Shown here piece by piece: positions 1 to 64,000 of a DNA stretch of 64,000 nt. The stretch lies in contig CACEOY010000001.1 of assembly GCA_902561155.1 (NCBI GenBank), forward strand, positions 62,001 to 126,000, read 5' to 3'. The position numbers and the translations under genes are program-made. Under the pieces are notes generated by a model. It saw nothing but the letters and a program-made list of their open reading frames with translations. It did no database searches and was not told where the DNA came from. Within the stretch, counting starts at the first letter, position 1. Each line of letters starts with the position of its first letter. The DNA is from an uncultured Pelagibacteraceae bacterium (lineage in GTDB: Bacteria > Pseudomonadota > Alphaproteobacteria > Pelagibacterales > Pelagibacteraceae).

Positions 1-418
1 CACCTGCGTTAATTACAGCACAATTTACTTTTTGTGAAAGTAAATTTGGTGCTCCCGAGTCCTGGTGTCTTATTACAATTAAATCTGGATGCATAGCATT
101 TAATGTCATAGCTGTATCAATAAGAGTTTCACCTTTTTTTAAAGCAGAGTTACTCATATTCATAGTCATAACATCAGCACCTAATCTTTTGCCAGCCAAG
201 TCAAACGAACTTTGTGTTCTAGTTGAAGGTTCAAAAAATAAATTAATTTGAGTTTTGCCTCTTAATGTGTCCAGTTTTTTAGTATTACTTCTATTTAATT
301 TTATGAAGGTCTTTGCTTCATTAAGAATTTTTTTAGCTTCTAAAATTGATAAGTTTTGAATACCTAATAGATGTTTGGGTGAGTTTTTAATAGCTGAAAT
401 CTTTTTTACTACTGCCAT
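1..418 (-). CDS. pyrB: Aspartate carbamoyltransferase catalytic chain (3' end outside window)
   Basis: This gene catalyses the first committed step of pyrimidine synthesis: carbamoyl phosphate plus aspartate gives N-carbamoyl-aspartate, in the cytosol. About 139 codons are visible from the ATG at 418..416; the rest lies beyond the window. The carbamoyl-phosphate signature FFEPSTRT is at residues 61-68, followed by a [14 protein letters not shown] segment that is typical of aspartate rather than ornithine carbamoyltransferases. Further on, HQDSGAP matches the family's HxxxGAP loop. It lies 35 bp downstream of ruvX on the same strand, so the two are probably co-transcribed. No start alternative is needed because the ATG gives the family's usual N-terminus. 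Confidence 0.93.
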
Positions 419-453
419 TAAAATCAACTCTATAGGCCTTTTGCACTATCTTA

Positions 454-918
454 TCAAGTATTATTTTTATTTAAATAATCCAAAGCACCTTGTAATATGA
501 ATTGAGCCGCATTTTCGTCTAATTTTTGGACCTTTTTACTTACATTTATATCTAAATTGCTCGACAAATTGAAAGCCCCTTCACTTGATAATCTCTCATC
601 CCACATTGTGATATTTTGTGTAACATCTTTTGATAAATTTAAAGCTAAGTCTTTTGCTGATTGGGATGAAGAACCAGATGAACCGTCCATATTTATGGGG
701 TTTCCAATCACTATACCTTTAATAGTATTTTCATCGACTATTTTCTTTATTTCAGCCAAAAAATTAGAATAATCTTTTTTAATTATAGTTGTGTATGGAG
801 TAGCAACTTTTTTATTTTCATCTGAAATAGCTATTCCTATACGCTTTTTTCCAGGATCAATGCCTATTAGCCTTGATTTTTTGTCTAGTTTTTTCTTAAA
901 TTCCTCAATATCCAACAT
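454..918 (-). CDS. ruvX: RuvX/YqgF-family Holliday-junction resolvase-like nuclease
   Basis: YqgF/RuvX is an RNase H-fold nuclease; in E. coli it is linked to processing of the 5' end of pre-16S rRNA and it was first proposed as a Holliday-junction resolvase. The 154-residue length is normal. Residues 18-30 hold the first strand with the catalytic Asp21 (IGIDPGKKRIGIA). GNPINMDGSSG in the middle and WDERLSS in the second half are family motifs that supply further acidic residues. It is divergent from gatC with only 54 bp between the starts, so both promoters must lie in 919-972. pyrB follows on the same strand. Confidence 0.93.
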   Translation of the reverse strand: MLDIEEFKKKLDKKSRLIGIDPGKKRIGIAISDENKKVATPYTTIIKKDYSNFLAEIKKIVDENTIKGIVIGNPINMDGSSGSSSQSAKDLALNLSKDVTQNITMWDERLSSEGAFNLSSNLDINVSKKVQKLDENAAQFILQGALDYLNKNNT

Positions 919-972
919 TTATTTATTATATTTTATGATATTAATTTCCTATATAAATAACTTAAATCACAG

Positions 973-1260
973 ATGTCCATAGATAAAGATAAAATTAAAC
1001 ATATTAGTAAGTTAGCTAGAATTTCTATAGACTCAAAAAAATCTGACTCTTTAGCTAAAGATTTAACATCTATATTCAAGTTTATAGAGCAATTAAATGA
1101 GTTAAATACTGATAAAGTAGAGCCATTATCCTCAATTTTAAACACACCGCTCAGATCAAGAGAAGACCAAATAAATGATGGAAAAATAAGAGATAAAATT
1201 CTTGAAAATTCGCCAAAAAAAAATGAGGAATTTTTTGTTGTTCCAAAGGTAATTGAATAA
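973..1260 (+). CDS. gatC: Aspartyl/glutamyl-tRNA amidotransferase subunit C
   Basis: GatC is the small, non-catalytic subunit that wraps around GatA and stabilises the GatCAB complex, which converts misacylated Asp-tRNA(Asn) and Glu-tRNA(Gln) to the amidated forms. The 95-residue protein has the usual N-terminal pattern ([10 protein letters not shown], then [22 protein letters not shown]) and the C-terminal FFVVPKVIE tail. Its stop overlaps the first base of gatA, and gatB follows, so the three subunits form one operon in the order C-A-B. An AT-rich TATAAA at 952-957 could be part of its promoter, but no convincing -35 was found. Confidence 0.95.
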
Positions 1261-2717
1261 TGTCAGAAATTGTTAAAAAAAACTTATCGGAAATAATAGA
1301 TTTAATTAAAAAAAAAGAGATTAAATCTGAAGAGCTTGCCAATCTTTACATAGATAAGGTAAATAAAAGTAAAAAACTTAATTCTTATATAACTACTTGT
1401 TTTGAACATGCTATCCAAAAATCAAAAGAGTTTGATAAAAAACCAAATTTAAACTCTTTGCTCCCGGGAGTCCCATTAGCTGTAAAAGATCTTTTTTGTA
1501 CAAATGGATTTAAAACCACTGCTGGTAGTAAAATGCTTGAAAATTTTATACCTCAATATGAGTCCACTGTTACAGAAAATTTATGGAAAGAGGGAGCAAT
1601 CTTACTCGGTAAATTAAATTGTGACGAATATGCAATGGGATCATCTAATGAAACAAGTTATTTTGGAAGTGTTGTAAATCCAATAGCGAAGGACACTGTT
1701 CCTGGGGGATCATCTGGTGGCTCTGCATCTGCACTTGCAGCTGATTTAACTCCTGCAACAATAGGTACGGACACAGGTGGATCAATAAGACAGCCTGCTT
1801 CCTTTACTGGAACTGTCGGATTAAAACCAACTTATGGATTATGTTCACGTTGGGGAATTGTTGCCTTTGCATCATCACTTGACCAAGCTGGTCCTATGAC
1901 CAAATCTGTTAAAGATTGTTCGATCATGTTAGAGGCTATGGCTGGCTTTGATAAAAAAGACTCTACGTCTATTGAAAAGAAAAAAGAAAATTATTCAAAA
2001 AATTTGAAAACAGATATTAAAGGTCTCAAAATTGGTATACCCAAGGAATATAGAGTTGATAATATGCCAAAAGAAATTGATGAATTGTGGAACAAGGGAA
2101 AAAGTATTTTAAAAGATTTAGGTGCCGACATAATTGATATCTCACTCCCTCATACAAAGTATGCATTGCCAACATATTATATAGTTGCACCAGCTGAAGC
2201 TTCGTCAAATTTGGCTAGATATGATGGTGTAAAGTATGGTTATAGATCATCAAAAGGAAATGATTTAATTGAAATGTATGAGAATACAAGATCCGAAGGA
2301 TTTGGAGATGAGGTAAAGAGAAGAATCTTAATTGGTACTTACGTTTTGTCATCAGGATACTATGATGCTTATTATCTTAAAGCTCAAAAAGTTAGACAGC
2401 TTATTAAAAAAGATTTTGATGAAAATTTTGGTAAGGTAGATGCTATTTTGACACCTTCAACACCAAGTTCTGCATTTAAAATTGGTGAAAAGACTAATGA
2501 CCCTATTTCTATGTATCTCAATGATATATTCACTGTACCAGTAAATTTAGCTGGTTTACCTGCTATATCCGTACCCGCAGGCTTAGATAAAAAGGGCTAT
2601 CCACTAGGATTGCAGTTAATTGGGAAGACTTTAGATGAGCAAAATATATTGAATGTGGCCTATGCTTTTGAAAAAAATTGTAATTTTAAAAATGAAATAA
2701 AAAATTGGTGGTTATGA
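1260..2717 (+). CDS. gatA: Aspartyl/glutamyl-tRNA amidotransferase subunit A
   Basis: GatA is the amidase subunit of GatCAB; it releases ammonia from glutamine (or asparagine) for delivery to GatB. At 485 residues it is full length. The amidase-signature catalytic triad is readable: Lys76 in AVKDLF, cis-Ser151 in PGGSSGGS, and Ser175 in [10 protein letters not shown]. Its start shares a base with the gatC stop, and its stop overlaps the gatB ATG (ATGA), so translation of the three subunits is probably coupled. The complex being complete suggests that Asn- and/or Gln-tRNA are made indirectly in this organism. Confidence 0.97.
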
Positions 2718-4183
2718 GCAAAGATAAATTTGATTATTTTATAAAAGGGGAGAAAAACAATTATGAGGTAATAATTGGCTTGGAAGTTCATGCTCAAGTA
2801 TCTTCAAACTCAAAACTTTTCTCTGGTTCTGCAACTAAATTTGGAGCTGAACCTAATAGCCAAGTAAGTCTTATAGACTCTGCTTTTCCTGGTATGCTTC
2901 CAGTTATAAATAAAGAGTGCATAAACCAAGCCATTAGGACTGGTTTAGGATTAAATGCTAAAATTAATAATAATTCTGTTTTTGATAGAAAAAATTATTT
3001 TTATGCGGACCTTCCTCAAGGTTATCAGATCTCACAGTATAAAAATCCTATAGTTGGCGAAGGAAAAGTTTTATTAGATATGCCATATGGTTCAAAAGAG
3101 ATTGGCATTGAGAGACTTCATCTAGAACAAGATGCAGGTAAAAGTATTCACGATATGGATCCATCAAGTACTTATGTCGATTTAAATCGTTCAGGAATTG
3201 CACTAATGGAAATTGTAAGCAAACCAGATCTTCGATCTCCAGAAGAAGTTAATGCTTATATAAAAAAACTTAGAACTATAATGAGATATCTAGGAACTTG
3301 TGACGGTAATATGCAAGAGGGTTCATTAAGGGCCGATGTTAATGTATCGGTAAGACAAGTAGGAGATAAAAATTTTGGAACAAGATGTGAAATAAAAAAT
3401 GTAAATTCAATAAAATTTATGCAAATGGCAATAGAATACGAGGCCAAAAGGCAGGTTGAATTATTAGATGAAGGGAAAAAGATTGAGCAGGAAACAAGAC
3501 TTTTTGATACAAAAAAAAATGAGACAAGATCCATGAGATCAAAAGAGGATGCTCATGATTACAGATATTTTCCAGATCCGGATCTTTTACCTCTTAAAAT
3601 TGAACAAAAATTAATAGATGATTTAAAAAAAACTTTACCGGAGTTACCTGATAATAAAAAAGAAAGATTCATGAGCGATTACGGACTTAATTCTTATGAA
3701 GCTAATGTGCTAGTTTCTGAAAAAGAAATTTCAAATTATTATGAAGAGGTTGCAAAATTATCTGATAAAAAACTTGCCGCAACATGGATGATGGGAGATT
3801 TATTTGCAATGTTAAATGATAAAGGACTCAATATATCTAAGTCACCTATCTCTGCTAAAAATTTTGCTGAATTGATTCAATCAATAAAGTCAGGGGAAAT
3901 TTCTGGCAGAATAGCAAAAGAAGTTTTTGAATTAATGGTAGAGAGCGGTGATAATCCAAAAAAAATTATCGAGTCAAAAGGCATGAAACAGCAAAGTGAT
4001 CCCAAAGAATTAGAAAAAATTATCAATGAAATATTAACTAAGAACAAAGATAAAGTTGACCAGTATAAGTCCGGTAAAGAAAAATTATTTGGCTTTTTTG
4101 TTGGTCAAGTTATGAAACAATCAGGTGGTAAAGCTAATCCACAGTTAACAAACGATATCTTAAAAAAACTTTTAAAAGGCTAA
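2714..4183 (+). CDS. gatB: Aspartyl/glutamyl-tRNA amidotransferase subunit B
   Basis: GatB binds the misacylated tRNA, activates its carboxylate with ATP and transfers ammonia from GatA. The catalytic cradle signature is present ([20 protein letters not shown] near the N-terminus, then [16 protein letters not shown] and [17 protein letters not shown]), followed by the helical and C-terminal YqeY-like tail domains, which end in the usual [16 protein letters not shown] region. The ATG at 2714 is preferred over the upstream in-frame TTG at 2705 because it forms the ATGA overlap with gatA seen throughout this window. The length, 489 residues, is normal for the family. Confidence 0.96.
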
Positions 4184-4185
4184 TT

Positions 4186-4839
4186 ATGCCTAAAAAATTA
4201 GATTTAACTGATAATCTTGAAAAATATATTATTGATCATTCAGAAACTTTGTCTGATGTTCAGAATGAAATAATTCAGCACAACAAAAGTCTAGGAGATC
4301 AGCAAAGATTACAAATATCTATATCACAAGCTCAATTTCTACAAACATTAATAAAAGTTTCAAATGTAAAAAAAATTTTAGAGATTGGTAGTTTTACTGG
4401 ATTTAGTGCTTTATCTATGGCTATGGCACTTCCTGCTGATGGAATTTTAATTAGCTTAGATAAAAATCCCGAATTTAGCAATAAGGCTAAATACTTTTAT
4501 GACAAAGCCAAAGAAAACAGGATTAAACAAATTATCAAACCAGCTATAGAGAGTTTGAAAGAATTAAAAGATACAAAAAAGTTATTTGATTTAATTTTTA
4601 TTGATGCTGATAAAGAAAATTACTTAAATTATTATGAGTCTTGTATGAATTTAATAGATAAAAAGGGTCTTATAGTTATTGATAATGTATTATGGCACGG
4701 TGAAGTTGCCGACAATGCAAATAACGATAAATTTACAAATATTATAAGGGATTTTAATATTCATGTTAAACAAGATAAAAGGATTACAAAGAATATAGTT
4801 CCTATTGGAGATGGGTTAACTATTTGTATTAAAAAATAA
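4186..4839 (+). CDS. Class I SAM-dependent O-methyltransferase (CCoAOMT-like)
   Basis: The 217-residue protein resembles the caffeoyl-CoA/catechol O-methyltransferase family (Methyltransf_3). The SAM-binding strand-loop reads ILEIGSFTGFSALSMAMALP, followed by the acidic residue at the end of strand 2 (LISLDKN). DLIFIDADKENYLNYYE holds the metal-binding Asp of the family, and DNVLWHGEVADN is the expected continuation. The natural substrate of such proteins in bacteria is usually unknown, so none is assigned. It starts 2 bp after gatB and its stop overlaps the start of trhO, so it is probably carried in the same transcript. Confidence 0.82.
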   Translation: MPKKLDLTDNLEKYIIDHSETLSDVQNEIIQHNKSLGDQQRLQISISQAQFLQTLIKVSNVKKILEIGSFTGFSALSMAMALPADGILISLDKNPEFSNKAKYFYDKAKENRIKQIIKPAIESLKELKDTKKLFDLIFIDADKENYLNYYESCMNLIDKKGLIVIDNVLWHGEVADNANNDKFTNIIRDFNIHVKQDKRITKNIVPIGDGLTICIKK

Positions 4840-5744
4840 TGTTCACTATTTCTGGATTTTACAAGTTTAAAAGGATTAATTTCTTAAAAAAACACAAAAC
4901 TTATCTTGAAAACGAAATATCAAATACCAGTATTAGAGGATCAATTATAATCTCTTCAGAAGGTATTAATGGATCTCTTGCAGGCAATAGCAAAGATATT
5001 TTTAAAATTTTAAAATTACTAAAAAAAAAATTTAAATTCACAGAATTTGATAGTAGCAATATTTCAACTAGTCGTTTTCAACCATTTCACAAAGCAAAAG
5101 TGAAAGTAAAAAAAGAAGTTGTACCACTTGGCTTTAAAATTAAGGGTAAAAGCAAAAGACGTAATAGGTATTTGTCTGGAAATTCTTGGAACAAGTTAAT
5201 TATAAAAAAAGAAACTCTTTTGATTGACGCAAGAAAACCCTTTGAATATAACGTTGGCACTTTTAAGAATGCAATGAATCCAAATATACAAAATTTTCGA
5301 GATTTTCCTAAATTTTTAAATAAAATCGAAAAGACCAAACCTGTTGCGATGTTCTGCACCGGAGGTATTAGATGTGAAAAGGCATCAATTTTTTTAAAAC
5401 AAAAGGGTTTCAAAAACGTTTTTCAGTTAAAAGGTGGAATAATTAATTATCTCAACAAAACTAAAAAAAAAGATAGTTTATGGAAAGGCGAATGTTTTGT
5501 TTTTGATAATAGAGTTTCTTTAAAACATAAATTAAAACAAGGAACTTTTTCAATTTGTGGAGGTTGTCGAAAACCTATATCAACAAAAGATAAGAAATCA
5601 AAAAAATATGAAGAGGGCGTTTCTTGTGAAAGATGTTATGACACACTATCAAGTTTGCAAAAGTCAAGATTTCGAATGAGGCAAAATCAAATTAATCTTG
5701 CCAAAAAAGCGGGAAAGAAGCATAAGTTTCAAAAGGAATATTAA
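4839..5744 (+). CDS. trhO: tRNA uridine-34 5-hydroxylase (rhodanese family)
   Basis: TrhO (formerly YceA) makes 5-hydroxyuridine at the wobble position of certain tRNAs using oxygen. The N-terminal ~100 residues form the acylphosphatase-like fold. Residues about 125-210 are a rhodanese domain with the active-site loop MFCTGGIRCEKAS, where Cys173 is the predicted catalytic cysteine and Cys179 the second conserved one. The C-terminal CGGCRKPIS...CERC pair of CxxC motifs looks like a small zinc site and is usual in this family. Its length, 301 residues, is typical. It shares one base with the O-methyltransferase gene and is 2 bp from the MATE gene. Confidence 0.9.
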   Translation: MFTISGFYKFKRINFLKKHKTYLENEISNTSIRGSIIISSEGINGSLAGNSKDIFKILKLLKKKFKFTEFDSSNISTSRFQPFHKAKVKVKKEVVPLGFKIKGKSKRRNRYLSGNSWNKLIIKKETLLIDARKPFEYNVGTFKNAMNPNIQNFRDFPKFLNKIEKTKPVAMFCTGGIRCEKASIFLKQKGFKNVFQLKGGIINYLNKTKKKDSLWKGECFVFDNRVSLKHKLKQGTFSICGGCRKPISTKDKKSKKYEEGVSCERCYDTLSSLQKSRFRMRQNQINLAKKAGKKHKFQKEY

Positions 5745-5746
5745 AT

Positions 5747-7108
5747 ATGGATTTAACAAAAGGTTCAATTTGGAAACTTTTAAGAAAAGTAACTATACCC
5801 GCTAGCACTGGATCTCTTTTTCAAACTTTTTATAATCTTGTTGATACTTATTTTGCAGGAAGAATTTCTCCAGAAGCACTAGCAGCAATAGCAAAATCTT
5901 GGCCAATTTATTTTATAGCAATAGCTGTAGCTGTTGGTATTGGAGCTGGTACAACAGCTTTAATAAGTAACTCTATTGGGGCTAAAGAGGATAGAAAAGC
6001 TTCTATGTATGTTGCTCAGTCTATAGTACTAGCGATTGTTGTCTCGATTTTTGTAACTTTGTTTGGTTTAAATTTTTCCGATGAACTTTTAAGAATTATG
6101 GGTTCTACTGAAGAAAGTATAATTTTAACGCGTGAATACTTAGATATAATATTTTTTGGTGCAATAATTGTATTAGCTCAGTTATCTTTAAATGGAACTC
6201 TGAATGCGCAAGGTGATACGAAAAGTTATAGAAACGTTTTAATATTCACTTTCTTCTTGAATATATTTCTTAATCCTTTATTTATTTTTGGTTATGGGTT
6301 TATACCAGCATTCGGAATTGCTGGTTTAGCAATAGCTACATTAGTTTCCCAGTGTGTAGGCTTAATATATCTAGCCAACAAAGTTTACTGCTGTAAATTA
6401 AAAAAATACTTGTATCTAGAATGCTTTAAACCAAAGTTTGATTATATCAGTACACTTTTTAAACAATCAGTTCCAATAATGTTTACCATGTTAATGATAA
6501 TGTTTGGAGTATTTAATATTTTCTATTTTGTTGGTCAATTTGGTGAGCTAGCAACAGCAGGTTATGGTACAGCAGTTAGAATAGAACAAGTTTTATTACT
6601 ACCTGTTATAGGTTTAAACACTGCCGTTTTATCAATTGCCGGTCAAAATTACGGAGCAAAAATGCATTTCAGAGTAAAAGAAGTTTATGGAAAAGCATTA
6701 ATGTTTGGTTCCGGGTTTATGGTGTTAGCTGGTATTTTTGTTTATTTAACATCTGAAATTATAATTTCTTTTTTTACAAATGACCTTGAGGTCATTCAAA
6801 GAGGGGCGCTTTACTTACAAGTCGCTGCTCTTATCGGGCCCGTTTATCCTGTATTTTTTATTACTTCTGCTTTATTCCAAGCGCTTAAAAGACCAATTTA
6901 TAGTTTATATATGACGATACTTAGACTTACGTTAATACCATTTATGTCTCTCTGGTATGTAATTAATATAAGAAATGGTGAATACCAAGATATTTTCTAC
7001 ACAATCTTGGTAACAAATTGGATGATGGGTTTAGTCGTTTTAACTTTTGTTCCATTTTTTTTGAAGAGAGTATTTAGAGTTTCTTTTAAAAAGTTATTTG
7101 TATTTTAG
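5747..7108 (+). CDS. MATE-family multidrug/cation efflux transporter
   Basis: A 453-residue integral membrane protein with about 12 hydrophobic segments in two halves. The N-terminus (GSIWKLLRKVTIPASTGSLFQTFYNL) and the NGTLNAQGDTKSYRN / GQNYGAK patterns are those of MATE exporters, which pump cationic drugs or metabolites out in exchange for Na+ or H+. The substrate cannot be told from the sequence. It begins 2 bp after trhO. Its last 15 bases overlap the 3' end of the convergent ABC permease gene. Confidence 0.88.
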   Translation: MDLTKGSIWKLLRKVTIPASTGSLFQTFYNLVDTYFAGRISPEALAAIAKSWPIYFIAIAVAVGIGAGTTALISNSIGAKEDRKASMYVAQSIVLAIVVSIFVTLFGLNFSDELLRIMGSTEESIILTREYLDIIFFGAIIVLAQLSLNGTLNAQGDTKSYRNVLIFTFFLNIFLNPLFIFGYGFIPAFGIAGLAIATLVSQCVGLIYLANKVYCCKLKKYLYLECFKPKFDYISTLFKQSVPIMFTMLMIMFGVFNIFYFVGQFGELATAGYGTAVRIEQVLLLPVIGLNTAVLSIAGQNYGAKMHFRVKEVYGKALMFGSGFMVLAGIFVYLTSEIIISFFTNDLEVIQRGALYLQVAALIGPVYPVFFITSALFQALKRPIYSLYMTILRLTLIPFMSLWYVINIRNGEYQDIFYTILVTNWMMGLVVLTFVPFFLKRVFRVSFKKLFVF

Positions 7109-7828
7109 TCTATTTTCTAATTTTCTCACAAAGTAGGAGACTACTAATATTAATACTAAGTATTCTAGGATTAAAAAAGTATATATTTCTAATGGTCTGT
7201 AGGTAGTTGTCACAAGTTCATTTGCCTTTCTTGTTAAATCTCCTATTCCTATAATCGATACTAGAGAGGACATTTTTAAAACATACACAAATTGATTTCC
7301 CATCGCAGGCAGCACAACTTTAATTGCTTGCGGCAGAATTACTAATCTCATTTTTTTCCAGAAATTCATTCCAAGTGACTCAGCTACTTCATGTTGTCCT
7401 TTTGAAATAGAATTTATACCAGCCCTAAAAATTTCTGCTTGAAATGCACTTTCGCTAATAGTTAATGCTATTATGCCTGATACAAATGGTGAGAAACTTA
7501 CTCCTATCATAATTGGAAGACCGTAATATATCCAAAGAATTAAAACTAATAAGGGAATTGCTCTTACGATTTCAACATAAGTTATATTGAAATAACTTAA
7601 AAATTTATTATTAGATAAAGATGGGAGGGCAACTATCAAACCTATAATCATAGCCAGAACTATAGATACTACTGAAATATAAATAGTTGTTGTAATACCG
7701 CTAATTAAAAATTTTAGATTGGTTAGACCTTCTATATTATCAGGGCTTAATATATACCAACCCCATTCATAGTTAGAACTGCATCCCTGAAGCAAAAATA
7801 GAATAGAGATAAATTTTAAAAATTTCAC
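7094..7828 (-). CDS. Polar amino acid ABC transporter permease (HisM/GlnP type)
   Basis: The 244-residue inner-membrane protein belongs to the HisMQ permease family. After a hydrophobic N-terminus it has about five membrane segments and the cytoplasmic coupling motif SESAFQAEIFRAGINSISKGQHEVAESLGM, here split by reading position (EAA loop near residues 125-150), followed by ILPQAIKVVLPAMGNQFV. The unusual Cys-containing start (LFLLQGCSSNYEWGWYILSP) resembles a lipoprotein signal, but similar WGWY starts occur in this permease family. It lies 41 bp downstream of the binding-protein gene on the same strand. No ATPase gene is present nearby. The fit to polar amino acids is by family only. Confidence 0.85.
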   Translation of the reverse strand: MKFLKFISILFLLQGCSSNYEWGWYILSPDNIEGLTNLKFLISGITTTIYISVVSIVLAMIIGLIVALPSLSNNKFLSYFNITYVEIVRAIPLLVLILWIYYGLPIMIGVSFSPFVSGIIALTISESAFQAEIFRAGINSISKGQHEVAESLGMNFWKKMRLVILPQAIKVVLPAMGNQFVYVLKMSSLVSIIGIGDLTRKANELVTTTYRPLEIYTFLILEYLVLILVVSYFVRKLENRLKYK

Positions 7829-7869
7829 TATTTAACTATATTTGTTAATGGAGGGTATTGAAACTTAAA

Positions 7870-8637
7870 TTATAAGCTTTTTAAATTGTACTTAGAGAGT
7901 AATTTCTTAAAATAACCTGAAGCTTGCTTCTTTTTAATCCAATTACTTACATAATCATTCCAAACTTTATCTCCTTTTGGAACCATCATCGCTAAAAATG
8001 CTGGATTTTTTCCACCGTCAGGAACTATGGCTAATTGAGGATATTTAATAACTAATTTATTCGCTTCAGTTGAACTTGTAATATTTCCATCAGCTCTACC
8101 CGCAAGAACCTCTTGAAAATCTCTTGCTGGGGCTTCAACAGATTGTAGTTTTGATTTCGGAAAAAATTCCTTTGCTTTTTCTTCTTGAGAAGTACCTAAT
8201 GTTGTTGCAATTTTCACATTACTATTATTTAGCGACTCCCAAGTAGGAAATTTTTTTAAATTCTTTTTTAAAACAAGCGGTACAGTTGCGTACTTATAAT
8301 ACGTAGTAGTAAAACCAGCTACCTCAGCTCTTTTTGGAGTTTTAGTTACGCTTGTTGAAATATCGTATCGATCAGCTGTAATCCCAGCCACTATTGTTTT
8401 CCACTCTGCAGGCACAAATTTAACTTTTACACCCATATCTTTTGCGAGCTCCCTCATAACATCTATGTCGAAACCTTTATACTTATTAGTAGCTGGATCT
8501 TTCATAGACATTGGATCCCAATCTCCAGTCGTTCCAACTCTTAACTCTCCATTTTTTTTAATTGTTTGAAGTTTAGACTCCGCATTTGCTGATACGGTCA
8601 TTAATAGCAAAGTAAAAAACACTATAATTTTTTTCAT
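7870..8637 (-). CDS. Periplasmic amino acid ABC transporter substrate-binding protein
   Basis: A 255-residue SBP_bac_3 protein. Residues 1-19 form a signal peptide ending in ANA, which suggests export to the periplasm. The mature part has the family's opening ([22 protein letters not shown]), the [21 protein letters not shown] hinge region, and [16 protein letters not shown] in lobe 2. These proteins bind polar amino acids; some relatives are cyclohexadienyl or arogenate dehydratases, so an enzyme role is an alternative, but the downstream permease argues for transport. It is the first gene of a two-gene minus-strand unit and is divergent from umuD, 107 bp away. Confidence 0.87.
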
Positions 8638-8695
8638 ACTCCCTTTTAACTTTTCAATCGTTTATTTTCCAAATGCATATTGCCCCACATAATGG

Positions 8696-8724
8696 TTGAC
8701 TAAAGTAAAATTTTTTTCTATAAA
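8696..8724 (+). promoter_or_regulatory. Sigma70-type promoter of umuDC
   Basis: TTGACT at 8696-8701 and TATAAA at 8719-8724 are separated by exactly 17 bp, close to the sigma70 consensus. Transcription would begin near 8731, only about 14 nt before the umuD ATG. The LexA-like box immediately downstream covers the predicted start site. Confidence 0.75.
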
Positions 8725-8725
8725 A

Positions 8726-8740
8726 GAACAAAATAAGAAC
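8726..8740 (+). promoter_or_regulatory. LexA (SOS) box, alphaproteobacterial GAAC-N7-GAAC type
   Basis: The sequence reads GAAC, seven bases, GAAC (8726-8729 and 8737-8740). This is the direct-repeat LexA operator known from Caulobacter and Rhizobium-type alphaproteobacteria, not the E. coli CTG-N10-CAG palindrome. It sits directly behind the -10 box and ends 4 bases before the umuD ATG, where a bound repressor would block initiation. Position in front of the SOS mutagenesis operon supports function. No lexA gene is in this window. Confidence 0.75.
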
Positions 8741-8744
8741 ATTT

Positions 8745-9143
8745 ATGGAGCTGAAAATACCTTATTACATACACAAAGTAGGAGCGGGTTTTCCCTCTCC
8801 CGCAACAGACTACATAGAGGATGATGTAGATTTAAATCATCATCTTATAAAAAATTCACCAGCAACATTCATAATTAGAGTTCAAGGTAAGTCTATGAAT
8901 AGCGTAGGAATCTACGATGGTGATTTATTAATAGTAGATCGAAGTATTAACCCAAAAAACCTTTCAACAGTTATAGCCAATGTTAACGATGAATTAGTGG
9001 TGAAAACAATCCTGAAAGAAAAAGGGGAAACATTTTTAACATCTGGATCTAAAAAAAAATCAGAAAGAATTCATTTAGCAAACGATCAAGAAGTAATTAT
9101 TTGGGGAGTGGTAACTTATGTCATCCATCAAGTACACAACTAA
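8745..9143 (+). CDS. umuD: UmuD-like DNA polymerase V accessory protein (self-cleaving serine protease fold)
   Basis: UmuD is cleaved under RecA control to UmuD', which joins UmuC to form the translesion polymerase Pol V. The S24 peptidase catalytic pair is present as Ser50 (QGKSMNS) and Lys87 (ELVVKTI), 37 residues apart as in E. coli UmuD. The cleavage site appears as Ala14-Gly15 in VGAGFPSPATDY; E. coli has Cys-Gly here and LexA has Ala-Gly. The arm removed would be only 14 residues instead of about 24. The gene has a strong promoter and a LexA-like box just upstream and overlaps umuC by 26 bp. The ATG follows the leader directly with no clear Shine-Dalgarno sequence. Confidence 0.93.
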   Translation: MELKIPYYIHKVGAGFPSPATDYIEDDVDLNHHLIKNSPATFIIRVQGKSMNSVGIYDGDLLIVDRSINPKNLSTVIANVNDELVVKTILKEKGETFLTSGSKKKSERIHLANDQEVIIWGVVTYVIHQVHN

Positions 9144-10401
9144 GAAAAATAAAATAGCCTTAGTAGATTGTAATTCATTTTACGTATCCTGTGAGAGACT
9201 TTTTAATCCTAAGATACAAAAAAAAGCTGTAGTGGTTTTATCAAACAATGATGGATGTGTAATATCTAGATCAAGAGAAGCAAAAGATTTAGGTATTAAA
9301 ATGGGGGAGCCCTACTTCAAAGTAAAAGACTTAGTAAAAAGAAATAAAGTTGAAGTATATTCTTCAAACTACGCACTATATGGAGATATATCGAGAAGGG
9401 TTATGAAAGTATTAAAAACTTTTTCACCAAAAGTAGAAATTTATTCAATCGATGAAGCTTTCATTGATTTATCTTTTATAGATGAAAAAGGAGTTGAGGA
9501 TTATGGAAGAGAGATAAGATCAAGAGTTCTTAAGTGGACAGGTATACCAACAAGCGTAGGTATAGCCAGCACAAAAACATTAAGCAAAGTAGCCAATCAT
9601 ATAGCGAAAAAAGAAAAAGCAGGTGTAATTTATTTAAATACAAATATTGATGAAAAGTTAAAAAAATTTCCAATTGAAGATGTTTGGGGGGTAGGTAAAC
9701 AGCTATCTAAGTTTTACCATAAGAACAATATAAGCAACGCTTATGATTTAAAAAATGTTTCAAACACGTGGGTAAAAAAAGGAACAAACGTTTTAGGTGC
9801 GAAAACAGCGATGGAACTAAGAGGAATACCTTGTATTGACTTACAAATAGATCAAGAGAAAAGGAAAAATTGTTGTGTCTCAAGATCATTTGGTAGAAAA
9901 GTAAAAGATTTAAATGAATTAGAGGAATCAGTTATTACACATTGCTTGAATGCAGCAGAAAAAATTAGAGCTGATGATCAAATAGCAAAAACAATAACAG
10001 TATTTATCAGAACAAGTCCATTTGATAAAAATAGAAGATACTACTCTAATTCAAAAACAATAGATTTAGCAATTCCTACTAGTAATAGCATAGAATTGAT
10101 AAAAAATGCTGTTAAAGCACTAACCGATATATACAAATACGGTTATGCTTATCAAAAAGCTGGAATAATTTTATCAGGATTGAAAGATGCAAATCAAAAT
10201 GATCAGAATCTTTTAACTCCACTTCTTGAAAACAAATCTAAGAAATTAATGAAAGCTATAGATTATACTAATACAAAATACGGACGATACGCAATCAGTA
10301 TAGCTCAAGCAGGACTAAGCAAAGGTTGGAAAATGAGAAGAGAACATTCATCTAAAATAGATACTGCTTCATTTGACTCTTTGCCTAAAATAGTAGTATA
10401 A
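9118..10401 (+). CDS. umuC: DNA polymerase V catalytic subunit (Y-family translesion polymerase)
   Basis: UmuC copies past DNA lesions at the price of errors. The 427-residue protein has the Y-family polymerase motifs: VDCNSFYVSCERLFNP at the N-terminus (first catalytic Asp, steric-gate Tyr region), SIDEAFIDLS (catalytic Asp-Glu) near residue 105, and PTSVGIASTKTLSKVANHIAKK. A little-finger domain follows, and the C-terminal DUF4113-like tail (MKAIDYTNTKYGRYAISIAQAG) is typical of UmuC rather than DinB. It overlaps umuD, so the two are translationally linked. The promoter for thiV lies inside its last codons. Confidence 0.95.
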   Translation: MSSIKYTTKKNKIALVDCNSFYVSCERLFNPKIQKKAVVVLSNNDGCVISRSREAKDLGIKMGEPYFKVKDLVKRNKVEVYSSNYALYGDISRRVMKVLKTFSPKVEIYSIDEAFIDLSFIDEKGVEDYGREIRSRVLKWTGIPTSVGIASTKTLSKVANHIAKKEKAGVIYLNTNIDEKLKKFPIEDVWGVGKQLSKFYHKNNISNAYDLKNVSNTWVKKGTNVLGAKTAMELRGIPCIDLQIDQEKRKNCCVSRSFGRKVKDLNELEESVITHCLNAAEKIRADDQIAKTITVFIRTSPFDKNRRYYSNSKTIDLAIPTSNSIELIKNAVKALTDIYKYGYAYQKAGIILSGLKDANQNDQNLLTPLLENKSKKLMKAIDYTNTKYGRYAISIAQAGLSKGWKMRREHSSKIDTASFDSLPKIVV

Positions 10402-10402
10402 A
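10373..10402 (+). promoter_or_regulatory. Sigma70-type promoter for the TPP riboswitch/thiV transcript, inside umuC
   Basis: TTGACT at 10373-10378 and TATAAA at 10397-10402 are separated by 18 bp. The -10 box spans the umuC stop codon. Transcription would start near 10409, at the first bases of the riboswitch aptamer, so thiV need not depend on SOS transcription of umuDC. Confidence 0.6.
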
Positions 10403-10406
10403 AAAA

Positions 10407-10469
10407 TACGGGGTGTCAGAAAGACTGAGATTATACCCGACGAACCTGACCGGTAATTCAGTAAGGGAG
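10407..10469 (+). ncRNA. TPP riboswitch (THI element), minimal form
   Basis: The conserved aptamer blocks are present in order: GGGGTGTC (10410-10417), CTGAGATTATACCC (10425-10438), GAACCTGA (10442-10449) and GTAAGGGAG (10461-10469). The P3 arm is reduced to GTC-loop-GAC and the P4/P5 arm pairs CTGA with TCAG, so this is a very compact version. The final AGGGAG also serves as the thiV Shine-Dalgarno sequence 3-8 bases before the ATG. TPP binding would therefore be expected to hide the ribosome site, giving translational repression. This agrees with the transporter call for the gene that follows. Confidence 0.92.
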
Positions 10470-10471
10470 CT

Positions 10472-11923
10472 ATGGATAAAATACTTTTATCGCAACAAAC
10501 AACAACAGCTATCACAATATTAATTGGCCTATTCTTTATTTGGCTGGGTTACTTAAATAATAAAAAAATATTAAATAATAAAAATTATATTGTTGGTGAT
10601 AGGGATGAAAATACATTTTCATTAACTTCGAGCCTAACAGCATCAGCACTGGGAGCTTGGATTTTATTTGGTCCTCCTTCTGCAGCAACTTGGGGGGGGA
10701 TAGGTGCCGTAATCGGTTATGCATTAGGTACGGCCGCGCCCATGTTATTTCTTTACAATTTTGGCCCTAAAATCCGAAGAGAATTTCCAAATGGTTTAAC
10801 ACTAACTGAATTTATACAAAAAAGATTTGGTCAAACTATATTGAAATTATGTTTATTCTTAATACTATTTTACTTGATAATTTTTTTAATTGCTGAAGTG
10901 ACGGCTATAGCATTTTTATTAAATTATATTTCAAAGATTCCATTATGGGTTACCGCAAGTTTAACCTTAATCATTTGTTTACTTTATATATTAAGAGGGG
11001 GTTTTAAACTTTCAATTATTACTGACAAATATCAGTTTATTTTTATAATGTGCATTATTTTATTTTCATTAATTTTAGTTTTTAATAACTTAAATCTAAC
11101 TAGTTATGAAACAATAAAAATAAATTCACCGCAATTAATTAGCAAAGATTATTTACCCAATTACACAGCTGGTTTAACTTTTTTCATAGCGGTGGCTTGT
11201 ACTAATTTATTTCATCAAGGGAATTGGCAAAGAGTTTTTTCAGCAAAAAATAATTCAATTTTAAAAAAAAGTTTAATTAATTCATCTATTATAATTTTTA
11301 TAATAGTTTTTTGGATGGGATATTCAGGTTTAATATCTTTTTCATTAAATTCAAAAGTAACTCCAGATCTTGCTTTCTTTGATTTAATTTTAGATGAAAA
11401 AAAATCTCTTATAGTTGTGTCAGTATTAATTTTAGCATTATCATTAACATTAAGTACCATTGACACATTAATAAATGCTATTTCAAGTTTGCTAATCGTA
11501 AATGGTAGTCAAATAAACAAAATACTAAAAGGAAGAAAAATTAAAAAAAAAACAAATTTTATTATTTTATTGATATGCTTTATAGTTTTTATTTTTGCAT
11601 CAAGAGGATATAGTATATTATACTTATTTTTACTGGCTGATCTTCTTTGCTGTGCTGCTGTTGTTACAATTTTTTATGGTTTTTTTAACAAAAATATTAA
11701 TCCTAAACTTGCAGCATATTCAATAATTCTTGGTTTGATTTTTGGTCTGTTGTTTTTTCCAAGTCAAAATTTTGAGACAAGTATTTTAGTGGGAAATTTG
11801 ATATCTGTTGATAATTTCTCAATTTTTATTAGAACAAATCTACTTTTTATATCTTTTCTTATATCTCTATTTGCTCCTCTTATAATAATTTTGTTTCACT
11901 CTTTACGCAATTCGTTAAGGTAA
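10472..11923 (+). CDS. thiV: Sodium:solute symporter, probable thiamin-precursor (HMP) transporter ThiV
   Basis: A 483-residue protein with about 13 membrane segments and the SSF-family core (GDRDENTFSLTSSLTASALGAW, then FPNGLTLTEFIQKRFG). A TPP riboswitch ends 3 bases before its ATG, which points to thiamin-related uptake. In SAR11 a symporter in this position, named ThiV, was proposed to import the pyrimidine precursor HMP because these cells cannot make it; that is published inference from genetics of growth requirements rather than transport assays, as far as I recall. Its 3' end overlaps the convergent rarD by 28 bp. Confidence 0.88.
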   Translation: MDKILLSQQTTTAITILIGLFFIWLGYLNNKKILNNKNYIVGDRDENTFSLTSSLTASALGAWILFGPPSAATWGGIGAVIGYALGTAAPMLFLYNFGPKIRREFPNGLTLTEFIQKRFGQTILKLCLFLILFYLIIFLIAEVTAIAFLLNYISKIPLWVTASLTLIICLLYILRGGFKLSIITDKYQFIFIMCIILFSLILVFNNLNLTSYETIKINSPQLISKDYLPNYTAGLTFFIAVACTNLFHQGNWQRVFSAKNNSILKKSLINSSIIIFIIVFWMGYSGLISFSLNSKVTPDLAFFDLILDEKKSLIVVSVLILALSLTLSTIDTLINAISSLLIVNGSQINKILKGRKIKKKTNFIILLICFIVFIFASRGYSILYLFLLADLLCCAAVVTIFYGFFNKNINPKLAAYSIILGLIFGLLFFPSQNFETSILVGNLISVDNFSIFIRTNLLFISFLISLFAPLIIILFHSLRNSLR

Positions 11924-12768
11924 ATTATTACTGCTATCCATATAAATAAAAAACTTATTAATTTTTCTATTTCAAGTGGTTGACCCAGATAAAATATACT
12001 TAAAAAAAATTGAGCCGTTGGTGTCAAAAAAAATATCATGCTCGCAGGTCCTATTCCTATTAATTCAAATCCTTTAATATACATGAAGAGAGGAACGAGT
12101 GTCATAAATCCAGCAAAAAACAAATAAAAAGATAACGTAGGATTATCAAATCCAAAAACATTTGTATTATTGAAAACAAGAGAGCTAAATAAAATTAATG
12201 CTATTGGGGATATCAACAAAGTTTCAAAAAATAATCCTATATCTGATGAAATATTTATTTTTTTTCTTATTAATGTATAAAAACTAAATGTAATAGCAAC
12301 TGTTAAACCAATCCATGGAATACTCTTAAATTCAATTAGTAAATAAATTATTGATAAAAAGACAAGCAATATAGCGATTGATTTATTTCTATTTATTTTT
12401 TCTTTTAAAAATATTCTACCCAAAAAAACACTTAATATAGGAAAAATGTAATAACCAAGTGATGCATCTAGCATATTGTTTACTGAGATGGAATAAAGCC
12501 ATGTAAACCAATTTATAGAAACTAAAACCCCAGTGAGAAATAATAAACCCAAAGTACTTGGAGATTTAGATACTTTTTTAAATTCTGACCATTTTCCAAA
12601 ATAAAAGGTTGTAAAAACTAAAAGCAATGTAGTCCAAATAGTACGATGTATTGTCAATTCAAGAGGTGATGCAAAAGACACAAATTTAAAATAAATTACA
12701 CCTATGATACCCCACCAAAGAGAGGCACCAGCTGTAAACAAAGATCCTTCAAATAATTTTTTTTTCAT
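11896..12768 (-). CDS. rarD: RarD-type EamA/DMT-superfamily transporter
   Basis: The 290-residue protein has ten predicted membrane segments arranged as two EamA repeats. The opening (FTAGASLWWGIIGVIYFKF, then ELTIHRTIWTTLLL) and the NWFTWLYSISVNNMLDASLGYYIFP stretch, shown here in parts, are characteristic of RarD, described as a chloramphenicol-resistance permease in Pseudomonas but of unknown physiological substrate. It is convergent with thiV (28 bp overlap) and its start lies about 70 bp from tRNA-Ser on the opposite strand. Confidence 0.87.
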   Translation of the reverse strand: MKKKLFEGSLFTAGASLWWGIIGVIYFKFVSFASPLELTIHRTIWTTLLLVFTTFYFGKWSEFKKVSKSPSTLGLLFLTGVLVSINWFTWLYSISVNNMLDASLGYYIFPILSVFLGRIFLKEKINRNKSIAILLVFLSIIYLLIEFKSIPWIGLTVAITFSFYTLIRKKINISSDIGLFFETLLISPIALILFSSLVFNNTNVFGFDNPTLSFYLFFAGFMTLVPLFMYIKGFELIGIGPASMIFFLTPTAQFFLSIFYLGQPLEIEKLISFLFIWIAVIIYLNELRKE

Positions 12769-12780
12769 TTCACCATTTTT

Positions 12781-12809
12781 TTGATTGATTTATATGGTAA
12801 TAATTTAAT
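12781..12809 (+). promoter_or_regulatory. Possible promoter of tRNA-Ser(GCU)
   Basis: TTGATT at 12781-12786 and TTTAAT at 12804-12809 are 17 bp apart, placing a start near 12816, about 22 nt before the tRNA. The region between rarD (minus strand) and the tRNA must hold the promoter, but the AT richness makes chance matches likely. Confidence 0.45.
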
Positions 12810-12837
12810 AATTAGAACTAAATAACACTGGAAATAT

Positions 12838-12929
12838 GGAAGAGTGGGTGAGCGGTTGAAACCAGTTGGTTGCTAACTAACCGTACGAGTAACATCGTAC
12901 CGAGAGTTCGAATCTCTCCTCTTCCGCCA
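12838..12929 (+). tRNA. tRNA-Ser (anticodon GCU)
   Basis: A complete class II tRNA of 92 nt including an encoded CCA. The acceptor stem pairs GGAAGAG (12838-12844) with CTCTTCC, followed by discriminator G and CCA (12927-12929). The anticodon stem GTTGG/CTAAC closes the loop TTGCTAA with anticodon GCT at 12872-12874, reading AGC/AGU serine codons. The long variable arm (CGTACGAG...ATCGTAC) and the GAGAGTTCGAATCTCTC T-arm are clear. It ends one base before the convergent slt stop codon. Confidence 0.97.
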
Positions 12930-12930
12930 G

Positions 12931-15183
12931 TTATTTAAAAAATTCCTCAATTTTAACTGGTTCCTTATTAATCATGTATTTATATACATTAACGTTTTCT
13001 AAAACTCTTTGAACATAATTTCTAGTTTCTTTAAACCTTATTAATTCAATCCAGTCTATATAACTCAATTGATTTTTAGTTGGATCACCATTAACTCTTC
13101 TCCAAGTTTTTACCCTATTAGGGCCCGCGTTGTAGGCTGCTATTGCGAATGGATAAACTCCGTTATAATCATTTAATAATCCTTCAAAATAATAAGACCC
13201 TAATTTTATATTATAAATAGGATCATCTGTTAAACCACTAATGCTATAAGGCAACTTTGCTTGTTTTGCTACAATCTTGGCGGTGTATTTCATTAATTGC
13301 ATCATACCTCTAGCACCAGCATAACTATTTGCTTTACTATCAAATTCACTTTCTTGTCTTATTATAGCGTGTATCATTTCACTTGGTGGCATAGGTTTAT
13401 TGTTAATTTCTCTTGGTGTTGAAATAATCGGATAATTATATTTTAAATAAAATCTTTTTTCATACGAAGCTTTTTTAGAAATCTGAATAGCAAAATCGTA
13501 TCTCTCTATCTCAGTAGATAATTTTGCTGCTAATACCTCGCTACCTTGCTCAATATTTAAACTTGCTAGATGTTTAAGTACATCTTTTGAATACTTCGTG
13601 TGATCAAGTTCTTTAAGAATTTTTATAATTCTTACAAGTCTATTTTTTGAGAATTCTTTCTCATAATCTTTGGAATATGAAGAATCTTCTTTTAAAGTAA
13701 ATTCTCCTCCATAATTAATCTCTTTGAAACTTAGTTGTCCATAATATGTTGTTAAAAATTTTGAACCAACTTTAAAATATTCCTCAGCCTTTTTGGTATT
13801 ACCGGTTTCTTGATATGACTTTCCTAACCAGTAAGCACCTCTTGCCATACTAATAGGATAACTTACATTATCATAAAAATTTAAAAAATGGTTTATAGCG
13901 TATTCTTGTGATTTAAGAAATGAATGAGCAATCCAACCCGCTAACCATTCAGCCTCTGCAAATTCTGGCCCAGAGGAAAGAGAATGCTCGCTAGCAACTT
14001 TGTAAGCAGTTTTATACCTTTTTTTATAAATTAAACTTCTTACTATACTTTCTCTTTGTTTCCACCACAGGTCAGCTCTTACAAGCTCTTCTTCAGATCT
14101 ATTTGAATTATCGTAAAGTATTTGAAGAGAAGACTCTAATCTTCCTCTTCTGTTTCTCCATTTTAATCTATCGTATTCAAGTCCAATATCTTTTTTAAAT
14201 CTATCAGGAACTTTTGCAATAGCATTATCAACTCCATAAGAATTACTCATTAATATTTGTCTGGCGTTATATAGTGCTTTAAAATCCGAAGGCAAATAGA
14301 CAAGCATTCTCTTTAGGTCCCAATACTTTCTATTCCAGGCCAAATAATCTGCTCTTTTTATATGATCTTCACTATCTAATACTGATCTGAATTTTTTTCG
14401 ATAAAATCTTAATTGACTTTTACTCAAATCTGCATTTATCCAACCTTCCTTTATTAATTCTCTAGAATTATTTATATCTTTAAGATCAAAGTATGCTTCA
14501 CCTAATTTTAATTTTCCCGTACCACTAACAGGTGGAAAATCATCAAACCATCTAATTATATTTTTTGGGGATGAATTTTTGAGATAAATCTTTTGTTCAG
14601 CCAAGTATTGTAATCTTCCTATTCTCGGAAAATCTAAATTATTTTTTATAAAATTTTCATATGTTGAAAAAGTTGCATTATTTGAACTTTTCATCAAATA
14701 AAGCCACTGAACAAACAATTTAAAATCTTTATCTTTTATTTTTTCAGAAGTTTTGTATCCAGTAATAACTTTTCCTGATTTTATTTGACTAAATGCTATT
14801 TTTGCCCTTTCAAAATCTTTTTGACTTAAAAACTTTGATTTTTTAACTGAAGCAGTTGTTTTTCTAATTGTTTTTGGCTTTTTTCGAGGCAATACGAAAG
14901 CATCAGAAGTAATTTTTTTTTCAACTTTCTTTACTATTTTTTCTTCTGTTTTTACTTTTATTTTGACCTTCTCTTTAACCTCCTCCTTTTTTTGATTAGT
15001 TTCTGTTTTAATAATTGGTTTTGATTGTGGTAATAAGTCTTTACTTAGTGCTCTAGGTTTTTCAATTTTTTTAAAAACTGAAGGTTTGTCTTTAGGTAAT
15101 ATGAAATTATCATCTGCTAAACTGATGTGATTTGTATCAATTAAAAGCAATAAAATAGCTAGACTAATTAATCGAATAAGCAT
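12931..15183 (-). CDS. slt: Soluble-type lytic murein transglycosylase
   Basis: Slt-type enzymes cleave the MurNAc-GlcNAc bond of peptidoglycan with formation of a 1,6-anhydro end, in the periplasm. The 750-residue protein has a signal peptide (about residues 1-23), a Lys/Pro-rich linker with three PKxKP-like repeats (residues 25-110), a long superhelical TPR-like region, and a C-terminal SLT domain. The domain contains IIRQESEFDSKANSYAGARG (catalytic Glu of the RQES motif), MQLM, and AIAAYNAGPNRVKTW. It starts only 33 bp from the divergent dapA and ends one base from tRNA-Ser. Confidence 0.92.
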   Translation of the reverse strand: MLIRLISLAILLLLIDTNHISLADDNFILPKDKPSVFKKIEKPRALSKDLLPQSKPIIKTETNQKKEEVKEKVKIKVKTEEKIVKKVEKKITSDAFVLPRKKPKTIRKTTASVKKSKFLSQKDFERAKIAFSQIKSGKVITGYKTSEKIKDKDFKLFVQWLYLMKSSNNATFSTYENFIKNNLDFPRIGRLQYLAEQKIYLKNSSPKNIIRWFDDFPPVSGTGKLKLGEAYFDLKDINNSRELIKEGWINADLSKSQLRFYRKKFRSVLDSEDHIKRADYLAWNRKYWDLKRMLVYLPSDFKALYNARQILMSNSYGVDNAIAKVPDRFKKDIGLEYDRLKWRNRRGRLESSLQILYDNSNRSEEELVRADLWWKQRESIVRSLIYKKRYKTAYKVASEHSLSSGPEFAEAEWLAGWIAHSFLKSQEYAINHFLNFYDNVSYPISMARGAYWLGKSYQETGNTKKAEEYFKVGSKFLTTYYGQLSFKEINYGGEFTLKEDSSYSKDYEKEFSKNRLVRIIKILKELDHTKYSKDVLKHLASLNIEQGSEVLAAKLSTEIERYDFAIQISKKASYEKRFYLKYNYPIISTPREINNKPMPPSEMIHAIIRQESEFDSKANSYAGARGMMQLMKYTAKIVAKQAKLPYSISGLTDDPIYNIKLGSYYFEGLLNDYNGVYPFAIAAYNAGPNRVKTWRRVNGDPTKNQLSYIDWIELIRFKETRNYVQRVLENVNVYKYMINKEPVKIEEFFK

Positions 15184-15216
15184 AAAAATAGATAATAATT
15201 AATCTTATATTGATTT

Positions 15217-16089
15217 ATGTTCAAAGGTTCAATCGTAGCGTTAATAACACCGTTTAAAAATAATAAATTAGACGAAGCCAATTATAGTGAAATATTACAC
15301 CATCATCTTAAAAACGGCACTAATGGCGTTGTACCGGCTGGTACAACTGGCGAGTCTCCAACTTTATCTCATATTGAACATAAAAAAGTAATTGAGGTAG
15401 CAATTAAAGAATGCAAAGGGAAAATTCCAGTTATAGCTGGAACTGGTTCCAATTCTACTTCAGAAGCGATAGAGCTTTCGAAATACGCAGAAAATGCTGG
15501 CGCAGATGGCCTACTTATTGTAACGCCATATTATAATAAACCAACTCAAGAAGGACTATACCAACATTATAAATCAATTAATGATAGCGTTGGTATTCCA
15601 ATTATCATTTACAATATACCTTCGAGATCTGTTATTGATATGACAGTAGACACAATGGCAAGATTATATGAGTTAAAAAATATTAAAGGTGTAAAAGATG
15701 CTACAGGTGATTTAAACAGGGTATCTATGCAGCTTAACAAAATGGGAAAAGAGTTTATTCAATTGACTGGAGAGGATGATAATGCGCTCGAATTCAATAA
15801 AAGGGGGGGCGTTGGTTGCATAAGTGTTACCGCTAACGTTGCAACAAAACTTTGCGCCGATTTTCATAAAGCTTCCTTGTCAAAAGACAATGAAACCGCA
15901 CAATCAATTAATAATCTTTTATCCCCATTACACAAAGCACTCTTCATTGAAAGTAATCCTTCACCAGTAAAATTCGCCGCATCTCTTTTAAAACTTTCTC
16001 CGGCAGAAGTAAGACTGCCATTAGTACAAGTAACTGAAAAAACAAAAAAAGAAGTAGAAAAAGCACTTAAATTTGCAAAACTACTCTAA
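15217..16089 (+). CDS. dapA: 4-Hydroxy-tetrahydrodipicolinate synthase
   Basis: DapA condenses pyruvate with aspartate semialdehyde in lysine and diaminopimelate synthesis. All key residues are visible: the GTTGESPTL motif (Thr43, Thr44), Tyr132 in IYNIPSRS, and the Schiff-base Lys160 in GVKDATGD. Length (290) is standard. It heads a run of ten plus-strand genes in which nearly every stop overlaps the next start; here the stop shares its last base with the smpB ATG. The divergent slt promoter must share the 33-bp gap before it. Confidence 0.97.
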
Positions 16090-16559
16090 TGAAATCTAAA
16101 AATGTTTCCCAAAAAATAATTTGCTTAAACCGCAAAGCAAGTTTTAATTACTATTTTAAAGAATTATATGAAGCTGGAATAGTATTAAAAGGATCTGAAG
16201 TTAAATCATTACGAATAGGCAAAGGAAGTATAGCCGACTCTTACGCAGCAGACATAGGAGGTGAAATATTTTTAATTAATTCACATATTCCATTGTATAA
16301 GCAATCCTCATACAATAATCATGACCCAAAAAGAGAGAGAAAATTACTACTTTCAAAAAAACAAATTAATACTCTTATTGGTAGAATTAATCAGGAAGGA
16401 ATGACTATTATACCAACAAAAATGTATTTTTATAAAGGAAAAGCAAAAATTCAAGTAGCTGTAGGTAAAGGAAAAAAATTATATGATAAAAGATTAGTTA
16501 AGAAAAAAAGAGATTGGCAGAGAGAAAAAGCAAAAATTTTTAGTAGAAAAAACAAATGA
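16089..16559 (+). CDS. smpB: SsrA-binding protein (trans-translation)
   Basis: SmpB binds tmRNA and brings it to stalled ribosomes. The 156-residue protein has the OB-fold motifs [20 protein letters not shown] and [19 protein letters not shown], and ends in the basic tail ([20 protein letters not shown]) that enters the mRNA channel. The gene starts in the dapA stop and its stop overlaps folK by 4 bp. The tmRNA gene itself is not in this window. Confidence 0.96.
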
Positions 16560-17068
16560 TATATTTAAATATAGGGGCAAATCTTCCGTTAGAGGATGGA
16601 GGTAGAGAATCCAATATATTAAAAGCAATAAACCACTTAAAGAAATTAAATTTAAATTTAATTAAAATATCGAGTTTTTATGAAACTCCATCGTACCCAA
16701 ATAATTCAGATCCAAAATTTATAAATCTATGTGTTAAATTTGAAAGCAACCTTAAAGCTATAGAATTGCTCAATGAAATAAAAGAAATTGAAAAAAAACT
16801 TGGAAGAACTCGGACTAAAAAGAATGAGCCCAGAACATGCGATATAGATATAATCGATTTTAACGGTAAAATTATTAAAAACGACGAACTAGAAACACCA
16901 CACCCAAGACTACATTTAAGAAATTTTGTAATTTACCCCTTAAAAGAGATTGAACCTAATTGGCTTCATCCAATATATAATAAAAATATAGATAGTTTTT
17001 TTAAAGAATTAGATAAAAATTCCCATAATGAGATTACAAGACTTATTAAAAGTGATATATTGAACTAA
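16556..17068 (+). CDS. folK: HPPK: hydroxymethyl-dihydropterin pyrophosphokinase
   Basis: FolK transfers pyrophosphate from ATP to 6-hydroxymethyl-7,8-dihydropterin in folate synthesis. The 170-residue protein opens with IYLNIGANL (family: YIALGSNLG) and carries [19 protein letters not shown] and the metal/ATP signature [17 protein letters not shown], in which the two Asp of DID bind magnesium. [17 protein letters not shown] is the usual continuation. It overlaps smpB by 4 bp and its stop shares a base with rsh. Confidence 0.93.
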
Positions 17069-18813
17069 TGATTAATCACAATGAATTAATAAATGAAATT
17101 AAGTCTTATAATAAATTTCTTAATCATGACTCACTAAATAAGGCATTTAAATTTGCAATTGATGCTCATAAAAACCAAAAAAGGGATGAAGGCGTTCCAT
17201 ACATTATTCACCCAGTGGCTGTAGCAAAAATTCTCACGGATTTGAAACTTGATAGTGCAACTATTACTACTGGATTGTTACATGACACAATTGAAGATAC
17301 TAAGGTAACTTATGAAACAGTTAAAAAAGAATTTGGTGAAGAGGTTGCAAATTTAGTTGATGGAGTTACTAAAATCTCTGCTCTTGAAGATAAAGCTTCA
17401 AGCGACTCTAAAGCTGAAAATTTTAGAAAGTTAATTTTAGCAACTTCTAAAGATATCCGTGTTTTATTAGTAAAATTAGCAGACAGACTACATAACATGA
17501 GAACTATCAAATTTGTTAAAGGTAAAGAAAAAATGGTGCGAAAAGCTAAAGAGACCATGGAAATTTATGCACCTTTAGCAGATAGAATGGGAATGAATAG
17601 GATTCGAGATGAGTTGGAAGATTTATCTTTTGAAATTTTAAACAAGAAAGCAAGGGATTTGATACAAGAGAGACTTAAATTTATTAAAAACAATAGAGAT
17701 GATAATTTTAAAATAATTTCAGTAGACTTAATAAATCTACTTAAAGAAAATGGAGTCACGGCTAAAATAGCAGGTAGGGAAAAAACCCCTTTTTCAATTT
17801 GGCGTAAGATGCAAAACAAAAAAATATCTTTAGAGCAATTGACTGACATTGTAGGTTTTAGAATTTTATTAAATTCTGTTGAGGATTGTTATAAAACTCT
17901 TGGTATTTTACATTCCAAATACTCTGCAATTCCAGGAAAATTTAAAGATTATATTTCTACACCTAAAATCAATAAGTATAAATCTATCCATACTGCTTTA
18001 ATAGGTCCATATAAGCAAAGAATTGAAGTACAAATAAGAACTTATGAAATGCATGAGTTCGCTGAAAGAGGTATCGCATCTCATTGGAAATATAAATCTT
18101 CAGAAAAATTTTCAGAACTTTCTTGGAAAGAATATGATTGGCTAAGAGATTTAGTTGAAATTATTGAAACAGGAAATAGTCCTGAGCATTATTATGAATT
18201 TACAAAATTACAAATGTTTCAAGATAACGTTTTTTGTTTTACACCAAAAGGAGCAGTAATTAAATTACCTAAAAATGGTACCCCAATAGACTTTGCTTAT
18301 GCTGTTCACACTAAAGTTGGCGATACAGCTATAGGATGTGAAATTAATGGAAAAGAAATGCCAGTCCAAACGATACTTAAAAATGGAGATATGGTTAAAA
18401 TTCTTACATCTTCGAATGTTTCACCTTCTCTACATTGGCTGTCATCTTCAAAAACTGGAAAGGCACGTGCTTCAATAAGAAGATATTGGCAAGGTAGGAG
18501 CAATAAACAGCAGGACGAGGAAAAAGTTTACAATACATCTTTAATAATTGACTTGCCCCACAATCCTGGTGTTTTAGGTGAAATAAGCACTTTAATTGGT
18601 CTCAACAAAAGCAATATTGTGAATATTGAACTTTTAAAAAGAAAAGCAGATTATTTACAATTTTCTTTCGATATTCAGATTAAAGATTTGAAAAATTTTA
18701 CAAACTTGATAAGTCAGATTAAGCAAAAAGATTATAAATTTAAAATAGTTAGACATAAAAATAAAAAAAATGCTTTCTTACAAAGAATCTTTGAAAATTT
18801 TAAAAGAAGCTAA
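17068..18813 (+). CDS. RelA/SpoT-type (p)ppGpp synthetase/hydrolase, shortened
   Basis: This Rsh protein controls the alarmone (p)ppGpp. The hydrolase domain (residues about 25-180) has the HD motif LLHDTIED (His72-Asp73) and APLADRMGMNRI. The synthetase domain (about 235-350) has RFKDYISTPK, NKYKSIHTAL and VEQIRT-like EVQIRT, so both activities look possible. A TGS domain follows (FCFTPKGAVIKLPKNGTPIDFAYAVH, read in parts), then WLSSSKTGKARASIRRYW, and the chain goes almost straight to a C-terminal ACT domain (LPHNPGVLGEISTLIG). At 581 residues it is well below the usual 700 or more; the helical and zinc-finger/conserved-cysteine segments normally between TGS and ACT are missing. It overlaps pyrE by 44 bp. 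Confidence 0.93.
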   Translation: MINHNELINEIKSYNKFLNHDSLNKAFKFAIDAHKNQKRDEGVPYIIHPVAVAKILTDLKLDSATITTGLLHDTIEDTKVTYETVKKEFGEEVANLVDGVTKISALEDKASSDSKAENFRKLILATSKDIRVLLVKLADRLHNMRTIKFVKGKEKMVRKAKETMEIYAPLADRMGMNRIRDELEDLSFEILNKKARDLIQERLKFIKNNRDDNFKIISVDLINLLKENGVTAKIAGREKTPFSIWRKMQNKKISLEQLTDIVGFRILLNSVEDCYKTLGILHSKYSAIPGKFKDYISTPKINKYKSIHTALIGPYKQRIEVQIRTYEMHEFAERGIASHWKYKSSEKFSELSWKEYDWLRDLVEIIETGNSPEHYYEFTKLQMFQDNVFCFTPKGAVIKLPKNGTPIDFAYAVHTKVGDTAIGCEINGKEMPVQTILKNGDMVKILTSSNVSPSLHWLSSSKTGKARASIRRYWQGRSNKQQDEEKVYNTSLIIDLPHNPGVLGEISTLIGLNKSNIVNIELLKRKADYLQFSFDIQIKDLKNFTNLISQIKQKDYKFKIVRHKNKKNAFLQRIFENFKRS

Positions 18814-19351
18814 TGCCCTTATAGAGGGTCATTTTATATTATCTTCAGGATTACACAGTCCACAATACGTTCAATGTGCTCAACTAATGAGCAAACCAGA
18901 CAAAGCAAAAAAGATTTGTGTGTCTCTCTCAGAAAAAATTAATAGTGAATTTAAAGAATTTGATATAATATTATCTCCTGCTATGGGAGGCATTGTAATT
19001 GGCTATGAGATTGGTAGACTATTAAATAAAGAGACTATTTTTACCGAAAGAGTAAATGAAGAATTTAAACTAAGAAGAGATTTTATAATTAAAAAAGATC
19101 AAAAAGTTTTAATTGTAGAAGATGTTATTACTACAGGAAAATCAAGTTTAGAATGCTCAAAACTAGTATTAGATAACGAAGCAAGTATTGTTGGATATGC
19201 ATGTTTGATTAACAGGTCCAATGGAAAATCTTCTTTAAAAGGAAAAATCGTTTCACAAGTTGATTTAAATATTCCAACATACACAGAGGAAAATTTACCA
19301 AGTAGCTTATCAGCTCTTAAAGCAGTTAAACCTGGAAGTAGAAATCTTTAA
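18770..19351 (+). CDS. pyrE: Orotate phosphoribosyltransferase
   Basis: PyrE joins orotate and PRPP to give OMP in pyrimidine synthesis. The 193-residue protein has the PRPP-binding signature VLIVEDVITTGKS and the active-site loop region FTERVNEEFKLRRDF, with the N-terminal HFILSSGLHSPQYVQ binding region. The start at 18770 lies 44 bp inside the rsh 3' end; the first in-frame ATG gives the expected N-terminus (SYKESLKILKEANALIEGHF), so the overlap appears real. The stop shares a base with pdxJ. Confidence 0.95.
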   Translation: MLSYKESLKILKEANALIEGHFILSSGLHSPQYVQCAQLMSKPDKAKKICVSLSEKINSEFKEFDIILSPAMGGIVIGYEIGRLLNKETIFTERVNEEFKLRRDFIIKKDQKVLIVEDVITTGKSSLECSKLVLDNEASIVGYACLINRSNGKSSLKGKIVSQVDLNIPTYTEENLPSSLSALKAVKPGSRNL

Positions 19352-20076
19352 TGAGTAAAATCAGACTTGGAGTAAATATAGACCACGTTGCAACTGTAAG
19401 AAACGCAAGAGGTGAAGCTTATCCTAGTCCTTTGAGAGCAGCTTTATTGGCTCAGAAGAGTGGGGCAGAGTCCGTTACAATACATTTAAGGGAAGATAGA
19501 CGTCATATAAGAGAATTCGATCTTAAAGAAATTAAATCAAAATTAAAAATTCCACTTAATCTAGAAATAGCCGCTACGAACGAAATGCTTAAAATAGCTT
19601 TAAAAAGCAAACCAGATTTTATTTGTATCGTTCCAGAGAAAAGGCAAGAATTAACTACAGAAGGTGGTTTAAATTTAAGCCATAGGAATAGGTTTTTAAA
19701 TAAGTTGATAAAAAAACTAAAAAAAAATAGATTCAGAGTGAGTTTATTTATTGAACCCAGCATACAAGATATTAAAAAGTCACAAGAATTAAATGCTGAT
19801 TGTGTGGAAATTCATACAGGGAGATTTTGCAATCTTGTTAACGACAATAAAAATTTCAATTACGAACTTGATAAGATTAAAAAAGCTGTTGTATTGGGTA
19901 ACAAATTAGGTTTAGAGGTACATGCAGGCCATGGTCTGACATTTAAATCTGCTAAAATACTAAAAAAAGTCAAAGGGATTAAAGAATTTAATATTGGACA
20001 TTTTCTAATTGGAGAATCAATTTTTGAAGGTTTAAGCAAAACTATTATTAAATTTAAAAGGATTTTGCATAAATGA
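19351..20076 (+). CDS. pdxJ: Pyridoxine 5'-phosphate synthase
   Basis: PdxJ condenses 1-deoxyxylulose 5-phosphate with 3-amino-2-oxopropyl phosphate to form PNP, the last ring-forming step of vitamin B6 synthesis. The 241-residue TIM-barrel protein opens with LGVNIDHVATVRNARG, the family hallmark, and has IHLREDRRHI, NLEIAATNEM and VHAGHGLTF with the expected active-site His and Glu. ELNIGHFLIGES-like residues (FNIGHFLIGESIF) close the phosphate site. Overlaps acpS by 4 bp. The deoxyxylulose-dependent B6 route is therefore present. Confidence 0.97.
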   Translation: MSKIRLGVNIDHVATVRNARGEAYPSPLRAALLAQKSGAESVTIHLREDRRHIREFDLKEIKSKLKIPLNLEIAATNEMLKIALKSKPDFICIVPEKRQELTTEGGLNLSHRNRFLNKLIKKLKKNRFRVSLFIEPSIQDIKKSQELNADCVEIHTGRFCNLVNDNKNFNYELDKIKKAVVLGNKLGLEVHAGHGLTFKSAKILKKVKGIKEFNIGHFLIGESIFEGLSKTIIKFKRILHK

Positions 20077-20456
20077 AACTATTCGGTGTTGGTACTGATA
20101 TAATACAAGTAAATAGATTAAAAAAATCTCTTAACAAAAAACCATTTTTATCAAGAATATATAGCAAGGAAGAAATTTTAAAGTGTAAAAGAAGTAAATT
20201 AAATATTAATTGTTTTGCAAAAAGATTTGCTGCTAAAGAGGCATTCTCAAAAGCTTTAGGAACAGGCATATCCAAAGGTATTAGCTTCAATGAAATCGTC
20301 GTTTTAAATGAAAAATCTGGTAAACCATATATAAAGTTGATTAATAAGACAAAAAAAATTGCCGAGAGAAAACTAAAAAAAAAAATATACAAAATCTCTT
20401 TGTCTATTGCTGACGAAAAAGATTATGCCGTTGCATTTGTTACAATTTCAATATGA
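20073..20456 (+). CDS. acpS: Holo-[acyl-carrier-protein] synthase
   Basis: AcpS transfers 4'-phosphopantetheine from CoA to apo-ACP. The 127-residue protein has the N-terminal FGVGTDIIQVNRL with the magnesium-binding Asp and the second signature FAKRFAAKEAFSKALGTGI with the catalytic Glu. SIADEKDYAVAFV closes the fold. It sits between pdxJ and lepB, the classical proteobacterial order, with 4-bp overlaps on both sides. Confidence 0.96.
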   Translation: MKLFGVGTDIIQVNRLKKSLNKKPFLSRIYSKEEILKCKRSKLNINCFAKRFAAKEAFSKALGTGISKGISFNEIVVLNEKSGKPYIKLINKTKKIAERKLKKKIYKISLSIADEKDYAVAFVTISI

Positions 20457-21190
20457 AAAAAGATATAAAATATGCTGTAATAGATAATATCAAAACTCTT
20501 ATTTACGCTCTTATTATTGCGGTACTTTTGAGATCTTTGTTGTATCAGCCTTTTTATATTCCATCCTCATCAATGGAACCAACTTTGCTTGTTGGCGATA
20601 GATTGTTTGTTTCTAAATTCGCTTATGGTTATAGCAAACATTCATTTCCATTTAGTCCACCCGTATATAAAAAAAGAATATTTTTTAAAGAGCCGCAAAG
20701 AGGAGATCTAGTTGTCTTTAAAACACCCTCAGACAATAGAACTGATTACATCAAGAGATTAATAGGCAAGCCGGGTGATACCTTACAATTTATAAATGGA
20801 GATATTTATTTAAATAAAAAGAAAATAATGAAAAATCAAATAGATGAAAGCATAAGTATTAGATGTGGTAAAATAAATTTTCCTGTAAAAATTTATGAGG
20901 AAACATTACCAAATGGAGTAAAATATAAAGCCGTCTATAACAGTGTCGGAACACTTCAAAATACAGATGTGTACACAGTACCAGATGACAATTATTTTTT
21001 ACTAGGTGATAATAGAGACTGTTCAAAGGATAGCAGGTTTTTATCCGAAGTAGGCTATGTAAATAAGTTAAATTTAGTTGGAAAAGCAGAACTAATTTTT
21101 TTTTCAAATGATACATTAAAGAGCAGTGTTTTAAAATTTTGGAATTGGAAAGACTCTTTTAGATTTAAAAGAACATTTAAAAAATTATGA
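20453..21190 (+). CDS. lepB: Signal peptidase I
   Basis: LepB removes signal peptides from exported proteins at the periplasmic face of the inner membrane. One membrane anchor is predicted at about residues 10-30. The Ser-Lys dyad is visible as Ser40 in PSSSMEPTLLVGDRL and Lys101 in DYIKRLIGKPGD. GDNRDCSKDSR is the conserved box E. The protein (245 residues) is compact, with one anchor instead of two. Overlaps acpS and rnc by 4 bp each. Confidence 0.96.
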   Translation: MKKDIKYAVIDNIKTLIYALIIAVLLRSLLYQPFYIPSSSMEPTLLVGDRLFVSKFAYGYSKHSFPFSPPVYKKRIFFKEPQRGDLVVFKTPSDNRTDYIKRLIGKPGDTLQFINGDIYLNKKKIMKNQIDESISIRCGKINFPVKIYEETLPNGVKYKAVYNSVGTLQNTDVYTVPDDNYFLLGDNRDCSKDSRFLSEVGYVNKLNLVGKAELIFFSNDTLKSSVLKFWNWKDSFRFKRTFKKL

Positions 21191-21852
21191 TAAGTAGATT
21201 AAAAGATTTAGAGGAGGCTATTAAATACAAATTTAATTCTAAAGATCTATTGACACGGTGTTTAACCCACAAAAGCTATGATGAAAATACTAATAATGAA
21301 AAACTTGAATTTTTAGGAGATAGAGTTTTGGGACTAGTAATTTCAAAAAATTTAATAACTAAATACCCTTACGAGAAAGAGGGCGTGATTGATAAAAAAT
21401 ATGCAAATCTTGTTAATAAAAAAAAATGTGCGGAGATTGCTAATACACTCAATTTAAAAAAATATATGTTATTAGGTTTAAATTATAGAAAAAATGAGCA
21501 CAAAAATGAAAAAATTACTGGGGATTGTCTAGAGGCGCTTATCGGAGCAATTTTTGTAGATGGTAATTTAAAAAATGCAGAGAAATTTATTTTAAAATAT
21601 TGGGATTCTTCTCTCAAGCAGTCTGATTTAACAATCGTTGATTCAAAAACAAAATTACAAGAATATAGTCTTAAAAAATTTAAAAAACTTCCTACTTATA
21701 CTTTGTTAAAAACATCTGGGCCTCATCATAAACCTATTTTTAAAGTTACAGTAAAAACACCTAATTCAAAAATGATAACTGCAAATGGGTCATCTAAAAA
21801 AGATGCGCAACAAAATGCAGCAAAAAAATTAATTGAAGATTTAAAAATATGA
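21187..21852 (+). CDS. rnc: Ribonuclease III
   Basis: RNase III cuts double-stranded RNA, including rRNA precursors. The catalytic domain carries the signature NEKLEFLGDRVLGLVIS and the second metal site GDCLEALIGAIFVDG. A C-terminal dsRNA-binding domain covers roughly residues 150-221 and ends in the usual GSSKKDAQQNAAKKLIEDL. The stop overlaps recO (ATGA). The GTPase gene era, usually found between rnc and recO in related bacteria, is not here. Confidence 0.96.
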   Translation: MISRLKDLEEAIKYKFNSKDLLTRCLTHKSYDENTNNEKLEFLGDRVLGLVISKNLITKYPYEKEGVIDKKYANLVNKKKCAEIANTLNLKKYMLLGLNYRKNEHKNEKITGDCLEALIGAIFVDGNLKNAEKFILKYWDSSLKQSDLTIVDSKTKLQEYSLKKFKKLPTYTLLKTSGPHHKPIFKVTVKTPNSKMITANGSSKKDAQQNAAKKLIEDLKI

Positions 21853-22517
21853 ACTGGGAAGATGAAGGTTATTTATTAAGTAAAAAAAAATTTCGGGAAA
21901 ATGCTATTATAATTAGCGCTTTTACTAAAACACACGGTAAAATTTCAGGAATAGTTTATGGAGGCACATCTAGAAAAATTAAAAATTACTTGCAAGTAGG
22001 AAATAAAATATTTTTTATACATAGTACAAAAAATCGTAATAAATTAGGTTATTTAAAAACTGAAATTATAGAAGCCATTAGTCCAAGATATTTTAATGAC
22101 AAAAAAAGGTCTTACCTAATTTTATCCATTGCGGACTTACTTAATTCTTTATTACCAGATGAAGAGCCACATAATAATATTTATTTATCATTAGATAATT
22201 TAATAAGAAATTTAGATAATAAAAGTTGGCCTTTAATTTATTCATTTTGGGAAGTTAATCTTATTAAGGAATTAGGTTTCGGATTTACAACTGACCAAAT
22301 AAGTTCATCAAAAGATATCTTATCTATAAACATAGATAATATTTCATATAAAGTTCCAAAGTTTATAATTAATGGCAAAATACCTGAAATTTACTCAAAA
22401 GAAATTGTAAATCACGCTTTATCTTTTACCCGGAATTTGATGTTAAATAAATTTTTTTTACCTAATAATTTATACTTGCCCAAGTCCAGGGTATTTTTTG
22501 AAAATTGTTTTTCCTAA
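21849..22517 (+). CDS. recO: DNA repair protein RecO
   Basis: RecO helps RecA load on SSB-covered single strands in the RecFOR pathway. The 222-residue protein begins with WEDEGYLLSKKKFRENAIII, a typical RecO OB-fold start, followed by TKTHGKISGIVYGGTSRK and a helical C-terminal domain (FWEVNLIKELGFGF). The zinc-binding cysteines found in some RecO proteins are absent here. It is the last gene of the dapA-to-recO run and overlaps the convergent hemB by 4 bp. Confidence 0.9.
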   Translation: MNWEDEGYLLSKKKFRENAIIISAFTKTHGKISGIVYGGTSRKIKNYLQVGNKIFFIHSTKNRNKLGYLKTEIIEAISPRYFNDKKRSYLILSIADLLNSLLPDEEPHNNIYLSLDNLIRNLDNKSWPLIYSFWEVNLIKELGFGFTTDQISSSKDILSINIDNISYKVPKFIINGKIPEIYSKEIVNHALSFTRNLMLNKFFLPNNLYLPKSRVFFENCFS

Positions 22518-23509
22518 TATTTATTCATTTTTTTTACAATATCTAATGCAAAATAAGTTATTATAGCATTTGAGCCCGCTCTTTTCAGTGATATTAAACT
22601 TTCGTAGACAACATTTTCATTTAGACTTTTATTTTTAATAGAATTAACAATCATAGCGTACTCCCCTGAAACTTGATATGAAAATACTGGTATTTTAAAA
22701 TTTTGTTTTATTTGGCTTATAATGTCCAGATAAGGCATTCCAGGTTTTACCATAACAAAGTCAGCTCCCTCTTTTATATCTAAACCAACTTCTCTTAAAG
22801 ACTCTGTATAATTTCTCATATCCATTTGGTAAGTTTTTTTATCACCTTTTAATTTTTGTTTCGATCCTATTGCATCCCTAAATGGCCCATAAAAATTTGA
22901 AGCGTATTTAACAGCATAAGATAGAATTTTAGTATCTTTTAATTTTTTCTTATCTAAAGACTTTCTTATAATTCCTATCCTTCCATCCATCATATCTGAA
23001 GGAGCAATAACATCAGAACCTACTGATGCTTGTAATAAAGCTTGCTTCTCTAAAATCTTTAGAGTTTCATCATTATCAATTTTACCGTTTAATATTATTC
23101 CATCATGACCATGAGATGTATATGGATCTAGAGCAACATCAGTCATAACTCCAAATTTATTATATTTTTTTTTTATTAATTTAATAGCTCTGCAAACAAG
23201 ATTATTTTCATTTAGTGCTTCAGAACCGTTATGATTTCTTTGATGATTAGAAGTATTTGGAAAAAGTGCTATCATAGGTATCTTAAATTTTTCTGCTTCA
23301 TCTAAAATGGCTGATAATTTATCTAATGAATATCTGTAGATACCTGGCATTGTTTTAATTTTTTCTTTTTTATTTTTACCTTCAGTTAAAAATATTGGTA
23401 AAATTAAATCATTTGCTGATAAGTTGTTTTCTGATATTAGTCTCCTAACCCAATCAGAGTTGCGAACTCTTCTCAATCTTGTTGATGGAAATTTGCCTAG
23501 AATCTTCAT
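22514..23509 (-). CDS. hemB: Delta-aminolevulinic acid dehydratase (porphobilinogen synthase)
   Basis: HemB condenses two aminolevulinate molecules to porphobilinogen in heme synthesis. The two active-site lysines are visible in YAVKYASNFYGPFRDA and in DFVMVKPGMPYLDI. In the metal-site segment the sequence is DVALDPYTSHGHDG; the cysteines of the zinc enzymes are replaced by Ala/Asp, the pattern of the plant and alphaproteobacterial magnesium-type enzymes. Length (331) is normal. It is alone on the minus strand, convergent with recO and divergent from the oxygenase gene with 79 bp between starts. Confidence 0.96.
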   Translation of the reverse strand: MKILGKFPSTRLRRVRNSDWVRRLISENNLSANDLILPIFLTEGKNKKEKIKTMPGIYRYSLDKLSAILDEAEKFKIPMIALFPNTSNHQRNHNGSEALNENNLVCRAIKLIKKKYNKFGVMTDVALDPYTSHGHDGIILNGKIDNDETLKILEKQALLQASVGSDVIAPSDMMDGRIGIIRKSLDKKKLKDTKILSYAVKYASNFYGPFRDAIGSKQKLKGDKKTYQMDMRNYTESLREVGLDIKEGADFVMVKPGMPYLDIISQIKQNFKIPVFSYQVSGEYAMIVNSIKNKSLNENVVYESLISLKRAGSNAIITYFALDIVKKMNKY

Positions 23510-23588
23510 TTTTTAATTTTTTTATAATATTTTTTATGCGACAAATATAATATTATACCTTATAAGCAAAGTAATTTAATAGATAAAT

Positions 23589-24185
23589 ATGACTAACACA
23601 GCAACATTTGAAGATTTCTATCAAGTGCCGGGCCTAACATTTGATATTAGTAAATTAAGATCCGATCTTGAAAAAGTTTTAAAAAATTCAAAATATCAAA
23701 CTCTTGGAATAACAAATTTTGCTGCAATTCCGATGAATCAAATTCCAGGTGATGAAAGCTCTGTTCAAGGTCACAATGTTAGAGGAATATACTATACAAA
23801 ACCAGATGAGACTGGAAAAGAAGTTGTCAGAGATAAGCCTATAGATGAGTCAAAATATTCTGAAATAACAAAAGAATTTAAAAACACTTACTTTGAAGAA
23901 GTTTATAATACGTTAAGTAAAAAATTTAAGTTAGGAAGAGTACGACTATTATTAAAAGAGCCTAGATCCACTTTAAGTTGGCACAGAGATCCTGAGCCGA
24001 GATTACATATACCAATAATAACTAATCCTGGCTGTAAAATGGTTATAGAGGACGTTGCAAAGCATATGCCAGCTGATGGAAAAGTTTGGATTACGAATAA
24101 TACAAGATATCACAATTTCTTTAATGGAGGTGAGCAAAATAGAATTCATATTGTTGCCTGCATGTTAGAAAATAGATTCAACTAA
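23589..24185 (+). CDS. Aspartyl/asparaginyl beta-hydroxylase-like 2OG-Fe(II) oxygenase
   Basis: The 198-residue protein looks like a small member of the Asp/Arg hydroxylase family (2-oxoglutarate and iron dependent). The probable iron ligands are the HxD pair in SWHRDPEPRLHIPI and a distal His in YHNFFNGG or RIHIVA; the Arg before HIPI would bind 2-oxoglutarate as in the family pattern RxHIP. No substrate can be proposed. It ends directly at the rpiB start codon, so it may share its transcript, but metabolic linkage to rpiB or glyA is not evident. No signal peptide, so cytosolic. Confidence 0.7.
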   Translation: MTNTATFEDFYQVPGLTFDISKLRSDLEKVLKNSKYQTLGITNFAAIPMNQIPGDESSVQGHNVRGIYYTKPDETGKEVVRDKPIDESKYSEITKEFKNTYFEEVYNTLSKKFKLGRVRLLLKEPRSTLSWHRDPEPRLHIPIITNPGCKMVIEDVAKHMPADGKVWITNNTRYHNFFNGGEQNRIHIVACMLENRFN

Positions 24186-24623
24186 TTGAATTCAATATTT
24201 AAAAAAATTTGTATTTCATCTGATCATGCAGGTTATGAGATTAAAGAATTTATCAAAGAACACTTAATTAAATCGAAAATATCTACTATAGATTTAGGAC
24301 CTTTTATGAAGAAATCAGTTGATTATCCTGATTATGCTAAAAAGGTCTCAAATAGAGTCTCTAAAAGAAAAAGTGATATAGGCATATTAGTTTGTGGTTC
24401 AGGAACAGGTATGGCGATTTCAGCCAATAAAATAAAAGGAATTAGAGCTGCTGTAGGATATAATATTAAATCAACCCAATTGTCTCGTCAGCATAATAAT
24501 GCTAATATATTGTGTTTGGGATCAAGATTGACTAAAAGAAAAGAAATTCAAAAAATTGTAAAAATTTTTTTGAATACAAAATTTGAAGGCGGAAGACACA
24601 AAAGGAGAGTTAAAAAAATTTAA
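24186..24623 (+). CDS. rpiB: Ribose-5-phosphate isomerase B
   Basis: RpiB interconverts ribose 5-phosphate and ribulose 5-phosphate. The 145-residue protein opens with ISSDHAGYEIKEFI, has DYPDYAKKVSNRV, and the active-site Cys in GILVCGSGTGMAISANK followed by IRAAVGY. No ATG gives this N-terminus; the TTG at 24186, immediately behind the preceding stop codon, is the best start. One base after its stop glyA begins, so rpiB-glyA are adjacent as in several alphaproteobacteria. Confidence 0.94.
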   Translation: MNSIFKKICISSDHAGYEIKEFIKEHLIKSKISTIDLGPFMKKSVDYPDYAKKVSNRVSKRKSDIGILVCGSGTGMAISANKIKGIRAAVGYNIKSTQLSRQHNNANILCLGSRLTKRKEIQKIVKIFLNTKFEGGRHKRRVKKI

Positions 24624-25925
24624 ATGTCGTCAGTAACTAAAATAAAAAGGATATCAAGTAACTTTTTCGAGAGAGATTTAAAAGACTCGGATAAGGCTCT
24701 TTTTGACTCAATTTCACAGGAATTTGTAAGACAAAAAAATCATATTGAATTGATTGCATCTGAAAATATTGTTTCTAGAGCTGTTTTAGAAGCTCAAGGT
24801 TCAGTTTTAACGAATAAATATGCCGAGGGTTATTCTGGTAAAAGATATTATGGAGGTTGCGAGTTTGTTGATATATCAGAAAATTTAGCGATAGAGAGAG
24901 CAAAAAAACTTTTTAATTGTAAATTTGCAAATGTTCAGCCACACTCAGGAGCACAAGCTAATGGAGCTGTATATTTAGCTTTAATCAAACCAGGAGACAC
25001 TATATTAGGTATGAGTTTAAATTCTGGGGGGCATTTGACCCATGGAGCAAAACCAGCACAATCAGGAAAATGGTTTAATGCGGTACACTATGATGTAAGA
25101 GAAGACACAGGTTTAATTGATTATGAGAATGTAGAAAAGTTAGCTTTAGAACATAAACCAAAATTAATAATTGCTGGAGGTAGCGCCTATTCACGAATTA
25201 TAAACTTCAAAAAATTCAAAGATATTTGTAAAAAAGTTAATGCTTATTTGTTAGTTGATATGGCTCACTTTTCCGGTCTGGTGGCTGGCGGTGCTTACCC
25301 AAATCCTTTAGAATATGCTGATGTTGTAACATCTACAACTCATAAAGTTCTAAGAGGTCCACGTGGTGGAATAATTTTAACTAATGATGAAACTCTTTAT
25401 AAGAAATTTAATAGCGCTGTTTTTCCTGGCCTTCAAGGTGGACCACTAATGCACGTTGTGGCAGCCAAAGCCGTTTGCTTTAAAGAAGCTTTAAGCGAAG
25501 AATTTAAAAAATATACTTCAGATGTTATTTCAAATGCGAGGGTTTTAAGCGAAATACTTATTGAAAATAACTTTAAAATATTTTCAGGAGGTACTGACAC
25601 TCATTTAATGTTAGTTGATCTTAGACCATATGGAGTTACTGGCAAAGATGCAGAGGAAAGTTTAGGTAGAGCAAACATAACTTGTAATAAAAATGGTATT
25701 CCATTTGACACTCAAAGCCCTATGATTACTTCGGGAATAAGATTAGGCACACCTGCTGCTACAACAAGAGGTTTTCAAGCAGAAGAATTTAAATTAGTTG
25801 GAAAACTTATAACAAAAGTTATCAAAGGACTTTCAGAAAACCCAAAAAATAATACGAAAATTGAAAAGGAAGTACAGAAAGAGGTTGTTGAACTCTGTTC
25901 TGATTTTCCAATATATAGTGGATAA
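24624..25925 (+). CDS. glyA: Serine hydroxymethyltransferase
   Basis: GlyA converts serine and tetrahydrofolate to glycine and methylene-THF, a main source of one-carbon units. The 433-residue PLP enzyme shows [19 protein letters not shown] near the substrate site, [15 protein letters not shown], and the PLP-lysine in [14 protein letters not shown]. The N-terminus is about 20 residues longer than the shortest family members. It lies directly after rpiB and 11 bp before nrdR, the classic start of the glyA-nrdR-rib-nusB cluster. Confidence 0.97.
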
Positions 25926-25936
25926 CAAAAAATTCT

Positions 25937-26404
25937 ATGATTTGTCCTTTTTGTAGAGAAAAAGATACCTCTGTAGTTGACTCAAGACCAACTGAAGACG
26001 GAACCGCAATAAGAAGAAGAAGATTGTGCCCATGTAGTAAAGCTCAGAGATTTACTACTTTTGAGAGAGTTCAATTCAGGGAACTTTCCGTAATAAAAAA
26101 AAATGGAAGAAGATCACCATTTGATAGAGAAAAACTTTCAAAATCTTTATTTACAGCTCTTAAAAAAAGACCTTTCGATGCCGATACTATTGAAAAAATT
26201 GTTTCAAAAATTTCAAGAGAACTTGAGGAAATGGGACAATCTGAAATTCAATCTAGTATTATTGGCAGAAGAGTAATGGATGAGCTTAAGGAACTTGATA
26301 AAATTGCCTATATAAGGTTTGCCTCAGTATATACAAATTTTAAGGAGGTAGGAGAATTTGGTGAATATATTGATGAGTTACATGGCAAATCAAAAAAGAA
26401 GTAA
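25937..26404 (+). CDS. nrdR: Transcriptional repressor NrdR
   Basis: NrdR represses ribonucleotide reductase genes, sensing ATP/dATP through an ATP-cone. The N-terminal zinc ribbon starts normally (Cys3, Cys6 in CPFC), but the second knuckle reads Cys31-Pro-Cys33 followed by SKAQRF, instead of CxxC followed by xxRF; one residue is inserted relative to E. coli NrdR. The ATP-cone (VIKKNGRRSPFDREKL to IAYIRFASVYTNFKEV) is well conserved. Length (155) is normal. The 3' end overlaps ribD. Confidence 0.93.
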   Translation: MICPFCREKDTSVVDSRPTEDGTAIRRRRLCPCSKAQRFTTFERVQFRELSVIKKNGRRSPFDREKLSKSLFTALKKRPFDADTIEKIVSKISRELEEMGQSEIQSSIIGRRVMDELKELDKIAYIRFASVYTNFKEVGEFGEYIDELHGKSKKK

Positions 26405-27482
26405 AATTCAAGCAAAACATATTGAAAATTTAACTTTGGCATTTGAGTTAGCAAAGATAAATTTGGGCTCTACTAAAGAAAATCCCTCTGTGGGATGTGT
26501 GGTTGAAAAAAATGGCAGCATAATTTCCAGTGGGTACACATCAATAAACGGTAGACCACATGCAGAGTTTAACGCTTTAAATAAAGATATTAATTTTAAA
26601 AATTCAAATGTCTATATAACTCTTGAACCATGCTCACACTACGGCAAAACATCACCATGTACGAATATTATAAAAAGTAAAAAAGTAAAAAATGTTTTTT
26701 ATTCAATTGATGATGTAGATGAAAGAAGTAAGAATAAGTCTAAAAAAGTCCTTGGTAAAAAGGATATATCAATTATTAAATTTTTTCTAAAAAAAAAAGC
26801 TTTCAAGTTTTATGAAAGTTATCACAGATTAAAAAAAAATAAGTTGCCAATAATTGATGTTAAATTAGCTTTATCAAAGGACTATTTTACAATTAATAAA
26901 AAAAAAAAATGGATTACAAATGAGCAATCACGGAAGTTGTCACATTTTTTAAGAACTCAATATAATGCTTTGTTATCAACCTCAAAAAGCATAAATAAGG
27001 ATAACTCACTGCTTAACTGTAGAATTGACGGATTAGAAAATAAATCACCAAACTTAATTATTTTAGATAGGGATTTAAAAATTAAAAAAAATTTAAATAT
27101 TTTTAAAAAAAAAATAGATAGAAAAATTTATATATACACAACAAATAATAATAAAAAAAAAAAAATTAATTGGCTAAAAAAAAACAATGTTAAGGTTAAA
27201 TTGTTTGATAAAATGAACACAAGAGAAGATTATATTAAAATATTTAGGTCTTTCACCAAATTAAATTTTTCAAGAATTTTCATAGAATCTGGTTTAACTT
27301 TCATTAATTTTTTATTAAAAAATAAATTGTTAAATAATATTTATATTTTTAAAACTGATACCAATTTGAATAAAAATGGTTTTAATAACTCTAGCAATAA
27401 ACTAATTAAAAAGATAAAACTGAAAAAAAAACTTAAAGTTTATTTAAATAGCGACACTGTCTACTTTGAAAGATTAAATTAA
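26382..27482 (+). CDS. ribD: Bifunctional riboflavin deaminase/reductase RibD
   Basis: RibD deaminates and then reduces the pyrimidine intermediate in riboflavin synthesis. With this start, the zinc-deaminase residues are His60, Glu62 (PHAEFNAL) and Cys84/Cys93 (EPCSHYGKTSPC). The reductase half (from about residue 150) is lysine-rich and diverged, but DVKLALSKD, SKSINKDNSLLNCR and FIESGLTFINFLL match the family. An in-frame GTG at 26361 lies 6 bases behind a strong AGGAG (26350-26354) and an ATG at 26373 is also possible; ATG 26382 was chosen because it gives a family-like N-terminus. Its stop shares a base with ribE. Confidence 0.93.
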   Translation: MANQKRSKIQAKHIENLTLAFELAKINLGSTKENPSVGCVVEKNGSIISSGYTSINGRPHAEFNALNKDINFKNSNVYITLEPCSHYGKTSPCTNIIKSKKVKNVFYSIDDVDERSKNKSKKVLGKKDISIIKFFLKKKAFKFYESYHRLKKNKLPIIDVKLALSKDYFTINKKKKWITNEQSRKLSHFLRTQYNALLSTSKSINKDNSLLNCRIDGLENKSPNLIILDRDLKIKKNLNIFKKKIDRKIYIYTTNNNKKKKINWLKKNNVKVKLFDKMNTREDYIKIFRSFTKLNFSRIFIESGLTFINFLLKNKLLNNIYIFKTDTNLNKNGFNNSSNKLIKKIKLKKKLKVYLNSDTVYFERLN

Positions 27483-28066
27483 TGTTTAATGGAATAATTA
27501 AAAACACAGGTACAATTAAAAATATTAAGAAAAATAAAAAGAGTATGTTGTTGTCAATTTATTCTAATCTAAAATTAAAAAAAAATTGTTTGGGAGACTC
27601 GATTTCTTGTGACGGAGTGTGTTTAACACTTACATCAAAGAAAAATAGAATATTAACTTTTTATCTATCCAATGAAACGATAGAGAGATCGAATTTTTCT
27701 CAAATCAAAATTGGCAAAACTATAAATATGGAGAAATCTTTAAAATATGGAGAAATTATTTCTGGCCACTATACACAAGGCCATGTCGATACAGTTGGAA
27801 AAATCCTAAACATAAAAATTGTAGATAAAACCTGGATAATTAAAATTAAAACACCTAAACAATTTAATAAATACATAGTTGAAAAAGCTTCCATCCATAT
27901 TAATGGAGTATCTTTAACTGTTTCAAAAAAAAAGAGTAAATATTTTGAAATTAATATAATTCCTCACACTTTAAAAATAACAAATCTTAAAAGTTTGAAA
28001 ATTAATGATTTAGTCAATATTGAATTTGATATTTTCGGTAAATATCTTCATGAGATTAATAATTGA
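27482..28066 (+). CDS. ribE: Riboflavin synthase (alpha subunit)
   Basis: This enzyme dismutates two 6,7-dimethyl-8-ribityllumazine molecules to riboflavin. It has two lumazine-binding barrels: the first opens with MFNGIIKNTGTI (family MFTGI) and contains GDSISCDGVCLTLTS; the second contains GHYTQGHVDTVGKI and ASIHINGVSLTVSK. Length (194) is normal. It lies between ribD and ribBA in an unbroken operon; the ribBA ATG follows its stop immediately. Confidence 0.95.
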   Translation: MFNGIIKNTGTIKNIKKNKKSMLLSIYSNLKLKKNCLGDSISCDGVCLTLTSKKNRILTFYLSNETIERSNFSQIKIGKTINMEKSLKYGEIISGHYTQGHVDTVGKILNIKIVDKTWIIKIKTPKQFNKYIVEKASIHINGVSLTVSKKKSKYFEINIIPHTLKITNLKSLKINDLVNIEFDIFGKYLHEINN

Positions 28067-29137
28067 ATGACTAAAAATCACTTATCACCTATTAAAGAAA
28101 TTATAAAAGATGCCAAAAAAGGCAAAATGTTTATTTTGGTTGATGACAAAGATAGAGAAAACGAGGGAGATTTAATAATCCCAGGATCCAAATGTAATTC
28201 AAAAAATATTAATTTTATGGCAACTCATGGTAGAGGGCTCATTTGTTTAGCACTTACGAAACAAAAGGTAGAGGAATTAAATCTGCCGCTCATGTCATCT
28301 TTAAATAAAGCCAGAATGCAAACGGCATTTACAATCTCAATCGAAGCAAGAAAGGGTATCACCACAGGAATATCAGCTTTTGATAGAGCTAAAACAATTA
28401 AAACGGCTATAAGTAAAAATTCGAGAAAAAAAGATATTGTTTCACCAGGTCATGTATTTCCACTTGTAGCTAGATCAGGAGGGGTTTTAGAAAGAGCAGG
28501 TCACACTGAAGCTTCAGTAGATATATCTAAGTTATCTAAATTAAATCCTAGTGCTGTTATTTGTGAAGTTATGAATCAGGATGGAAGAATGGCAAGGTTA
28601 AAAGATTTAAAAATCTTTGCAAAAAAACATAAATTAAAAATCGCCAGTATTGAAGATATAATCTCATTTAGACTTAAAAATGAAAAATTGGTTAAAAGCA
28701 TTAAGGTTAAAAACATAATATTAAAAAAAAGAAAATATGACTTTTTAACTTATAGAAATTTAGTAGATAAATCTGAATGTTTTGTTATAAAAAAAGGCAA
28801 GCTTAGCAAAAATAAATCAATAAGAGTTCGAGTGCTTTCCCAACTAATGGAAAACAATAAATTTAGTATTAAAAATAAACAAATTGAAAAATCTTTAAAA
28901 TATTTATCTAATTATAGTGATTTTGCCCTGGTGGTAATTAAAGATCAAAAATCCCTTAAACAAAAAATTTTTGAAGAAACAAAAAACAACAATATACTAA
29001 GATATTACGGTATAGGAGCTCAAATAATAAAAGATTTAAATATAAAAAATATGATATTAGTATCTAGATCCAAAAAAAAAATTATTGGTTTAGAAGGCTT
29101 TGGAATTAGAATTATGAAACAAGAAATTATAAAATGA
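28067..29137 (+). CDS. ribB: 3,4-Dihydroxy-2-butanone 4-phosphate synthase with degenerate GTP cyclohydrolase II domain
   Basis: The N-terminal ~200 residues are a complete DHBP synthase (RibB): DDKDRENEGDLIIPG, THGRGLICLAL, FTISIEARKGITTGISA and HVFPLVARSGGVLERAGHTE, all with the expected acidic and histidine residues. The C-terminal ~155 residues align in position with GTP cyclohydrolase II (RibA), but the three zinc cysteines and the CDCG and GRGIG motifs are not present; only one cysteine (SECFVIK) occurs. I infer the second domain is catalytically dead. Such inactive RibA-like tails are known in other proteobacteria. GTP cyclohydrolase must then be encoded elsewhere. It overlaps ribH by 4 bp. 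Confidence 0.9.
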   Translation: MTKNHLSPIKEIIKDAKKGKMFILVDDKDRENEGDLIIPGSKCNSKNINFMATHGRGLICLALTKQKVEELNLPLMSSLNKARMQTAFTISIEARKGITTGISAFDRAKTIKTAISKNSRKKDIVSPGHVFPLVARSGGVLERAGHTEASVDISKLSKLNPSAVICEVMNQDGRMARLKDLKIFAKKHKLKIASIEDIISFRLKNEKLVKSIKVKNIILKKRKYDFLTYRNLVDKSECFVIKKGKLSKNKSIRVRVLSQLMENNKFSIKNKQIEKSLKYLSNYSDFALVVIKDQKSLKQKIFEETKNNNILRYYGIGAQIIKDLNIKNMILVSRSKKKIIGLEGFGIRIMKQEIIK

Positions 29138-29529
29138 AAAAAAAAGTTTTAATTGTTGCTTCAAATTTTTATAAAAATATAACAAGAAATCTTATAAATA
29201 GTTCTTTAATAAAATTAAAAAGTAATAAAAAAAATACTACAATTATTAATGTCCCAGGGACTTTTGAAATTCCTGTTATTATATCCAAAAACTTAAAACG
29301 TTTTGATGGATTTATAGCCTTAGGCTGCGTTATAAAAGGACAAACTCCACATTTTGATTTTCTGTGTAATGCCACCTTCATTTCATTATCAAATTTATCT
29401 ATAAAATCAAAAAAACCCATAGGCAATGGAATAATAACAGCTCTTAATATGAAACAGGCGATAAAAAGATCTAATTTGAAAGGCAAAGAGGCTGCAAATG
29501 CTGTCTTAGAGGTGATTAAAAATGGTTAA
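29134..29529 (+). CDS. ribH: 6,7-Dimethyl-8-ribityllumazine synthase
   Basis: RibH joins the RibD product with dihydroxybutanone phosphate to form lumazine. The 131-residue protein is short but has the main motifs: VPGTFEIPVII, FIALGCVIKGQTPHFDFLC with the conserved catalytic-region His of TPHF, PIGNGIITALNMKQAIKRS, and KGKEAANAVLEV. Overlaps the upstream ribB and downstream nusB genes, keeping the riboflavin set in one transcript with nusB. Confidence 0.95.
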   Translation: MKKKVLIVASNFYKNITRNLINSSLIKLKSNKKNTTIINVPGTFEIPVIISKNLKRFDGFIALGCVIKGQTPHFDFLCNATFISLSNLSIKSKKPIGNGIITALNMKQAIKRSNLKGKEAANAVLEVIKNG

Positions 29530-29917
29530 TGTAGAAAAAATTTCTACTCCAAGGGTCAAAATAATCCAAAAAATTTATTCGAAGATTATAAATCCGGATG
29601 AAAAAATTATATATAATAAAAGTCAATATAAAAAATTCATTAAAGATGTTACTGAGGGAACTTTAGAAAGAAAAGAGTTTATAGAAGAAACCATAGAAAA
29701 ATTTTTAAAGGATGATATTGATCTTAAAAGAACAGATAAATTACTGAAAATTATTATATTTGCAGCAGTTTTTGAACTATTATTTAAGCATAATAATCCA
29801 AAAAAAGTGATAATAAGTGAATATTTAAAGACTTCTCATTTTTTTTTAGAAAAAGCTCAAATTAAATATTTAAATGCTATTTTAGACAAATTATCTGATT
29901 TAATAAGAAAAAATTAA
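29522..29917 (+). CDS. nusB: Transcription antitermination factor NusB
   Basis: NusB with NusE (S10) supports antitermination of rRNA transcription. The 131-residue all-helical protein carries PRVKIIQKIYSKIINPD at the N-terminus and the C-terminal helix pattern KKVIISEYLKTSHFFLEKAQIKYLN, ending in NAILDKLSDLI, which match the family (INEYVELAKKF...FVNGVLDKL). It overlaps ribH by 8 bp and ends the operon; 82 bp of AT-rich DNA separate it from hppA. Confidence 0.88.
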   Translation: MVNVEKISTPRVKIIQKIYSKIINPDEKIIYNKSQYKKFIKDVTEGTLERKEFIEETIEKFLKDDIDLKRTDKLLKIIIFAAVFELLFKHNNPKKVIISEYLKTSHFFLEKAQIKYLNAILDKLSDLIRKN

Positions 29918-29999
29918 TTTTTTTATACAATATGATACATAATTATTAAAAGTTTAGCTTGCGTTTTTTAATATATTTTGGCATTTATCATAACATTAT

Positions 30000-32102
30000 A
30001 TGAATTCTTCTCTAGAACTTCTCTACTTGATAATATTTTCAGGAATTTTAGCTGTTGGTTATAGCTATCTTCTTTCAGGGCAAATTTTATCCTCTAGCGC
30101 AGGTAACGAAAAAATGAGAGAGATAGCAGGAGCTATACAGATTGGTGCTAAGGCTTATTTAAATAGACAATATAAAACTATAGCAGTAGTAGGATTAATA
30201 GTTCTTATTATAGTAACTTATTTTTTTAATTTTTTAGTTGGAATTGGTTATTTAATTGGTGCAGCTTTATCTGGATTAGCAGGTTATGTTGGGATGTTAA
30301 TCTCAGTACAAGCAAACGTAAGAACAGCAGAAGCTTCTAGAAAAAGCTTACAATCAGGTTTAAGTATTGCTTTTAAATCAGGAGCTATAACTGGTTTGCT
30401 GGTAGCGGGTTTAGCTCTTTTATCAATTGCAATTTACTATCTTATTTTAATTAATCTTAAAACAGAGAGCAGAGACATTATTAATGCTTTAGTTGCCTTA
30501 GGATTCGGAGCTTCTTTAATTTCAATTTTTGCGAGATTAGGTGGAGGAATTTTTACAAAGGGAGCAGATGTTGGAGCAGATTTAGTTGGTAAAGTTGAGG
30601 CTGGTATTCCAGAAGATGATCCGCGTAACCCTGCTGTAATTGCTGATAACGTTGGAGATAATGTAGGTGATTGTGCCGGTATGGCAGCAGATTTATTCGA
30701 AACTTATGCAGTGACAATAGTTGCGACAATGGTTTTAGCTTCCATATTTTTTCCTGATTCATCTAACATGATGGTTTATCCGTTAGCAATAGGTGGGTCA
30801 TGTATTATTACATCGATTATAGGAACCTGGTTTGTAAGATTAGGCAAAAGTAAAAATATAATGGGAGCTTTATACAAAGGGTTTATAGCTACTGCTATTC
30901 TTTCATTAATAATCTTATACCCTTTAACAAATGCCACTCTTGGTTTGAATGAGAATTATTCCTACTCAAATATAAATTTTACTGGCTTTGATTTATACGT
31001 GTGCGCAGTAATTGGATTGATAATTACTGGTTTAATAATATGGATTACAGAATATTATACAGGTACTAACTTTAGACCTGTTAAAAGCGTTGCTCAATCT
31101 TCTACAACTGGTCACGGGACTAATGTGATACAAGGTCTAGCAATTTCTATGGAGGCTACGGCTATTCCTGCCCTTATAATTGTAATTGGAATTATCAGTA
31201 CTTATAATTTTGCGGGATTGTTTGGTATAGCAATTGCAGTAACGTCAATGTTAGCTTTAACTGGAATGGTCGTTGCTCTTGATGCATACGGGCCGGTTAC
31301 AGACAATGCTGGTGGAATTGCTGAAATGTCTAAACTTCCTAAAAATGTGAGAAAAACAACTGATGCATTAGATGCCGTAGGGAATACAACAAAAGCCGTA
31401 ACCAAAGGATATGCTATAGGTTCTGCAGGCTTAGGTGCTTTAGTTTTATTTGCAGCATATACTGAAGATATAAAATATTATTCAATGGACAAAACTTCTT
31501 CATTATATCAAATGGAAGTCAGTTTTGATTTATCCAATCCTTATGTAGTTATTGGTTTGTTGATAGGTGGTTTATTACCATATCTATTTGGATCAATGGG
31601 GATGCAAGCTGTTGGAAGAGCTGGAGGAGCAGTGGTTGTAGAGGTAAGAAGACAATTTAAAAAGATACCTGGAATCATGAGAGGAAAAAGAAAACCAGAT
31701 TATGGAAGACTGGTAGATTTACTTACTAAAGCAGCAATCAAAGAAATGATTATTCCATCTCTTCTTCCAGTTTTATCTCCTATTGCTCTTTACATTATAA
31801 TTTTATTAATAGCAGGTAAAATTGCAGCTTTAGCAGCGTTAGGTGCAATGTTATTAGGAGTTATAGTAACAGGTTTGTTTGTAGCAATTTCAATGACAGC
31901 TGGTGGTGGAGCATGGGACAACGCCAAAAAATATATTGAAGATGGAAATTTTGGTGGTAAAGGATCAGAAGCTCACAAAGCTGCAGTAACAGGCGACACA
32001 GTTGGAGACCCATATAAAGATACTGCTGGACCAGCAGTTAACCCGATGATTAAGATTACGAATATAGTAGCACTATTACTATTATCAATAATAGCTCACT
32101 AG
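30000..32102 (+). CDS. hppA: Membrane-bound proton-translocating pyrophosphatase
   Basis: HppA uses pyrophosphate hydrolysis to pump protons across the inner membrane. The 700-residue protein has about 16 membrane segments. The catalytic loop [20 protein letters not shown] is followed by [24 protein letters not shown]; the C-terminal [10 protein letters not shown] and [19 protein letters not shown] loops complete the active site. The stretch [10 protein letters not shown] has Lys where K+-dependent enzymes have Ala, so the K+-independent, H+-pumping type is inferred. It ends with a 4-bp overlap with the convergent bamE. Confidence 0.96.
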
Positions 32103-32575
32103 AATTTTCTTTTACCGTACATTTTTTGTCTAACACTTTGCAAAAAAGACGTTACAAAGCTATCTTTAGTTACAGGATTTTCAGTTTTCATTTCTGAATA
32201 CTTAATTTCTTTCATATCTTGCTTATCAAAAAATTCTTTATTTACAACAACTCCATATCTATTAAAATTTAACACTAAAACATTGTTTTCTAGCAAATCT
32301 ACATCTCCAAATTTTATTAATTTTCCAGAGGCAATTTTTCTATCAAAATAAAACCATAAATTTTCATTATCTACAGATGTTGTATGAGGATTCCCAAGCA
32401 CATTTATCACATCGTTTTTATTGCTTTTATTTACGAGTATTTTTTCGGATCTATTTTTTAGAAAGTTTATACCGTGACCTTTTATAGGCTCTTTAAATTG
32501 ACAATGAGATAATATAAACATTGATGTAATACAAATAAATTTTTGAAAATGTTTGATTTTAAATATAAAAAACAT
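32099..32575 (-). CDS. bamE: Outer-membrane assembly lipoprotein BamE (SmpA/OmlA)
   Basis: BamE is a lipoprotein of the BAM complex that inserts beta-barrel proteins in the outer membrane. The N-terminus is a lipoprotein signal with lipobox LSHC (Cys25). The domain shows [19 protein letters not shown] and [10 protein letters not shown], matching the family (KGMTKDQVLALLGTP... WYY). The C-terminal tail beyond about residue 110 is extra. The ATG at 32575 is the only start that keeps a usable signal peptide, which places the first 27 bases inside the divergent neighbour's coding region. Confidence 0.85.
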
Positions 32576-33046
32576 AACTTTATTTACAACAATTTGGTAA
32601 AACTATCACGAAATATTTACTTTTACAAAGATATTCAACTTGAGGATAAACTAGAAAATAGAATTATTCTTATTTTTGCACACTTAGTTATAATCCTTAT
32701 TTGTTTAAAAAAGAATCAAATTAACAAAAATCTATCTCAAGAAATTTACGATAATATATTTCTCAATATCGAAAATAATTTAAGAGAAATGGGACATGGC
32801 GATGTAACAGTTAATAAAAAAATGAAAAATCTAAACCAAATTTTCCACGATCTTCTCCTAAAATTTTTAGACCAAAAAAAACAAAACAAAGTTAATATAA
32901 ATGAAATTACTAAATTTTTATTTTTACTTAATAAAAATGATGAAATATCAGCAAAACTAAACAATTATTTTGTAAAATATTATAATTTTTGTTTTGATAT
33001 TATTGATAAAAATATGATAAAAGATCTTGATAAATTTGAATACTAA
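32549..33046 (+). CDS. Ubiquinol-cytochrome c chaperone family protein
   Basis: The 165-residue protein resembles the Ubiq_cyt_C_chap (CBP3-like) family, thought to help assembly of cytochrome bc1. The best evidence is YDNIFLNIENNLREMGHGDVTVNKKMK, read in parts: the family's RExGxGDxxVxKxM core is at residues about 85-100. In alphaproteobacteria this gene usually lies beside bamE/omlA, as here. ATG 32549 is preferred over TTG 32543. The usual next gene (DUF177/yceD) is missing; rpmF follows after 2 bp. Its 5' end overlaps the start of the divergent bamE by 27 bp. Confidence 0.8.
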   Translation: MFDFKYKKHNFIYNNLVKLSRNIYFYKDIQLEDKLENRIILIFAHLVIILICLKKNQINKNLSQEIYDNIFLNIENNLREMGHGDVTVNKKMKNLNQIFHDLLLKFLDQKKQNKVNINEITKFLFLLNKNDEISAKLNNYFVKYYNFCFDIIDKNMIKDLDKFEY

Positions 33047-33048
33047 TT

Positions 33049-33222
33049 ATGGCTGTACCTAAACGAAAAACAACAGTTTCTAAAAGAAACAAAAGAAGAT
33101 CTCACCACAAGATTTCAAACGTTAATATCGTTGAAGACAAAAAAACAGGTGAGTATAGAAATTCCCATCATATAGATCTTAAAACTGGTTTTTATAACGG
33201 AAAAAAAATTTTAGACATATAA
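33049..33222 (+). CDS. rpmF: Ribosomal protein bL32
   Basis: A 57-residue basic protein of the large ribosomal subunit. It begins MAVPKRKTTVSKRNKRRSHH, the family's invariant start, and ends YRNSHHIDLKTGFYNGKKI. The form lacks the four zinc cysteines found in some bacteria. It sits 2 bp after the cytochrome chaperone gene and 8 bp before plsX, the classical rpmF-plsX pairing. Confidence 0.96.
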   Translation: MAVPKRKTTVSKRNKRRSHHKISNVNIVEDKKTGEYRNSHHIDLKTGFYNGKKILDI

Positions 33223-33230
33223 TTTATAGT

Positions 33231-34271
33231 ATGGATAAAAAAATTTGTATTGCAATTGATGCAATGGGAGGTGAAAACGCTCCTATTAAAAACATTGAAG
33301 GTATAAGTTTATTTTGCAAAAAATACATTAAAAAAGATGACTATTTTTTTAATATCTTTGGTGATGAAAATAAGATTAATATAGAGCTAAAAAAACATAA
33401 TATTTCAAATAAACATTTTAAAATTTTTCATACGTCTTCAACAGTTTCAGATGATGAGACTACACTAACAGCAGTCAAAACTTCAAAAGATAGCAGTATG
33501 TGGAACAGTGTTTATTCTCAAGTTAAATCAGAAAGCGACATCTCTTTGTCTGCTGGAAACACAGGTGTATTACTAGTTATATCTAGAATGATATTAAAAA
33601 CAATCAATGGAGTAAGTAAGCCTGCTCTTGCAGGGTTATGGCCAAATATGAGAGGCATGAATATTGTTTTGGATCTTGGAGCTAATATTGAATGTGATGA
33701 AAAAAATTTAATTGAATTTTCAGAAATGGGATCCGCTTTGCACAAGTCGCTTTTTCCAGAAGAAAAAACTCAAGTAGCTCTACTCAATGTTGGTTCTGAA
33801 GAAATCAAAGGAACAGAAACAATAAAAAAAGCACACTCAGCATTAAAAGAGATTAGTAAAAACGGTGACTTTATTTTTAATGGATATATTGAAGGAAATA
33901 AGATTACAGAGGGTTTGAGCAATGTAATAGTTACAGACGGTTTTACAGGCAACATAGCATTAAAGACTGCGGAAGGAACGGCAAAATTTATAACAGACAA
34001 TCTAAAGATTTCATTAAAAGAAAATTTATTATCAAAATTTTCAATATTATTTTCATATTTTAGTCTTAAAAAATTTAAAGAAAAATTAGATCCAAGAAAG
34101 TTTAATGGTGCAATTTTTTTAGGTTTGAATGGGCCTGTTGTAAAAAGCCATGGGTCTACTGACTCGCTTGGATTTTACCACTCTATCGATCTATGCTATA
34201 ATATTGTAAAAGGTAATTTAATGAGTCAAATAAAAGATAATTTAAGCCATCTTAATGATAATAAAAATTAA
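33231..34271 (+). CDS. plsX: Phosphate acyltransferase PlsX
   Basis: PlsX makes acyl-phosphate from acyl-ACP for phospholipid synthesis. The 346-residue protein opens with IAIDAMGGENAP and has ISAGNTGVL-like LSAGNTGVLLVISR, GMNIVLDLGANIECDE, LLNVGSEEIKGTE, NGYIEGNKITEG and IVTDGFTGNIALKTAEG, all family motifs. It overlaps ihfA by 17 bp. The ketoacyl-ACP synthase III gene fabH that usually follows plsX is absent. Confidence 0.96.
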   Translation: MDKKICIAIDAMGGENAPIKNIEGISLFCKKYIKKDDYFFNIFGDENKINIELKKHNISNKHFKIFHTSSTVSDDETTLTAVKTSKDSSMWNSVYSQVKSESDISLSAGNTGVLLVISRMILKTINGVSKPALAGLWPNMRGMNIVLDLGANIECDEKNLIEFSEMGSALHKSLFPEEKTQVALLNVGSEEIKGTETIKKAHSALKEISKNGDFIFNGYIEGNKITEGLSNVIVTDGFTGNIALKTAEGTAKFITDNLKISLKENLLSKFSILFSYFSLKKFKEKLDPRKFNGAIFLGLNGPVVKSHGSTDSLGFYHSIDLCYNIVKGNLMSQIKDNLSHLNDNKN

Positions 34272-34551
34272 ACAAAATTTAGGAAAAAAAGAAATTACTA
34301 GCAAACTCAGATCAGAAATTGGATTTTCTTCACATAATATTAAAAAAATTACAGATGACATTATTGTCATATTAACGTCCAATCTCATTAAAAATAGAAA
34401 AATTATTTTGAAAAATCTAGGATCTTTTAAAATCATCTTTAAAAAACAAAGAGATGGAAGAAACCCTAAAACCAAAGAAGAATTTAAAATAAATTCAAGA
34501 AATGCAGTAAGATTTAAAGCCTCAGAATCATTGAAAAAAAAATTGAATTAA
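34255..34551 (+). CDS. ihfA: Integration host factor alpha subunit-like DNA-bending protein
   Basis: A 98-residue HU/IHF-fold protein. The beta-arm region is FKKQRDGRNPKTKEEFKINSRNAVRFKAS; the GRNPKT motif with the proline that intercalates in DNA is the IHF/HU hallmark. Position between plsX and a MerR regulator is where ihfA sits in other alphaproteobacteria, which supports alpha-subunit identity over HU. It overlaps plsX by 17 bp. Confidence 0.85.
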   Translation: MIIKIKQNLGKKEITSKLRSEIGFSSHNIKKITDDIIVILTSNLIKNRKIILKNLGSFKIIFKKQRDGRNPKTKEEFKINSRNAVRFKASESLKKKLN

Positions 34552-34558
34552 AATATTT

Positions 34559-34927
34559 ATGGTGAAAAATTATATAGATATAACAGAGCTCTCAATTGAG
34601 TTAAATTTAGTTAATAAAAAAACAGGAAAACCTGCAAATCATACCTTAAGATTTTGGGAAAAAGAATTTAATGAAATAAAACCTACAATTTTTAAAGGAA
34701 ATAGACGTTATTATAATCAAAAACAAGTAGACAAAATTAAATATATTAAATACTTATTAAAAGATAGGGGATTGACGATAAAAGGAGCCAAAAATATTTT
34801 AAAAAAGAAAAAAAATATTGACGTTACAGATGGAAATATTATAGAAAAAGATTACTTAAAAAACAGTATTAAGAATAAATCTAATAATATTTTAAAAAAG
34901 ATTAAAGGACTTAAAAATCATGGCTAA
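34559..34927 (+). CDS. MerR-family transcriptional regulator
   Basis: A 122-residue protein with an N-terminal MerR winged helix-turn-helix: ITELSIELNLVNKKTGKPANHTLRFWEKEF, given in parts, with the typical LRFWE and GNRRYYNQKQVDKI wing and a short coiled-coil (KYLLKDRGLTIKGAKNIL). The C-terminal tail is short, lysine/asparagine-rich and has no ligand-binding domain. The location after ihfA is conserved in alphaproteobacteria. Regulated genes are unknown. Overlaps rpmG by 8 bp. Confidence 0.85.
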   Translation: MVKNYIDITELSIELNLVNKKTGKPANHTLRFWEKEFNEIKPTIFKGNRRYYNQKQVDKIKYIKYLLKDRGLTIKGAKNILKKKKNIDVTDGNIIEKDYLKNSIKNKSNNILKKIKGLKNHG

Positions 34928-35111
34928 AAAAACTCATTTAAAAGTTAGAATGGTACCAGAAAACAAACCTGATAGTGCTTTTGTATATTATGCAAAAAAA
35001 CCAACTAAAGGTGAAAAAGCAAAAGTTAAATTAAAAATTAAAAAATATAATCCAAATACAAGAAAACACGAATTTTTTGTTGAAAAAAAATTACCACCAC
35101 ATAGTAAATAA
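34920..35111 (+). CDS. rpmG: Ribosomal protein bL33
   Basis: A 63-residue basic protein. The N-terminal MAKKTHLKVRMVPE and the C-terminal KKYNPNTRKHEFFVEKKL segment match bL33 (KxxDPxxRKHVxFKE). Cysteines of the zinc form are absent. It overlaps the merR gene by 8 bp and is followed two bases later by the convergent chorismate mutase. Confidence 0.85.
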   Translation: MAKKTHLKVRMVPENKPDSAFVYYAKKPTKGEKAKVKLKIKKYNPNTRKHEFFVEKKLPPHSK

Positions 35112-35113
35112 CT

Positions 35114-35392
35114 TTATTTCTTAAAATTTCTAAACTCATACTTAATGTAAGCCCTTATCATTGCTTTCCATATATGCCTCGTAATTTTGACATCTATATT
35201 TCTTTTTTTAGATTTTAGTTCAATATTTAAAAGTATTTTTTTTATCCTTTTGTTATCAATTATTTGATTTTTGAATTTTTTAGTTAACAAAACTTGATTT
35301 ACTAATAATGTTCTTTTTTTTATTAATGACAGAAAATGATTATCAAGATTATCAAGTTTTTTTCTAATTTTTTCCAATTTTTTATTTATCAT
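35114..35392 (-). CDS. Chorismate mutase type II (AroQ-like), stand-alone
   Basis: A 92-residue all-helical protein. The first helix KLEKIRKKLDNLDNHFLSLIKKR carries the pattern RxxLDxLDxxLLxLIxxR of AroQ mutases, with an Arg and Lys set expected to bind chorismate, and IWKAMIRAYIKYE forms the last helix. It would convert chorismate to prephenate for Phe/Tyr synthesis. There is no fused dehydratase. It is convergent with rpmG and divergent from ctaA, 51 bp away. Confidence 0.78.
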   Translation of the reverse strand: MINKKLEKIRKKLDNLDNHFLSLIKKRTLLVNQVLLTKKFKNQIIDNKRIKKILLNIELKSKKRNIDVKITRHIWKAMIRAYIKYEFRNFKK

Positions 35393-35443
35393 AGCGACAT
35401 AAAGATTATATGAGATTTCAAATAATAATTATATATTTAAATA

Positions 35444-36460
35444 ATGCAAATTTCTAAAATGGATTATAATTTAATTATCCGCACCTGGCTTTTATTAATG
35501 ATAATATTAGTTTTTTTGATGATTATGGTTGGAGGATTAACTAGACTTACTAACTCTGGCTTATCAATTACAGAATGGGAATTGTTTAAAGGTATTTTAC
35601 CTCCATTAACAGAAGAAACTTGGATAATTTATTTTAATTTATATAAAGAAATTCCCCAATTTAAACTTATTAATCCTTTAATGACTCTGGAGGAATTCAA
35701 AGTGATTTTTTATTGGGAATATTTTCATAGATTGTTCGGTAGAGTTATTGGTTTAGTTTACCTAATTCCATTAATAATTTTTACATTTGCTAAAGTATTC
35801 AATAAAAAAACATTAATAACTTTTTACTTTATATTTTTTTTAATTTTGCTACAGGGCGTTATAGGTTGGTATATGGTTGAAAGTGGATTGACTTCAAACG
35901 TATCTGTTAGCCACTATAGACTATCTTTACATCTTTTTTTAGCGTTTGTTATTATATCATTTTTAATATGGAATTATCTGAATTATAAAAATAACGAAAA
36001 TAAAATATTTTTTAATTTAAAACTAATTTTACCTAAAATATTTTTTATGTTTATTTTATTTCAAATTATAATTGGAGCATTTGTATCAGGTTTGGATGCT
36101 GGTTTAATTTATCAAACTTGGCCAAAAATGAATCTTTCATACTTTCCAGATGACTTAAAATTAATTGATTTTAATTTAACAAATTTATTTAACAATCAAA
36201 GTTTTGTACAGTTTTTACATAGAACAACTGCTTATTTAATTTTATTATTAGCATTGTTTATTGGTTTTAAATTATATTTTAAAAAAGAAAAATTTTTTTT
36301 ATTTAACTATTTTGCTGTATTTGTTGTTTTAATCATTCAGGTTTTTTTAGGTATTTTTACGCTTATAAGTGGGTTAAATCTTTATCTTGCATCACTACAT
36401 CAAATTACTAGTGTTATCTTAGTATATACCGTTCTAAACCTTAATTATAAATTATCATAA
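35444..36460 (+). CDS. ctaA: Heme A synthase (COX15/CtaA)
   Basis: CtaA oxidises heme O to heme A for cytochrome oxidase. The 338-residue protein has eight membrane segments and the type-2 (alphaproteobacterial/mitochondrial) COX15 motifs: MMVGGLTRLTNSGLSITEW, FYWEYFHRLFGRVIGL (His ligands), QGVIGWYMVESGL, SHYRLSLHLFLAF, FVSGLDAGLIYQTWPKM and FLHRTTAYL. It stands alone between the chorismate mutase and rplM. Confidence 0.95.
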   Translation: MQISKMDYNLIIRTWLLLMIILVFLMIMVGGLTRLTNSGLSITEWELFKGILPPLTEETWIIYFNLYKEIPQFKLINPLMTLEEFKVIFYWEYFHRLFGRVIGLVYLIPLIIFTFAKVFNKKTLITFYFIFFLILLQGVIGWYMVESGLTSNVSVSHYRLSLHLFLAFVIISFLIWNYLNYKNNENKIFFNLKLILPKIFFMFILFQIIIGAFVSGLDAGLIYQTWPKMNLSYFPDDLKLIDFNLTNLFNNQSFVQFLHRTTAYLILLLALFIGFKLYFKKEKFFLFNYFAVFVVLIIQVFLGIFTLISGLNLYLASLHQITSVILVYTVLNLNYKLS

Positions 36461-36505
36461 ACAAATTGACTTTTTGTTTTTTTATTAGTAGTTATCGCGT
36501 TTAAA

Positions 36506-36967
36506 ATGACTCCGTTTATAAAAAAAAAAGAAATTAAACAAGATTGGTATCTTATTAATGCTGAAAATGCTGCAGTCGGAAGACTTGCTGCATTTATCTC
36601 TAAAGTGTTAAGAGGAAAAAATAAATCTACCTACAACCCTCATATTGATAATGGGGATTTTGTGGTTGTTACTAATATTGATAAAATTAGATTTACTGGA
36701 AAAAAATTTACAAACAAAAAATATTACAGACATACAGGCCATCCAGGAGGAATAAAAATATCAACACCATCAACTCTGTCTGAAAAAAATAAGTCACAAG
36801 ATATATTGAAACTTGCAGTTAAAAGGATGCTTCCAGGTGGACCGCTAGCAAAAAAACAGATGACAAAATTAAAAATTTACAAAGGTTTAACTCACCCACA
36901 TCAAAATCAAAATCCAAAATTAATTGATTTCACAAAACTCAACAAAAAAAATATTGTTAAAAATTAA
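36506..36967 (+). CDS. rplM: Ribosomal protein uL13
   Basis: A 153-residue large-subunit protein. Motifs include WYLINAENAAVGRLAAFIS, HIDNGDFVVVTN, YYRHTGHPGG and AVKRMLPGGPLAKKQM. It is followed directly by rpsI, the universal rplM-rpsI pair. A TTGACT lies at 36466-36471 in the 45-bp upstream gap, but the matching -10 region is poor. Confidence 0.97.
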   Translation: MTPFIKKKEIKQDWYLINAENAAVGRLAAFISKVLRGKNKSTYNPHIDNGDFVVVTNIDKIRFTGKKFTNKKYYRHTGHPGGIKISTPSTLSEKNKSQDILKLAVKRMLPGGPLAKKQMTKLKIYKGLTHPHQNQNPKLIDFTKLNKKNIVKN

Positions 36968-37407
36968 TGGAACAAACTCAATTAAATAAAGAAAAAACCA
37001 AAAAACCTAAACTTGATTTTAAAGACAGTAAATACTCAACAGGTAGAAGAAAAAAATCAATAGCTAAAGTATGGGTCAAAAAAGGCACAGGAAAAATTTT
37101 TGTTAACGGTAAATTGATGGGTGATTATTTTAAAAGACCTGTGCATCAACTTATCGTCACTAGACCGCTTGAAATTACTAATGTAATTAATAATTATGAT
37201 GTTAAATGTTCAGTAAAGGGCGGGGGACTGTCTGGTCAAGCAGGTGCAATAATTTTAGGAATATCCCGCGCTTTAATTTCTCATGATGAAAATTTGAAAA
37301 AAGATTTAAAAAAGGACAAATTAACAACTAGAGACTCCAGAGTAGTTGAACGAAAAAAATACGGTCATAGAAAAGCTCGTAGAAGTTTTCAATTTTCTAA
37401 AAGATAA
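36967..37407 (+). CDS. rpsI: Ribosomal protein uS9
   Basis: A 146-residue small-subunit protein. After a lysine-rich N-terminal extension of about 20 residues it reads YSTGRRKKSIAKVWVKKGTG, then GGGLSGQAGAIILGISRAL and TRDSRVVERKKYGHRKARRSFQFSKR, whose C-terminal SKR tail reaches the P-site. It shares one base with the rplM stop codon. Confidence 0.97.
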   Translation: MEQTQLNKEKTKKPKLDFKDSKYSTGRRKKSIAKVWVKKGTGKIFVNGKLMGDYFKRPVHQLIVTRPLEITNVINNYDVKCSVKGGGLSGQAGAIILGISRALISHDENLKKDLKKDKLTTRDSRVVERKKYGHRKARRSFQFSKR

Positions 37408-37450
37408 TCATTTAAATTTAAAAATTTTAATTTGGTGATATAAGTTATTT

Positions 37451-38482
37451 ATGACTAAAAATTGTATTAATGTTGTTGTTGCCGGAGCCACGGGTTACGT
37501 AGGATTAGATCTTGTTTATTTATTAACAAAGCATCCAAATATAAAAATTGTTAATTTATGTGCTAGAAAAAACATTGGAAAAAAAATTACAAGCTTTGAT
37601 AAAAGAATAAAGAAAAAACTTCCAAAAATTTCAAAAATTAATAATGTTAATTGGAGAAAAGTTGATCTTCTCTTTTTATCTTTACCTAATGGTGAGGCGC
37701 AAATATTAATTAATAAATTATATAATAAATATCAAAATTTAAAATTTATAGACTTATCAGCAGATTTTAGATTACAAAATGCAAATATATATAAAAATAT
37801 TTACAAAAAAAAACATAAAGCTAAAAATTTAATAAAAAAATCAATATATTCAATTGCTGAGCTCAAAAAGAAAAAAACCAACAATTATAGGATAATTTCA
37901 AATCCAGGTTGTTATCCAACATCAATACAAATTCCATTGGTGCCATTATTAAAGAAAAAAATTATTGAATTAAAAAATATAACAATCGATTCAAAATCTG
38001 GTTATTCTGGTGCTGGAAAAAATTATAAATCAAAATTTAACTTTAAAAATTTTTATATATCTACATATGCTTACGCAGTAAAGAATCACAGACATATTGC
38101 AGAAATTGATCAGGAACTTAAAAAAATATCAAAAAAAATAAAATTTACATTTAATCCTCATTTGATACCCAGTTTTAGAGGTATTCTTTCATCAATTTAT
38201 TTATATAAAAAAAGTAATATTTCATTAAATAAAATAGTAAATATTTTAAAAGCCTATTATAAGAATGATTTTTTCATAAAAATTTATAAACCAAACACAC
38301 AAATTGGTACTGGTAGTGTCATAGAAACAAATAATTGTGATATTTCTGTTTGTCAGACAAGACTAAAAAATAAAATTGTTATTTTTTCTTCTATAGATAA
38401 TTTAATCAAGGGCGCAGCTGGTCAAGCAATTCAAAATATGAATATCTTGTATAATTTTAGAGAAACTTCTGGTTTAAAATGA
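37451..38482 (+). CDS. argC: N-acetyl-gamma-glutamyl-phosphate reductase
   Basis: ArgC reduces N-acetylglutamyl phosphate in arginine synthesis. The 343-residue protein opens with a Rossmann motif (VVAGATGYVGLDLVYLL) and has LFLSLPNGEAQ, DLSADFRL, and the catalytic Cys in ISNPGCYPTSIQIPL. SGYSGAGKNYK and the HRHIAEIDQEL segment carry the conserved His. It is separated from rpsI by 43 bp and overlaps the lipoprotein gene by 4 bp. Confidence 0.95.
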   Translation: MTKNCINVVVAGATGYVGLDLVYLLTKHPNIKIVNLCARKNIGKKITSFDKRIKKKLPKISKINNVNWRKVDLLFLSLPNGEAQILINKLYNKYQNLKFIDLSADFRLQNANIYKNIYKKKHKAKNLIKKSIYSIAELKKKKTNNYRIISNPGCYPTSIQIPLVPLLKKKIIELKNITIDSKSGYSGAGKNYKSKFNFKNFYISTYAYAVKNHRHIAEIDQELKKISKKIKFTFNPHLIPSFRGILSSIYLYKKSNISLNKIVNILKAYYKNDFFIKIYKPNTQIGTGSVIETNNCDISVCQTRLKNKIVIFSSIDNLIKGAAGQAIQNMNILYNFRETSGLK

Positions 38483-38994
38483 GATTTTTAGTTATTACGT
38501 TTTTTGTTTTGTTATTTTCTTGTACAAAACCACAAACTATACTTATTTGTGGAGATCATAAATGCGTAAATAAAGCCGAAGCAGAACAACATTTTGAAGA
38601 AAATTTATCATTAGAGGTTCAAATTATTTCTAAAGATAAGCGACTGAGCTACAATTTAGTAGATCTAAATCTAGCAAATGATGAACGTAATATCAAAGTT
38701 ATTAAAAATAAAAATAATAAAGAAGTTAAAACACTTTCAAAAGAAGAAATTAAAGAAAAAAAAATAGAAATTAATAAAAAGCAAAAAAAATTAAAACATA
38801 AACCACAAATAGTTAAAAAAGAAGAAAATTTGAAGAAAAAAATTAAAATTAACACTACATCCTTTAATAATTCTACCGATACTTCTTCAGATATTTGTCT
38901 AAAGCTAGAAAAATGTGATATTGATTCAATAGCTAAATATTTATTAAAAAAGAGCAATGAAAAAGATTATCCTAATATTTCGTTAAGAGAATAA
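38479..38994 (+). CDS. Small lipoprotein of unknown function
   Basis: A 171-residue protein with a lipoprotein signal: hydrophobic residues 3-13 and lipobox LFSC with Cys15. Two short cysteine pairs, ICGDHKC just after the signal and ICLKLEKC near the C-terminus, flank a highly lysine-rich, probably disordered middle (residues about 75-130). The last part (DIDSIAKYLLKKSNEKDYPNI) looks folded. I do not recognise the family. It overlaps argC by 4 bp and lies 2 bp before hom, so it is made together with amino-acid biosynthetic genes, which says little about function. Confidence 0.75.
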   Translation: MRFLVITFFVLLFSCTKPQTILICGDHKCVNKAEAEQHFEENLSLEVQIISKDKRLSYNLVDLNLANDERNIKVIKNKNNKEVKTLSKEEIKEKKIEINKKQKKLKHKPQIVKKEENLKKKIKINTTSFNNSTDTSSDICLKLEKCDIDSIAKYLLKKSNEKDYPNISLRE

Positions 38995-38996
38995 TT

Positions 38997-40292
38997 ATGA
39001 AAAAAAAAAAATTATATAATATTGCTATTGTTGGACTTGGAAATATTGGATGTTATTTGTTTAAATTTCTAAATAAAAATAGAGATAATATATCTAACAA
39101 GAACAATTCAAGCTTTAAAATCCTATATGTTTCAGCAAAAAATAAAAATAAAAGACGAAATATTAAATTCAAAAAAAGCCAGTGGGTAAACAATTTTAAT
39201 TATATCTTAAAAAAGAAGGAAGTAGATATAATTGTTGAATTAATAGGTGGAGCAGAAGGTCCAGCAAAAAGATTAGTTTTTGGCGCCTTAAAAAATAAAA
39301 AGCACGTAGTAACAGCTAACAAAGCATTAATATCAAAATATGGTGACAAATTATCAATGATTGCTGAAAAAAATAAAGTAAATTTAGAATACGAAGCATC
39401 TGTGTGTGGGGGAGTCCCAATTATTAGATCAATTAAAGAAGGACTTATCGCAAACAAGATTAATCGTATTTATGGAATTTTAAATGGTACTTCTAATTAT
39501 GTTTTATCTTCAATGGAAATAAATAAAACCACTTTTAGAGAAACAATTAATAAAGCTATAAAACTTGGTTATGCGGAGTCAGATCCATCTTCTGACATCA
39601 ATGGTGCTGACGTCGCTTCAAAAGTTAAAATATTGTCATGTTTAAGTTTTAACTCTTTTATTAATAAAAAAATACATGTTGAAGGGATTAAGGATGTTGA
39701 TGATGAAGATATTACCAATGCAAATAAATTAGGTTATAAAATTAAACTTATGGGATTCTCTGAAATATTAGATAACAAAATTTTTCAAAGAGTACATCCT
39801 ACTTTGGTTAAAAAGTCTTCATATATTGCAGGCGTAAATGGAGTTTTAAACGCAGTGATTGTTGAGGGCAATCCCATAGGTAAAAATATTATACAAGGAG
39901 AAGGTGCTGGACCATCAGCAACAACATCAGCTTTAGTGTCTGACATTTCATCGATATTAAGAGGAAATATAAAATTTCCATTCGCTATATCTAATAAAAG
40001 AAGGAAAAATTATTCTAGCGGTAAAATACAAGATTTGTTTTTTTCATCTTACATTAGACTAAACGTAAAAGATAAATATGGTGTATTATCAGATGTGACT
40101 AAAATATTTTCTAACAACAAAGTGTCAATAAAAAGGGTTTTACAAAATCCATATAAAAATAAAAAAAAATCTTCAATAGTCATAATTACTCACAGATCAA
40201 AAGACAATGATATTCAAAAAACATTGAAAACTTTAGCCAAAAAGTCTTATATAATTCAAAAACCAAAATTATTAAGAATTGAAAATGGCTAA
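38997..40292 (+). CDS. hom: Homoserine dehydrogenase
   Basis: Hom reduces aspartate semialdehyde to homoserine for threonine and methionine. The NAD(P) fold (IAIVGLGNIGCYLFKFL) is followed by VVTANKALISKYG, LEYEASVCGGVPIIRSI, NGTSNYVLSSM and GYAESDPSSDINGADVASK, the dehydrogenase signature with the catalytic Lys/Asp. A C-terminal ACT domain (about residues 350-425; KYGVLSDVTKIFSNNKVSIK) suggests feedback control. Length 431. Confidence 0.96.
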   Translation: MKKKKLYNIAIVGLGNIGCYLFKFLNKNRDNISNKNNSSFKILYVSAKNKNKRRNIKFKKSQWVNNFNYILKKKEVDIIVELIGGAEGPAKRLVFGALKNKKHVVTANKALISKYGDKLSMIAEKNKVNLEYEASVCGGVPIIRSIKEGLIANKINRIYGILNGTSNYVLSSMEINKTTFRETINKAIKLGYAESDPSSDINGADVASKVKILSCLSFNSFINKKIHVEGIKDVDDEDITNANKLGYKIKLMGFSEILDNKIFQRVHPTLVKKSSYIAGVNGVLNAVIVEGNPIGKNIIQGEGAGPSATTSALVSDISSILRGNIKFPFAISNKRRKNYSSGKIQDLFFSSYIRLNVKDKYGVLSDVTKIFSNNKVSIKRVLQNPYKNKKKSSIVIITHRSKDNDIQKTLKTLAKKSYIIQKPKLLRIENG

Positions 40293-41239
40293 TGTCTATA
40301 GATAAAGATTATTTAAATAAATTTATAAGAACTACCGAAAAAGCTGCGATAGGTGCATTTCCATTTATAGGTAAAGGAAATAAAAATGCAGCTGATAAGG
40401 GCTCTGTCGACATGATGAGAAATGAACTTAATAGAATAAATATGAAAGGCGAGGTGGTTATTGGTGAAGGTGAAATGGATGAAGCACCAATGCTTTATAT
40501 CGGAGAAAAAGTTGGTACAAAAATTGGCTTAGAACTTGATATTGCTTTAGATCCTCTTGAAGGAACAAATTTTGTTGCTAATAATTTACCTAATGCATTT
40601 TCAATGTTAGCAGTTTGCGAAAAAGGAAATTTATTCTCAGCTCCAGACACTTATATGGAAAAGATAGCAGTTGGTCCAAATCTGCCTAAAGATCTATTAG
40701 ATTTAGACAATAGCGTAGAAAAAAATATTAAACTTTTATCTGAAGCAAAAAAAAAAAACTACGATAAGATCACAGCCTGCATCTTAAAAAGACCTAGGCA
40801 CGATAAAATTATTAAAAGCTTAGAAAATTTGAATATAAATATAAAATTTATATCTGATGGCGACGTATTAGGCGCAATATCTGTTGCTGATCCTAACACA
40901 AACATTGATATTTATCTGGGTACTGGTGGAGGTCCTGAAGGAGTTTTAGCAGCAGCTGCACTATCTTGTATGGGTGGTCAAATACAAACAAGACTAGTTT
41001 TGGACGATAAACAACTTCAAAGAATAAAAAAATTAGGCATTAAAGATGAGAAAAAAAAATATAATATAAATGACATGATAAAAGGGGACGTTATATTTTG
41101 TGCTTCAGCAATTACTAGAGGTGATATTGTAGACGGGATAAAAGATTTGGGGGATAAATATGAGGTATCTACATTTGCCCTACATAAAGATTTTAAAATC
41201 CATAAAAAAGTTAAAAATTTTCATTCAAAAAATGAGTGA
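40292..41239 (+). CDS. glpX: Class II fructose-1,6-bisphosphatase
   Basis: GlpX dephosphorylates fructose 1,6-bisphosphate in gluconeogenesis. The 315-residue protein has GNKNAADKGSVDMMRNEL, the metal-site motif VVIGEGEMDEAPMLYIGE, LDIALDPLEGTN, ACILKRPRHDKII and LGTGGGPEGVLAAAAL, all typical. It starts in the hom stop codon and overlaps recJ by 8 bp. Confidence 0.96.
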   Translation: MSIDKDYLNKFIRTTEKAAIGAFPFIGKGNKNAADKGSVDMMRNELNRINMKGEVVIGEGEMDEAPMLYIGEKVGTKIGLELDIALDPLEGTNFVANNLPNAFSMLAVCEKGNLFSAPDTYMEKIAVGPNLPKDLLDLDNSVEKNIKLLSEAKKKNYDKITACILKRPRHDKIIKSLENLNINIKFISDGDVLGAISVADPNTNIDIYLGTGGGPEGVLAAAALSCMGGQIQTRLVLDDKQLQRIKKLGIKDEKKKYNINDMIKGDVIFCASAITRGDIVDGIKDLGDKYEVSTFALHKDFKIHKKVKNFHSKNE

Positions 41240-43016
41240 ATTATCACTATCAGGAAAAAACTGGAAATATAAAATATTCGACTCATCTTATGTTGAATAT
41301 TTAAAGGAAAATTTTTTTTTAGATGAAATTACAGCAAAACTTCTATCAATAAGAAATATAAAAAAAGACTCTATTGAAACTTTTTTAGAACCATCAATAA
41401 AAAATCTCATACCAAACCCTAATAATTTAAAAGATATGGAAAAAACGACACTTAGGTTATTGAGGGCAATTAATAGAAATGAGAAGATTGGAATATTTGG
41501 TGATTATGATGTAGATGGAGCAAGTTCTACGGCTATAATTGGAAATTATTTTAAAATAATAAATCAAGATTTTGAAATATATATTCCAGATAGAAGGTTA
41601 GAAGGATTTGGTCCATCAATCAAAAGTTTTCAAAATTTAATTGAAAAAAAAGTAGATCTTATAATAACCGTAGATTGCGGAACCATGTCATTTGATGCAA
41701 TAGATTTTGCAAATAAAAACAAAGTTGATGTTATTGTGCTAGATCACCATCAGTCTGAAATAAATTTACCCAAAGCACACTCTATAATTAATCCCAATAG
41801 ATTTGATGATGACTCAAAACTAAATTATTTATGTGCTGCTGGTGTATGTTTTATGACTTTAATTTCAGTAAATTCTGCTTTAAGAAAACAAGGGTGGTTT
41901 TTAGAAAAAAAAATTAAGGAACCAAATTTACTTGACTTTTTAGACTTAGTTTCACTAGGCACCGTTTGTGATGTAGTTCCTTTAATTGGGTTAAATAGGG
42001 CTATTGTAAAACAAGGTCTTAAAGTAATTAATTCTAAAAAAAATTTAGGATTAAAAACACTGATTGATTTGTGTAAAATTGAAACAAAAGCCTCAACTTA
42101 CCATTTAGGTTATATAATTGGACCCAGGATAAATGCTGGCGGTAGAGTTGGTAAATGTTCTCATGGTGCAAATTTGTTGCTTAACAATAATCCAAAAGAA
42201 AGTTTTCAAATAGCTACTGAACTAGAACAATTTAATTTAGATAGAAAAAACCTTGAAAGAGATCTTCTTAATTTAGTTTTGAATTTAGTTAATGATGATA
42301 TTAATGATCCAGTATTAGTTTTATATGGAAATAACTGGCACGAAGGAGTAATTGGTATTATTGCCTCACGTATTAAAGAAAAGTTTAATAAACCTACTAT
42401 AATAATTTCTTTAAAAGATGATATTGGTAAAGGATCTGCTAGATCGGTTTTAGGTTTTGATATTGGAGCGGTTATTTTGGCCGCAATACAAAATAAAATT
42501 TTAATCAAAGGAGGTGGACACAAAATGGCAGGAGGATTTTCAATTGAGGAAAATAAAATTCAAGAACTTAAAGAATTTATAATAAAAATGTTTAACAAAA
42601 AAAATGACAAAAATTCAGGAAAAAACGAAATTTATTTGGATAGTTTAATCTCTGCTTCAGCACTAAATTTAGATTTTTATAGAAGAGTTGAAAAATTATC
42701 ACCTTTTGGATCTGGAAATCCTGAGCCAAAATTTATTATAGAAAATGTAAAAGTTTTAAAATCACTAATTGTTGGTAAAAATCATGTTAAGTCGATTCTA
42801 TTATCAAAAGATGGTTCAACAATCACAACTATCGCTTTTAATTCTTATGATACGGATCTTGGCCAATTTTTGCTTAATAATAAGAAAAATACCTTCAACA
42901 TCGTAGGAAAACTGAGTTTGAATGAATGGAAGGGTGAAAAAAATGTAGAGTTTATTATCGATGATATTTCTGTTAATAAGACTTACAAAAACAAGGTCCC
43001 ATCGTCTATCGGTTAG
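41232..43016 (+). CDS. recJ: Single-strand exonuclease RecJ, 3' end overlapping tRNA-Glu
   Basis: RecJ degrades single-stranded DNA 5' to 3' in repair and recombination. DHH-family motifs are clear: IFGDYDVDGASSTAIIG, IITVDCGT, IVLDHHQSE, and the DHHA1 part GGGHKMAGGFSIEE, then an OB-like C-terminal domain with LSPFGSGNPEPKF. ATG 41232 is used (594 residues); an upstream in-frame extension from 41160 would run through glpX and has no family support. The last seven codons plus stop (42995-43016) are the first bases of tRNA-Glu, so the protein tail PSSIG is dictated by tRNA sequence. Confidence 0.95.
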   Translation: MSELSLSGKNWKYKIFDSSYVEYLKENFFLDEITAKLLSIRNIKKDSIETFLEPSIKNLIPNPNNLKDMEKTTLRLLRAINRNEKIGIFGDYDVDGASSTAIIGNYFKIINQDFEIYIPDRRLEGFGPSIKSFQNLIEKKVDLIITVDCGTMSFDAIDFANKNKVDVIVLDHHQSEINLPKAHSIINPNRFDDDSKLNYLCAAGVCFMTLISVNSALRKQGWFLEKKIKEPNLLDFLDLVSLGTVCDVVPLIGLNRAIVKQGLKVINSKKNLGLKTLIDLCKIETKASTYHLGYIIGPRINAGGRVGKCSHGANLLLNNNPKESFQIATELEQFNLDRKNLERDLLNLVLNLVNDDINDPVLVLYGNNWHEGVIGIIASRIKEKFNKPTIIISLKDDIGKGSARSVLGFDIGAVILAAIQNKILIKGGGHKMAGGFSIEENKIQELKEFIIKMFNKKNDKNSGKNEIYLDSLISASALNLDFYRRVEKLSPFGSGNPEPKFIIENVKVLKSLIVGKNHVKSILLSKDGSTITTIAFNSYDTDLGQFLLNNKKNTFNIVGKLSLNEWKGEKNVEFIIDDISVNKTYKNKVPSSIG

Positions 43017-43069
43017 GACACATGGTTTTCATCCATGAAAGAGGGGTTCGATTCCCCTTGGGACCGCCA
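42995..43069 (+). tRNA. tRNA-Glu (anticodon UUC)
   Basis: A complete 75-nt tRNA with encoded CCA. The acceptor stem pairs GGTCCCA (42995-43001) with TGGGACC, then G and CCA (43067-43069). The anticodon stem CATGG/CCATG encloses TTTTCAT with anticodon TTC at 43028-43030. T-arm GAGGGGTTCGATTCCCCTT is standard. The recJ reading frame ends within the D-arm at 43016. It also supplies the Glu-tRNA used in GatCAB-dependent charging. Confidence 0.97.
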
Positions 43070-43102
43070 TAATTTGAAAACTATTCATTGGTACTTAATG
43101 CT

Positions 43103-44542
43103 ATGTATAAAAAATTTGGACAATTTATTAATGGTAAGTGGCAAAGTTCATCTAGTAATGAAACTTATGAAGTTATAAATCCCGCAACAGAAGAAGTTTT
43201 AGGTAAAGCATCAAAAGCAAATAACAAAGATATACAATTGGCACTTAAATCTGCTGAAAAAGGTTTAGAGGTATGGAAAAACACTTCTCCATGGGAAAGA
43301 TCCAAAATTTTAAGAAAAATTTCAGATTTAATTAGAAAAAAAAAAGATATTTTATCTAAGTGGTTAACTTTAGAAGTTGGAAAACCAATTTCAGAAGCAC
43401 CTGGTGAAGTTGGAGGTGCTGCTGATATTTTCGAATGGAATTCTGAAGAAACAAAAAGAATTTTTGGTGAAACTAATCAAAGTAGATTTTCAAACACTCG
43501 TATTCATGTATATTATCAACCTGTTGGGGTTGTAGCTGCCTTAGTTCCATGGAATTTTCCAATTGTTTTAGCTTCAAGAAAAATTTCAACTGCTCTTGCT
43601 GCAGGATGTTCTGTGATTGTCAAACCAGATATAATAACACCAGGAAGTGTCATGGAACTCGTTGATATTTGTAATGAGGCCGGTGTGCCTCCAGGTGTAG
43701 TAAATTTATTGTCTGGAGATCCAGCGCATATTTCTTCTGAGTTAATAAAATCAAACATTATAAAAAAAATATCTATCACTGGCTCAACGAGAGTCGGCAA
43801 ATTAATTTTAAAACAAGCAGCAGACAAAGTTCAAAGAGTTACAATGGAACTTAGTGGTCACTCTCCATTTATAGTGTTTGAAGATGTAGATTTAAATTCA
43901 GTCACTGATATGGCAATTTCTGCTAAATTTAGAAATAATGGCCAAGTTTGTATTTCTCCAAGTAGATTTTATATTCATGAAAACAAAAAAAATGATTTTA
44001 CAAATTTAATGATTGAAAAAACAAAAAAATTAAAAATTGGCAATGGCATGGATAAAAATATTTCACTAGGCCCCATGACTACAAAACAGCGATTAGATGG
44101 GATTGAAAAATTAGTGGAAAAAACAAAAAAAGAAGGCGCCAATGTATTGCTAGGTGGGAGAAGACCACAAGGATTTAATAAAGGTTTTTTTTATGAACCA
44201 ACAATATTTGATAACGTTGAAGACAACTTTACGATAATGAAAGAAGAGCCGTTTGGTCCACTCGTTCCTATTCTTACGTTTAAAAATTTTGACGAAGTTA
44301 TTAAAAGAGCAAATAATAACGATTTAGGTTTGTGTAGTTATATATATACAAATAATTTAGAAAAAGCCCATAAAGCCTCAGAGTTAATGGAAACAGGTTG
44401 TGTTGCTGTTAATACCCCTGTTGTAGCAGTCGCAGAAGCTCCTTTTGGAGGTATTAAACAGACTGGATACGGAAGAGAAGGTGGCTCTATGGCAATAAAG
44501 GATTACTTAAATATTAAATATACTCATCTTGGTATTAAATAA
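43103..44542 (+). CDS. NAD(P)-dependent aldehyde dehydrogenase (substrate unknown)
   Basis: A 479-residue ALDH-superfamily protein. The catalytic Cys is in FRNNGQVCISPSRF and the general-base Glu in MELSGHSPFIV; the cofactor site has VPWNFPIV and ITGSTRVGKLI. KEEPFGPLVPI and GGIKQTGYGREGG are the usual C-terminal motifs. The segment after the Rossmann Lys reads KPDIITPGS, not the common KPxExTP. It is closest in feel to succinate-semialdehyde-type dehydrogenases but no substrate is assigned. ATG 43103 is preferred over TTG 43088. It begins 33 bp after tRNA-Glu. Confidence 0.85.
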   Translation: MYKKFGQFINGKWQSSSSNETYEVINPATEEVLGKASKANNKDIQLALKSAEKGLEVWKNTSPWERSKILRKISDLIRKKKDILSKWLTLEVGKPISEAPGEVGGAADIFEWNSEETKRIFGETNQSRFSNTRIHVYYQPVGVVAALVPWNFPIVLASRKISTALAAGCSVIVKPDIITPGSVMELVDICNEAGVPPGVVNLLSGDPAHISSELIKSNIIKKISITGSTRVGKLILKQAADKVQRVTMELSGHSPFIVFEDVDLNSVTDMAISAKFRNNGQVCISPSRFYIHENKKNDFTNLMIEKTKKLKIGNGMDKNISLGPMTTKQRLDGIEKLVEKTKKEGANVLLGGRRPQGFNKGFFYEPTIFDNVEDNFTIMKEEPFGPLVPILTFKNFDEVIKRANNNDLGLCSYIYTNNLEKAHKASELMETGCVAVNTPVVAVAEAPFGGIKQTGYGREGGSMAIKDYLNIKYTHLGIK

Positions 44543-44547
44543 AAAGT

Positions 44548-44796
44548 ATGAGCTATTATGTATATATGCTCAAATCTACAAATAAAAAAAGTGTTACTTA
44601 TGTGGGCTATACAAAAAATTTACAAAATAGAATCAGGCTTCATAATATTGGAAAAGGAGCCAAATTTACTAGAGGTCGTAAATGGAAGTTAATATATAAA
44701 GAAAAATATAAGACAAAAAGTAAAGCAATTTCGAGAGAATATTATATAAAGAAGAGTAAGCTTACTAGAAATATGATTAAAAAATTATATAAATGA
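44548..44796 (+). CDS. GIY-YIG domain protein (UPF0213/YhbQ-like)
   Basis: An 82-residue, strongly basic protein consisting of a single GIY-YIG nuclease-like domain. The first strand YYVYMLKS and second VTYVGYTKNLQNRIRLHN carry the Tyr and Arg residues of the motif, and GAKFTRGRKWKLIYKEKY with REYYIKK matches small UPF0213-type proteins. Cellular role of these is unclear. It overlaps the following glycosyltransferase gene by 4 bp, which marks the start of the surface-glycan-like gene set. Confidence 0.85.
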   Translation: MSYYVYMLKSTNKKSVTYVGYTKNLQNRIRLHNIGKGAKFTRGRKWKLIYKEKYKTKSKAISREYYIKKSKLTRNMIKKLYK

Positions 44797-46922
44797 AAAT
44801 CTCAATTTTATTACCGTACAAAGAAAATTTTTCACCAAGTTATCCTGGTGCTGTTTCATTATTTGTTAAAGACACAGCTGCTTTAAGTAAATATAAAAAA
44901 AATTTAGTTGTGTATGGAAATACCAGTTATAAAAAAAAATTCCCTATAAAATATAGCAATATACCATTGTCAGACTTTAGATTTAAAAGCAAAAGTAGAC
45001 AATACGTTGAAAAATTTATATTAAACGAAAAAGAAAATCCATCTGATTTAATTGAAATTCATAATAGACCTAATTATTTATCTGAGATTGTTAATACCTT
45101 AGGTAAGAGAAATCTTGTTTTATATTTCCACAACGATCCGCTAACCATGTCAGGATCAAAATCGATAACAGAAAGAAAATATTTGTTAAAAATTTGTTAT
45201 AAAATAATTTTTAATAGCAATTGGTCAAAAAAAAGATTTTTAGAAGGTATGCAAAATAAGTTTGTTAATAGTGAGAAATTATTAGTAGTTTTTCAATCTG
45301 CTAAAAAAATTAATGTAAACCCAAAAAACAAAAACAAGGAAATAACATTCGTTGGAAAATTAAATAAATCTAAAGGATATGATATTTTTGGCAAGGCTGT
45401 TTTAAAGATATTAAGTAAATATCCAGATTGGAAAGTAAACGTTGCTGGTGATGAGCAAAGAGATAAAATAGAGTTTAATCATAAGAATTTAAGAAATTAT
45501 GGTTTCATTTCACACAAAAAAGTTATTGATATATATAAAAGAACCAGTATCGCAGTTGTTTGTTCAAGATGGGAGGAGCCATTTGGAAGGACCAGTTTAG
45601 AAGCTTCATCAGCTGGTTGTGCAGTAATTATAAGTAATAGAGGTGGTTTGCCTGAAACAATTACAAACGGACTAATTCTAAAAGAACTAAATATAAATAC
45701 ATTATATAAAAATATTGATTTTCTTATAAAAAATAAATCAAGAAGATATGAATTACAAAAAAAGTCAATTCGTAATTTTTATTTAACCCATAAATTTGTA
45801 TCTTCATTAATTGATAATTATCGTGATGAAAAATTTAAATACTTTAAATTATTTAATATAAAGAAAAATATTTCTTTAAGAATTCTTCATGTGACTAATT
45901 TTAATGAAAGACATGATGGTAGATTATTTTTTAATACAGGGAGAAGAATAAATAATGGTTTGATAAGACTTGGACATAGTATTTTGGAGTTTAGTGATAG
46001 AGATATTCAAAAATATTATAAAAGTTACAAAGATTTATCTGGTTCTAAAAATTTAAATAATAAATTAAAAAAAACTTGTTATAATTTTAAGCCTGATGCA
46101 ATTATATTTGGTCATGCAGACCTTGTTTCACCTGAAACTTTGGGTGAATTAAAAGATGATTATCCTAATCTTAGAATGTCTCAGTGGTTTCTCGATCCAT
46201 TAAACAAAAACGGACCAGACTTTCAAAGGAATAAAAGTCGTATTTTGGATAAATCAGACTTCATGGAAGCTAATTTTTTAACTACTTGTCCTGAAGTTTT
46301 AAACTTTTTATCAAGAAAAACGAGAAATTATTTTATTCCAAATCCCTCAGATAGTTCTTTTGAAACTTTAAAAAATTATAACAAAAATTGTAATATGGAT
46401 GTTTTTTTCGCGCTTAGTCACGGAGTGCATAGAGGTACATTAAAGTCTGGTAAATTTGATGATAGAGCTTTGTTTGTAAAAAAACTTATTGATAAAACAA
46501 AAAATGTAAAATTTGATGTTTATGGAATAGACAAAGTTCAACCTATTTGGGCTGATCATTACTTCAAAACTATATCGAATTCAAAAATGGGCTTAAATTT
46601 AAGTAGGGGAGCGCCAATAAAATATTATAGCAGTGACAGGATTACTCAAATAATTGGCAATGGGTTAGTAACATTAATAGATGAAAAAACTGGTTATCAG
46701 GATTTTTTTGAAAAAGACGAAATGGTATTTTACAAAAATTTAGATGATTTATCTGAAAAGATATCAAAAGTATCTCAAGACGAAAAACTAAGAAGAAAAA
46801 TAGGTAAAAAAGGAAGAAGTAAGTATTTAAAGTATTTTAATTCAACATTGGTGGCAGACTTTATATTAAATAAAACTTTCGATATTAAAAATAGAAATAA
46901 ATATCTATGGCATAATGAATGA
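44793..46922 (+). CDS. Two-domain glycosyltransferase (GT4 fused to CgeB/DUF3880-like)
   Basis: A 709-residue protein made of two GT-B-like parts. Residues about 1-340 resemble GT4 enzymes: ITFVGKLNKSKGYDIF and the nucleotide-sugar region VVCSRWEEPFGRTSLEASSAG, read in parts, with the E-x7-E pattern. Residues about 350-709 resemble CgeB-type transferases: LRILHVTNFNERHDGRLFFN, MSQWFLDPLNKNGPD and GLNLSRGAPIKYYSSDRITQ, with a second glycosyl_trans_1_2 region. No signal peptide or membrane segment, so cytosolic. Likely role is adding two sugars in making a surface polysaccharide or modifying a glycan; this is inference. Confidence 0.75.
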   Translation: MKISILLPYKENFSPSYPGAVSLFVKDTAALSKYKKNLVVYGNTSYKKKFPIKYSNIPLSDFRFKSKSRQYVEKFILNEKENPSDLIEIHNRPNYLSEIVNTLGKRNLVLYFHNDPLTMSGSKSITERKYLLKICYKIIFNSNWSKKRFLEGMQNKFVNSEKLLVVFQSAKKINVNPKNKNKEITFVGKLNKSKGYDIFGKAVLKILSKYPDWKVNVAGDEQRDKIEFNHKNLRNYGFISHKKVIDIYKRTSIAVVCSRWEEPFGRTSLEASSAGCAVIISNRGGLPETITNGLILKELNINTLYKNIDFLIKNKSRRYELQKKSIRNFYLTHKFVSSLIDNYRDEKFKYFKLFNIKKNISLRILHVTNFNERHDGRLFFNTGRRINNGLIRLGHSILEFSDRDIQKYYKSYKDLSGSKNLNNKLKKTCYNFKPDAIIFGHADLVSPETLGELKDDYPNLRMSQWFLDPLNKNGPDFQRNKSRILDKSDFMEANFLTTCPEVLNFLSRKTRNYFIPNPSDSSFETLKNYNKNCNMDVFFALSHGVHRGTLKSGKFDDRALFVKKLIDKTKNVKFDVYGIDKVQPIWADHYFKTISNSKMGLNLSRGAPIKYYSSDRITQIIGNGLVTLIDEKTGYQDFFEKDEMVFYKNLDDLSEKISKVSQDEKLRRKIGKKGRSKYLKYFNSTLVADFILNKTFDIKNRNKYLWHNE

Positions 46923-47916
46923 AAAAATTGTTATTTTTAAGAATGAAAAAACTGGTGATTTAATTCATAGTTATAATGCTATAAAAAAAATAATTAGTAA
47001 TAACGTTAATCAAGAGATAATCATTTACCTCTCTCATTACAATTTTGAAATGAAATTCTTATTTGAGTCAGAAAATGTTACAATTAAACTTATTACTGAG
47101 AAAATAAGCTTAATTGATAAACTAAGAATTTTTTTTTACTTTTTGCGAAAAAAAGTAAAAAAAGTGTATATTTTTAAACCAAGTTTTTATTTATTTATCT
47201 TACCTGTATTTTTTTTGAGAATAAATTTCTATGGTATTTGTGTAAATAAAAGCTCTTATTCAAGGCCACCAAAGATTTTAAGAAGATTTTTGACGGATTA
47301 TGTTGTAAATGATAGAGGAACGACCAAAATAAGACCATCGATACATGATTTACATCTACAATTGATAGGTGAAGGAGGTAATTCTTATAAATTTTCCTCA
47401 TTTAATAATAAAACTATAAATGATAATAAAAAATATTTATTTATACATTTTAATAAGTTTAAATTTAATTTACTCAATTGGGATATAGATGAATTGTTTT
47501 TAATAGTAGATGAGATTAAAAAATATTTTGATTATATAATATTAACAAATGATTTAAATGATAATGAGACTAATAGCATATTATCGAAAAAATATTCAGA
47601 TTTTAATACTACAAAAGTTAAATATTATCCTAATATTAGAGGTAAATCTTTATTCGAACTAATTGGTAAAGCTAAATTGGTGTTATCTTTTCATGGTATG
47701 ATAACATCAATAGGTGCTTTACAAAATACTAAAGTATTAGATCTTTTTAATTGTGAAATAAATAGTAAAAAGGATTTTTATAGATACAAAAATGCTTTTC
47801 ATGAGTTTAAACCAAAACTAGACAATTACGAATTTACAATTCCTAAGAAAGATTATTTAACAACGCTAAAAAAAATTAATAATATAATCAAAAATGGAAG
47901 AAAAATTAATAGTTAG
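46915..47916 (+). CDS. Heptosyltransferase-like (GT9) glycosyltransferase
   Basis: A 333-residue protein with weak resemblance to ADP-heptose:LPS heptosyltransferases. The start KIVIFKNEKTGDLIHSYNAIKKI corresponds to the family's GD-L/I-hydrophobic-x3-AI-xx-L acceptor loop, and SLFELIGKAKLVLSFHGMITSIGALQNTKVLDLF, read in parts, corresponds to the donor-site region (usually DSGxxHxAAALGxPxVxLF). The usual Asp-Ser-Gly is replaced by FHGMITS. A hydrophobic stretch near residues 95-120 may be membrane-associated. Overlaps both neighbours (8 and 23 bp). Confidence 0.55.
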   Translation: MNEKIVIFKNEKTGDLIHSYNAIKKIISNNVNQEIIIYLSHYNFEMKFLFESENVTIKLITEKISLIDKLRIFFYFLRKKVKKVYIFKPSFYLFILPVFFLRINFYGICVNKSSYSRPPKILRRFLTDYVVNDRGTTKIRPSIHDLHLQLIGEGGNSYKFSSFNNKTINDNKKYLFIHFNKFKFNLLNWDIDELFLIVDEIKKYFDYIILTNDLNDNETNSILSKKYSDFNTTKVKYYPNIRGKSLFELIGKAKLVLSFHGMITSIGALQNTKVLDLFNCEINSKKDFYRYKNAFHEFKPKLDNYEFTIPKKDYLTTLKKINNIIKNGRKINS

Positions 47917-48829
47917 ACTGTCTAACAACTTGGGTAATCAAATGTTTATGTATGCCGCTGGCTATGCAGCATCTAAAAGAATGAAAAGAAATTTTTATTT
48001 TGATAATGTTTCATCATATGAATCTTATAAAAATAAATCGAAATATAGTTTAGACAGATTCAACCTTATTGAAAAACCTGTTGATAAAAAATACCTTTTT
48101 GATGGGCTATCAGGTTATATAAAAAGAAAATTTTTAAAAAATATTGATATTTTAAAATCTAGTAAAAATTTCTTGTTAGAAAAAAATGATCCAAAAAAAA
48201 AAACTTTTTATGATGAAAAACTTTTTAAATCTAATTATGCAAATACTATTTATATGGAGGGATATTTTGAGTCAGAAAAATACTTTTTAGACTTTAAGGA
48301 TGAAATTAAAAAACAATTTGTACCCAAACAATATAATGATTTTTTAAATAATGATTATTTATCAAAAATAAAAAAAACTGAATCTGTTTCATTATGTATT
48401 AGACAAAATAGATTTTCAGAAAAGTATAAAAAAATAAGTATTAAAGATAATGAAAAATCAAATATATTTGTATCTGATCAAGTTAACTATATTCACAAGG
48501 CTATTTCATATTTTAAAAGCAAATTAAATAATCCAGTTTTTTATTTATGGTCAAATAGTTTAAAAGACTTAGAAAACAAACTTAATATAAAGGATTTAAT
48601 ATTAATTGATAATAAAGATATTAATGACGAAATAGAGAGAATGCATTGCGACCTTTACTTAATGACAAATTGTAAACATTTTGCTGTTATTCCATCAGCT
48701 TTTAACTGGTGGGGATGTTGGCTATCAAATAACAGAAATGGTATAATTTTAAGACCTAATAACAAATATTTTTCAAATTTAGAGATAAAAAATAAAGATT
48801 ATTGGCCTTTAAATTGGAAGGAAATTTAA
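47894..48829 (+). CDS. Alpha-1,2-fucosyltransferase-like protein (GT11)
   Basis: A 311-residue protein whose N-terminus LIVRLSNNLGNQMFMYAAGYA is the GT11 hallmark, followed by YSLDRFNL. The C-terminal VIPSAFNWWGCWLSNNRNG matches the SxFSWWGAWL donor region. The middle motif that is HxRRxD in active GT11 enzymes reads CIRQNR here (near residue 170), so the sugar donor or activity may differ. It would transfer fucose or a related sugar to a glycan. It is preceded by a 23-bp overlap with the GT9-like gene. Confidence 0.75.
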   Translation: MEEKLIVRLSNNLGNQMFMYAAGYAASKRMKRNFYFDNVSSYESYKNKSKYSLDRFNLIEKPVDKKYLFDGLSGYIKRKFLKNIDILKSSKNFLLEKNDPKKKTFYDEKLFKSNYANTIYMEGYFESEKYFLDFKDEIKKQFVPKQYNDFLNNDYLSKIKKTESVSLCIRQNRFSEKYKKISIKDNEKSNIFVSDQVNYIHKAISYFKSKLNNPVFYLWSNSLKDLENKLNIKDLILIDNKDINDEIERMHCDLYLMTNCKHFAVIPSAFNWWGCWLSNNRNGIILRPNNKYFSNLEIKNKDYWPLNWKEI

Positions 48830-48830
48830 G

Positions 48831-49517
48831 ATGTTAAGTTTAAAAGAAATAGGTTCAAAATATCCAACTAACAAAAACGATTATGGATTTTTGGATATTT
48901 ATGAAAATTATTTTAAAAATTTAAGAAATAAAAATTTAAATATCTTAGAAATAGGAGTGGATAAGGGAGATAGCTTAAGATTATGGAGAGAATATTTTAT
49001 CAACTCTAGAATTTGTGGTTTAGATATAGACAAAAAAGATTTTGTTATTCAGAATGTTGAAATTTATCAAGGCGATCAAAATGATAAGATTTTATTAAAT
49101 AAGATTGCAAAAAAATACGGTAAATTTGATATTATTATCGATGATGGCTCGCATGTTTCTAAGCATATAATTAATTCTTTTAACTATTTATTTGATCATT
49201 TAAGGCAAGATGGTATTTATATTGTTGAAGATTTACAAACCTCTTATATACCTAGATATGGTGGTAGTAGAATAAACTTAATTAAAAAAAACTCATCAAT
49301 GAATTTTTTTAAAAGCTTATCAGACTCAATAAATTATGAAAATTTTGATAGACCTTTCTTTAAGAAACATCGTTTTGATGGATTAATTAAGTCTATCCAT
49401 TTTTATCAAAATATTGTTTTTGTTTTTAAAGGACAAAGTGCTAAATATTTCCACCAAAATGTAAAAATTAATTTTTTAGATAGATTAAAAAAAATGTTAT
49501 CATTTTTTTTTAGGTAA
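48831..49517 (+). CDS. SAM-dependent methyltransferase (CmcI/rhamnosyl O-methyltransferase-like)
   Basis: A 228-residue class I methyltransferase. The SAM motif is LNILEIGVDKGDSLRLWREY, the ribose-binding acid follows in CGLDIDKKD, and DIIIDDGSHVSKHIINSFNYL carries the metal/His residues common to CmcI-like and macrocin/rhamnosyl O-methyltransferases. IYIVEDLQTSYIPRYGG completes the core. In this setting, sugar O-methylation is the best guess. Its 3' end overlaps the convergent FkbM gene by 18 bp. Confidence 0.78.
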   Translation: MLSLKEIGSKYPTNKNDYGFLDIYENYFKNLRNKNLNILEIGVDKGDSLRLWREYFINSRICGLDIDKKDFVIQNVEIYQGDQNDKILLNKIAKKYGKFDIIIDDGSHVSKHIINSFNYLFDHLRQDGIYIVEDLQTSYIPRYGGSRINLIKKNSSMNFFKSLSDSINYENFDRPFFKKHRFDGLIKSIHFYQNIVFVFKGQSAKYFHQNVKINFLDRLKKMLSFFFR

Positions 49518-50249
49518 AAAAATAAAATTATTTTCTGTATTATCTTTATTTATCTTATCAATACTTATCAAATTTTCTTTAAAAAAATAATAACAGTCGT
49601 AATTTAAATTTTTGATAAAATTGATTGTTTCTATCACGGGTATTTTTGTATGCCGCTCTTCTATCTCAATAAGCATTACTGGTTTATTTTCTTTAATTAA
49701 ATACTTTCCACCCATCAAAACATTTTTTTCGTGCCCCTCCACATCTATCTTTATAAATCCAATTTTATTTTTTATTGAAATATCGTCTAATTTACGTGTT
49801 TTAATTGGTACTTTTTTATATTCTCTTATAACATTGTCAGGATGCATAGTTGCTGCTCCTAATTGAAATAATTCTTCAATATTTTCTTTAAATAATGATT
49901 TTGATCTGATAGGTAATTTTAATTCAGTTTCTCCATTATTATCTGATAAAGCATAATTATATAATTTTATATTTCTAATAATTTTTTTTAAGTTTTTATT
50001 AAGATAAGGAAATAGTAGGGGATTAGGTTCAAAAGAATGAATATACTTAAAATTTTGAGATAATTTATAAGAATATACTCCTCTATATACTCCAATATCT
50101 AGTGCATCTTTAGATTTATCTGCAAATTTTTCTATTATATTAAGTTCTTTTTCGTATCCTTTGCTAATTGCTCTTTTTAATCTTTTCTTCAATAAGTAAC
50201 TTTCAGAAAAAAAAAGCTTCTTTAATAAAAACTCAACATCTTTAATCAT
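49500..50249 (-). CDS. FkbM-family methyltransferase
   Basis: A 249-residue protein with the FkbM-family pattern: KDALDIGVYRGVYSYKLSQ (SAM site, motif I), YIHSFEPNPLLFPYLNKNL (motif II Glu), and GFIKIDVEGHEKNVLMGG near the C-terminal half. These enzymes O-methylate sugars or lipids, often in polysaccharide clusters. Its ATG overlaps the stop of the upstream integrase gene (ATGA, 50246-50249), so it probably depends on the integrase promoter. It is convergent with the previous methyltransferase. Confidence 0.85.
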   Translation of the reverse strand: MIKDVEFLLKKLFFSESYLLKKRLKRAISKGYEKELNIIEKFADKSKDALDIGVYRGVYSYKLSQNFKYIHSFEPNPLLFPYLNKNLKKIIRNIKLYNYALSDNNGETELKLPIRSKSLFKENIEELFQLGAATMHPDNVIREYKKVPIKTRKLDDISIKNKIGFIKIDVEGHEKNVLMGGKYLIKENKPVMLIEIEERHTKIPVIETINFIKNLNYDCYYFFKENLISIDKINKDNTENNFIFLPKKK

Positions 50250-51199
50250 ATTTTTATTTTATTTAATGCGTTATTTTTAAATATATTTGCTTCCCTTATA
50301 TATCGTCTTACCATTTGTGTTGTTTTATGACCTGTCATTGCCATAATGCTTCTTTCATCTGCTCCTGCTTCAGCTGCTACAGTGGCAAATCCAGACCTTA
50401 AGCTATGACCAGAAAAATTGTTATTTTCTATACCAGCTGACTTTAAACACTCTTTAATTATAAGAACCACTGATTGATCTGTTAATCTGTGTTTTGTTAA
50501 TGAGGACCCTTTTGCAAATCTTCTAAATATTGGCCCACTTTTAATTTTTGATATTTTCAACCAATTTTTTAGATTTATAACAGGACAATAAGTTTCTTTG
50601 GAAAAGTAGGGAAGGCCTTTTAACATTCCTTCTCCAAATTGATCTGTTTTAGACCTCTTGAGAGCGATTTTAACCCCTTCATTAACGAATTCAAGATCCT
50701 CATGGTCAATAGATATTAGCTCGGTTCTTCTAAAACCACCGCCAAAACCGATTAATATCAATGTCTTATTTCTTAGTTTTACAATTTCTTCATTATCTTG
50801 TTTATCTATTACATTAATTATTTCTTTTAAATGACTGATTAATATAGGTTTTTTACCTGTTTGTTTGCTACCTTTAATTCTCTTTATACCCATTAAATTC
50901 TCTATAATTACTGGATGTTTTGTATCTAGATAATGACCTTTAATCTTATGAACAATCCCTATAGACACCAGCCTACGCCTCAAAGTACTGATTTTTGACG
51001 ATTTAGATAAGTGTGTTAAGTATAAGGATACTATTTTTGGATCTGTTGGCATTGATTTAAAACTATGTTTAGCACAAAAACCTGCAAAATCTTTAAAATC
51101 TGATCTGTAAGCTCTCAAGGTATTACTGGCTTTAGAGGTTTTAAGGTTGTTTAATGTTTCCTCATGTAAAGCTTTTATGTCAGTTGTCAGTTCATTCAT
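50246..51199 (-). CDS. Tyrosine recombinase/integrase
   Basis: A 317-residue site-specific recombinase. An N-terminal SAM-like core-binding domain covers about residues 10-100 (NTLRAYRSDFKDFAGFC). The catalytic domain has all key residues: Arg157 (FRRTEL), Lys184 (SKTD), His265 and Arg268 (HSLRSG), His291 (GHKT) and the nucleophile Tyr300 (VRRYIRE). No arm-binding domain is evident, which is more like Xer- or small-island recombinases than phage lambda Int. It is followed by a translationally coupled FkbM gene, and a 35-bp dyad lies just upstream of its ATG. Confidence 0.92.
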   Translation of the reverse strand: MNELTTDIKALHEETLNNLKTSKASNTLRAYRSDFKDFAGFCAKHSFKSMPTDPKIVSLYLTHLSKSSKISTLRRRLVSIGIVHKIKGHYLDTKHPVIIENLMGIKRIKGSKQTGKKPILISHLKEIINVIDKQDNEEIVKLRNKTLILIGFGGGFRRTELISIDHEDLEFVNEGVKIALKRSKTDQFGEGMLKGLPYFSKETYCPVINLKNWLKISKIKSGPIFRRFAKGSSLTKHRLTDQSVVLIIKECLKSAGIENNNFSGHSLRSGFATVAAEAGADERSIMAMTGHKTTQMVRRYIREANIFKNNALNKIKI

Positions 51200-51202
51200 A
51201 TC

Positions 51203-51237
51203 ATTACTATCGATAACAATTAATTATCATTAGTAAT
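51203..51237. repeat. 35-bp inverted repeat upstream of the integrase (operator or recombination core site)
   Basis: Two 14-bp arms, 51203-51216 and 51224-51237, are inverted copies matching at 12 of 14 positions (outer ATTACTA/TAGTAAT and inner GATAA/TTATC are perfect) around a 7-bp centre. The inner arm ends ATAA and TTAT flanking a short spacer are reminiscent of Xer-type core sites. The dyad spans from the -10 region to 4 bases before the integrase ATG, so an operator for autoregulation is equally possible. Confidence 0.6.
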
Positions 51238-51261
51238 ATAATAACTCATTTTAGAAGTCAA
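51233..51261 (-). promoter_or_regulatory. Putative promoter of the integrase-fkbM unit
   Basis: On the minus strand TTGACT (51261..51256) and TATTAC (51238..51233) are 17 bp apart. The predicted start near 51226 lies inside the 35-bp dyad, about 27 nt before the integrase ATG. Confidence 0.5.
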
Positions 51262-51283
51262 GCAAATAAGTTAAAATAATTTT

Positions 51284-51448
51284 ATGCTTAAATATATAAT
51301 TTTAGGTTTATCAGTTCCGATCGTAGCTTTTTTTTTAATGTATCTTTGGGAAAAATTAAAAAACAAAAGTAGAAATTTAACTTTAACAACAGGTGTAGCT
51401 ATTTTAATTGTTGGAATTTTATTAATTATAGCGTTATTAATTGATTAA
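51284..51448 (+). CDS. Small two-span membrane protein
   Basis: A 54-residue ORF with a start ATG at 51284, three bases before the next gene. It consists of two hydrophobic segments (about residues 4-21 and 37-53) joined by a basic loop (EKLKNKSRN), so an inner-membrane hairpin protein is predicted. The order of charge suggests the loop is cytoplasmic. No family is recognised. The absence of rare codons and the tight spacing with the following gene support that it is real, but a short AT-rich hydrophobic ORF can occur by chance. Confidence 0.55.
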   Translation: MLKYIILGLSVPIVAFFLMYLWEKLKNKSRNLTLTTGVAILIVGILLIIALLID

Positions 51449-51451
51449 ATT

Positions 51452-51853
51452 ATGTTTGAGAGCAGGAAAAGAGTTGTTCTAGATAGAGGGCCAAGCTGGC
51501 CAGATTACGACAAAGCAGAGCCATTTATGATTAGATATTATGTTTTATTTCGTAAAAGGCCCAAATGGTTTCCGTTCAATATACTAGTTCATAAAATACT
51601 TAAAGATGACAATGGCAGTTTACATGATCATTATTGGTCATATATTACAATCATATTAAAAGGCGGTTATTGGGAAACTACTGATAAAGGTACTTTTTGG
51701 AGAGGTCCTGGATACATTGGTTTCAGGAAAAACACGGATAAACATAGCCTTAAACTAAAGGATAATAAGTCTGCGTGGACTATTATGCTGGTTGGTCCCC
51801 ACCACTCTAGCAAAACAAGTTCAAAATATCAAAATGAAGCTGAAAGGCACTGA
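51452..51853 (+). CDS. Cupin-like protein of unknown function
   Basis: A 133-residue protein with features of a small cupin. SLHDHYWSYITIILKGGYWE contains an HDH pair followed by the characteristic LKGGYWE turn, and RGPGYIGFRKNTDKHSLKL contributes a second His, giving a possible three-His metal site. AWTIMLVGPHH follows. Similar short proteins occur in marine bacteria and phages, but I cannot assign a reaction. The gene lies 3 bp after the small membrane-protein gene and overlaps the DNA-alkyltransferase gene by 20 bp. Confidence 0.65.
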   Translation: MFESRKRVVLDRGPSWPDYDKAEPFMIRYYVLFRKRPKWFPFNILVHKILKDDNGSLHDHYWSYITIILKGGYWETTDKGTFWRGPGYIGFRKNTDKHSLKLKDNKSAWTIMLVGPHHSSKTSSKYQNEAERH

Positions 51854-52109
51854 TTTTCAGATTAAAGTTTGGAAGTATTTGCTTAAAATACCAAAAGGCA
51901 AGGTCAAAACCTATAAAGAGGTAGCTGTGGCCATTAAAAGCCCCTACTCAGCTCGTGCTGTGGGCAATGCAGTAGGTAAAAACCCCTATGCTCCCAAAAT
52001 ACCTTGTCATAGGGTGATTAAGTCAGACGGTTCACTAGGAGGATATTCAGGTAAAGGTGGTATTCAAACTAAAAGAAAACTGCTAAAAAAGGAGGGTATA
52101 ACGCTCTAG
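51834..52109 (+). CDS. Methylated-DNA--cysteine methyltransferase domain protein (short MGMT)
   Basis: A 91-residue protein corresponding to the C-terminal DNA-binding and catalytic domain of O6-alkylguanine DNA methyltransferases. FQIKVWKYLLKIPKGKVKTY starts the domain, SARAVGNAVGKNP is the recognition helix with the Arg finger, and the acceptor is Cys58 in IPCHRVIKSDGSLGGYSGG-like sequence. The N-terminal domain is absent. Because Cys is present, alkyl transfer is expected rather than the alkyltransferase-like (Trp) function. ATG 51834 gives the family start; an upstream in-frame extension is inside the cupin gene. Confidence 0.88.
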   Translation: MKLKGTDFQIKVWKYLLKIPKGKVKTYKEVAVAIKSPYSARAVGNAVGKNPYAPKIPCHRVIKSDGSLGGYSGKGGIQTKRKLLKKEGITL

Positions 52110-52207
52110 AATTGTTGTTTGACGTGCGTTTTAGCATAATTCTCAATCATTGATTGCTTCTTTTGTTTACTCGCGGCCCAGTTGTACCATAGAATATAAA
52201 ATCGCAA
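52106..52207 (-). CDS. Possible 33-residue ORF or gene remnant in the intergenic gap
   Basis: From a TTG at 52207 the minus strand is open for 33 codons, containing WYNWAASKQKKQSMIENYAK and ending KQQF. It uses G/C-containing codons (GCC GCG, ACG CAC GTC) and a balanced amino-acid content unlike chance AT-rich DNA. There is no ATG or clear ribosome site, and its stop codon lies within the last bases of the alkyltransferase gene. It may be the 3' remnant of a lost gene or a tiny real gene. Confidence 0.2.
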   Translation of the reverse strand: MRFYILWYNWAASKQKKQSMIENYAKTHVKQQF

Positions 52208-52489
52208 AAAAAATGCTATCTATGGCCTTTTAAACGCTATATTCTCTTTATGCATTGCTCTAGAATTCGCAGTATTAGCTGCTTCTAGAGGAGCTAAAAA
52301 TGATTGGTTTTAGGGGTATTTTTAAGGTCTGATTTGACGTATTTTACTTAATATAATTTAATTTTTTCATAATATTGATTAAATATGTCAATAATACCAA
52401 TGCTTTTTTAGTTATTTTTATATTAAGGTAAGTATTATTTACTTATATATTAATAATTTACTTTAATAATTATTAATAACCCACTGTAT
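52110..52489. other. 380-bp gap between two convergent genes
   Basis: This is the longest gene-free stretch in the window. The left half holds the small minus-strand ORF; the middle holds a hairpin with a ribosome-site-like AGAGGAG and a 10-codon ORF (52300-52332). The right half, from about 52335, is very AT-rich with a short TAAGTA/TACTTA inverted repeat near 52430-52446. I see no tRNA, no tRNA fragment and no promoter that clearly serves a gene. Confidence 0.6.
52258..52290 (+). other. Stem-loop with Shine-Dalgarno-like sequence, followed by a 10-codon ORF
   Basis: CTCTAGAA (52258-52265) pairs perfectly with TTCTAGAG (52283-52290); inside, GCAG (52269-52272) pairs with CTGC (52279-52282) around a 6-nt loop, with a 3-nt bulge on the 5' side. 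Directly after, GAGGAG precedes an ATG at 52300 by 6-7 nt, opening a reading frame of ten codons (to 52332). No U-run follows, so an ordinary terminator is unlikely. Confidence 0.4.
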
Positions 52490-53389
52490 TTATTGGAAAA
52501 AACGTAGACTTATATAAACAATAATAGGAACAGAAATAAAAGACATTAAAGTCGAAGTAACTATAACACTTGCTACGTTATCTACTGCCCTCTTTTTTGA
52601 ATACATGGATCCAACTAAATAAGTTAAAACTGCACTTGGCATAGCTGATTGAATAAGTAGTACACCAGCTGCTAAACCATCTAAATTTAGTATTCTTATC
52701 AGAGCATATCCTATAATAGGCCCTATAATCACTCTAACGCCTCCAAGTATAGAAGCATGAGACCAAGAAACAACCTTTAGTCTAGTTAAAGCGATACCCA
52801 AGGACATTAAAACTAAAAATATTGTTGTGTAGGTTAATAAGAAGGTAGTGTTCTCAATATAACCAGGGACTTCCCATTCAAAATATAAAAAAATTACTGA
52901 TAAAATAATTGCATAGATAGGAACATTTTTAATAAGTATATCCAAAGAAAAACTTTTCTTTGCCAACAAAACTCCAATAGTAAAGTGAAATAAAATAATA
53001 ACTGAGGCAATGGCTGAGGCAACACCTAATCCTTCTGTACCATAAGCAAAAAGACATATAGGAATTCCCATGTTTCCCGTATTCGGCAATATCAAAGGGG
53101 GTAATTCAGTAATAGCATCTTTTTTAAGAAATAATAAAAATAACACACCTATAACTGCAAAACCGCAAATAATTATTACAGCATAAATAAAGTATTCAAT
53201 AAAAATATCTAGTGTGACACCTGTTGTGGTAATTGTATAAAAAATCATAGCGGGTGTACCTATGTTACCCGCAAAATTAGTTATAAAAGTAGTATCGAAT
53301 TTTCGATCTTTTTTGCCTAAATAATAACCCACTCCTATTACAAAAAAGACGGGAAATAGAACATCAATTAACTTTAGATAGAGCTCCAT
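52490..53389 (-). CDS. AEC-family (auxin-efflux-carrier-like) transporter
   Basis: A 299-residue membrane protein with about ten segments in two halves. The start (VLFPVFFVIGVGYYLGKK) and the repeated NxGNxGxP-type motif, here LPNTGNMGIPICLFAYG, are typical of the AEC family, which includes malonate and other organic-acid carriers. It is the last gene of the minus-strand run that contains the DMSP genes and shares one base with the SbmA-like gene. Substrate unknown; its position makes an organic-acid or DMSP-related compound worth considering. Confidence 0.85.
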   Translation of the reverse strand: MELYLKLIDVLFPVFFVIGVGYYLGKKDRKFDTTFITNFAGNIGTPAMIFYTITTTGVTLDIFIEYFIYAVIIICGFAVIGVLFLLFLKKDAITELPPLILPNTGNMGIPICLFAYGTEGLGVASAIASVIILFHFTIGVLLAKKSFSLDILIKNVPIYAIILSVIFLYFEWEVPGYIENTTFLLTYTTIFLVLMSLGIALTRLKVVSWSHASILGGVRVIIGPIIGYALIRILNLDGLAAGVLLIQSAMPSAVLTYLVGSMYSKKRAVDNVASVIVTSTLMSFISVPIIVYISLRFFQ

Positions 53390-54393
53390 TAAGCTCTTAC
53401 ATCAGATTTTCGGGGTTTTCTCAACTTATTTCCAAAGTTAATTGCAGACTCAAATTCATTAAGACGTTTATATATAGATCTTAATTCTGTAATTCTTGTC
53501 CAATTTTGCAGAAATAAAGAAAAACTACTTTGAACTTCCCTAAAAGCCGAAGACGTTTGAATTAAAACTCCTAATGTCATTGCGCCAGTAAACAATCCAG
53601 GACCCATTAAAAGATAAGGTACTATTATCATTGTTTGGTTGTACATAATAATCCAAAGATCAAAATAACCATAATGTAAAAATAATCTATGATAATTAAA
53701 TTTTATTCCTGTGAATAATTGAAATATTGTTGGCGCTTGAACATAGTTTTTTCTATCATCTTCACCATAAACAAGTTCTTTTCTGAATGCGGCTTCTACT
53801 TTTTGATTATTATATTCTAGACCAGGAAGCTTTATTCCTACTAACCAACTTATAACTAAACCGCCTAAACTAGCGGTTAAAGAAACCCATACTAGAGATC
53901 CAGTTATATCTTTAAAAAATGGTATTACTACATTTGAAGACAGACCCCATAAAATAGGTATAAAAGCAATTAAAAGCATTATAGCTCTAACAATTTGCAA
54001 GCCTAGACTCTCAACAATTTTAGCAAAATTCATAGCATCTTCCTGTATTCTTTGAGAAGCTCCTTCAACTTTTGCGTCTACAGCTCTCCAATACGGCATA
54101 TAAGAGAATGTCATTGCTTCTCTCCATCTAAAAGCCCAAAGTCTAGTAAAATAATTGGTTATTGTATAAATAATGACGTAGGGAATAGCTAATTTCATAA
54201 ATAAATAAATACCGTCATAAAATTCTGACAATTCACGTTCTGGTGCTTTTTGCAGGAGGTCGTAAAAGCCTTTATACCACTCGTTTATTTTAACATCTAT
54301 ATATGTTTGAGCTAATAAAGATAGAATTATGAAAGCAAATCCACCCCACGACCATAATAACCATTTTTTATCTGTAAAAAAGCTTCGCCACAT
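53389..54393 (-). CDS. SbmA/BacA-like inner-membrane peptide transporter
   Basis: The 334-residue protein resembles SbmA/BacA: KINEWYKGFYDLLQKA near the N-terminus, TRLWAFRWREAMTFSYMPYW, EGASQRIQEDAMNFA, and LEYNNQKVEAAFRKELVYGEDD. Proteins of this group import proline-rich and other peptides and thiazole antibiotics by proton motive force; in rhizobia BacA also affects very-long-chain lipid A. Unlike the related YddA-type ABC proteins, no ATPase domain is fused. It is 2 bp after the NDUFS4-like gene in the same operon-like array. Confidence 0.88.
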   Translation of the reverse strand: MWRSFFTDKKWLLWSWGGFAFIILSLLAQTYIDVKINEWYKGFYDLLQKAPERELSEFYDGIYLFMKLAIPYVIIYTITNYFTRLWAFRWREAMTFSYMPYWRAVDAKVEGASQRIQEDAMNFAKIVESLGLQIVRAIMLLIAFIPILWGLSSNVVIPFFKDITGSLVWVSLTASLGGLVISWLVGIKLPGLEYNNQKVEAAFRKELVYGEDDRKNYVQAPTIFQLFTGIKFNYHRLFLHYGYFDLWIIMYNQTMIIVPYLLMGPGLFTGAMTLGVLIQTSSAFREVQSSFSLFLQNWTRITELRSIYKRLNEFESAINFGNKLRKPRKSDVRA

Positions 54394-54395
54394 AA

Positions 54396-54680
54396 TTAAT
54401 TATTCGTAAAATTTTCTGCATAAGATTTAATTACAAATCTTTTTTTATTTGGTTCAATTACTTTGTAAATAATGTTGTTATTTTTGGCATATTCTATTGC
54501 TTTTTCTTTTGTCGTAAATTCTATTTTTACTTCGCCTAAAGTATCATTTGAAGACTCCCACCCCATTAAAGGATTTGTAGTTGTATCTTTTGTATCAAAC
54601 TCCAATATCCATTTATCTTCTTTACCCAAACCTGATTGGGTTGCCGTTTTTGAAGGTATATAAATTTTTGCTTTTTTCAT
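54396..54680 (-). CDS. NADH dehydrogenase accessory subunit NDUFS4-like (ETC complex I subunit)
   Basis: A 94-residue soluble protein. AKIYIPSKTATQSGLGKEDKWILEF and LMGWESSNDTLGEVKIEFTTKEKAIEYAKNN, given here in two pieces below 20 residues each as AKIYIPSKTATQSG and MGWESSNDT, match the ETC_C1_NDUFS4 domain. In alphaproteobacteria and mitochondria it is an accessory subunit of respiratory complex I. It lies between the dmdA-like and sbmA-like genes with 1-2 bp spacing; why it is here rather than with complex I genes is not evident. Confidence 0.88.
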   Translation of the reverse strand: MKKAKIYIPSKTATQSGLGKEDKWILEFDTKDTTTNPLMGWESSNDTLGEVKIEFTTKEKAIEYAKNNNIIYKVIEPNKKRFVIKSYAENFTNN

Positions 54681-54681
54681 A

Positions 54682-55788
54682 TTAAACTATTGGTAAATCA
54701 CAAATTTCACCATCCACCAATTTATCATTTATATTAATACTAAAATTATTTTTTCCGTTAAAATAGTCTTTTTTTACCATAGCTATACCAATTATTTTTT
54801 TAAATGTTGGAGAAAAAGCTGCAGATCTTAAATCTCCAATTATTTCTTTGTTATTATTAAGCAAGTCTAAATTGTTTAAATTTATTGTATCTGAATTAAT
54901 CTTTACTCCCATTAGTTTTCTTTTGATACCTCTATCCCAAATCTTTTTTAAGCTATTTTTTCCCAAAAATTCAACATCAGAATTTAAATGCACGAGTTTT
55001 TCAAAGCCGCACTCAAAAGGATTATCGCTTATGAGCATGTCGTTTCCATATGACAATAAGCCTCCTTCAATTCTTTCTGCATGATTTGGCGCACCAGGTT
55101 TAATATTATATTTTTTTCCAACTTCAAAAAGATGATCATATAAATCTAATCCAGCTTTTAGGTTATCTACATGGATTTCATAACCACCTTGTTTTGAAAA
55201 TCCAGATCTTGAGATAAGGAATTTCTTATTTTGAAAATTATAAAAACTATATTTAAAAAATTTTAATTTTGTAATTTCATTTCCAAATACATCTTCCATT
55301 AATTTGAATGATTTTGGACCCTGTACAGCCATGGTATCAATATTTGCTTCAAAAATATTAACATTGAGATTTTTTCCAGCTGCTATCCCTTTTGCGTATA
55401 ACAACACATCCGAGTCAGCTATACACACTCTCCAAATATTATCCTCCAATTTATAAATTAATGGATCATTAACCATGCCTCCATTAGAGTCTATTAAGGG
55501 AACATAATAACAGTTACCTACTTTTGTTTTAGAGAGATCCCGACATGTCATTAATTGAACAAGTTGATGCGCATGTTTACCTGAAATTTCAATTTCTCTT
55601 TGAACTGAAACATCCCAAACTTGAACGTCTTTCTTTAAATGCAAGTATTCTTCATTTATGTTAGAAAAGGTAGTTGGTAGCAACATATGATTGTATACCG
55701 TGTAACTTTTAACACCTTGCTCTTCTATTTTTTTTGTAAAAGGTGTAGACCTTACTCTTCGTGATTTACTAATGTAAAAATTCTTCAT
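54682..55788 (-). CDS. dmdA: DMSP demethylase-like protein (DmdA/GcvT family)
   Basis: DmdA transfers one methyl group of dimethylsulfoniopropionate to tetrahydrofolate, leaving 3-methylmercaptopropionate. The 368-residue protein is of the GcvT fold and has the DmdA-specific N-terminus RRVRSTPFTKKIEEQGVKS with YNHMLLPT, and LVQLMTCRDLSKTKVGNCYY. It lines up without gaps through residue 210 with the Pelagibacter ubique DmdA as I remember it. Two residues differ there: position 197 is Phe (Trp in P. ubique) and 206 is His (Tyr). These lie near the substrate and folate sites, so a variant substrate preference or another DmdA clade is possible. It overlaps the hydrolase gene by 4 bp. Confidence 0.82.
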   Translation of the reverse strand: MKNFYISKSRRVRSTPFTKKIEEQGVKSYTVYNHMLLPTTFSNINEEYLHLKKDVQVWDVSVQREIEISGKHAHQLVQLMTCRDLSKTKVGNCYYVPLIDSNGGMVNDPLIYKLEDNIWRVCIADSDVLLYAKGIAAGKNLNVNIFEANIDTMAVQGPKSFKLMEDVFGNEITKLKFFKYSFYNFQNKKFLISRSGFSKQGGYEIHVDNLKAGLDLYDHLFEVGKKYNIKPGAPNHAERIEGGLLSYGNDMLISDNPFECGFEKLVHLNSDVEFLGKNSLKKIWDRGIKRKLMGVKINSDTINLNNLDLLNNNKEIIGDLRSAAFSPTFKKIIGIAMVKKDYFNGKNNFSININDKLVDGEICDLPIV

Positions 55789-56561
55789 TTGTTTAAAAAT
55801 TCTAAAATTTTTTCTCTCATCTCAAAAGCATTTTCTAAAATTATCATATGACCACAATTTTTAATTACGTGAACTTTAGACTTGTTAATCATTTTTGCAA
55901 ACTTTTCTCCTGATTCTAGTCTAACCATCTTATCAAGATCCCCAAAAATAAAAAACGTTGGACACGTTATACTTTTTACCGCATCAACACCATTTTTGTA
56001 ATTATTACAAGCAATTAAATCTACAGCCAGAACCTCTCTTACTTCTCTAGAAGAATTAAGTATTTTTTGTAATGGATTGCCTCCAATAAATTGTTTTGAG
56101 GATCCATATCCCCATTTCATCATTAAATTTAGAGCCTCCATATCACCAGATAATGCTAGATCAATTAAACTTTTGTTAACAGGTATAGAATAGGACCCTG
56201 CAATAAAAACTATTTTTTCAACTTTTTTTGAGAAGTTTTTTGCAAATTCAAGGGCCTCTAAACATCCTTGAGAGTGAGCAACCAATATAGATTTTTCTAT
56301 ACCAAAATAATCAACAAAATCATTTATCCAATTTGATATTTCTTCTATTGATTTTAAACAAGGTCCTTCAGAATTACCATGTCCTGGAAGATCTAAGGTA
56401 AATACATTAAAACCTTTGTCAGCTAAAAATTGATCAGTTAAAGACCAAACAACATGAGATTGGCCACTACCATGTAACAGAATGATAGTCGGTTTTTTTT
56501 TATCAAAAGGATGCCCAACATCATTTGAAAATATTTTTTTCTCTTTAATTTCCGTAATCAA
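55785..56561 (-). CDS. Alpha/beta-fold hydrolase
   Basis: A 258-residue alpha/beta hydrolase. The oxyanion HG motif is in IILLHGSGQSHVVWSL, the nucleophile elbow is VAHSQGC with Ser97, the acid is in FIFGDLDKMVRL, and the catalytic His is in KNCGHMIILENA. No signal peptide, so cytosolic. Lying between a dmdA-like and a crotonase gene suggests hydrolysis of an ester or thioester in the same pathway, for example a CoA intermediate, but this is speculation. It overlaps the dmdA-like gene by 4 bp. Confidence 0.82.
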   Translation of the reverse strand: MITEIKEKKIFSNDVGHPFDKKKPTIILLHGSGQSHVVWSLTDQFLADKGFNVFTLDLPGHGNSEGPCLKSIEEISNWINDFVDYFGIEKSILVAHSQGCLEALEFAKNFSKKVEKIVFIAGSYSIPVNKSLIDLALSGDMEALNLMMKWGYGSSKQFIGGNPLQKILNSSREVREVLAVDLIACNNYKNGVDAVKSITCPTFFIFGDLDKMVRLESGEKFAKMINKSKVHVIKNCGHMIILENAFEMREKILEFLNK

Positions 56562-56582
56562 TTCAAAACCCTTTATTAAAAA

Positions 56583-57392
56583 TTATTTATCTTTCCATTT
56601 AGGTTCTCTTTTATCAATAAAAGCATCGATACCCTCTTTTGCATCTAGTTTAAGCATATTTTGAACCATCACCTTTGATGCATAATCATAAGCATCGGAA
56701 AGTTTCATATCTAATTGCTTATAAAAAGCTTCTTTACCAATTTTTAAAGTTACTGAGGATTTTTTTGAAATTTTTGAAGCTTTATTCAATACAAAATCTT
56801 TGAGTTTATTTATTTCAATAACATCATTAATTAAACCAATTTTAGCGGCTTTATCTGAAGAAATTAATTCTCCAGTTAAAAGCATCTCCATAGAATGTTT
56901 GTTGGATAAGTTTCTCGAAATAGCAACCATTGGTGTAGAACAAAATAAACCTATGTTTACTCCTGGTGTTGCGAATTTAGCTAAACTACTTGCGTATGCT
57001 AAATCACAACTTGCAACTAATTGACATCCTGCGGCAGTAGCCGTTCCTTCAATTTCTGCAATTATTGGTTTTGGACATTTAATAATTGTTTGCATCATCT
57101 TTGAGCATTTTTTCATTATCTTTAAAAAATATTTTTTTCCTTTATCTGCAGCTTTTCTTGCAGCTTTCAATTCTTTTAAATCATGTCCAGATGAAAATGT
57201 TGACCCCTCCCCTGAAATTATTATTACTCTTACATTTTTATTTAAACTTGCCTTGTTTAAAGCTTTTTGTATTAAATCCATCATATTTTCAGAAAGAGCA
57301 TTTAAATTTTCTGGACTATTTAAGTTAAAACGCATTACTCCATTTTCGTTTAAATAAGTTTCTAAAACTTTGCTATTTTTTCTATAATTCAT
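56583..57392 (-). CDS. Enoyl-CoA hydratase/isomerase family protein lacking both usual catalytic Glu
   Basis: A 269-residue crotonase-fold protein. The oxyanion hole region SSGHDLKEL and the fold motif EIEGTATAAGCQLVASCDLAYA are present. However, at the positions of the two catalytic glutamates of rat enoyl-CoA hydratase, this protein has Gln124 and Gly144 (FATPGVNIGLF). The pattern recalls ECHDC3-like proteins, which also lack the usual pair. It is unlikely to be an ordinary hydratase, and it is not a good match for DmdD, where both Glu are needed. A CoA hydrolase or isomerase role is possible. It is 3 bp from the OsmC gene. Confidence 0.82.
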   Translation of the reverse strand: MNYRKNSKVLETYLNENGVMRFNLNSPENLNALSENMMDLIQKALNKASLNKNVRVIIISGEGSTFSSGHDLKELKAARKAADKGKKYFLKIMKKCSKMMQTIIKCPKPIIAEIEGTATAAGCQLVASCDLAYASSLAKFATPGVNIGLFCSTPMVAISRNLSNKHSMEMLLTGELISSDKAAKIGLINDVIEINKLKDFVLNKASKISKKSSVTLKIGKEAFYKQLDMKLSDAYDYASKVMVQNMLKLDAKEGIDAFIDKREPKWKDK

Positions 57393-57395
57393 AGG

Positions 57396-57845
57396 TTAAT
57401 TAATCTTTACCTTTACTTCATCTGACAAAGAGTTGGCTATAAAGCAATATCGATGAGCCCTCTCTTGTACCTCTTTTATTTTGTTTTCGTCTACAGAAAA
57501 TTCTTTTGAAAATGCTATCTTTGGATTTAATTCAATATTGGTTACTAACATTTTGCCTCTGGAATTTTTTCCTAAAGTAGCTATTGCGTTGTCTGTATAC
57601 CCTGAAACTGGCCAATTCATTTTGGCAGCAAGAGCTAAAAAAGTCATCATATGACAACTGCTTAATGCTGCTGCAAGGGCTTGTTCAGGATTACTATTTT
57701 GTTTGTTTCCGTTCCAATCTGGGGCTGCGTCACCATTTATAACAATCTCATCATTAAATTCAATTTGATGTTTGTTTGAATATTTACCAGGTGATAATTC
57801 TCCTCCATTAAGACTCCATTTGAGATTAATTGATATTTTTGCCAT
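57396..57845 (-). CDS. OsmC/Ohr-family thiol peroxidase-like protein
   Basis: A 149-residue protein of the OsmC family, which reduces organic hydroperoxides through two cysteines. Cys64 in ALSSCHMM and Cys134 in AHRYCFIAN are the conserved pair. The family N-terminus (KISINLKWSLNGGELSPGKY, then NPEQALAAALSSC) is clear. Its presence among methylated-sulfur and acyl-CoA genes could protect against peroxides or handle reactive thiols such as methanethiol released by the pathway; this is inference from position. Confidence 0.88.
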   Translation of the reverse strand: MAKISINLKWSLNGGELSPGKYSNKHQIEFNDEIVINGDAAPDWNGNKQNSNPEQALAAALSSCHMMTFLALAAKMNWPVSGYTDNAIATLGKNSRGKMLVTNIELNPKIAFSKEFSVDENKIKEVQERAHRYCFIANSLSDEVKVKIN

Positions 57846-57858
57846 TATTATAATTAAA

Positions 57859-59487
57859 TTAGTTAAACTCTTTAGCTTTTTTTCTTAACTCGAATTTTTG
57901 TATTTTTCCTGTAGATGTTTTTGGTAGATCGCAAAATTCCACTTTTTTTGGAACTTTAAATCCTGCTAAAGTTTCTTTGCAAAAAGAGATTAGTTCATTT
58001 TCTGTGACCGGTTTGTCCTTTACCATTTCTATGAAAGCACAGGGTACCTCTCCCCACTTTTCATCAGGTTTCGCAACAACAGCAGCAATAGATACTGATG
58101 GATGTTTTGCTAAAGTATTTTCAATTTCTATAGACGAAATATTTTCACCTCCAGAAATAATTATATCTTTTGATCTATCTTGAATTTTTACATAACCATC
58201 AGGATGCATTACTGCTAAATCTCCAGTGTGGAACCAACCGCCCTTCATAGCTTTATCAGTTGCATTTTTATCCTTGAAATATCCTTTCATAACAATATTA
58301 CCTTTGATCATTATCTCACCAATAGTTTTACCATCTTTAGGTACCTCTTTCATGGTTTCAGGATCCATTATAGCTACACCTTCAGTGTTTGGATATCGAA
58401 CTCCTTGCCTAGCTTTAATTTCATTTTGTTTCTCCTCATTAAGTTCATTCCAAGACTCATTCCAAGCACATTGTGTTACGTGACCGTATGTTTCTGTTAA
58501 TCCATATACGTGCATAACTTCGAAACCTAGACTTTTCATTTTTTTAAAAATAATACTAGGGGGTGGCGCACCGGCAGTTAAAACATAAACTTTTTGTTTT
58601 AATTTTTTCCTATCTTTTTCAGGAGCACCCGTTATCATATTTAAAACTATAGGAGCACCTCCAAAATGTGTAACATTGTATTTATCTATTAACTCAAAAA
58701 TTTTTTTAACGTCAATATTTCTCAAACAAATTGTTCGACCTATTAACATTGGTACAGTCCATGGATAACCCCATCCATTACAATGAAACATAGGAACAAT
58801 AGTTAGAAAATTTAACCTATTAGGCATGTTCCATGCAGTAGCACTACCAGTAGACATTAAGTAAGAACCTCTATGATGATATACAACTCCTTTTGGATTT
58901 CCTGTTGTGCCAGAAGTATAACTTAATGAAAGAGCCTGCCATTCATCATCGGGCATTTTCCATTGAAAATTCTCATCACCAGTTTTTAAAAATTCTTCAT
59001 ATTCTCTATCACCGATCTTTTCACACTTTGACTGATCTGCATGCTTATCGTTAATATCAATAATGGTAATTTTTCTTTTTATAGTGCTTAAAGCTTTTTT
59101 TACTTCTACATGAAGCTGGCGGTCTACAACTAATACTTTTGCCTCTCCATGTTCCAAAATATATGAAATTGTTTTTGCATCTAAACGAATATTAATTGTA
59201 TTTAGCACTGCTCCAGTCATGGGCACAGAATAATGTGCTTCGAAGATTTCGGGTGTATTAAAAGCTAAAAAAGAAACAGTGTCCCCTTTTTTAATACCAA
59301 TCTTTGAAAGCGCACTGGCGAATTTTACACATCTTTTATAAACCTCTGACCATGTGTAATTTCTATCTTCATAAATTACTGCTTCATAATTTGGGTAGAT
59401 TTCTTTTGCTCTAACTAAGAAAGTAAGTGGTGTTAATGGAACGAAATTAGCTTTATTTTTCTCTAAATTTTTTTCGTATACACTCAT
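57859..59487 (-). CDS. dmdB: Acyl-CoA synthetase, probable 3-methylmercaptopropionyl-CoA ligase (DmdB)
   Basis: DmdB activates 3-methylmercaptopropionate with ATP and CoA. The 542-residue ANL-family protein has the P-loop SYTSGTTGNPKGVVYHHRGS, TIVPMFHCNGWGYPW, VYGLTETYGHVT, GWFHTGDLAVMHPDGYVKI, and the catalytic lysine near residue 528 in PKTSTGKIQK. Short- to medium-chain acyl-CoA synthetases share these motifs, so identity as DmdB rests on the neighbouring dmdC-like and dmdA-like genes. The DmdB of Ruegeria and Pelagibacter that I recall are of similar length. It is 2 bp from the dehydrogenase gene. Confidence 0.8.
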   Translation of the reverse strand: MSVYEKNLEKNKANFVPLTPLTFLVRAKEIYPNYEAVIYEDRNYTWSEVYKRCVKFASALSKIGIKKGDTVSFLAFNTPEIFEAHYSVPMTGAVLNTINIRLDAKTISYILEHGEAKVLVVDRQLHVEVKKALSTIKRKITIIDINDKHADQSKCEKIGDREYEEFLKTGDENFQWKMPDDEWQALSLSYTSGTTGNPKGVVYHHRGSYLMSTGSATAWNMPNRLNFLTIVPMFHCNGWGYPWTVPMLIGRTICLRNIDVKKIFELIDKYNVTHFGGAPIVLNMITGAPEKDRKKLKQKVYVLTAGAPPPSIIFKKMKSLGFEVMHVYGLTETYGHVTQCAWNESWNELNEEKQNEIKARQGVRYPNTEGVAIMDPETMKEVPKDGKTIGEIMIKGNIVMKGYFKDKNATDKAMKGGWFHTGDLAVMHPDGYVKIQDRSKDIIISGGENISSIEIENTLAKHPSVSIAAVVAKPDEKWGEVPCAFIEMVKDKPVTENELISFCKETLAGFKVPKKVEFCDLPKTSTGKIQKFELRKKAKEFN

Positions 59488-59489
59488 TT

Positions 59490-61250
59490 TCAGTTAAATT
59501 TAGCTTTCATCAAGCTTTCACTGCCAGCTATTGCTGAGTGATAATGACTGTCTATCCTTGGTAAAATTTTATCAAAAAAGTATTTTGCAGTATTTATTTT
59601 TTCCTCATAAAATTCTTTATTTTTATTTGAGTTTTCATAGCTCACTTTAGTCATTTTGAGCCATGAATATCCTAAAGCTACATAACCAAGAACTTTTAAA
59701 AAGTCATTGCATGCCGCGCTGACATCATCTTTTTGATTTTTTAATTTAATATCTAACCAATTTGAAAAATCTAATAAAATTTTTATTTTTTCTTCAAGAA
59801 TATTTGAAAGTCTTTTTAATTCATCATTATTCTTATAATTTTTAATCTCATTTTGAACTAGGGACGTAAATTTTTCTAATGTTCTATTAGTTAGTACTTT
59901 TCTAAATACAAGATCAATTGCTTGCACAGAATTTGTACCCTCATAAATTGGTGTTATTCTATTATCTCTATAGAGTTGTTCGATACCTTGATCTCTTGTA
60001 TAGCCATAACCACCAAAAACTTGAATAGCTTCATTTGTTATTTCCATTCCCATATCTGAAAAAAAAGATTTTACTACAGGTGTCATGAGAGATACCATTT
60101 CATCAGCTTCTTTTCTGATATTTTCATTTGAGTGATTTAAACTTACATCAACTTGTTGAGATAACCAAAAAGCAAGTGATCTTTGGCCTTCAATTATTGA
60201 CTTCATATTCATCAGACTTCTTCTTATATCAGCGTGTTTAAGTATTAAGTCTGTTTCACCATTTTTATTATCGTTTGATTTACCTTGTTTTCTCTCTCTC
60301 GTGTAAGCTAATGAATTTTGATATGCTGTTTCTGAAATACCTAATCCTTGTATTCCAACTATAATTCTTTCTAAATTCATCATTGTAAACATTGAGCTTA
60401 ATCCTTTATTTTCTTTACCAATTAAAAAGCCCTTAGCATTATCGAAGTTAAGAACACAAGTTGGTGAACCTTTGATTCCCATTTTGGTTTCAATAGATAA
60501 AGTGCTAACACCATTTCTAGACCCCACCGAACCATTTTCATTTACATTAAATTTTGGAACTAAAAAAAGACTAATTCCTTTAGTTCCTTCAGGCCCACCT
60601 GGTATTTTTGCTAAAACTAAATGTATGATATTTTCTGTTAAGTCGTGATCACCAGATGTAATAAATATTTTTTGTCCAGTTAAAGAAAATGATCCATCTG
60701 AATTTTTTATTGCTTTTGTTTTTATTAAGCCTAAATCAGTTCCACATTGAGACTCGGTCAAACACATAGTCCCACTCCATTTTCCCTCTACTATTTTTGG
60801 TAAAAACTTGTCTTTAATCTTATCATCTGCGTGATGAAGAATACAATTATAAGCTCCAATACTTAGTTCGCTATATAATTTAAATGATAAACTTGCTGAG
60901 GATAACATTTCTTCAAAAAAAGTACTAACAGTCTTTGGCATTCCTTGACCACCATATTTTGGATCACAAGATAAAGATGTCCATCCATCTGTAATGAATT
61001 TTTTATAAGCTTCTTTATAACCTGGTGGAGATCTTACTATTCCATTTTCATACACACATGGACTGTCATCACCTATTTTAGCTAAGGGATGAACAATTTC
61101 TTGATTTATTTTTGCTGCTTGATCTAAAACATCTTTGACTAAGTCAGAACTTATTTCTTTAAATTTATCAATCTCTTTATAATTTTTATTATCTTTAAGA
61201 TTATCAAAAAGAAACATCATATCTTCAACTGGAGCATTATATGTAGTCAT
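59490..61250 (-). CDS. dmdC: Acyl-CoA dehydrogenase, probable 3-methylmercaptopropionyl-CoA dehydrogenase (DmdC)
   Basis: DmdC oxidises MMPA-CoA to methylthioacryloyl-CoA. This 586-residue flavoprotein is of the long DmdC/ACAD type: CDPKYGGQGMPKTVSTFFEE, MCLTESQCGTDLGLIKT, KIFITSGDHDLTENIIHLVL, and the catalytic-base motif IYEGTNSVQAIDLVFRK in the C-terminal half, followed by about 150 more residues found in this subfamily. The N-terminal YNAPVEDMMFLFDNL is also characteristic. It abuts the downstream dmdB-like gene by 2 bp and starts 1 bp after the fused gene's stop. Confidence 0.85.
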   Translation of the reverse strand: MTTYNAPVEDMMFLFDNLKDNKNYKEIDKFKEISSDLVKDVLDQAAKINQEIVHPLAKIGDDSPCVYENGIVRSPPGYKEAYKKFITDGWTSLSCDPKYGGQGMPKTVSTFFEEMLSSASLSFKLYSELSIGAYNCILHHADDKIKDKFLPKIVEGKWSGTMCLTESQCGTDLGLIKTKAIKNSDGSFSLTGQKIFITSGDHDLTENIIHLVLAKIPGGPEGTKGISLFLVPKFNVNENGSVGSRNGVSTLSIETKMGIKGSPTCVLNFDNAKGFLIGKENKGLSSMFTMMNLERIIVGIQGLGISETAYQNSLAYTRERKQGKSNDNKNGETDLILKHADIRRSLMNMKSIIEGQRSLAFWLSQQVDVSLNHSNENIRKEADEMVSLMTPVVKSFFSDMGMEITNEAIQVFGGYGYTRDQGIEQLYRDNRITPIYEGTNSVQAIDLVFRKVLTNRTLEKFTSLVQNEIKNYKNNDELKRLSNILEEKIKILLDFSNWLDIKLKNQKDDVSAACNDFLKVLGYVALGYSWLKMTKVSYENSNKNKEFYEEKINTAKYFFDKILPRIDSHYHSAIAGSESLMKAKFN

Positions 61251-63473
61251 TTAATTAATTAATGGTTTTCCTGTTTTTAATGTATGAACAATCCTATCTT
61301 GAGTTTTTTTATTTTCTACTAATTTCATAAAGCTGTTTAGTTCCAATTTATACATTTGATCTTCTGTTACCTCTTTATTTAAATCTGTATCACCGCCACT
61401 TAAAACATATGCTAATTCTTTACCAACTTCCATACCGTGATCTAGAATCTTATTATCATTATATAATGCTTCAAGTATTTTGTGCATTTTTTCTCTAGCA
61501 TTTTTACCCGATAATTTAAATTTACATTCTTTAGATGGAGACATATCTACGTTATTATTGAGTAATTTTCTTGCCGCAGGCAGTAGTTCATTTCTATTAA
61601 TTATAACATCATGATTTTTATCCAAAAATAACATAGGTTTAGCCTCTTGAGGAGAAGATGCAGTTTTAGCATAACCAATTATATCAAAAACTTTTAATGG
61701 TGCATAATCTGGATCTGTTTTAGACTCATTGGTTTGACACCATCTCCAAAGTAGTTCTTTACAACCACCTCCAGCAGGCACTAAACCAACAATTGTTTCA
61801 ACTAAACCCATTACTATATTAGTATGCGTAACTACATAATTACTTTGTAATACAACTTCTTCTCCACCTCCTAGGGCTAAACCAGACGGAGCAGATATAA
61901 CTGGGTATTTACAATATTTAAGATGCTTGCAAGTTTCTTGAAAATACTTAATAAATTTTTCAACAGACTTCATATCGTTATTCTTTATAAATTTCATTAC
62001 ATAATTTAGATTTACACCTGCAGAAAATTGCATACTTTCGTTTATTATAATTAGAGGTTTATCTGTAGCCTTTTTCAAAGCATCCATTGAATCATTATCT
62101 AAAGCATTTGCTTTAGTGTTAAACTCAACAATATTAAAATCTTTAAATCTAAATATTTCTGCTGAGTCATTTTTATCTAATTTAATGACTGTTTTTTTAA
62201 TCTTTCCTAATGTTTGTAAGTTAGTATATTTTTGTCGCTCGTCATAAAAACTTTCTGCTTTTTTTTCTTTTAAATCTTTTAAAAATTCATTGTGATTAAT
62301 ATCTCCAATTTTTGAAAAGAAATTTTTCAATCCTATAGACTCTAACATTTCAAACGGGCCCATAGACCAATTAAAACCTAGTCTCAAAGCTTCATCTATG
62401 TCATTATATTCATCAGTTATAGCTGGCACCAGTGAAGATGAGTACAAGATTATTTTTGAAATTACTGACCATGCATATTTACCATACTTATCATTTCTGT
62501 TAATTAATTCTAAAAGGTTTATCTTATCTATTTTTAAATCTATCTTTTTAACTGGAAAGTATTCATTTTTATTTAAATTAAGAGCTTCAAGAGTCTTTTT
62601 ATTCTCAGACTTATTCATCCTATAAAACCCTCCCTTACCTTTTCTACCCGTATAACCAGTTTCAATTAATTTTTTGATAATCGGTAAACCAGAAACAACT
62701 TTTTGAAAATCATCTTCTTTGGGTAATTCTTTTTGAAAACTTTTGAGAACATCTGACATTAAATCAATACCTATCAAGTCATATAAAGCAAAAACTCCTG
62801 TTTTAGGTATACCCATAGGTCTACCAAATACAGCATCAGCTTCTTCAATAGAAAGATCCATATCAACCGCTTCTGTCATCGCTACTTGCATAGCATATAC
62901 TCCTATTCTGTTTCCTAAAAAACCAGGAGTGTCACCACAAACAATTACACCTTTACCTAATTTTTCTTCACTAAAATCTTTTAAATAATTAATTTTATTT
63001 TGGTCGTTCAGCTTATCTCTAACTATTTCTAGTAATCCCATATATCTAACTGGATTGAAAAAGTGTGTAATACAAAAATCTTTTTTGTCTTCTGCTTTTA
63101 ATTTTTTTGATAATACTTTTAAAGGAATAGTTGATGTATTTGACGAAACAATTGAGTCTTTTTTTCTTTTATCAAATATTTTTTTATAAATATTATGTTT
63201 GATATCAATTCTTTCAACAACTGCCTCTACAATCCAGTCTGCATCAGAAACATTTTCAAAATCATCGATAATATTGCCAACCTTCAAATTTTTAATTTTA
63301 TCTTTTTCAAATAATAACGGCGGTCTAGATTTTAGAATTCTTTCTTTAGCTTTTTCAGAAATTTCAGTTTTTAAATCTAATAATATGACTGGTATATTAG
63401 CATTGCATAAATGAGCAGCTATTCCACTCCCCATTGTTCCAGATCCTATTACAACTACTTTTTTAATATTCAT
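61251..63473 (-). CDS. 3-Hydroxyacyl-CoA dehydrogenase/enoyl-CoA hydratase fusion (inverted FadB order)
   Basis: A 740-residue bifunctional protein. Residues 1-300 are the NAD-binding 3-hydroxyacyl-CoA dehydrogenase part (VVVIGSGTMGSGIAAHLCN, SSNTSTIPLKVL, ITHFFNPVRYMGLLEIV), then the C-terminal HAD domains; from about residue 455 an enoyl-CoA hydratase domain with GLALGGGEEVVLQSNY and VMGLVETIVGLVPAGGG that keeps both catalytic Glu. This order (dehydrogenase first) is the reverse of E. coli FadB. ATG 63473 is chosen because the longer ORF runs through tRNA-Pro. It is the first gene of the array, 7 bp after that tRNA. It could supply the hydratase step for methylthioacryloyl-CoA, or act in general beta-oxidation. 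Confidence 0.9.
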   Translation of the reverse strand: MNIKKVVVIGSGTMGSGIAAHLCNANIPVILLDLKTEISEKAKERILKSRPPLLFEKDKIKNLKVGNIIDDFENVSDADWIVEAVVERIDIKHNIYKKIFDKRKKDSIVSSNTSTIPLKVLSKKLKAEDKKDFCITHFFNPVRYMGLLEIVRDKLNDQNKINYLKDFSEEKLGKGVIVCGDTPGFLGNRIGVYAMQVAMTEAVDMDLSIEEADAVFGRPMGIPKTGVFALYDLIGIDLMSDVLKSFQKELPKEDDFQKVVSGLPIIKKLIETGYTGRKGKGGFYRMNKSENKKTLEALNLNKNEYFPVKKIDLKIDKINLLELINRNDKYGKYAWSVISKIILYSSSLVPAITDEYNDIDEALRLGFNWSMGPFEMLESIGLKNFFSKIGDINHNEFLKDLKEKKAESFYDERQKYTNLQTLGKIKKTVIKLDKNDSAEIFRFKDFNIVEFNTKANALDNDSMDALKKATDKPLIIINESMQFSAGVNLNYVMKFIKNNDMKSVEKFIKYFQETCKHLKYCKYPVISAPSGLALGGGEEVVLQSNYVVTHTNIVMGLVETIVGLVPAGGGCKELLWRWCQTNESKTDPDYAPLKVFDIIGYAKTASSPQEAKPMLFLDKNHDVIINRNELLPAARKLLNNNVDMSPSKECKFKLSGKNAREKMHKILEALYNDNKILDHGMEVGKELAYVLSGGDTDLNKEVTEDQMYKLELNSFMKLVENKKTQDRIVHTLKTGKPLIN

Positions 63474-63480
63474 ATGATTT

Positions 63481-63557
<77 letters not shown>

Positions 63558-63567
63558 AAAGTCTATT

Positions 63568-63596
63568 TATATAGGTTATATATGACTTTTTGGCAA
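63568..63596 (-). promoter_or_regulatory. Sigma70-type promoter of tRNA-Pro, probably also of the DMSP-type operon
   Basis: On the minus strand TTGCCA (63596..63591) and TATATA (63573..63568) are exactly 17 bp apart. The predicted start is near 63561, about 4 nt before the tRNA. No other promoter-sized gap exists before the fused gene, so the same transcript may carry the tRNA and the operon. Confidence 0.65.
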
Positions 63597-63633
63597 TTGA
63601 AAGATTATTGTTATATTAGTAAAAAATAACTAA

Positions 63634-64000
63634 ATGATCCAATATATTTCAAAACCATTTAAATATTTCTTTAAATTAGAGTCAGCATCAGGATTGGTTC
63701 TTCTTTTTTCAGCGATCATTGCCTTGTTTATTAGTAATAGTAGTTTAGGTGAAAATTATTTCAGAATATTAGAAAGCTATTTTACGCTTGGAACTAAGGA
63801 CTTTGGATTAAAGTTAAGTGTTCTACATTGGATCAATGATGTCTTGATGGCCATCTTTTTTTTCTTAGTTTCTTTAGAAATAAAAAGAGAATTTGTCAAA
63901 GGAGAACTTTCAAATCCAAAACAAGCGATGTTACCAATTATTGGAGCTGTTGGGGGAATGGTTGTTCCTGCTGCTTTTTATATAATAATTAATATTGATG
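63634..64000 (+). CDS. nhaA: Na+/H+ antiporter NhaA, 5' part (3' end outside window)
   Basis: NhaA exchanges sodium for protons across the inner membrane to control internal pH and salt. The visible 122 codons show the usual N-terminus (FFKLESASGLVLLFSAIIA), the segment HWINDVLMAIFFFLVSLEIKRE that is the most conserved part of the family, and KGELSNPKQAMLPIIGAVGGM. The rest lies beyond the window. The ATG at 63634 follows a short AT-rich gap; upstream lies the divergent tRNA-Pro. Confidence 0.92.
   Translation, partial: MIQYISKPFKYFFKLESASGLVLLFSAIIALFISNSSLGENYFRILESYFTLGTKDFGLKLSVLHWINDVLMAIFFFLVSLEIKREFVKGELSNPKQAMLPIIGAVGGMVVPAAFYIIINID

Follow-up and report, generated by a model that had tools for sequence, protein, structure and literature searches.

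The locus at 52490-63473 raises the question of whether ten tightly packed minus-strand genes form one unit for the use of DMSP, an algal sulphur compound. A preliminary description of the window (the whole 64,000-nucleotide stretch of DNA that was analysed, from an uncultured Pelagibacteraceae bacterium) proposed that all ten, if co-transcribed, constitute a self-contained unit that takes up and demethylates DMSP and degrades MMPA-CoA. The ORF list confirmed ten consecutive minus-strand ORFs, whose coordinates gave gaps of 0, 2, 13, 3, 21, -4, 1, 2 and -1 bp in 5' to 3' order, just as had been described, and the family calls of all ten genes were borne out by Pfam and NCBIfam profile scores. 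A scan of 51000-64000 revealed no terminator-like site on the minus strand, and all ten genes were matched in 34 of 47 distinct dmdA-positive loci, with eight of the other 13 ending at contig ends. These points favour a single ten-gene unit, but close spacing is the norm in the window: when ORFs were called crudely (ATG starts, at least 80 aa), 36 of the 45 pairs of same-strand neighbours that lie outside the array were no more than 21 bp apart, and there was a second run of 10 such tightly spaced genes. Therefore, spacing alone is no evidence of a functional unit. The array consists of two units, a seven-gene DMSP cassette and an older backbone of NDUFS4, SbmA and AEC.

The cassette begins with a FadB-like fusion (61251-63473; all genes described here lie on the minus strand), which by its Pfam domains (PF02737, PF00725 and PF00378) joins an N-terminal 3-hydroxyacyl-CoA dehydrogenase to a C-terminal crotonase, and which scores 527 bits against NF052272, below the cut-off of 999. 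Its ORF as listed starts at a TTG (63524) that lies within a tRNA gene; the ATG at 63473, 7 nt past the CCA of this tRNA-Pro, is the likely start. Next comes a DmdC-like acyl-CoA dehydrogenase (59490-61250; PF12806), which aligns over its full length, residues 1-581, with structure 6ijc, which we take to be DmdC (516.7 bits). The DmdB-like acyl-CoA ligase (57859-59487) is of the SAR11 type: it scores 862 bits against NF006020/PRK08162 (cut-off 677), falls short of the cut-off for the MMPA-CoA ligase PRK07008 (348.6 versus 822 bits), and shares 77-92% identity with the ligase located close to dmdA in 44 of 47 Pelagibacter-type loci. It is followed by an OsmC/Ohr-type peroxidase (57396-57845; PF02566) whose 50 copies all carry the cysteine motifs SSCH and YCF, an ECHDC3-type crotonase (56583-57392; NF006008/PRK08139, 376 versus 313 bits) whose best structure matches are 3myb and 2vx2, and an mhpC-like alpha/beta hydrolase with a TTG start (55785-56561; PF00561, 103 bits) and an HSQG motif in all 86 copies. 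The last gene (54682-55788) is assigned to DmdA, the DMSP demethylase, by the family cut-off (NF009133, 495.9 versus 410 bits) and by an end-to-end match of residues 1-368 to residues 1-369 of 3tfh, presumably P. ubique DmdA (494 bits). Phage carriage of the window's DmdA was also considered and was rejected when one viral_contigs scan found no relative. FadB, DmdC, DmdB, the hydrolase and DmdA form the core of the cassette, and OsmC and the ECHDC3-type crotonase, both absent in L188, L190 and L193, are extras.

In the window, the cassette sits gene-precisely between tRNA-Pro and NDUFS4. Among the matches listed, SbmA without a dmdA match of at least 290 bits was present in 54 of 121 genomes of the genus, and 28 of these 54 were retrieved, selected chiefly for having enough flanking contig; after duplicate loci per genome had been merged, the comparison comprised 47 distinct dmdA-positive and 28 dmdA-lacking loci. 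All seven cassette genes were unmatched at the site in the fetched stretches of all 28 dmdA-lacking loci, which keep NhaA, tRNA-Pro, NDUFS4, SbmA and AEC. DmdC, DmdB, OsmC, the crotonase and the hydrolase were sought in these stretches only, and DmdA and FadB genome-wide among the matches listed, FadB in a partly different genome set. At the empty junction, NDUFS4 begins 2-9 nt past the CCA of tRNA-Pro in 27 of the 28 loci, and the same junction was seen, among the best 30 NDUFS4 loci, in four further dmdA-lacking genomes (G034, G127, G151 and G180) whose sequence was examined at NDUFS4 alone. At the occupied junction, fadB begins 3-7 nt past the CCA in all 32 distinct dmdA-positive loci with an intact tRNA-Pro. 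The exceptions, counted among dmdA-positive loci with fadB and its upstream sequence at hand, are L056, which carries a tRNA-Pro 3' remnant, and L057 and L059, which carry other sequence; L067 was assigned to neither class, and L191 has DmdA without FadB, DmdC and DmdB. OsmC, the atypical crotonase and the hydrolase, rightly described earlier as accompanying the DMSP genes, are accessory to the DMSP unit and are gone from the site where dmdA is gone.

The remaining three genes of the array do not follow dmdA. The right border of the cassette is an NDUFS4-like complex I subunit (54396-54680; PF04800, 110.8 bits), which was matched exactly once per genome in 100 of 118 genomes of the family. The SbmA/BacA-family transporter (53389-54393; PF05992) did not reach the cut-off of the SbmA peptide-antibiotic transporter PRK11098 (317 versus 492 bits), and instead matches the related PRK12369 'putative transporter' (NF009036, 504 versus 385 bits); it is followed by a transporter of the AEC (auxin-efflux-carrier) type (52490-53389; PF03547 (Mem_trans), 64.4 bits). 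All three were retained in 28 of 28 dmdA-lacking congeneric loci. Beyond the genus, tRNA-Pro is followed by NDUFS4 and SbmA in all 15 loci of g3, g7 and g12, three other genera of the family, among the best 30 NDUFS4 loci, and by NDUFS4 in 17 of 30 loci from other Alphaproteobacteria, the best 30 from the 102 of 142 genomes with a match. L055 and L058 carry the block in inverted orientation with respect to dmdA, with the breakpoint exactly after DmdA, and in 47 Pelagibacter-type loci none of the three genes was matched near dmdA. NDUFS4-SbmA-AEC is an old backbone operon and not part of the cassette. In the comparison of gene order that the preliminary description itself had called for, the order of these genes is thus conserved without co-variation with dmdA, which tells against functional coupling, although co-transcription alone would survive. 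We therefore regard a ten-gene unit with NDUFS4 and the transporters as functional parts as very improbable: the linkage of DMSP-demethylation and MMPA-CoA genes stands, and the membership of NDUFS4, SbmA and AEC does not. Since these three lie outside the DMSP unit, the proposed self-contained uptake is unsupported; neither SbmA nor AEC comes and goes with dmdA. The known betaine/DMSP importers belong to the family of OpuAC-type binding proteins, which are encoded at other sites of the genome and, among the matches listed, are present in dmdA-lacking genomes as well.

The left border is a tRNA-Pro (UGG) gene with an encoded CCA (63481-63557; ARAGORN, Rfam RF00005), which was absent from the preliminary description. 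Just upstream lies a predicted promoter (63568-63596), in which TTGCCA (63596-63591) and TATATA (63573-63568) are separated by 17 nt. The pattern TTGCCA-N17-TATAwA occurs in 28 of 28 dmdA-lacking loci and in 24 of the 32 distinct dmdA-positive loci with an intact tRNA-Pro, so that the predicted promoter is common to occupied and empty sites. A consensus promoter scan, which performed near chance (75 found versus 68.1 expected), missed this site because its second hexamer is without the final T. In the window's genome, the cassette probably lacks a promoter of its own, and one conserved promoter would drive tRNA-Pro together with whichever gene follows its CCA end. Such an arrangement may yield a single transcript, from which tRNA processing would release a near-leaderless mRNA.

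A border at the 3' end of a tRNA, with a Phage_integrase-family gene nearby (50246-51199), could also mark an integrase-borne genomic island moved by this tyrosine recombinase, and the tRNA-Pro remnant of L056, which is preceded by other sequence, hints that the tRNA may have served a different element. However, the tRNA end does not recur as a direct repeat at the right border; the longest string common to both cassette ends in the window is 8 nt, and an att-flanked island was rejected on this basis. The integrase-type gene also stays in 27 of 28 empty loci (it was not found in the fetched stretch of L137) and therefore does not travel with the cassette, which makes such an island highly improbable. 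It could equally be asked whether a generic fatty-acid beta-oxidation operon neighbours dmdA by chance, given that FadB, acyl-CoA dehydrogenase, acyl-CoA ligase and crotonase are all beta-oxidation families. This is improbable as well: the genes are gone from the site where dmdA is gone, thiolase is single-copy in both dmdA states (18 of 19 genomes), and in the 47 Pelagibacter-type loci DmdB lies near dmdA in 44 and DmdC in 41.

How the two states of the site arose was considered on an rpoB tree of 52 genomes (match in 60 of 75 genomes, 55 over the cut-off, 52 full-length and used), on which the cassette distribution needs two changes. Of the 16 empty genomes, 15 group in a single clade (SH-aLRT 99), and in the outgroup g6 all six genomes are dmdA-positive, five with the cassette at the tRNA-Pro/NDUFS4 site. 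The two changes are most readily understood as losses: the cassette was probably acquired before the window's genus diverged from g6, and would have been lost at least twice. The cassette is also mosaic in identity. Along a tract that starts within DmdC and reaches into DmdA, the identity of the window is 90-97% with L053 and 86-94% with L133; beyond this tract, the values are 66-83% and 64-84%. Inner cassette parts may thus have been exchanged between lineages via homologous recombination. The mosaic between clades, together with the empty order in three other genera, would also fit an ancestrally empty site and several imports of the cassette by homologous recombination; by hand count, however, the tree needs two losses versus four gains, and we consider repeated gains rather unlikely. 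Taken as a whole, a seven-gene plug-in DMSP cassette between tRNA-Pro and the older NDUFS4-SbmA-AEC housekeeping operon is, in our judgement, the likely explanation of the locus.

In the part of PMC5069961 available, SAR11 is described as being without DmdD orthologues, and alternate enzymes are hypothesised. The array crotonase lacks both catalytic glutamates of the DmdD/AcuH type, as all 50 copies read AAGCQL at the first site and 49 of the 50 read FATPGVN at the second, whereas the crotonase domain of FadB has the first glutamate site in 44 of 47 copies (three unmatched by the pattern) and the second in 47 of 47. FadB, with the hydrolase, is therefore a candidate replacement for DmdD. Among the matches listed, FadB occurs in 9 of 10 dmdA-positive versus 0 of 20 dmdA-negative congeneric genomes (Fisher p 7e-7, relatedness ignored; its absence in G158 means that it is not among these matches), and it adjoins DmdC in g1, g6 and L102/L110. 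Also among the matches listed, dmdA without FadB was seen in G022 (99% complete), G086 (95%) and G090 (95%, g6), and FadB without an over-cut-off dmdA in G132, G133, G149, G159, G207, G214 and G246 (87-92%); the DmdA-like genes of family f2 score below the cut-off, and no full FadB accompanies them. In the proposed pathway, DmdA would demethylate DMSP to MMPA, DmdB would turn MMPA into MMPA-CoA, and DmdC would convert this to methylthioacryloyl-CoA; the crotonase domain of FadB may then hydrate methylthioacryloyl-CoA with release of methanethiol, and the alpha/beta hydrolase may cleave the remaining CoA thioester. FadB and the hydrolase are named candidates for the methanethiol-releasing step in SAR11, which has no DmdD according to the same part of PMC5069961. 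That the entire pathway of this SAR11 lineage is swapped by homologous recombination at tRNA-Pro/NDUFS4, is constitutively expressed near-leaderless from a tRNA tail, and has FadB and the hydrolase as the SAR11 DmdD is, as a joint proposition, doubtful.

The dmdA region of HTCC1062 (SAR11 subgroup Ia) is given as dmdA, mhpC, fadD and mmgC in the portion of PMC3160333 at hand, whose Figure 1 legend includes DmdA, an alpha/beta hydrolase, a fadD-type ligase and an acyl-CoA dehydrogenase among the drawn regions. The same order is found in L097 (HTCC9565), and the four proteins are about 54-92% identical between the window and Pelagibacter-type loci, fragments aside. Unlike in the window, where the DMSP genes lie between tRNA-Pro and NDUFS4 with FadB first, the cluster of L097 and L070 lies between leuB and asd-sdh, without adjoining OsmC, crotonase and FadB; in the window's own genome (83% complete), the best leuB match is 28% identical. 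As in the Roseobacter DmdABCD/AcuH system, in so far as PMC5395565 was available, DmdA, DmdB and DmdC functions are present and methanethiol release is expected, whereas the array is without a glutamate-bearing DmdD-type crotonase, for which FadB and the hydrolase are the candidate replacement, and its ligase is of a subfamily other than PRK07008. SAR11 indels and hypervariable regions, one of them flanked by tRNA genes, likewise show gene presence/absence polymorphism at conserved sites in the available part of PMC2217521, where DMSP is unmentioned; in the window's genus, by contrast, the indel comprises a whole pathway and lies gene-precisely behind a tRNA. SAR11 IIIa/LD12, as covered by a portion of PMC10030771, is without dmdA and much C1 metabolism, dmdA being missing together with C1 genes; for the window's lineage, the difference in dmdA lies within a single genus, and the site from which the genes are missing is identified. 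The MTHFR family gave weak matches in 2 of 121 genus genomes. The DMSP pathway itself is known; within the literature compared here, the plug-in architecture and the FadB link appear new.

SAR11 are the most abundant ocean bacteria, and their DMSP demethylation routes algal sulphur into methionine and not into the gas DMS. Many close relatives have the same site with the block absent. If the pathway is one removable block at a single known site in this lineage, its presence could be scored in ocean metagenomes from short junction sequences, namely tRNA-Pro to fadB versus tRNA-Pro to NDUFS4, and, if this is true, gain or loss of the cassette could be set against DMSP supply.

All ten minus-strand ORFs proposed for positions 52490-63473 of the window were borne out, with intergenic gaps of -4 to 21 bp. 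In array order they encode a HAD/crotonase fusion (FadB-like), an acyl-CoA dehydrogenase (DmdC-like), an AMP-binding ligase (DmdB-like), OsmC, a crotonase, an alpha/beta hydrolase, DmdA (above the curated cut-off), NDUFS4, a SbmA/BacA family protein and an AEC carrier, and the likely fadB ATG lies 7 nt past the end of a tRNA-Pro gene. The source assembly is 967 kb and 83% complete, and its DmdA is 98-99% identical to those of uncultured Pelagibacteraceae AG-422-L15 and AG-461-J19. Tight gene spacing does not set the array apart here, because a crude ORF caller gave gaps of ≤21 bp in 36 of the 45 other same-strand pairs and a second run of ten such genes elsewhere.

At the order level, DmdA was found above the cut-off in 200 of 297 genomes among the matches listed. 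The window's genus (g1) includes both states: 34 of its 121 genomes have a DmdA match of ≥290 bits among the matches listed (two split across contigs), and all 34 are among the 88 with SbmA. We read the SbmA region in 28 of the 54 g1 genomes that have SbmA without such a DmdA match. None of the seven genes from FadB to DmdA had a match in the locus stretch read of these 28 genomes, the absence of DmdC, DmdB, OsmC, crotonase and hydrolase being that at the locus stretch. NhaA, NDUFS4, SbmA and AEC were kept in every one, so that the preliminary description of a self-contained DMSP uptake and degradation unit is not supported for NDUFS4, SbmA and AEC. In 27 of these empty loci, 2-9 nt separate the tRNA-Pro CCA from the NDUFS4 start; the 28th has a 380-aa gene with no Pfam match there (L137:5411-6553), and the junction therefore takes other inserts. 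Where the seven-gene cassette is present, the first ATG is that of fadB, 3-7 nt past the CCA, in all 32 distinct dmdA+ loci with intact tRNA-Pro. Most of the remaining 15 are contigs starting within or just ahead of the cassette; in L057 and L059 an unrelated sequence stands upstream in place of the tRNA-Pro pattern, L191 has DmdA behind other genes, and the upstream arrangement of L067 stands outside this count.

In one dmdA+ locus (L056, around 1080-1105), a 3' remnant of tRNA-Pro, about its last 23 nt, lies beside fadB. The ORF upstream (294 aa) belongs to no Pfam family, and the arrangement looks like integration of another element into the tRNA gene. Two genes, one encoding a 105-aa Rieske-domain protein, lie between NDUFS4 and SbmA at L048:11410-12344. 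A phage-integrase-family gene (window 50246-51199), about 1.3 kb beyond AEC, is present in all but one of the 28 empty loci and in the majority of occupied loci, with identities of 58-93%.

NDUFS4 is a housekeeping gene: 100 of 118 family genomes show it as a single match, among them all 45 that are at least 90% complete. Within the best 30 NDUFS4 loci, tRNA-Pro also precedes NDUFS4-SbmA in 15 of 15 loci of genera g3, g7 and g12, the SbmA of the two g3 loci being just 40-44% identical. The tRNA-Pro/NDUFS4/tRNA-Arg order is widespread in other Alphaproteobacteria: among the best 30 NDUFS4 loci (L251-L280) of the 102 of 142 genomes with a match, tRNA-Pro lies at most about 125 nt upstream in 17, and tRNA-Arg follows in 16 of these. 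Upstream of tRNA-Pro, the element TTGCCA-N17-TATAwA is found in all 28 empty loci and in 24 of the 32 occupied ones, and belongs to the backbone; L037 is one base off, and L054, L193 and the five loci of the neighbour genus g6 have other sequences. Since a leader of 2-9 nt has no room for a Shine-Dalgarno sequence, excision of tRNA-Pro from a joint transcript would leave the first gene to be translated from a near-leaderless mRNA. The NDUFS4-SbmA-AEC-Ogt-cupin-Int block is inverted straight after DmdA in two loci, L055 and L058, and therefore no transcript common with dmdA is possible there.

All ten genes were matched in 34 of 47 distinct dmdA+ loci, with FadB partial in some. OsmC and the crotonase are missing from L188, L190 and L193, and OsmC from L064; of nine shorter loci, eight are cut by contig ends and L191 truly lacks the remaining genes. 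From this presence pattern, FadB-DmdC-DmdB-hydrolase-DmdA is the core, and OsmC and the crotonase are accessory. L188 and L190, both of g6, carry a Gfo/Idh/MocA-type oxidoreductase gene in the hydrolase-to-DmdA gap (family scanned in L190). The DmdA match falls in two frames at L053:10001-11097 and L188:14240-15335, neighbours being intact among the matches listed, and the gene therefore looks broken through decay or sequencing error.

In 47 Pelagibacter-type loci, read over stretches of unequal length, we found DmdB in 44, DmdC in 41 and the hydrolase in 32; OsmC, the ECHDC3-type crotonase, NDUFS4, SbmA and AEC had no match in the stretches read. This cluster is bordered by leuB (isopropylmalate dehydrogenase) and asd (semialdehyde dehydrogenase), then sdh genes, in four of five loci read by ORF (L097, L070, L102 and L110, the last with one extra ORF; not L106), the families being named by Pfam scan in L097 and by eye in the others. 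In L102 (AG-414-E02) and L110 the order between leuB and asd is FadB-DmdC-x-DmdB-hydrolase-DmdA. The same genes therefore occupy two different sites within the family. The x of L102 encodes a methylenetetrahydrofolate reductase (6689-7585; PF02219, 123.5 bits), likely a route for the methyl group put on THF by DmdA.

DmdA aligns end to end with 3tfh, DmdC matches 6ijc, and DmdB is a SAR11-type ligase below the PRK07008 cut-off. The array's crotonase is indeed atypical, being of ECHDC3 type (3myb, 2vx2) and lacking both hydratase glutamates, whose positions we take to be those of rat ECH. Because the FadB crotonase domain keeps both, and because FadB tracks dmdA in g1 whereas thiolase does not, we propose FadB plus the hydrolase as a candidate DmdD replacement, at slightly under even chances: FadB would hydrate, releasing methanethiol, and the hydrolase would cleave the thioester. 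FadB was found in nine of 10 dmdA+ and none of 20 dmdA-lacking g1 genomes among the matches listed, the tenth (G286) being cut by a contig end; thiolase occurred in 18 of 19 genomes of both dmdA states. Nine sampled genomes of g2, g4 and g5, likewise without dmdA, gave no FadB match better than 2e-5. Outside g1 the two are not always together: among the matches listed, dmdA lacks a FadB match in G022, G086 (g3) and G090 (g6), a full FadB is missing from family f2, whose DmdA-like genes score under the cut-off, and FadB occurs in at least seven g3 genomes in which no dmdA scores above it.

The accessible parts of earlier papers already describe HTCC1062 regions with dmdA, mhpC, fadD and mmgC (PMC3160333) and SAR11 without DmdD (PMC5069961). 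Neither the tRNA-Pro/NDUFS4 insertion site nor an involvement of FadB in DMSP use by SAR11 appeared in the titles and abstract openings searched; as the search covered few subscription papers, support for their novelty is weak.

On a quick IQ-TREE rpoB tree of 52 genomes, cassette presence or absence needs two state changes. Fifteen of 16 empty genomes form one clade (SH-aLRT 99), the sixteenth being G340, and all six genomes of the g6 outgroup are dmdA+, five with the cassette at the tRNA-Pro/NDUFS4 site and G090 with DmdA alone. These changes could also be read as repeated gains, which we consider unlikely; two losses are the simplest reading. With two losses, the junction would have been precisely restored twice, which suggests recombination with an empty allele. 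Cassette interiors also appear to pass from one lineage to another: over a tract that starts within DmdC and reaches into DmdA, identity of the window is 90-97% with L053 and 86-94% with L133, compared with 66-83% and 64-84%, respectively, beyond that tract.

A second DmdA-like aminomethyltransferase (33% identical) lies outside the window at G000:C1:175266-176132, with a tandem OpuAC pair about 7 kb away; from its resemblance to DmdA we call it SAR11_1265-like, a name found in the accessible part of PMC3160333. Among the matches listed, it occurs in 24 of 34 dmdA+ g1 genomes, in six of 87 without a dmdA match, and in just one (G340) of the 28 dmdA-lacking genomes with the locus read (Fisher p 4e-8, genomes counted as independent and kinship ignored). 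This pattern is consistent with methyl-group metabolism having been lost jointly, in which g1 resembles SAR11 IIIa/LD12, where dmdA and methyl-group genes were lost jointly according to the accessible part of PMC10030771.
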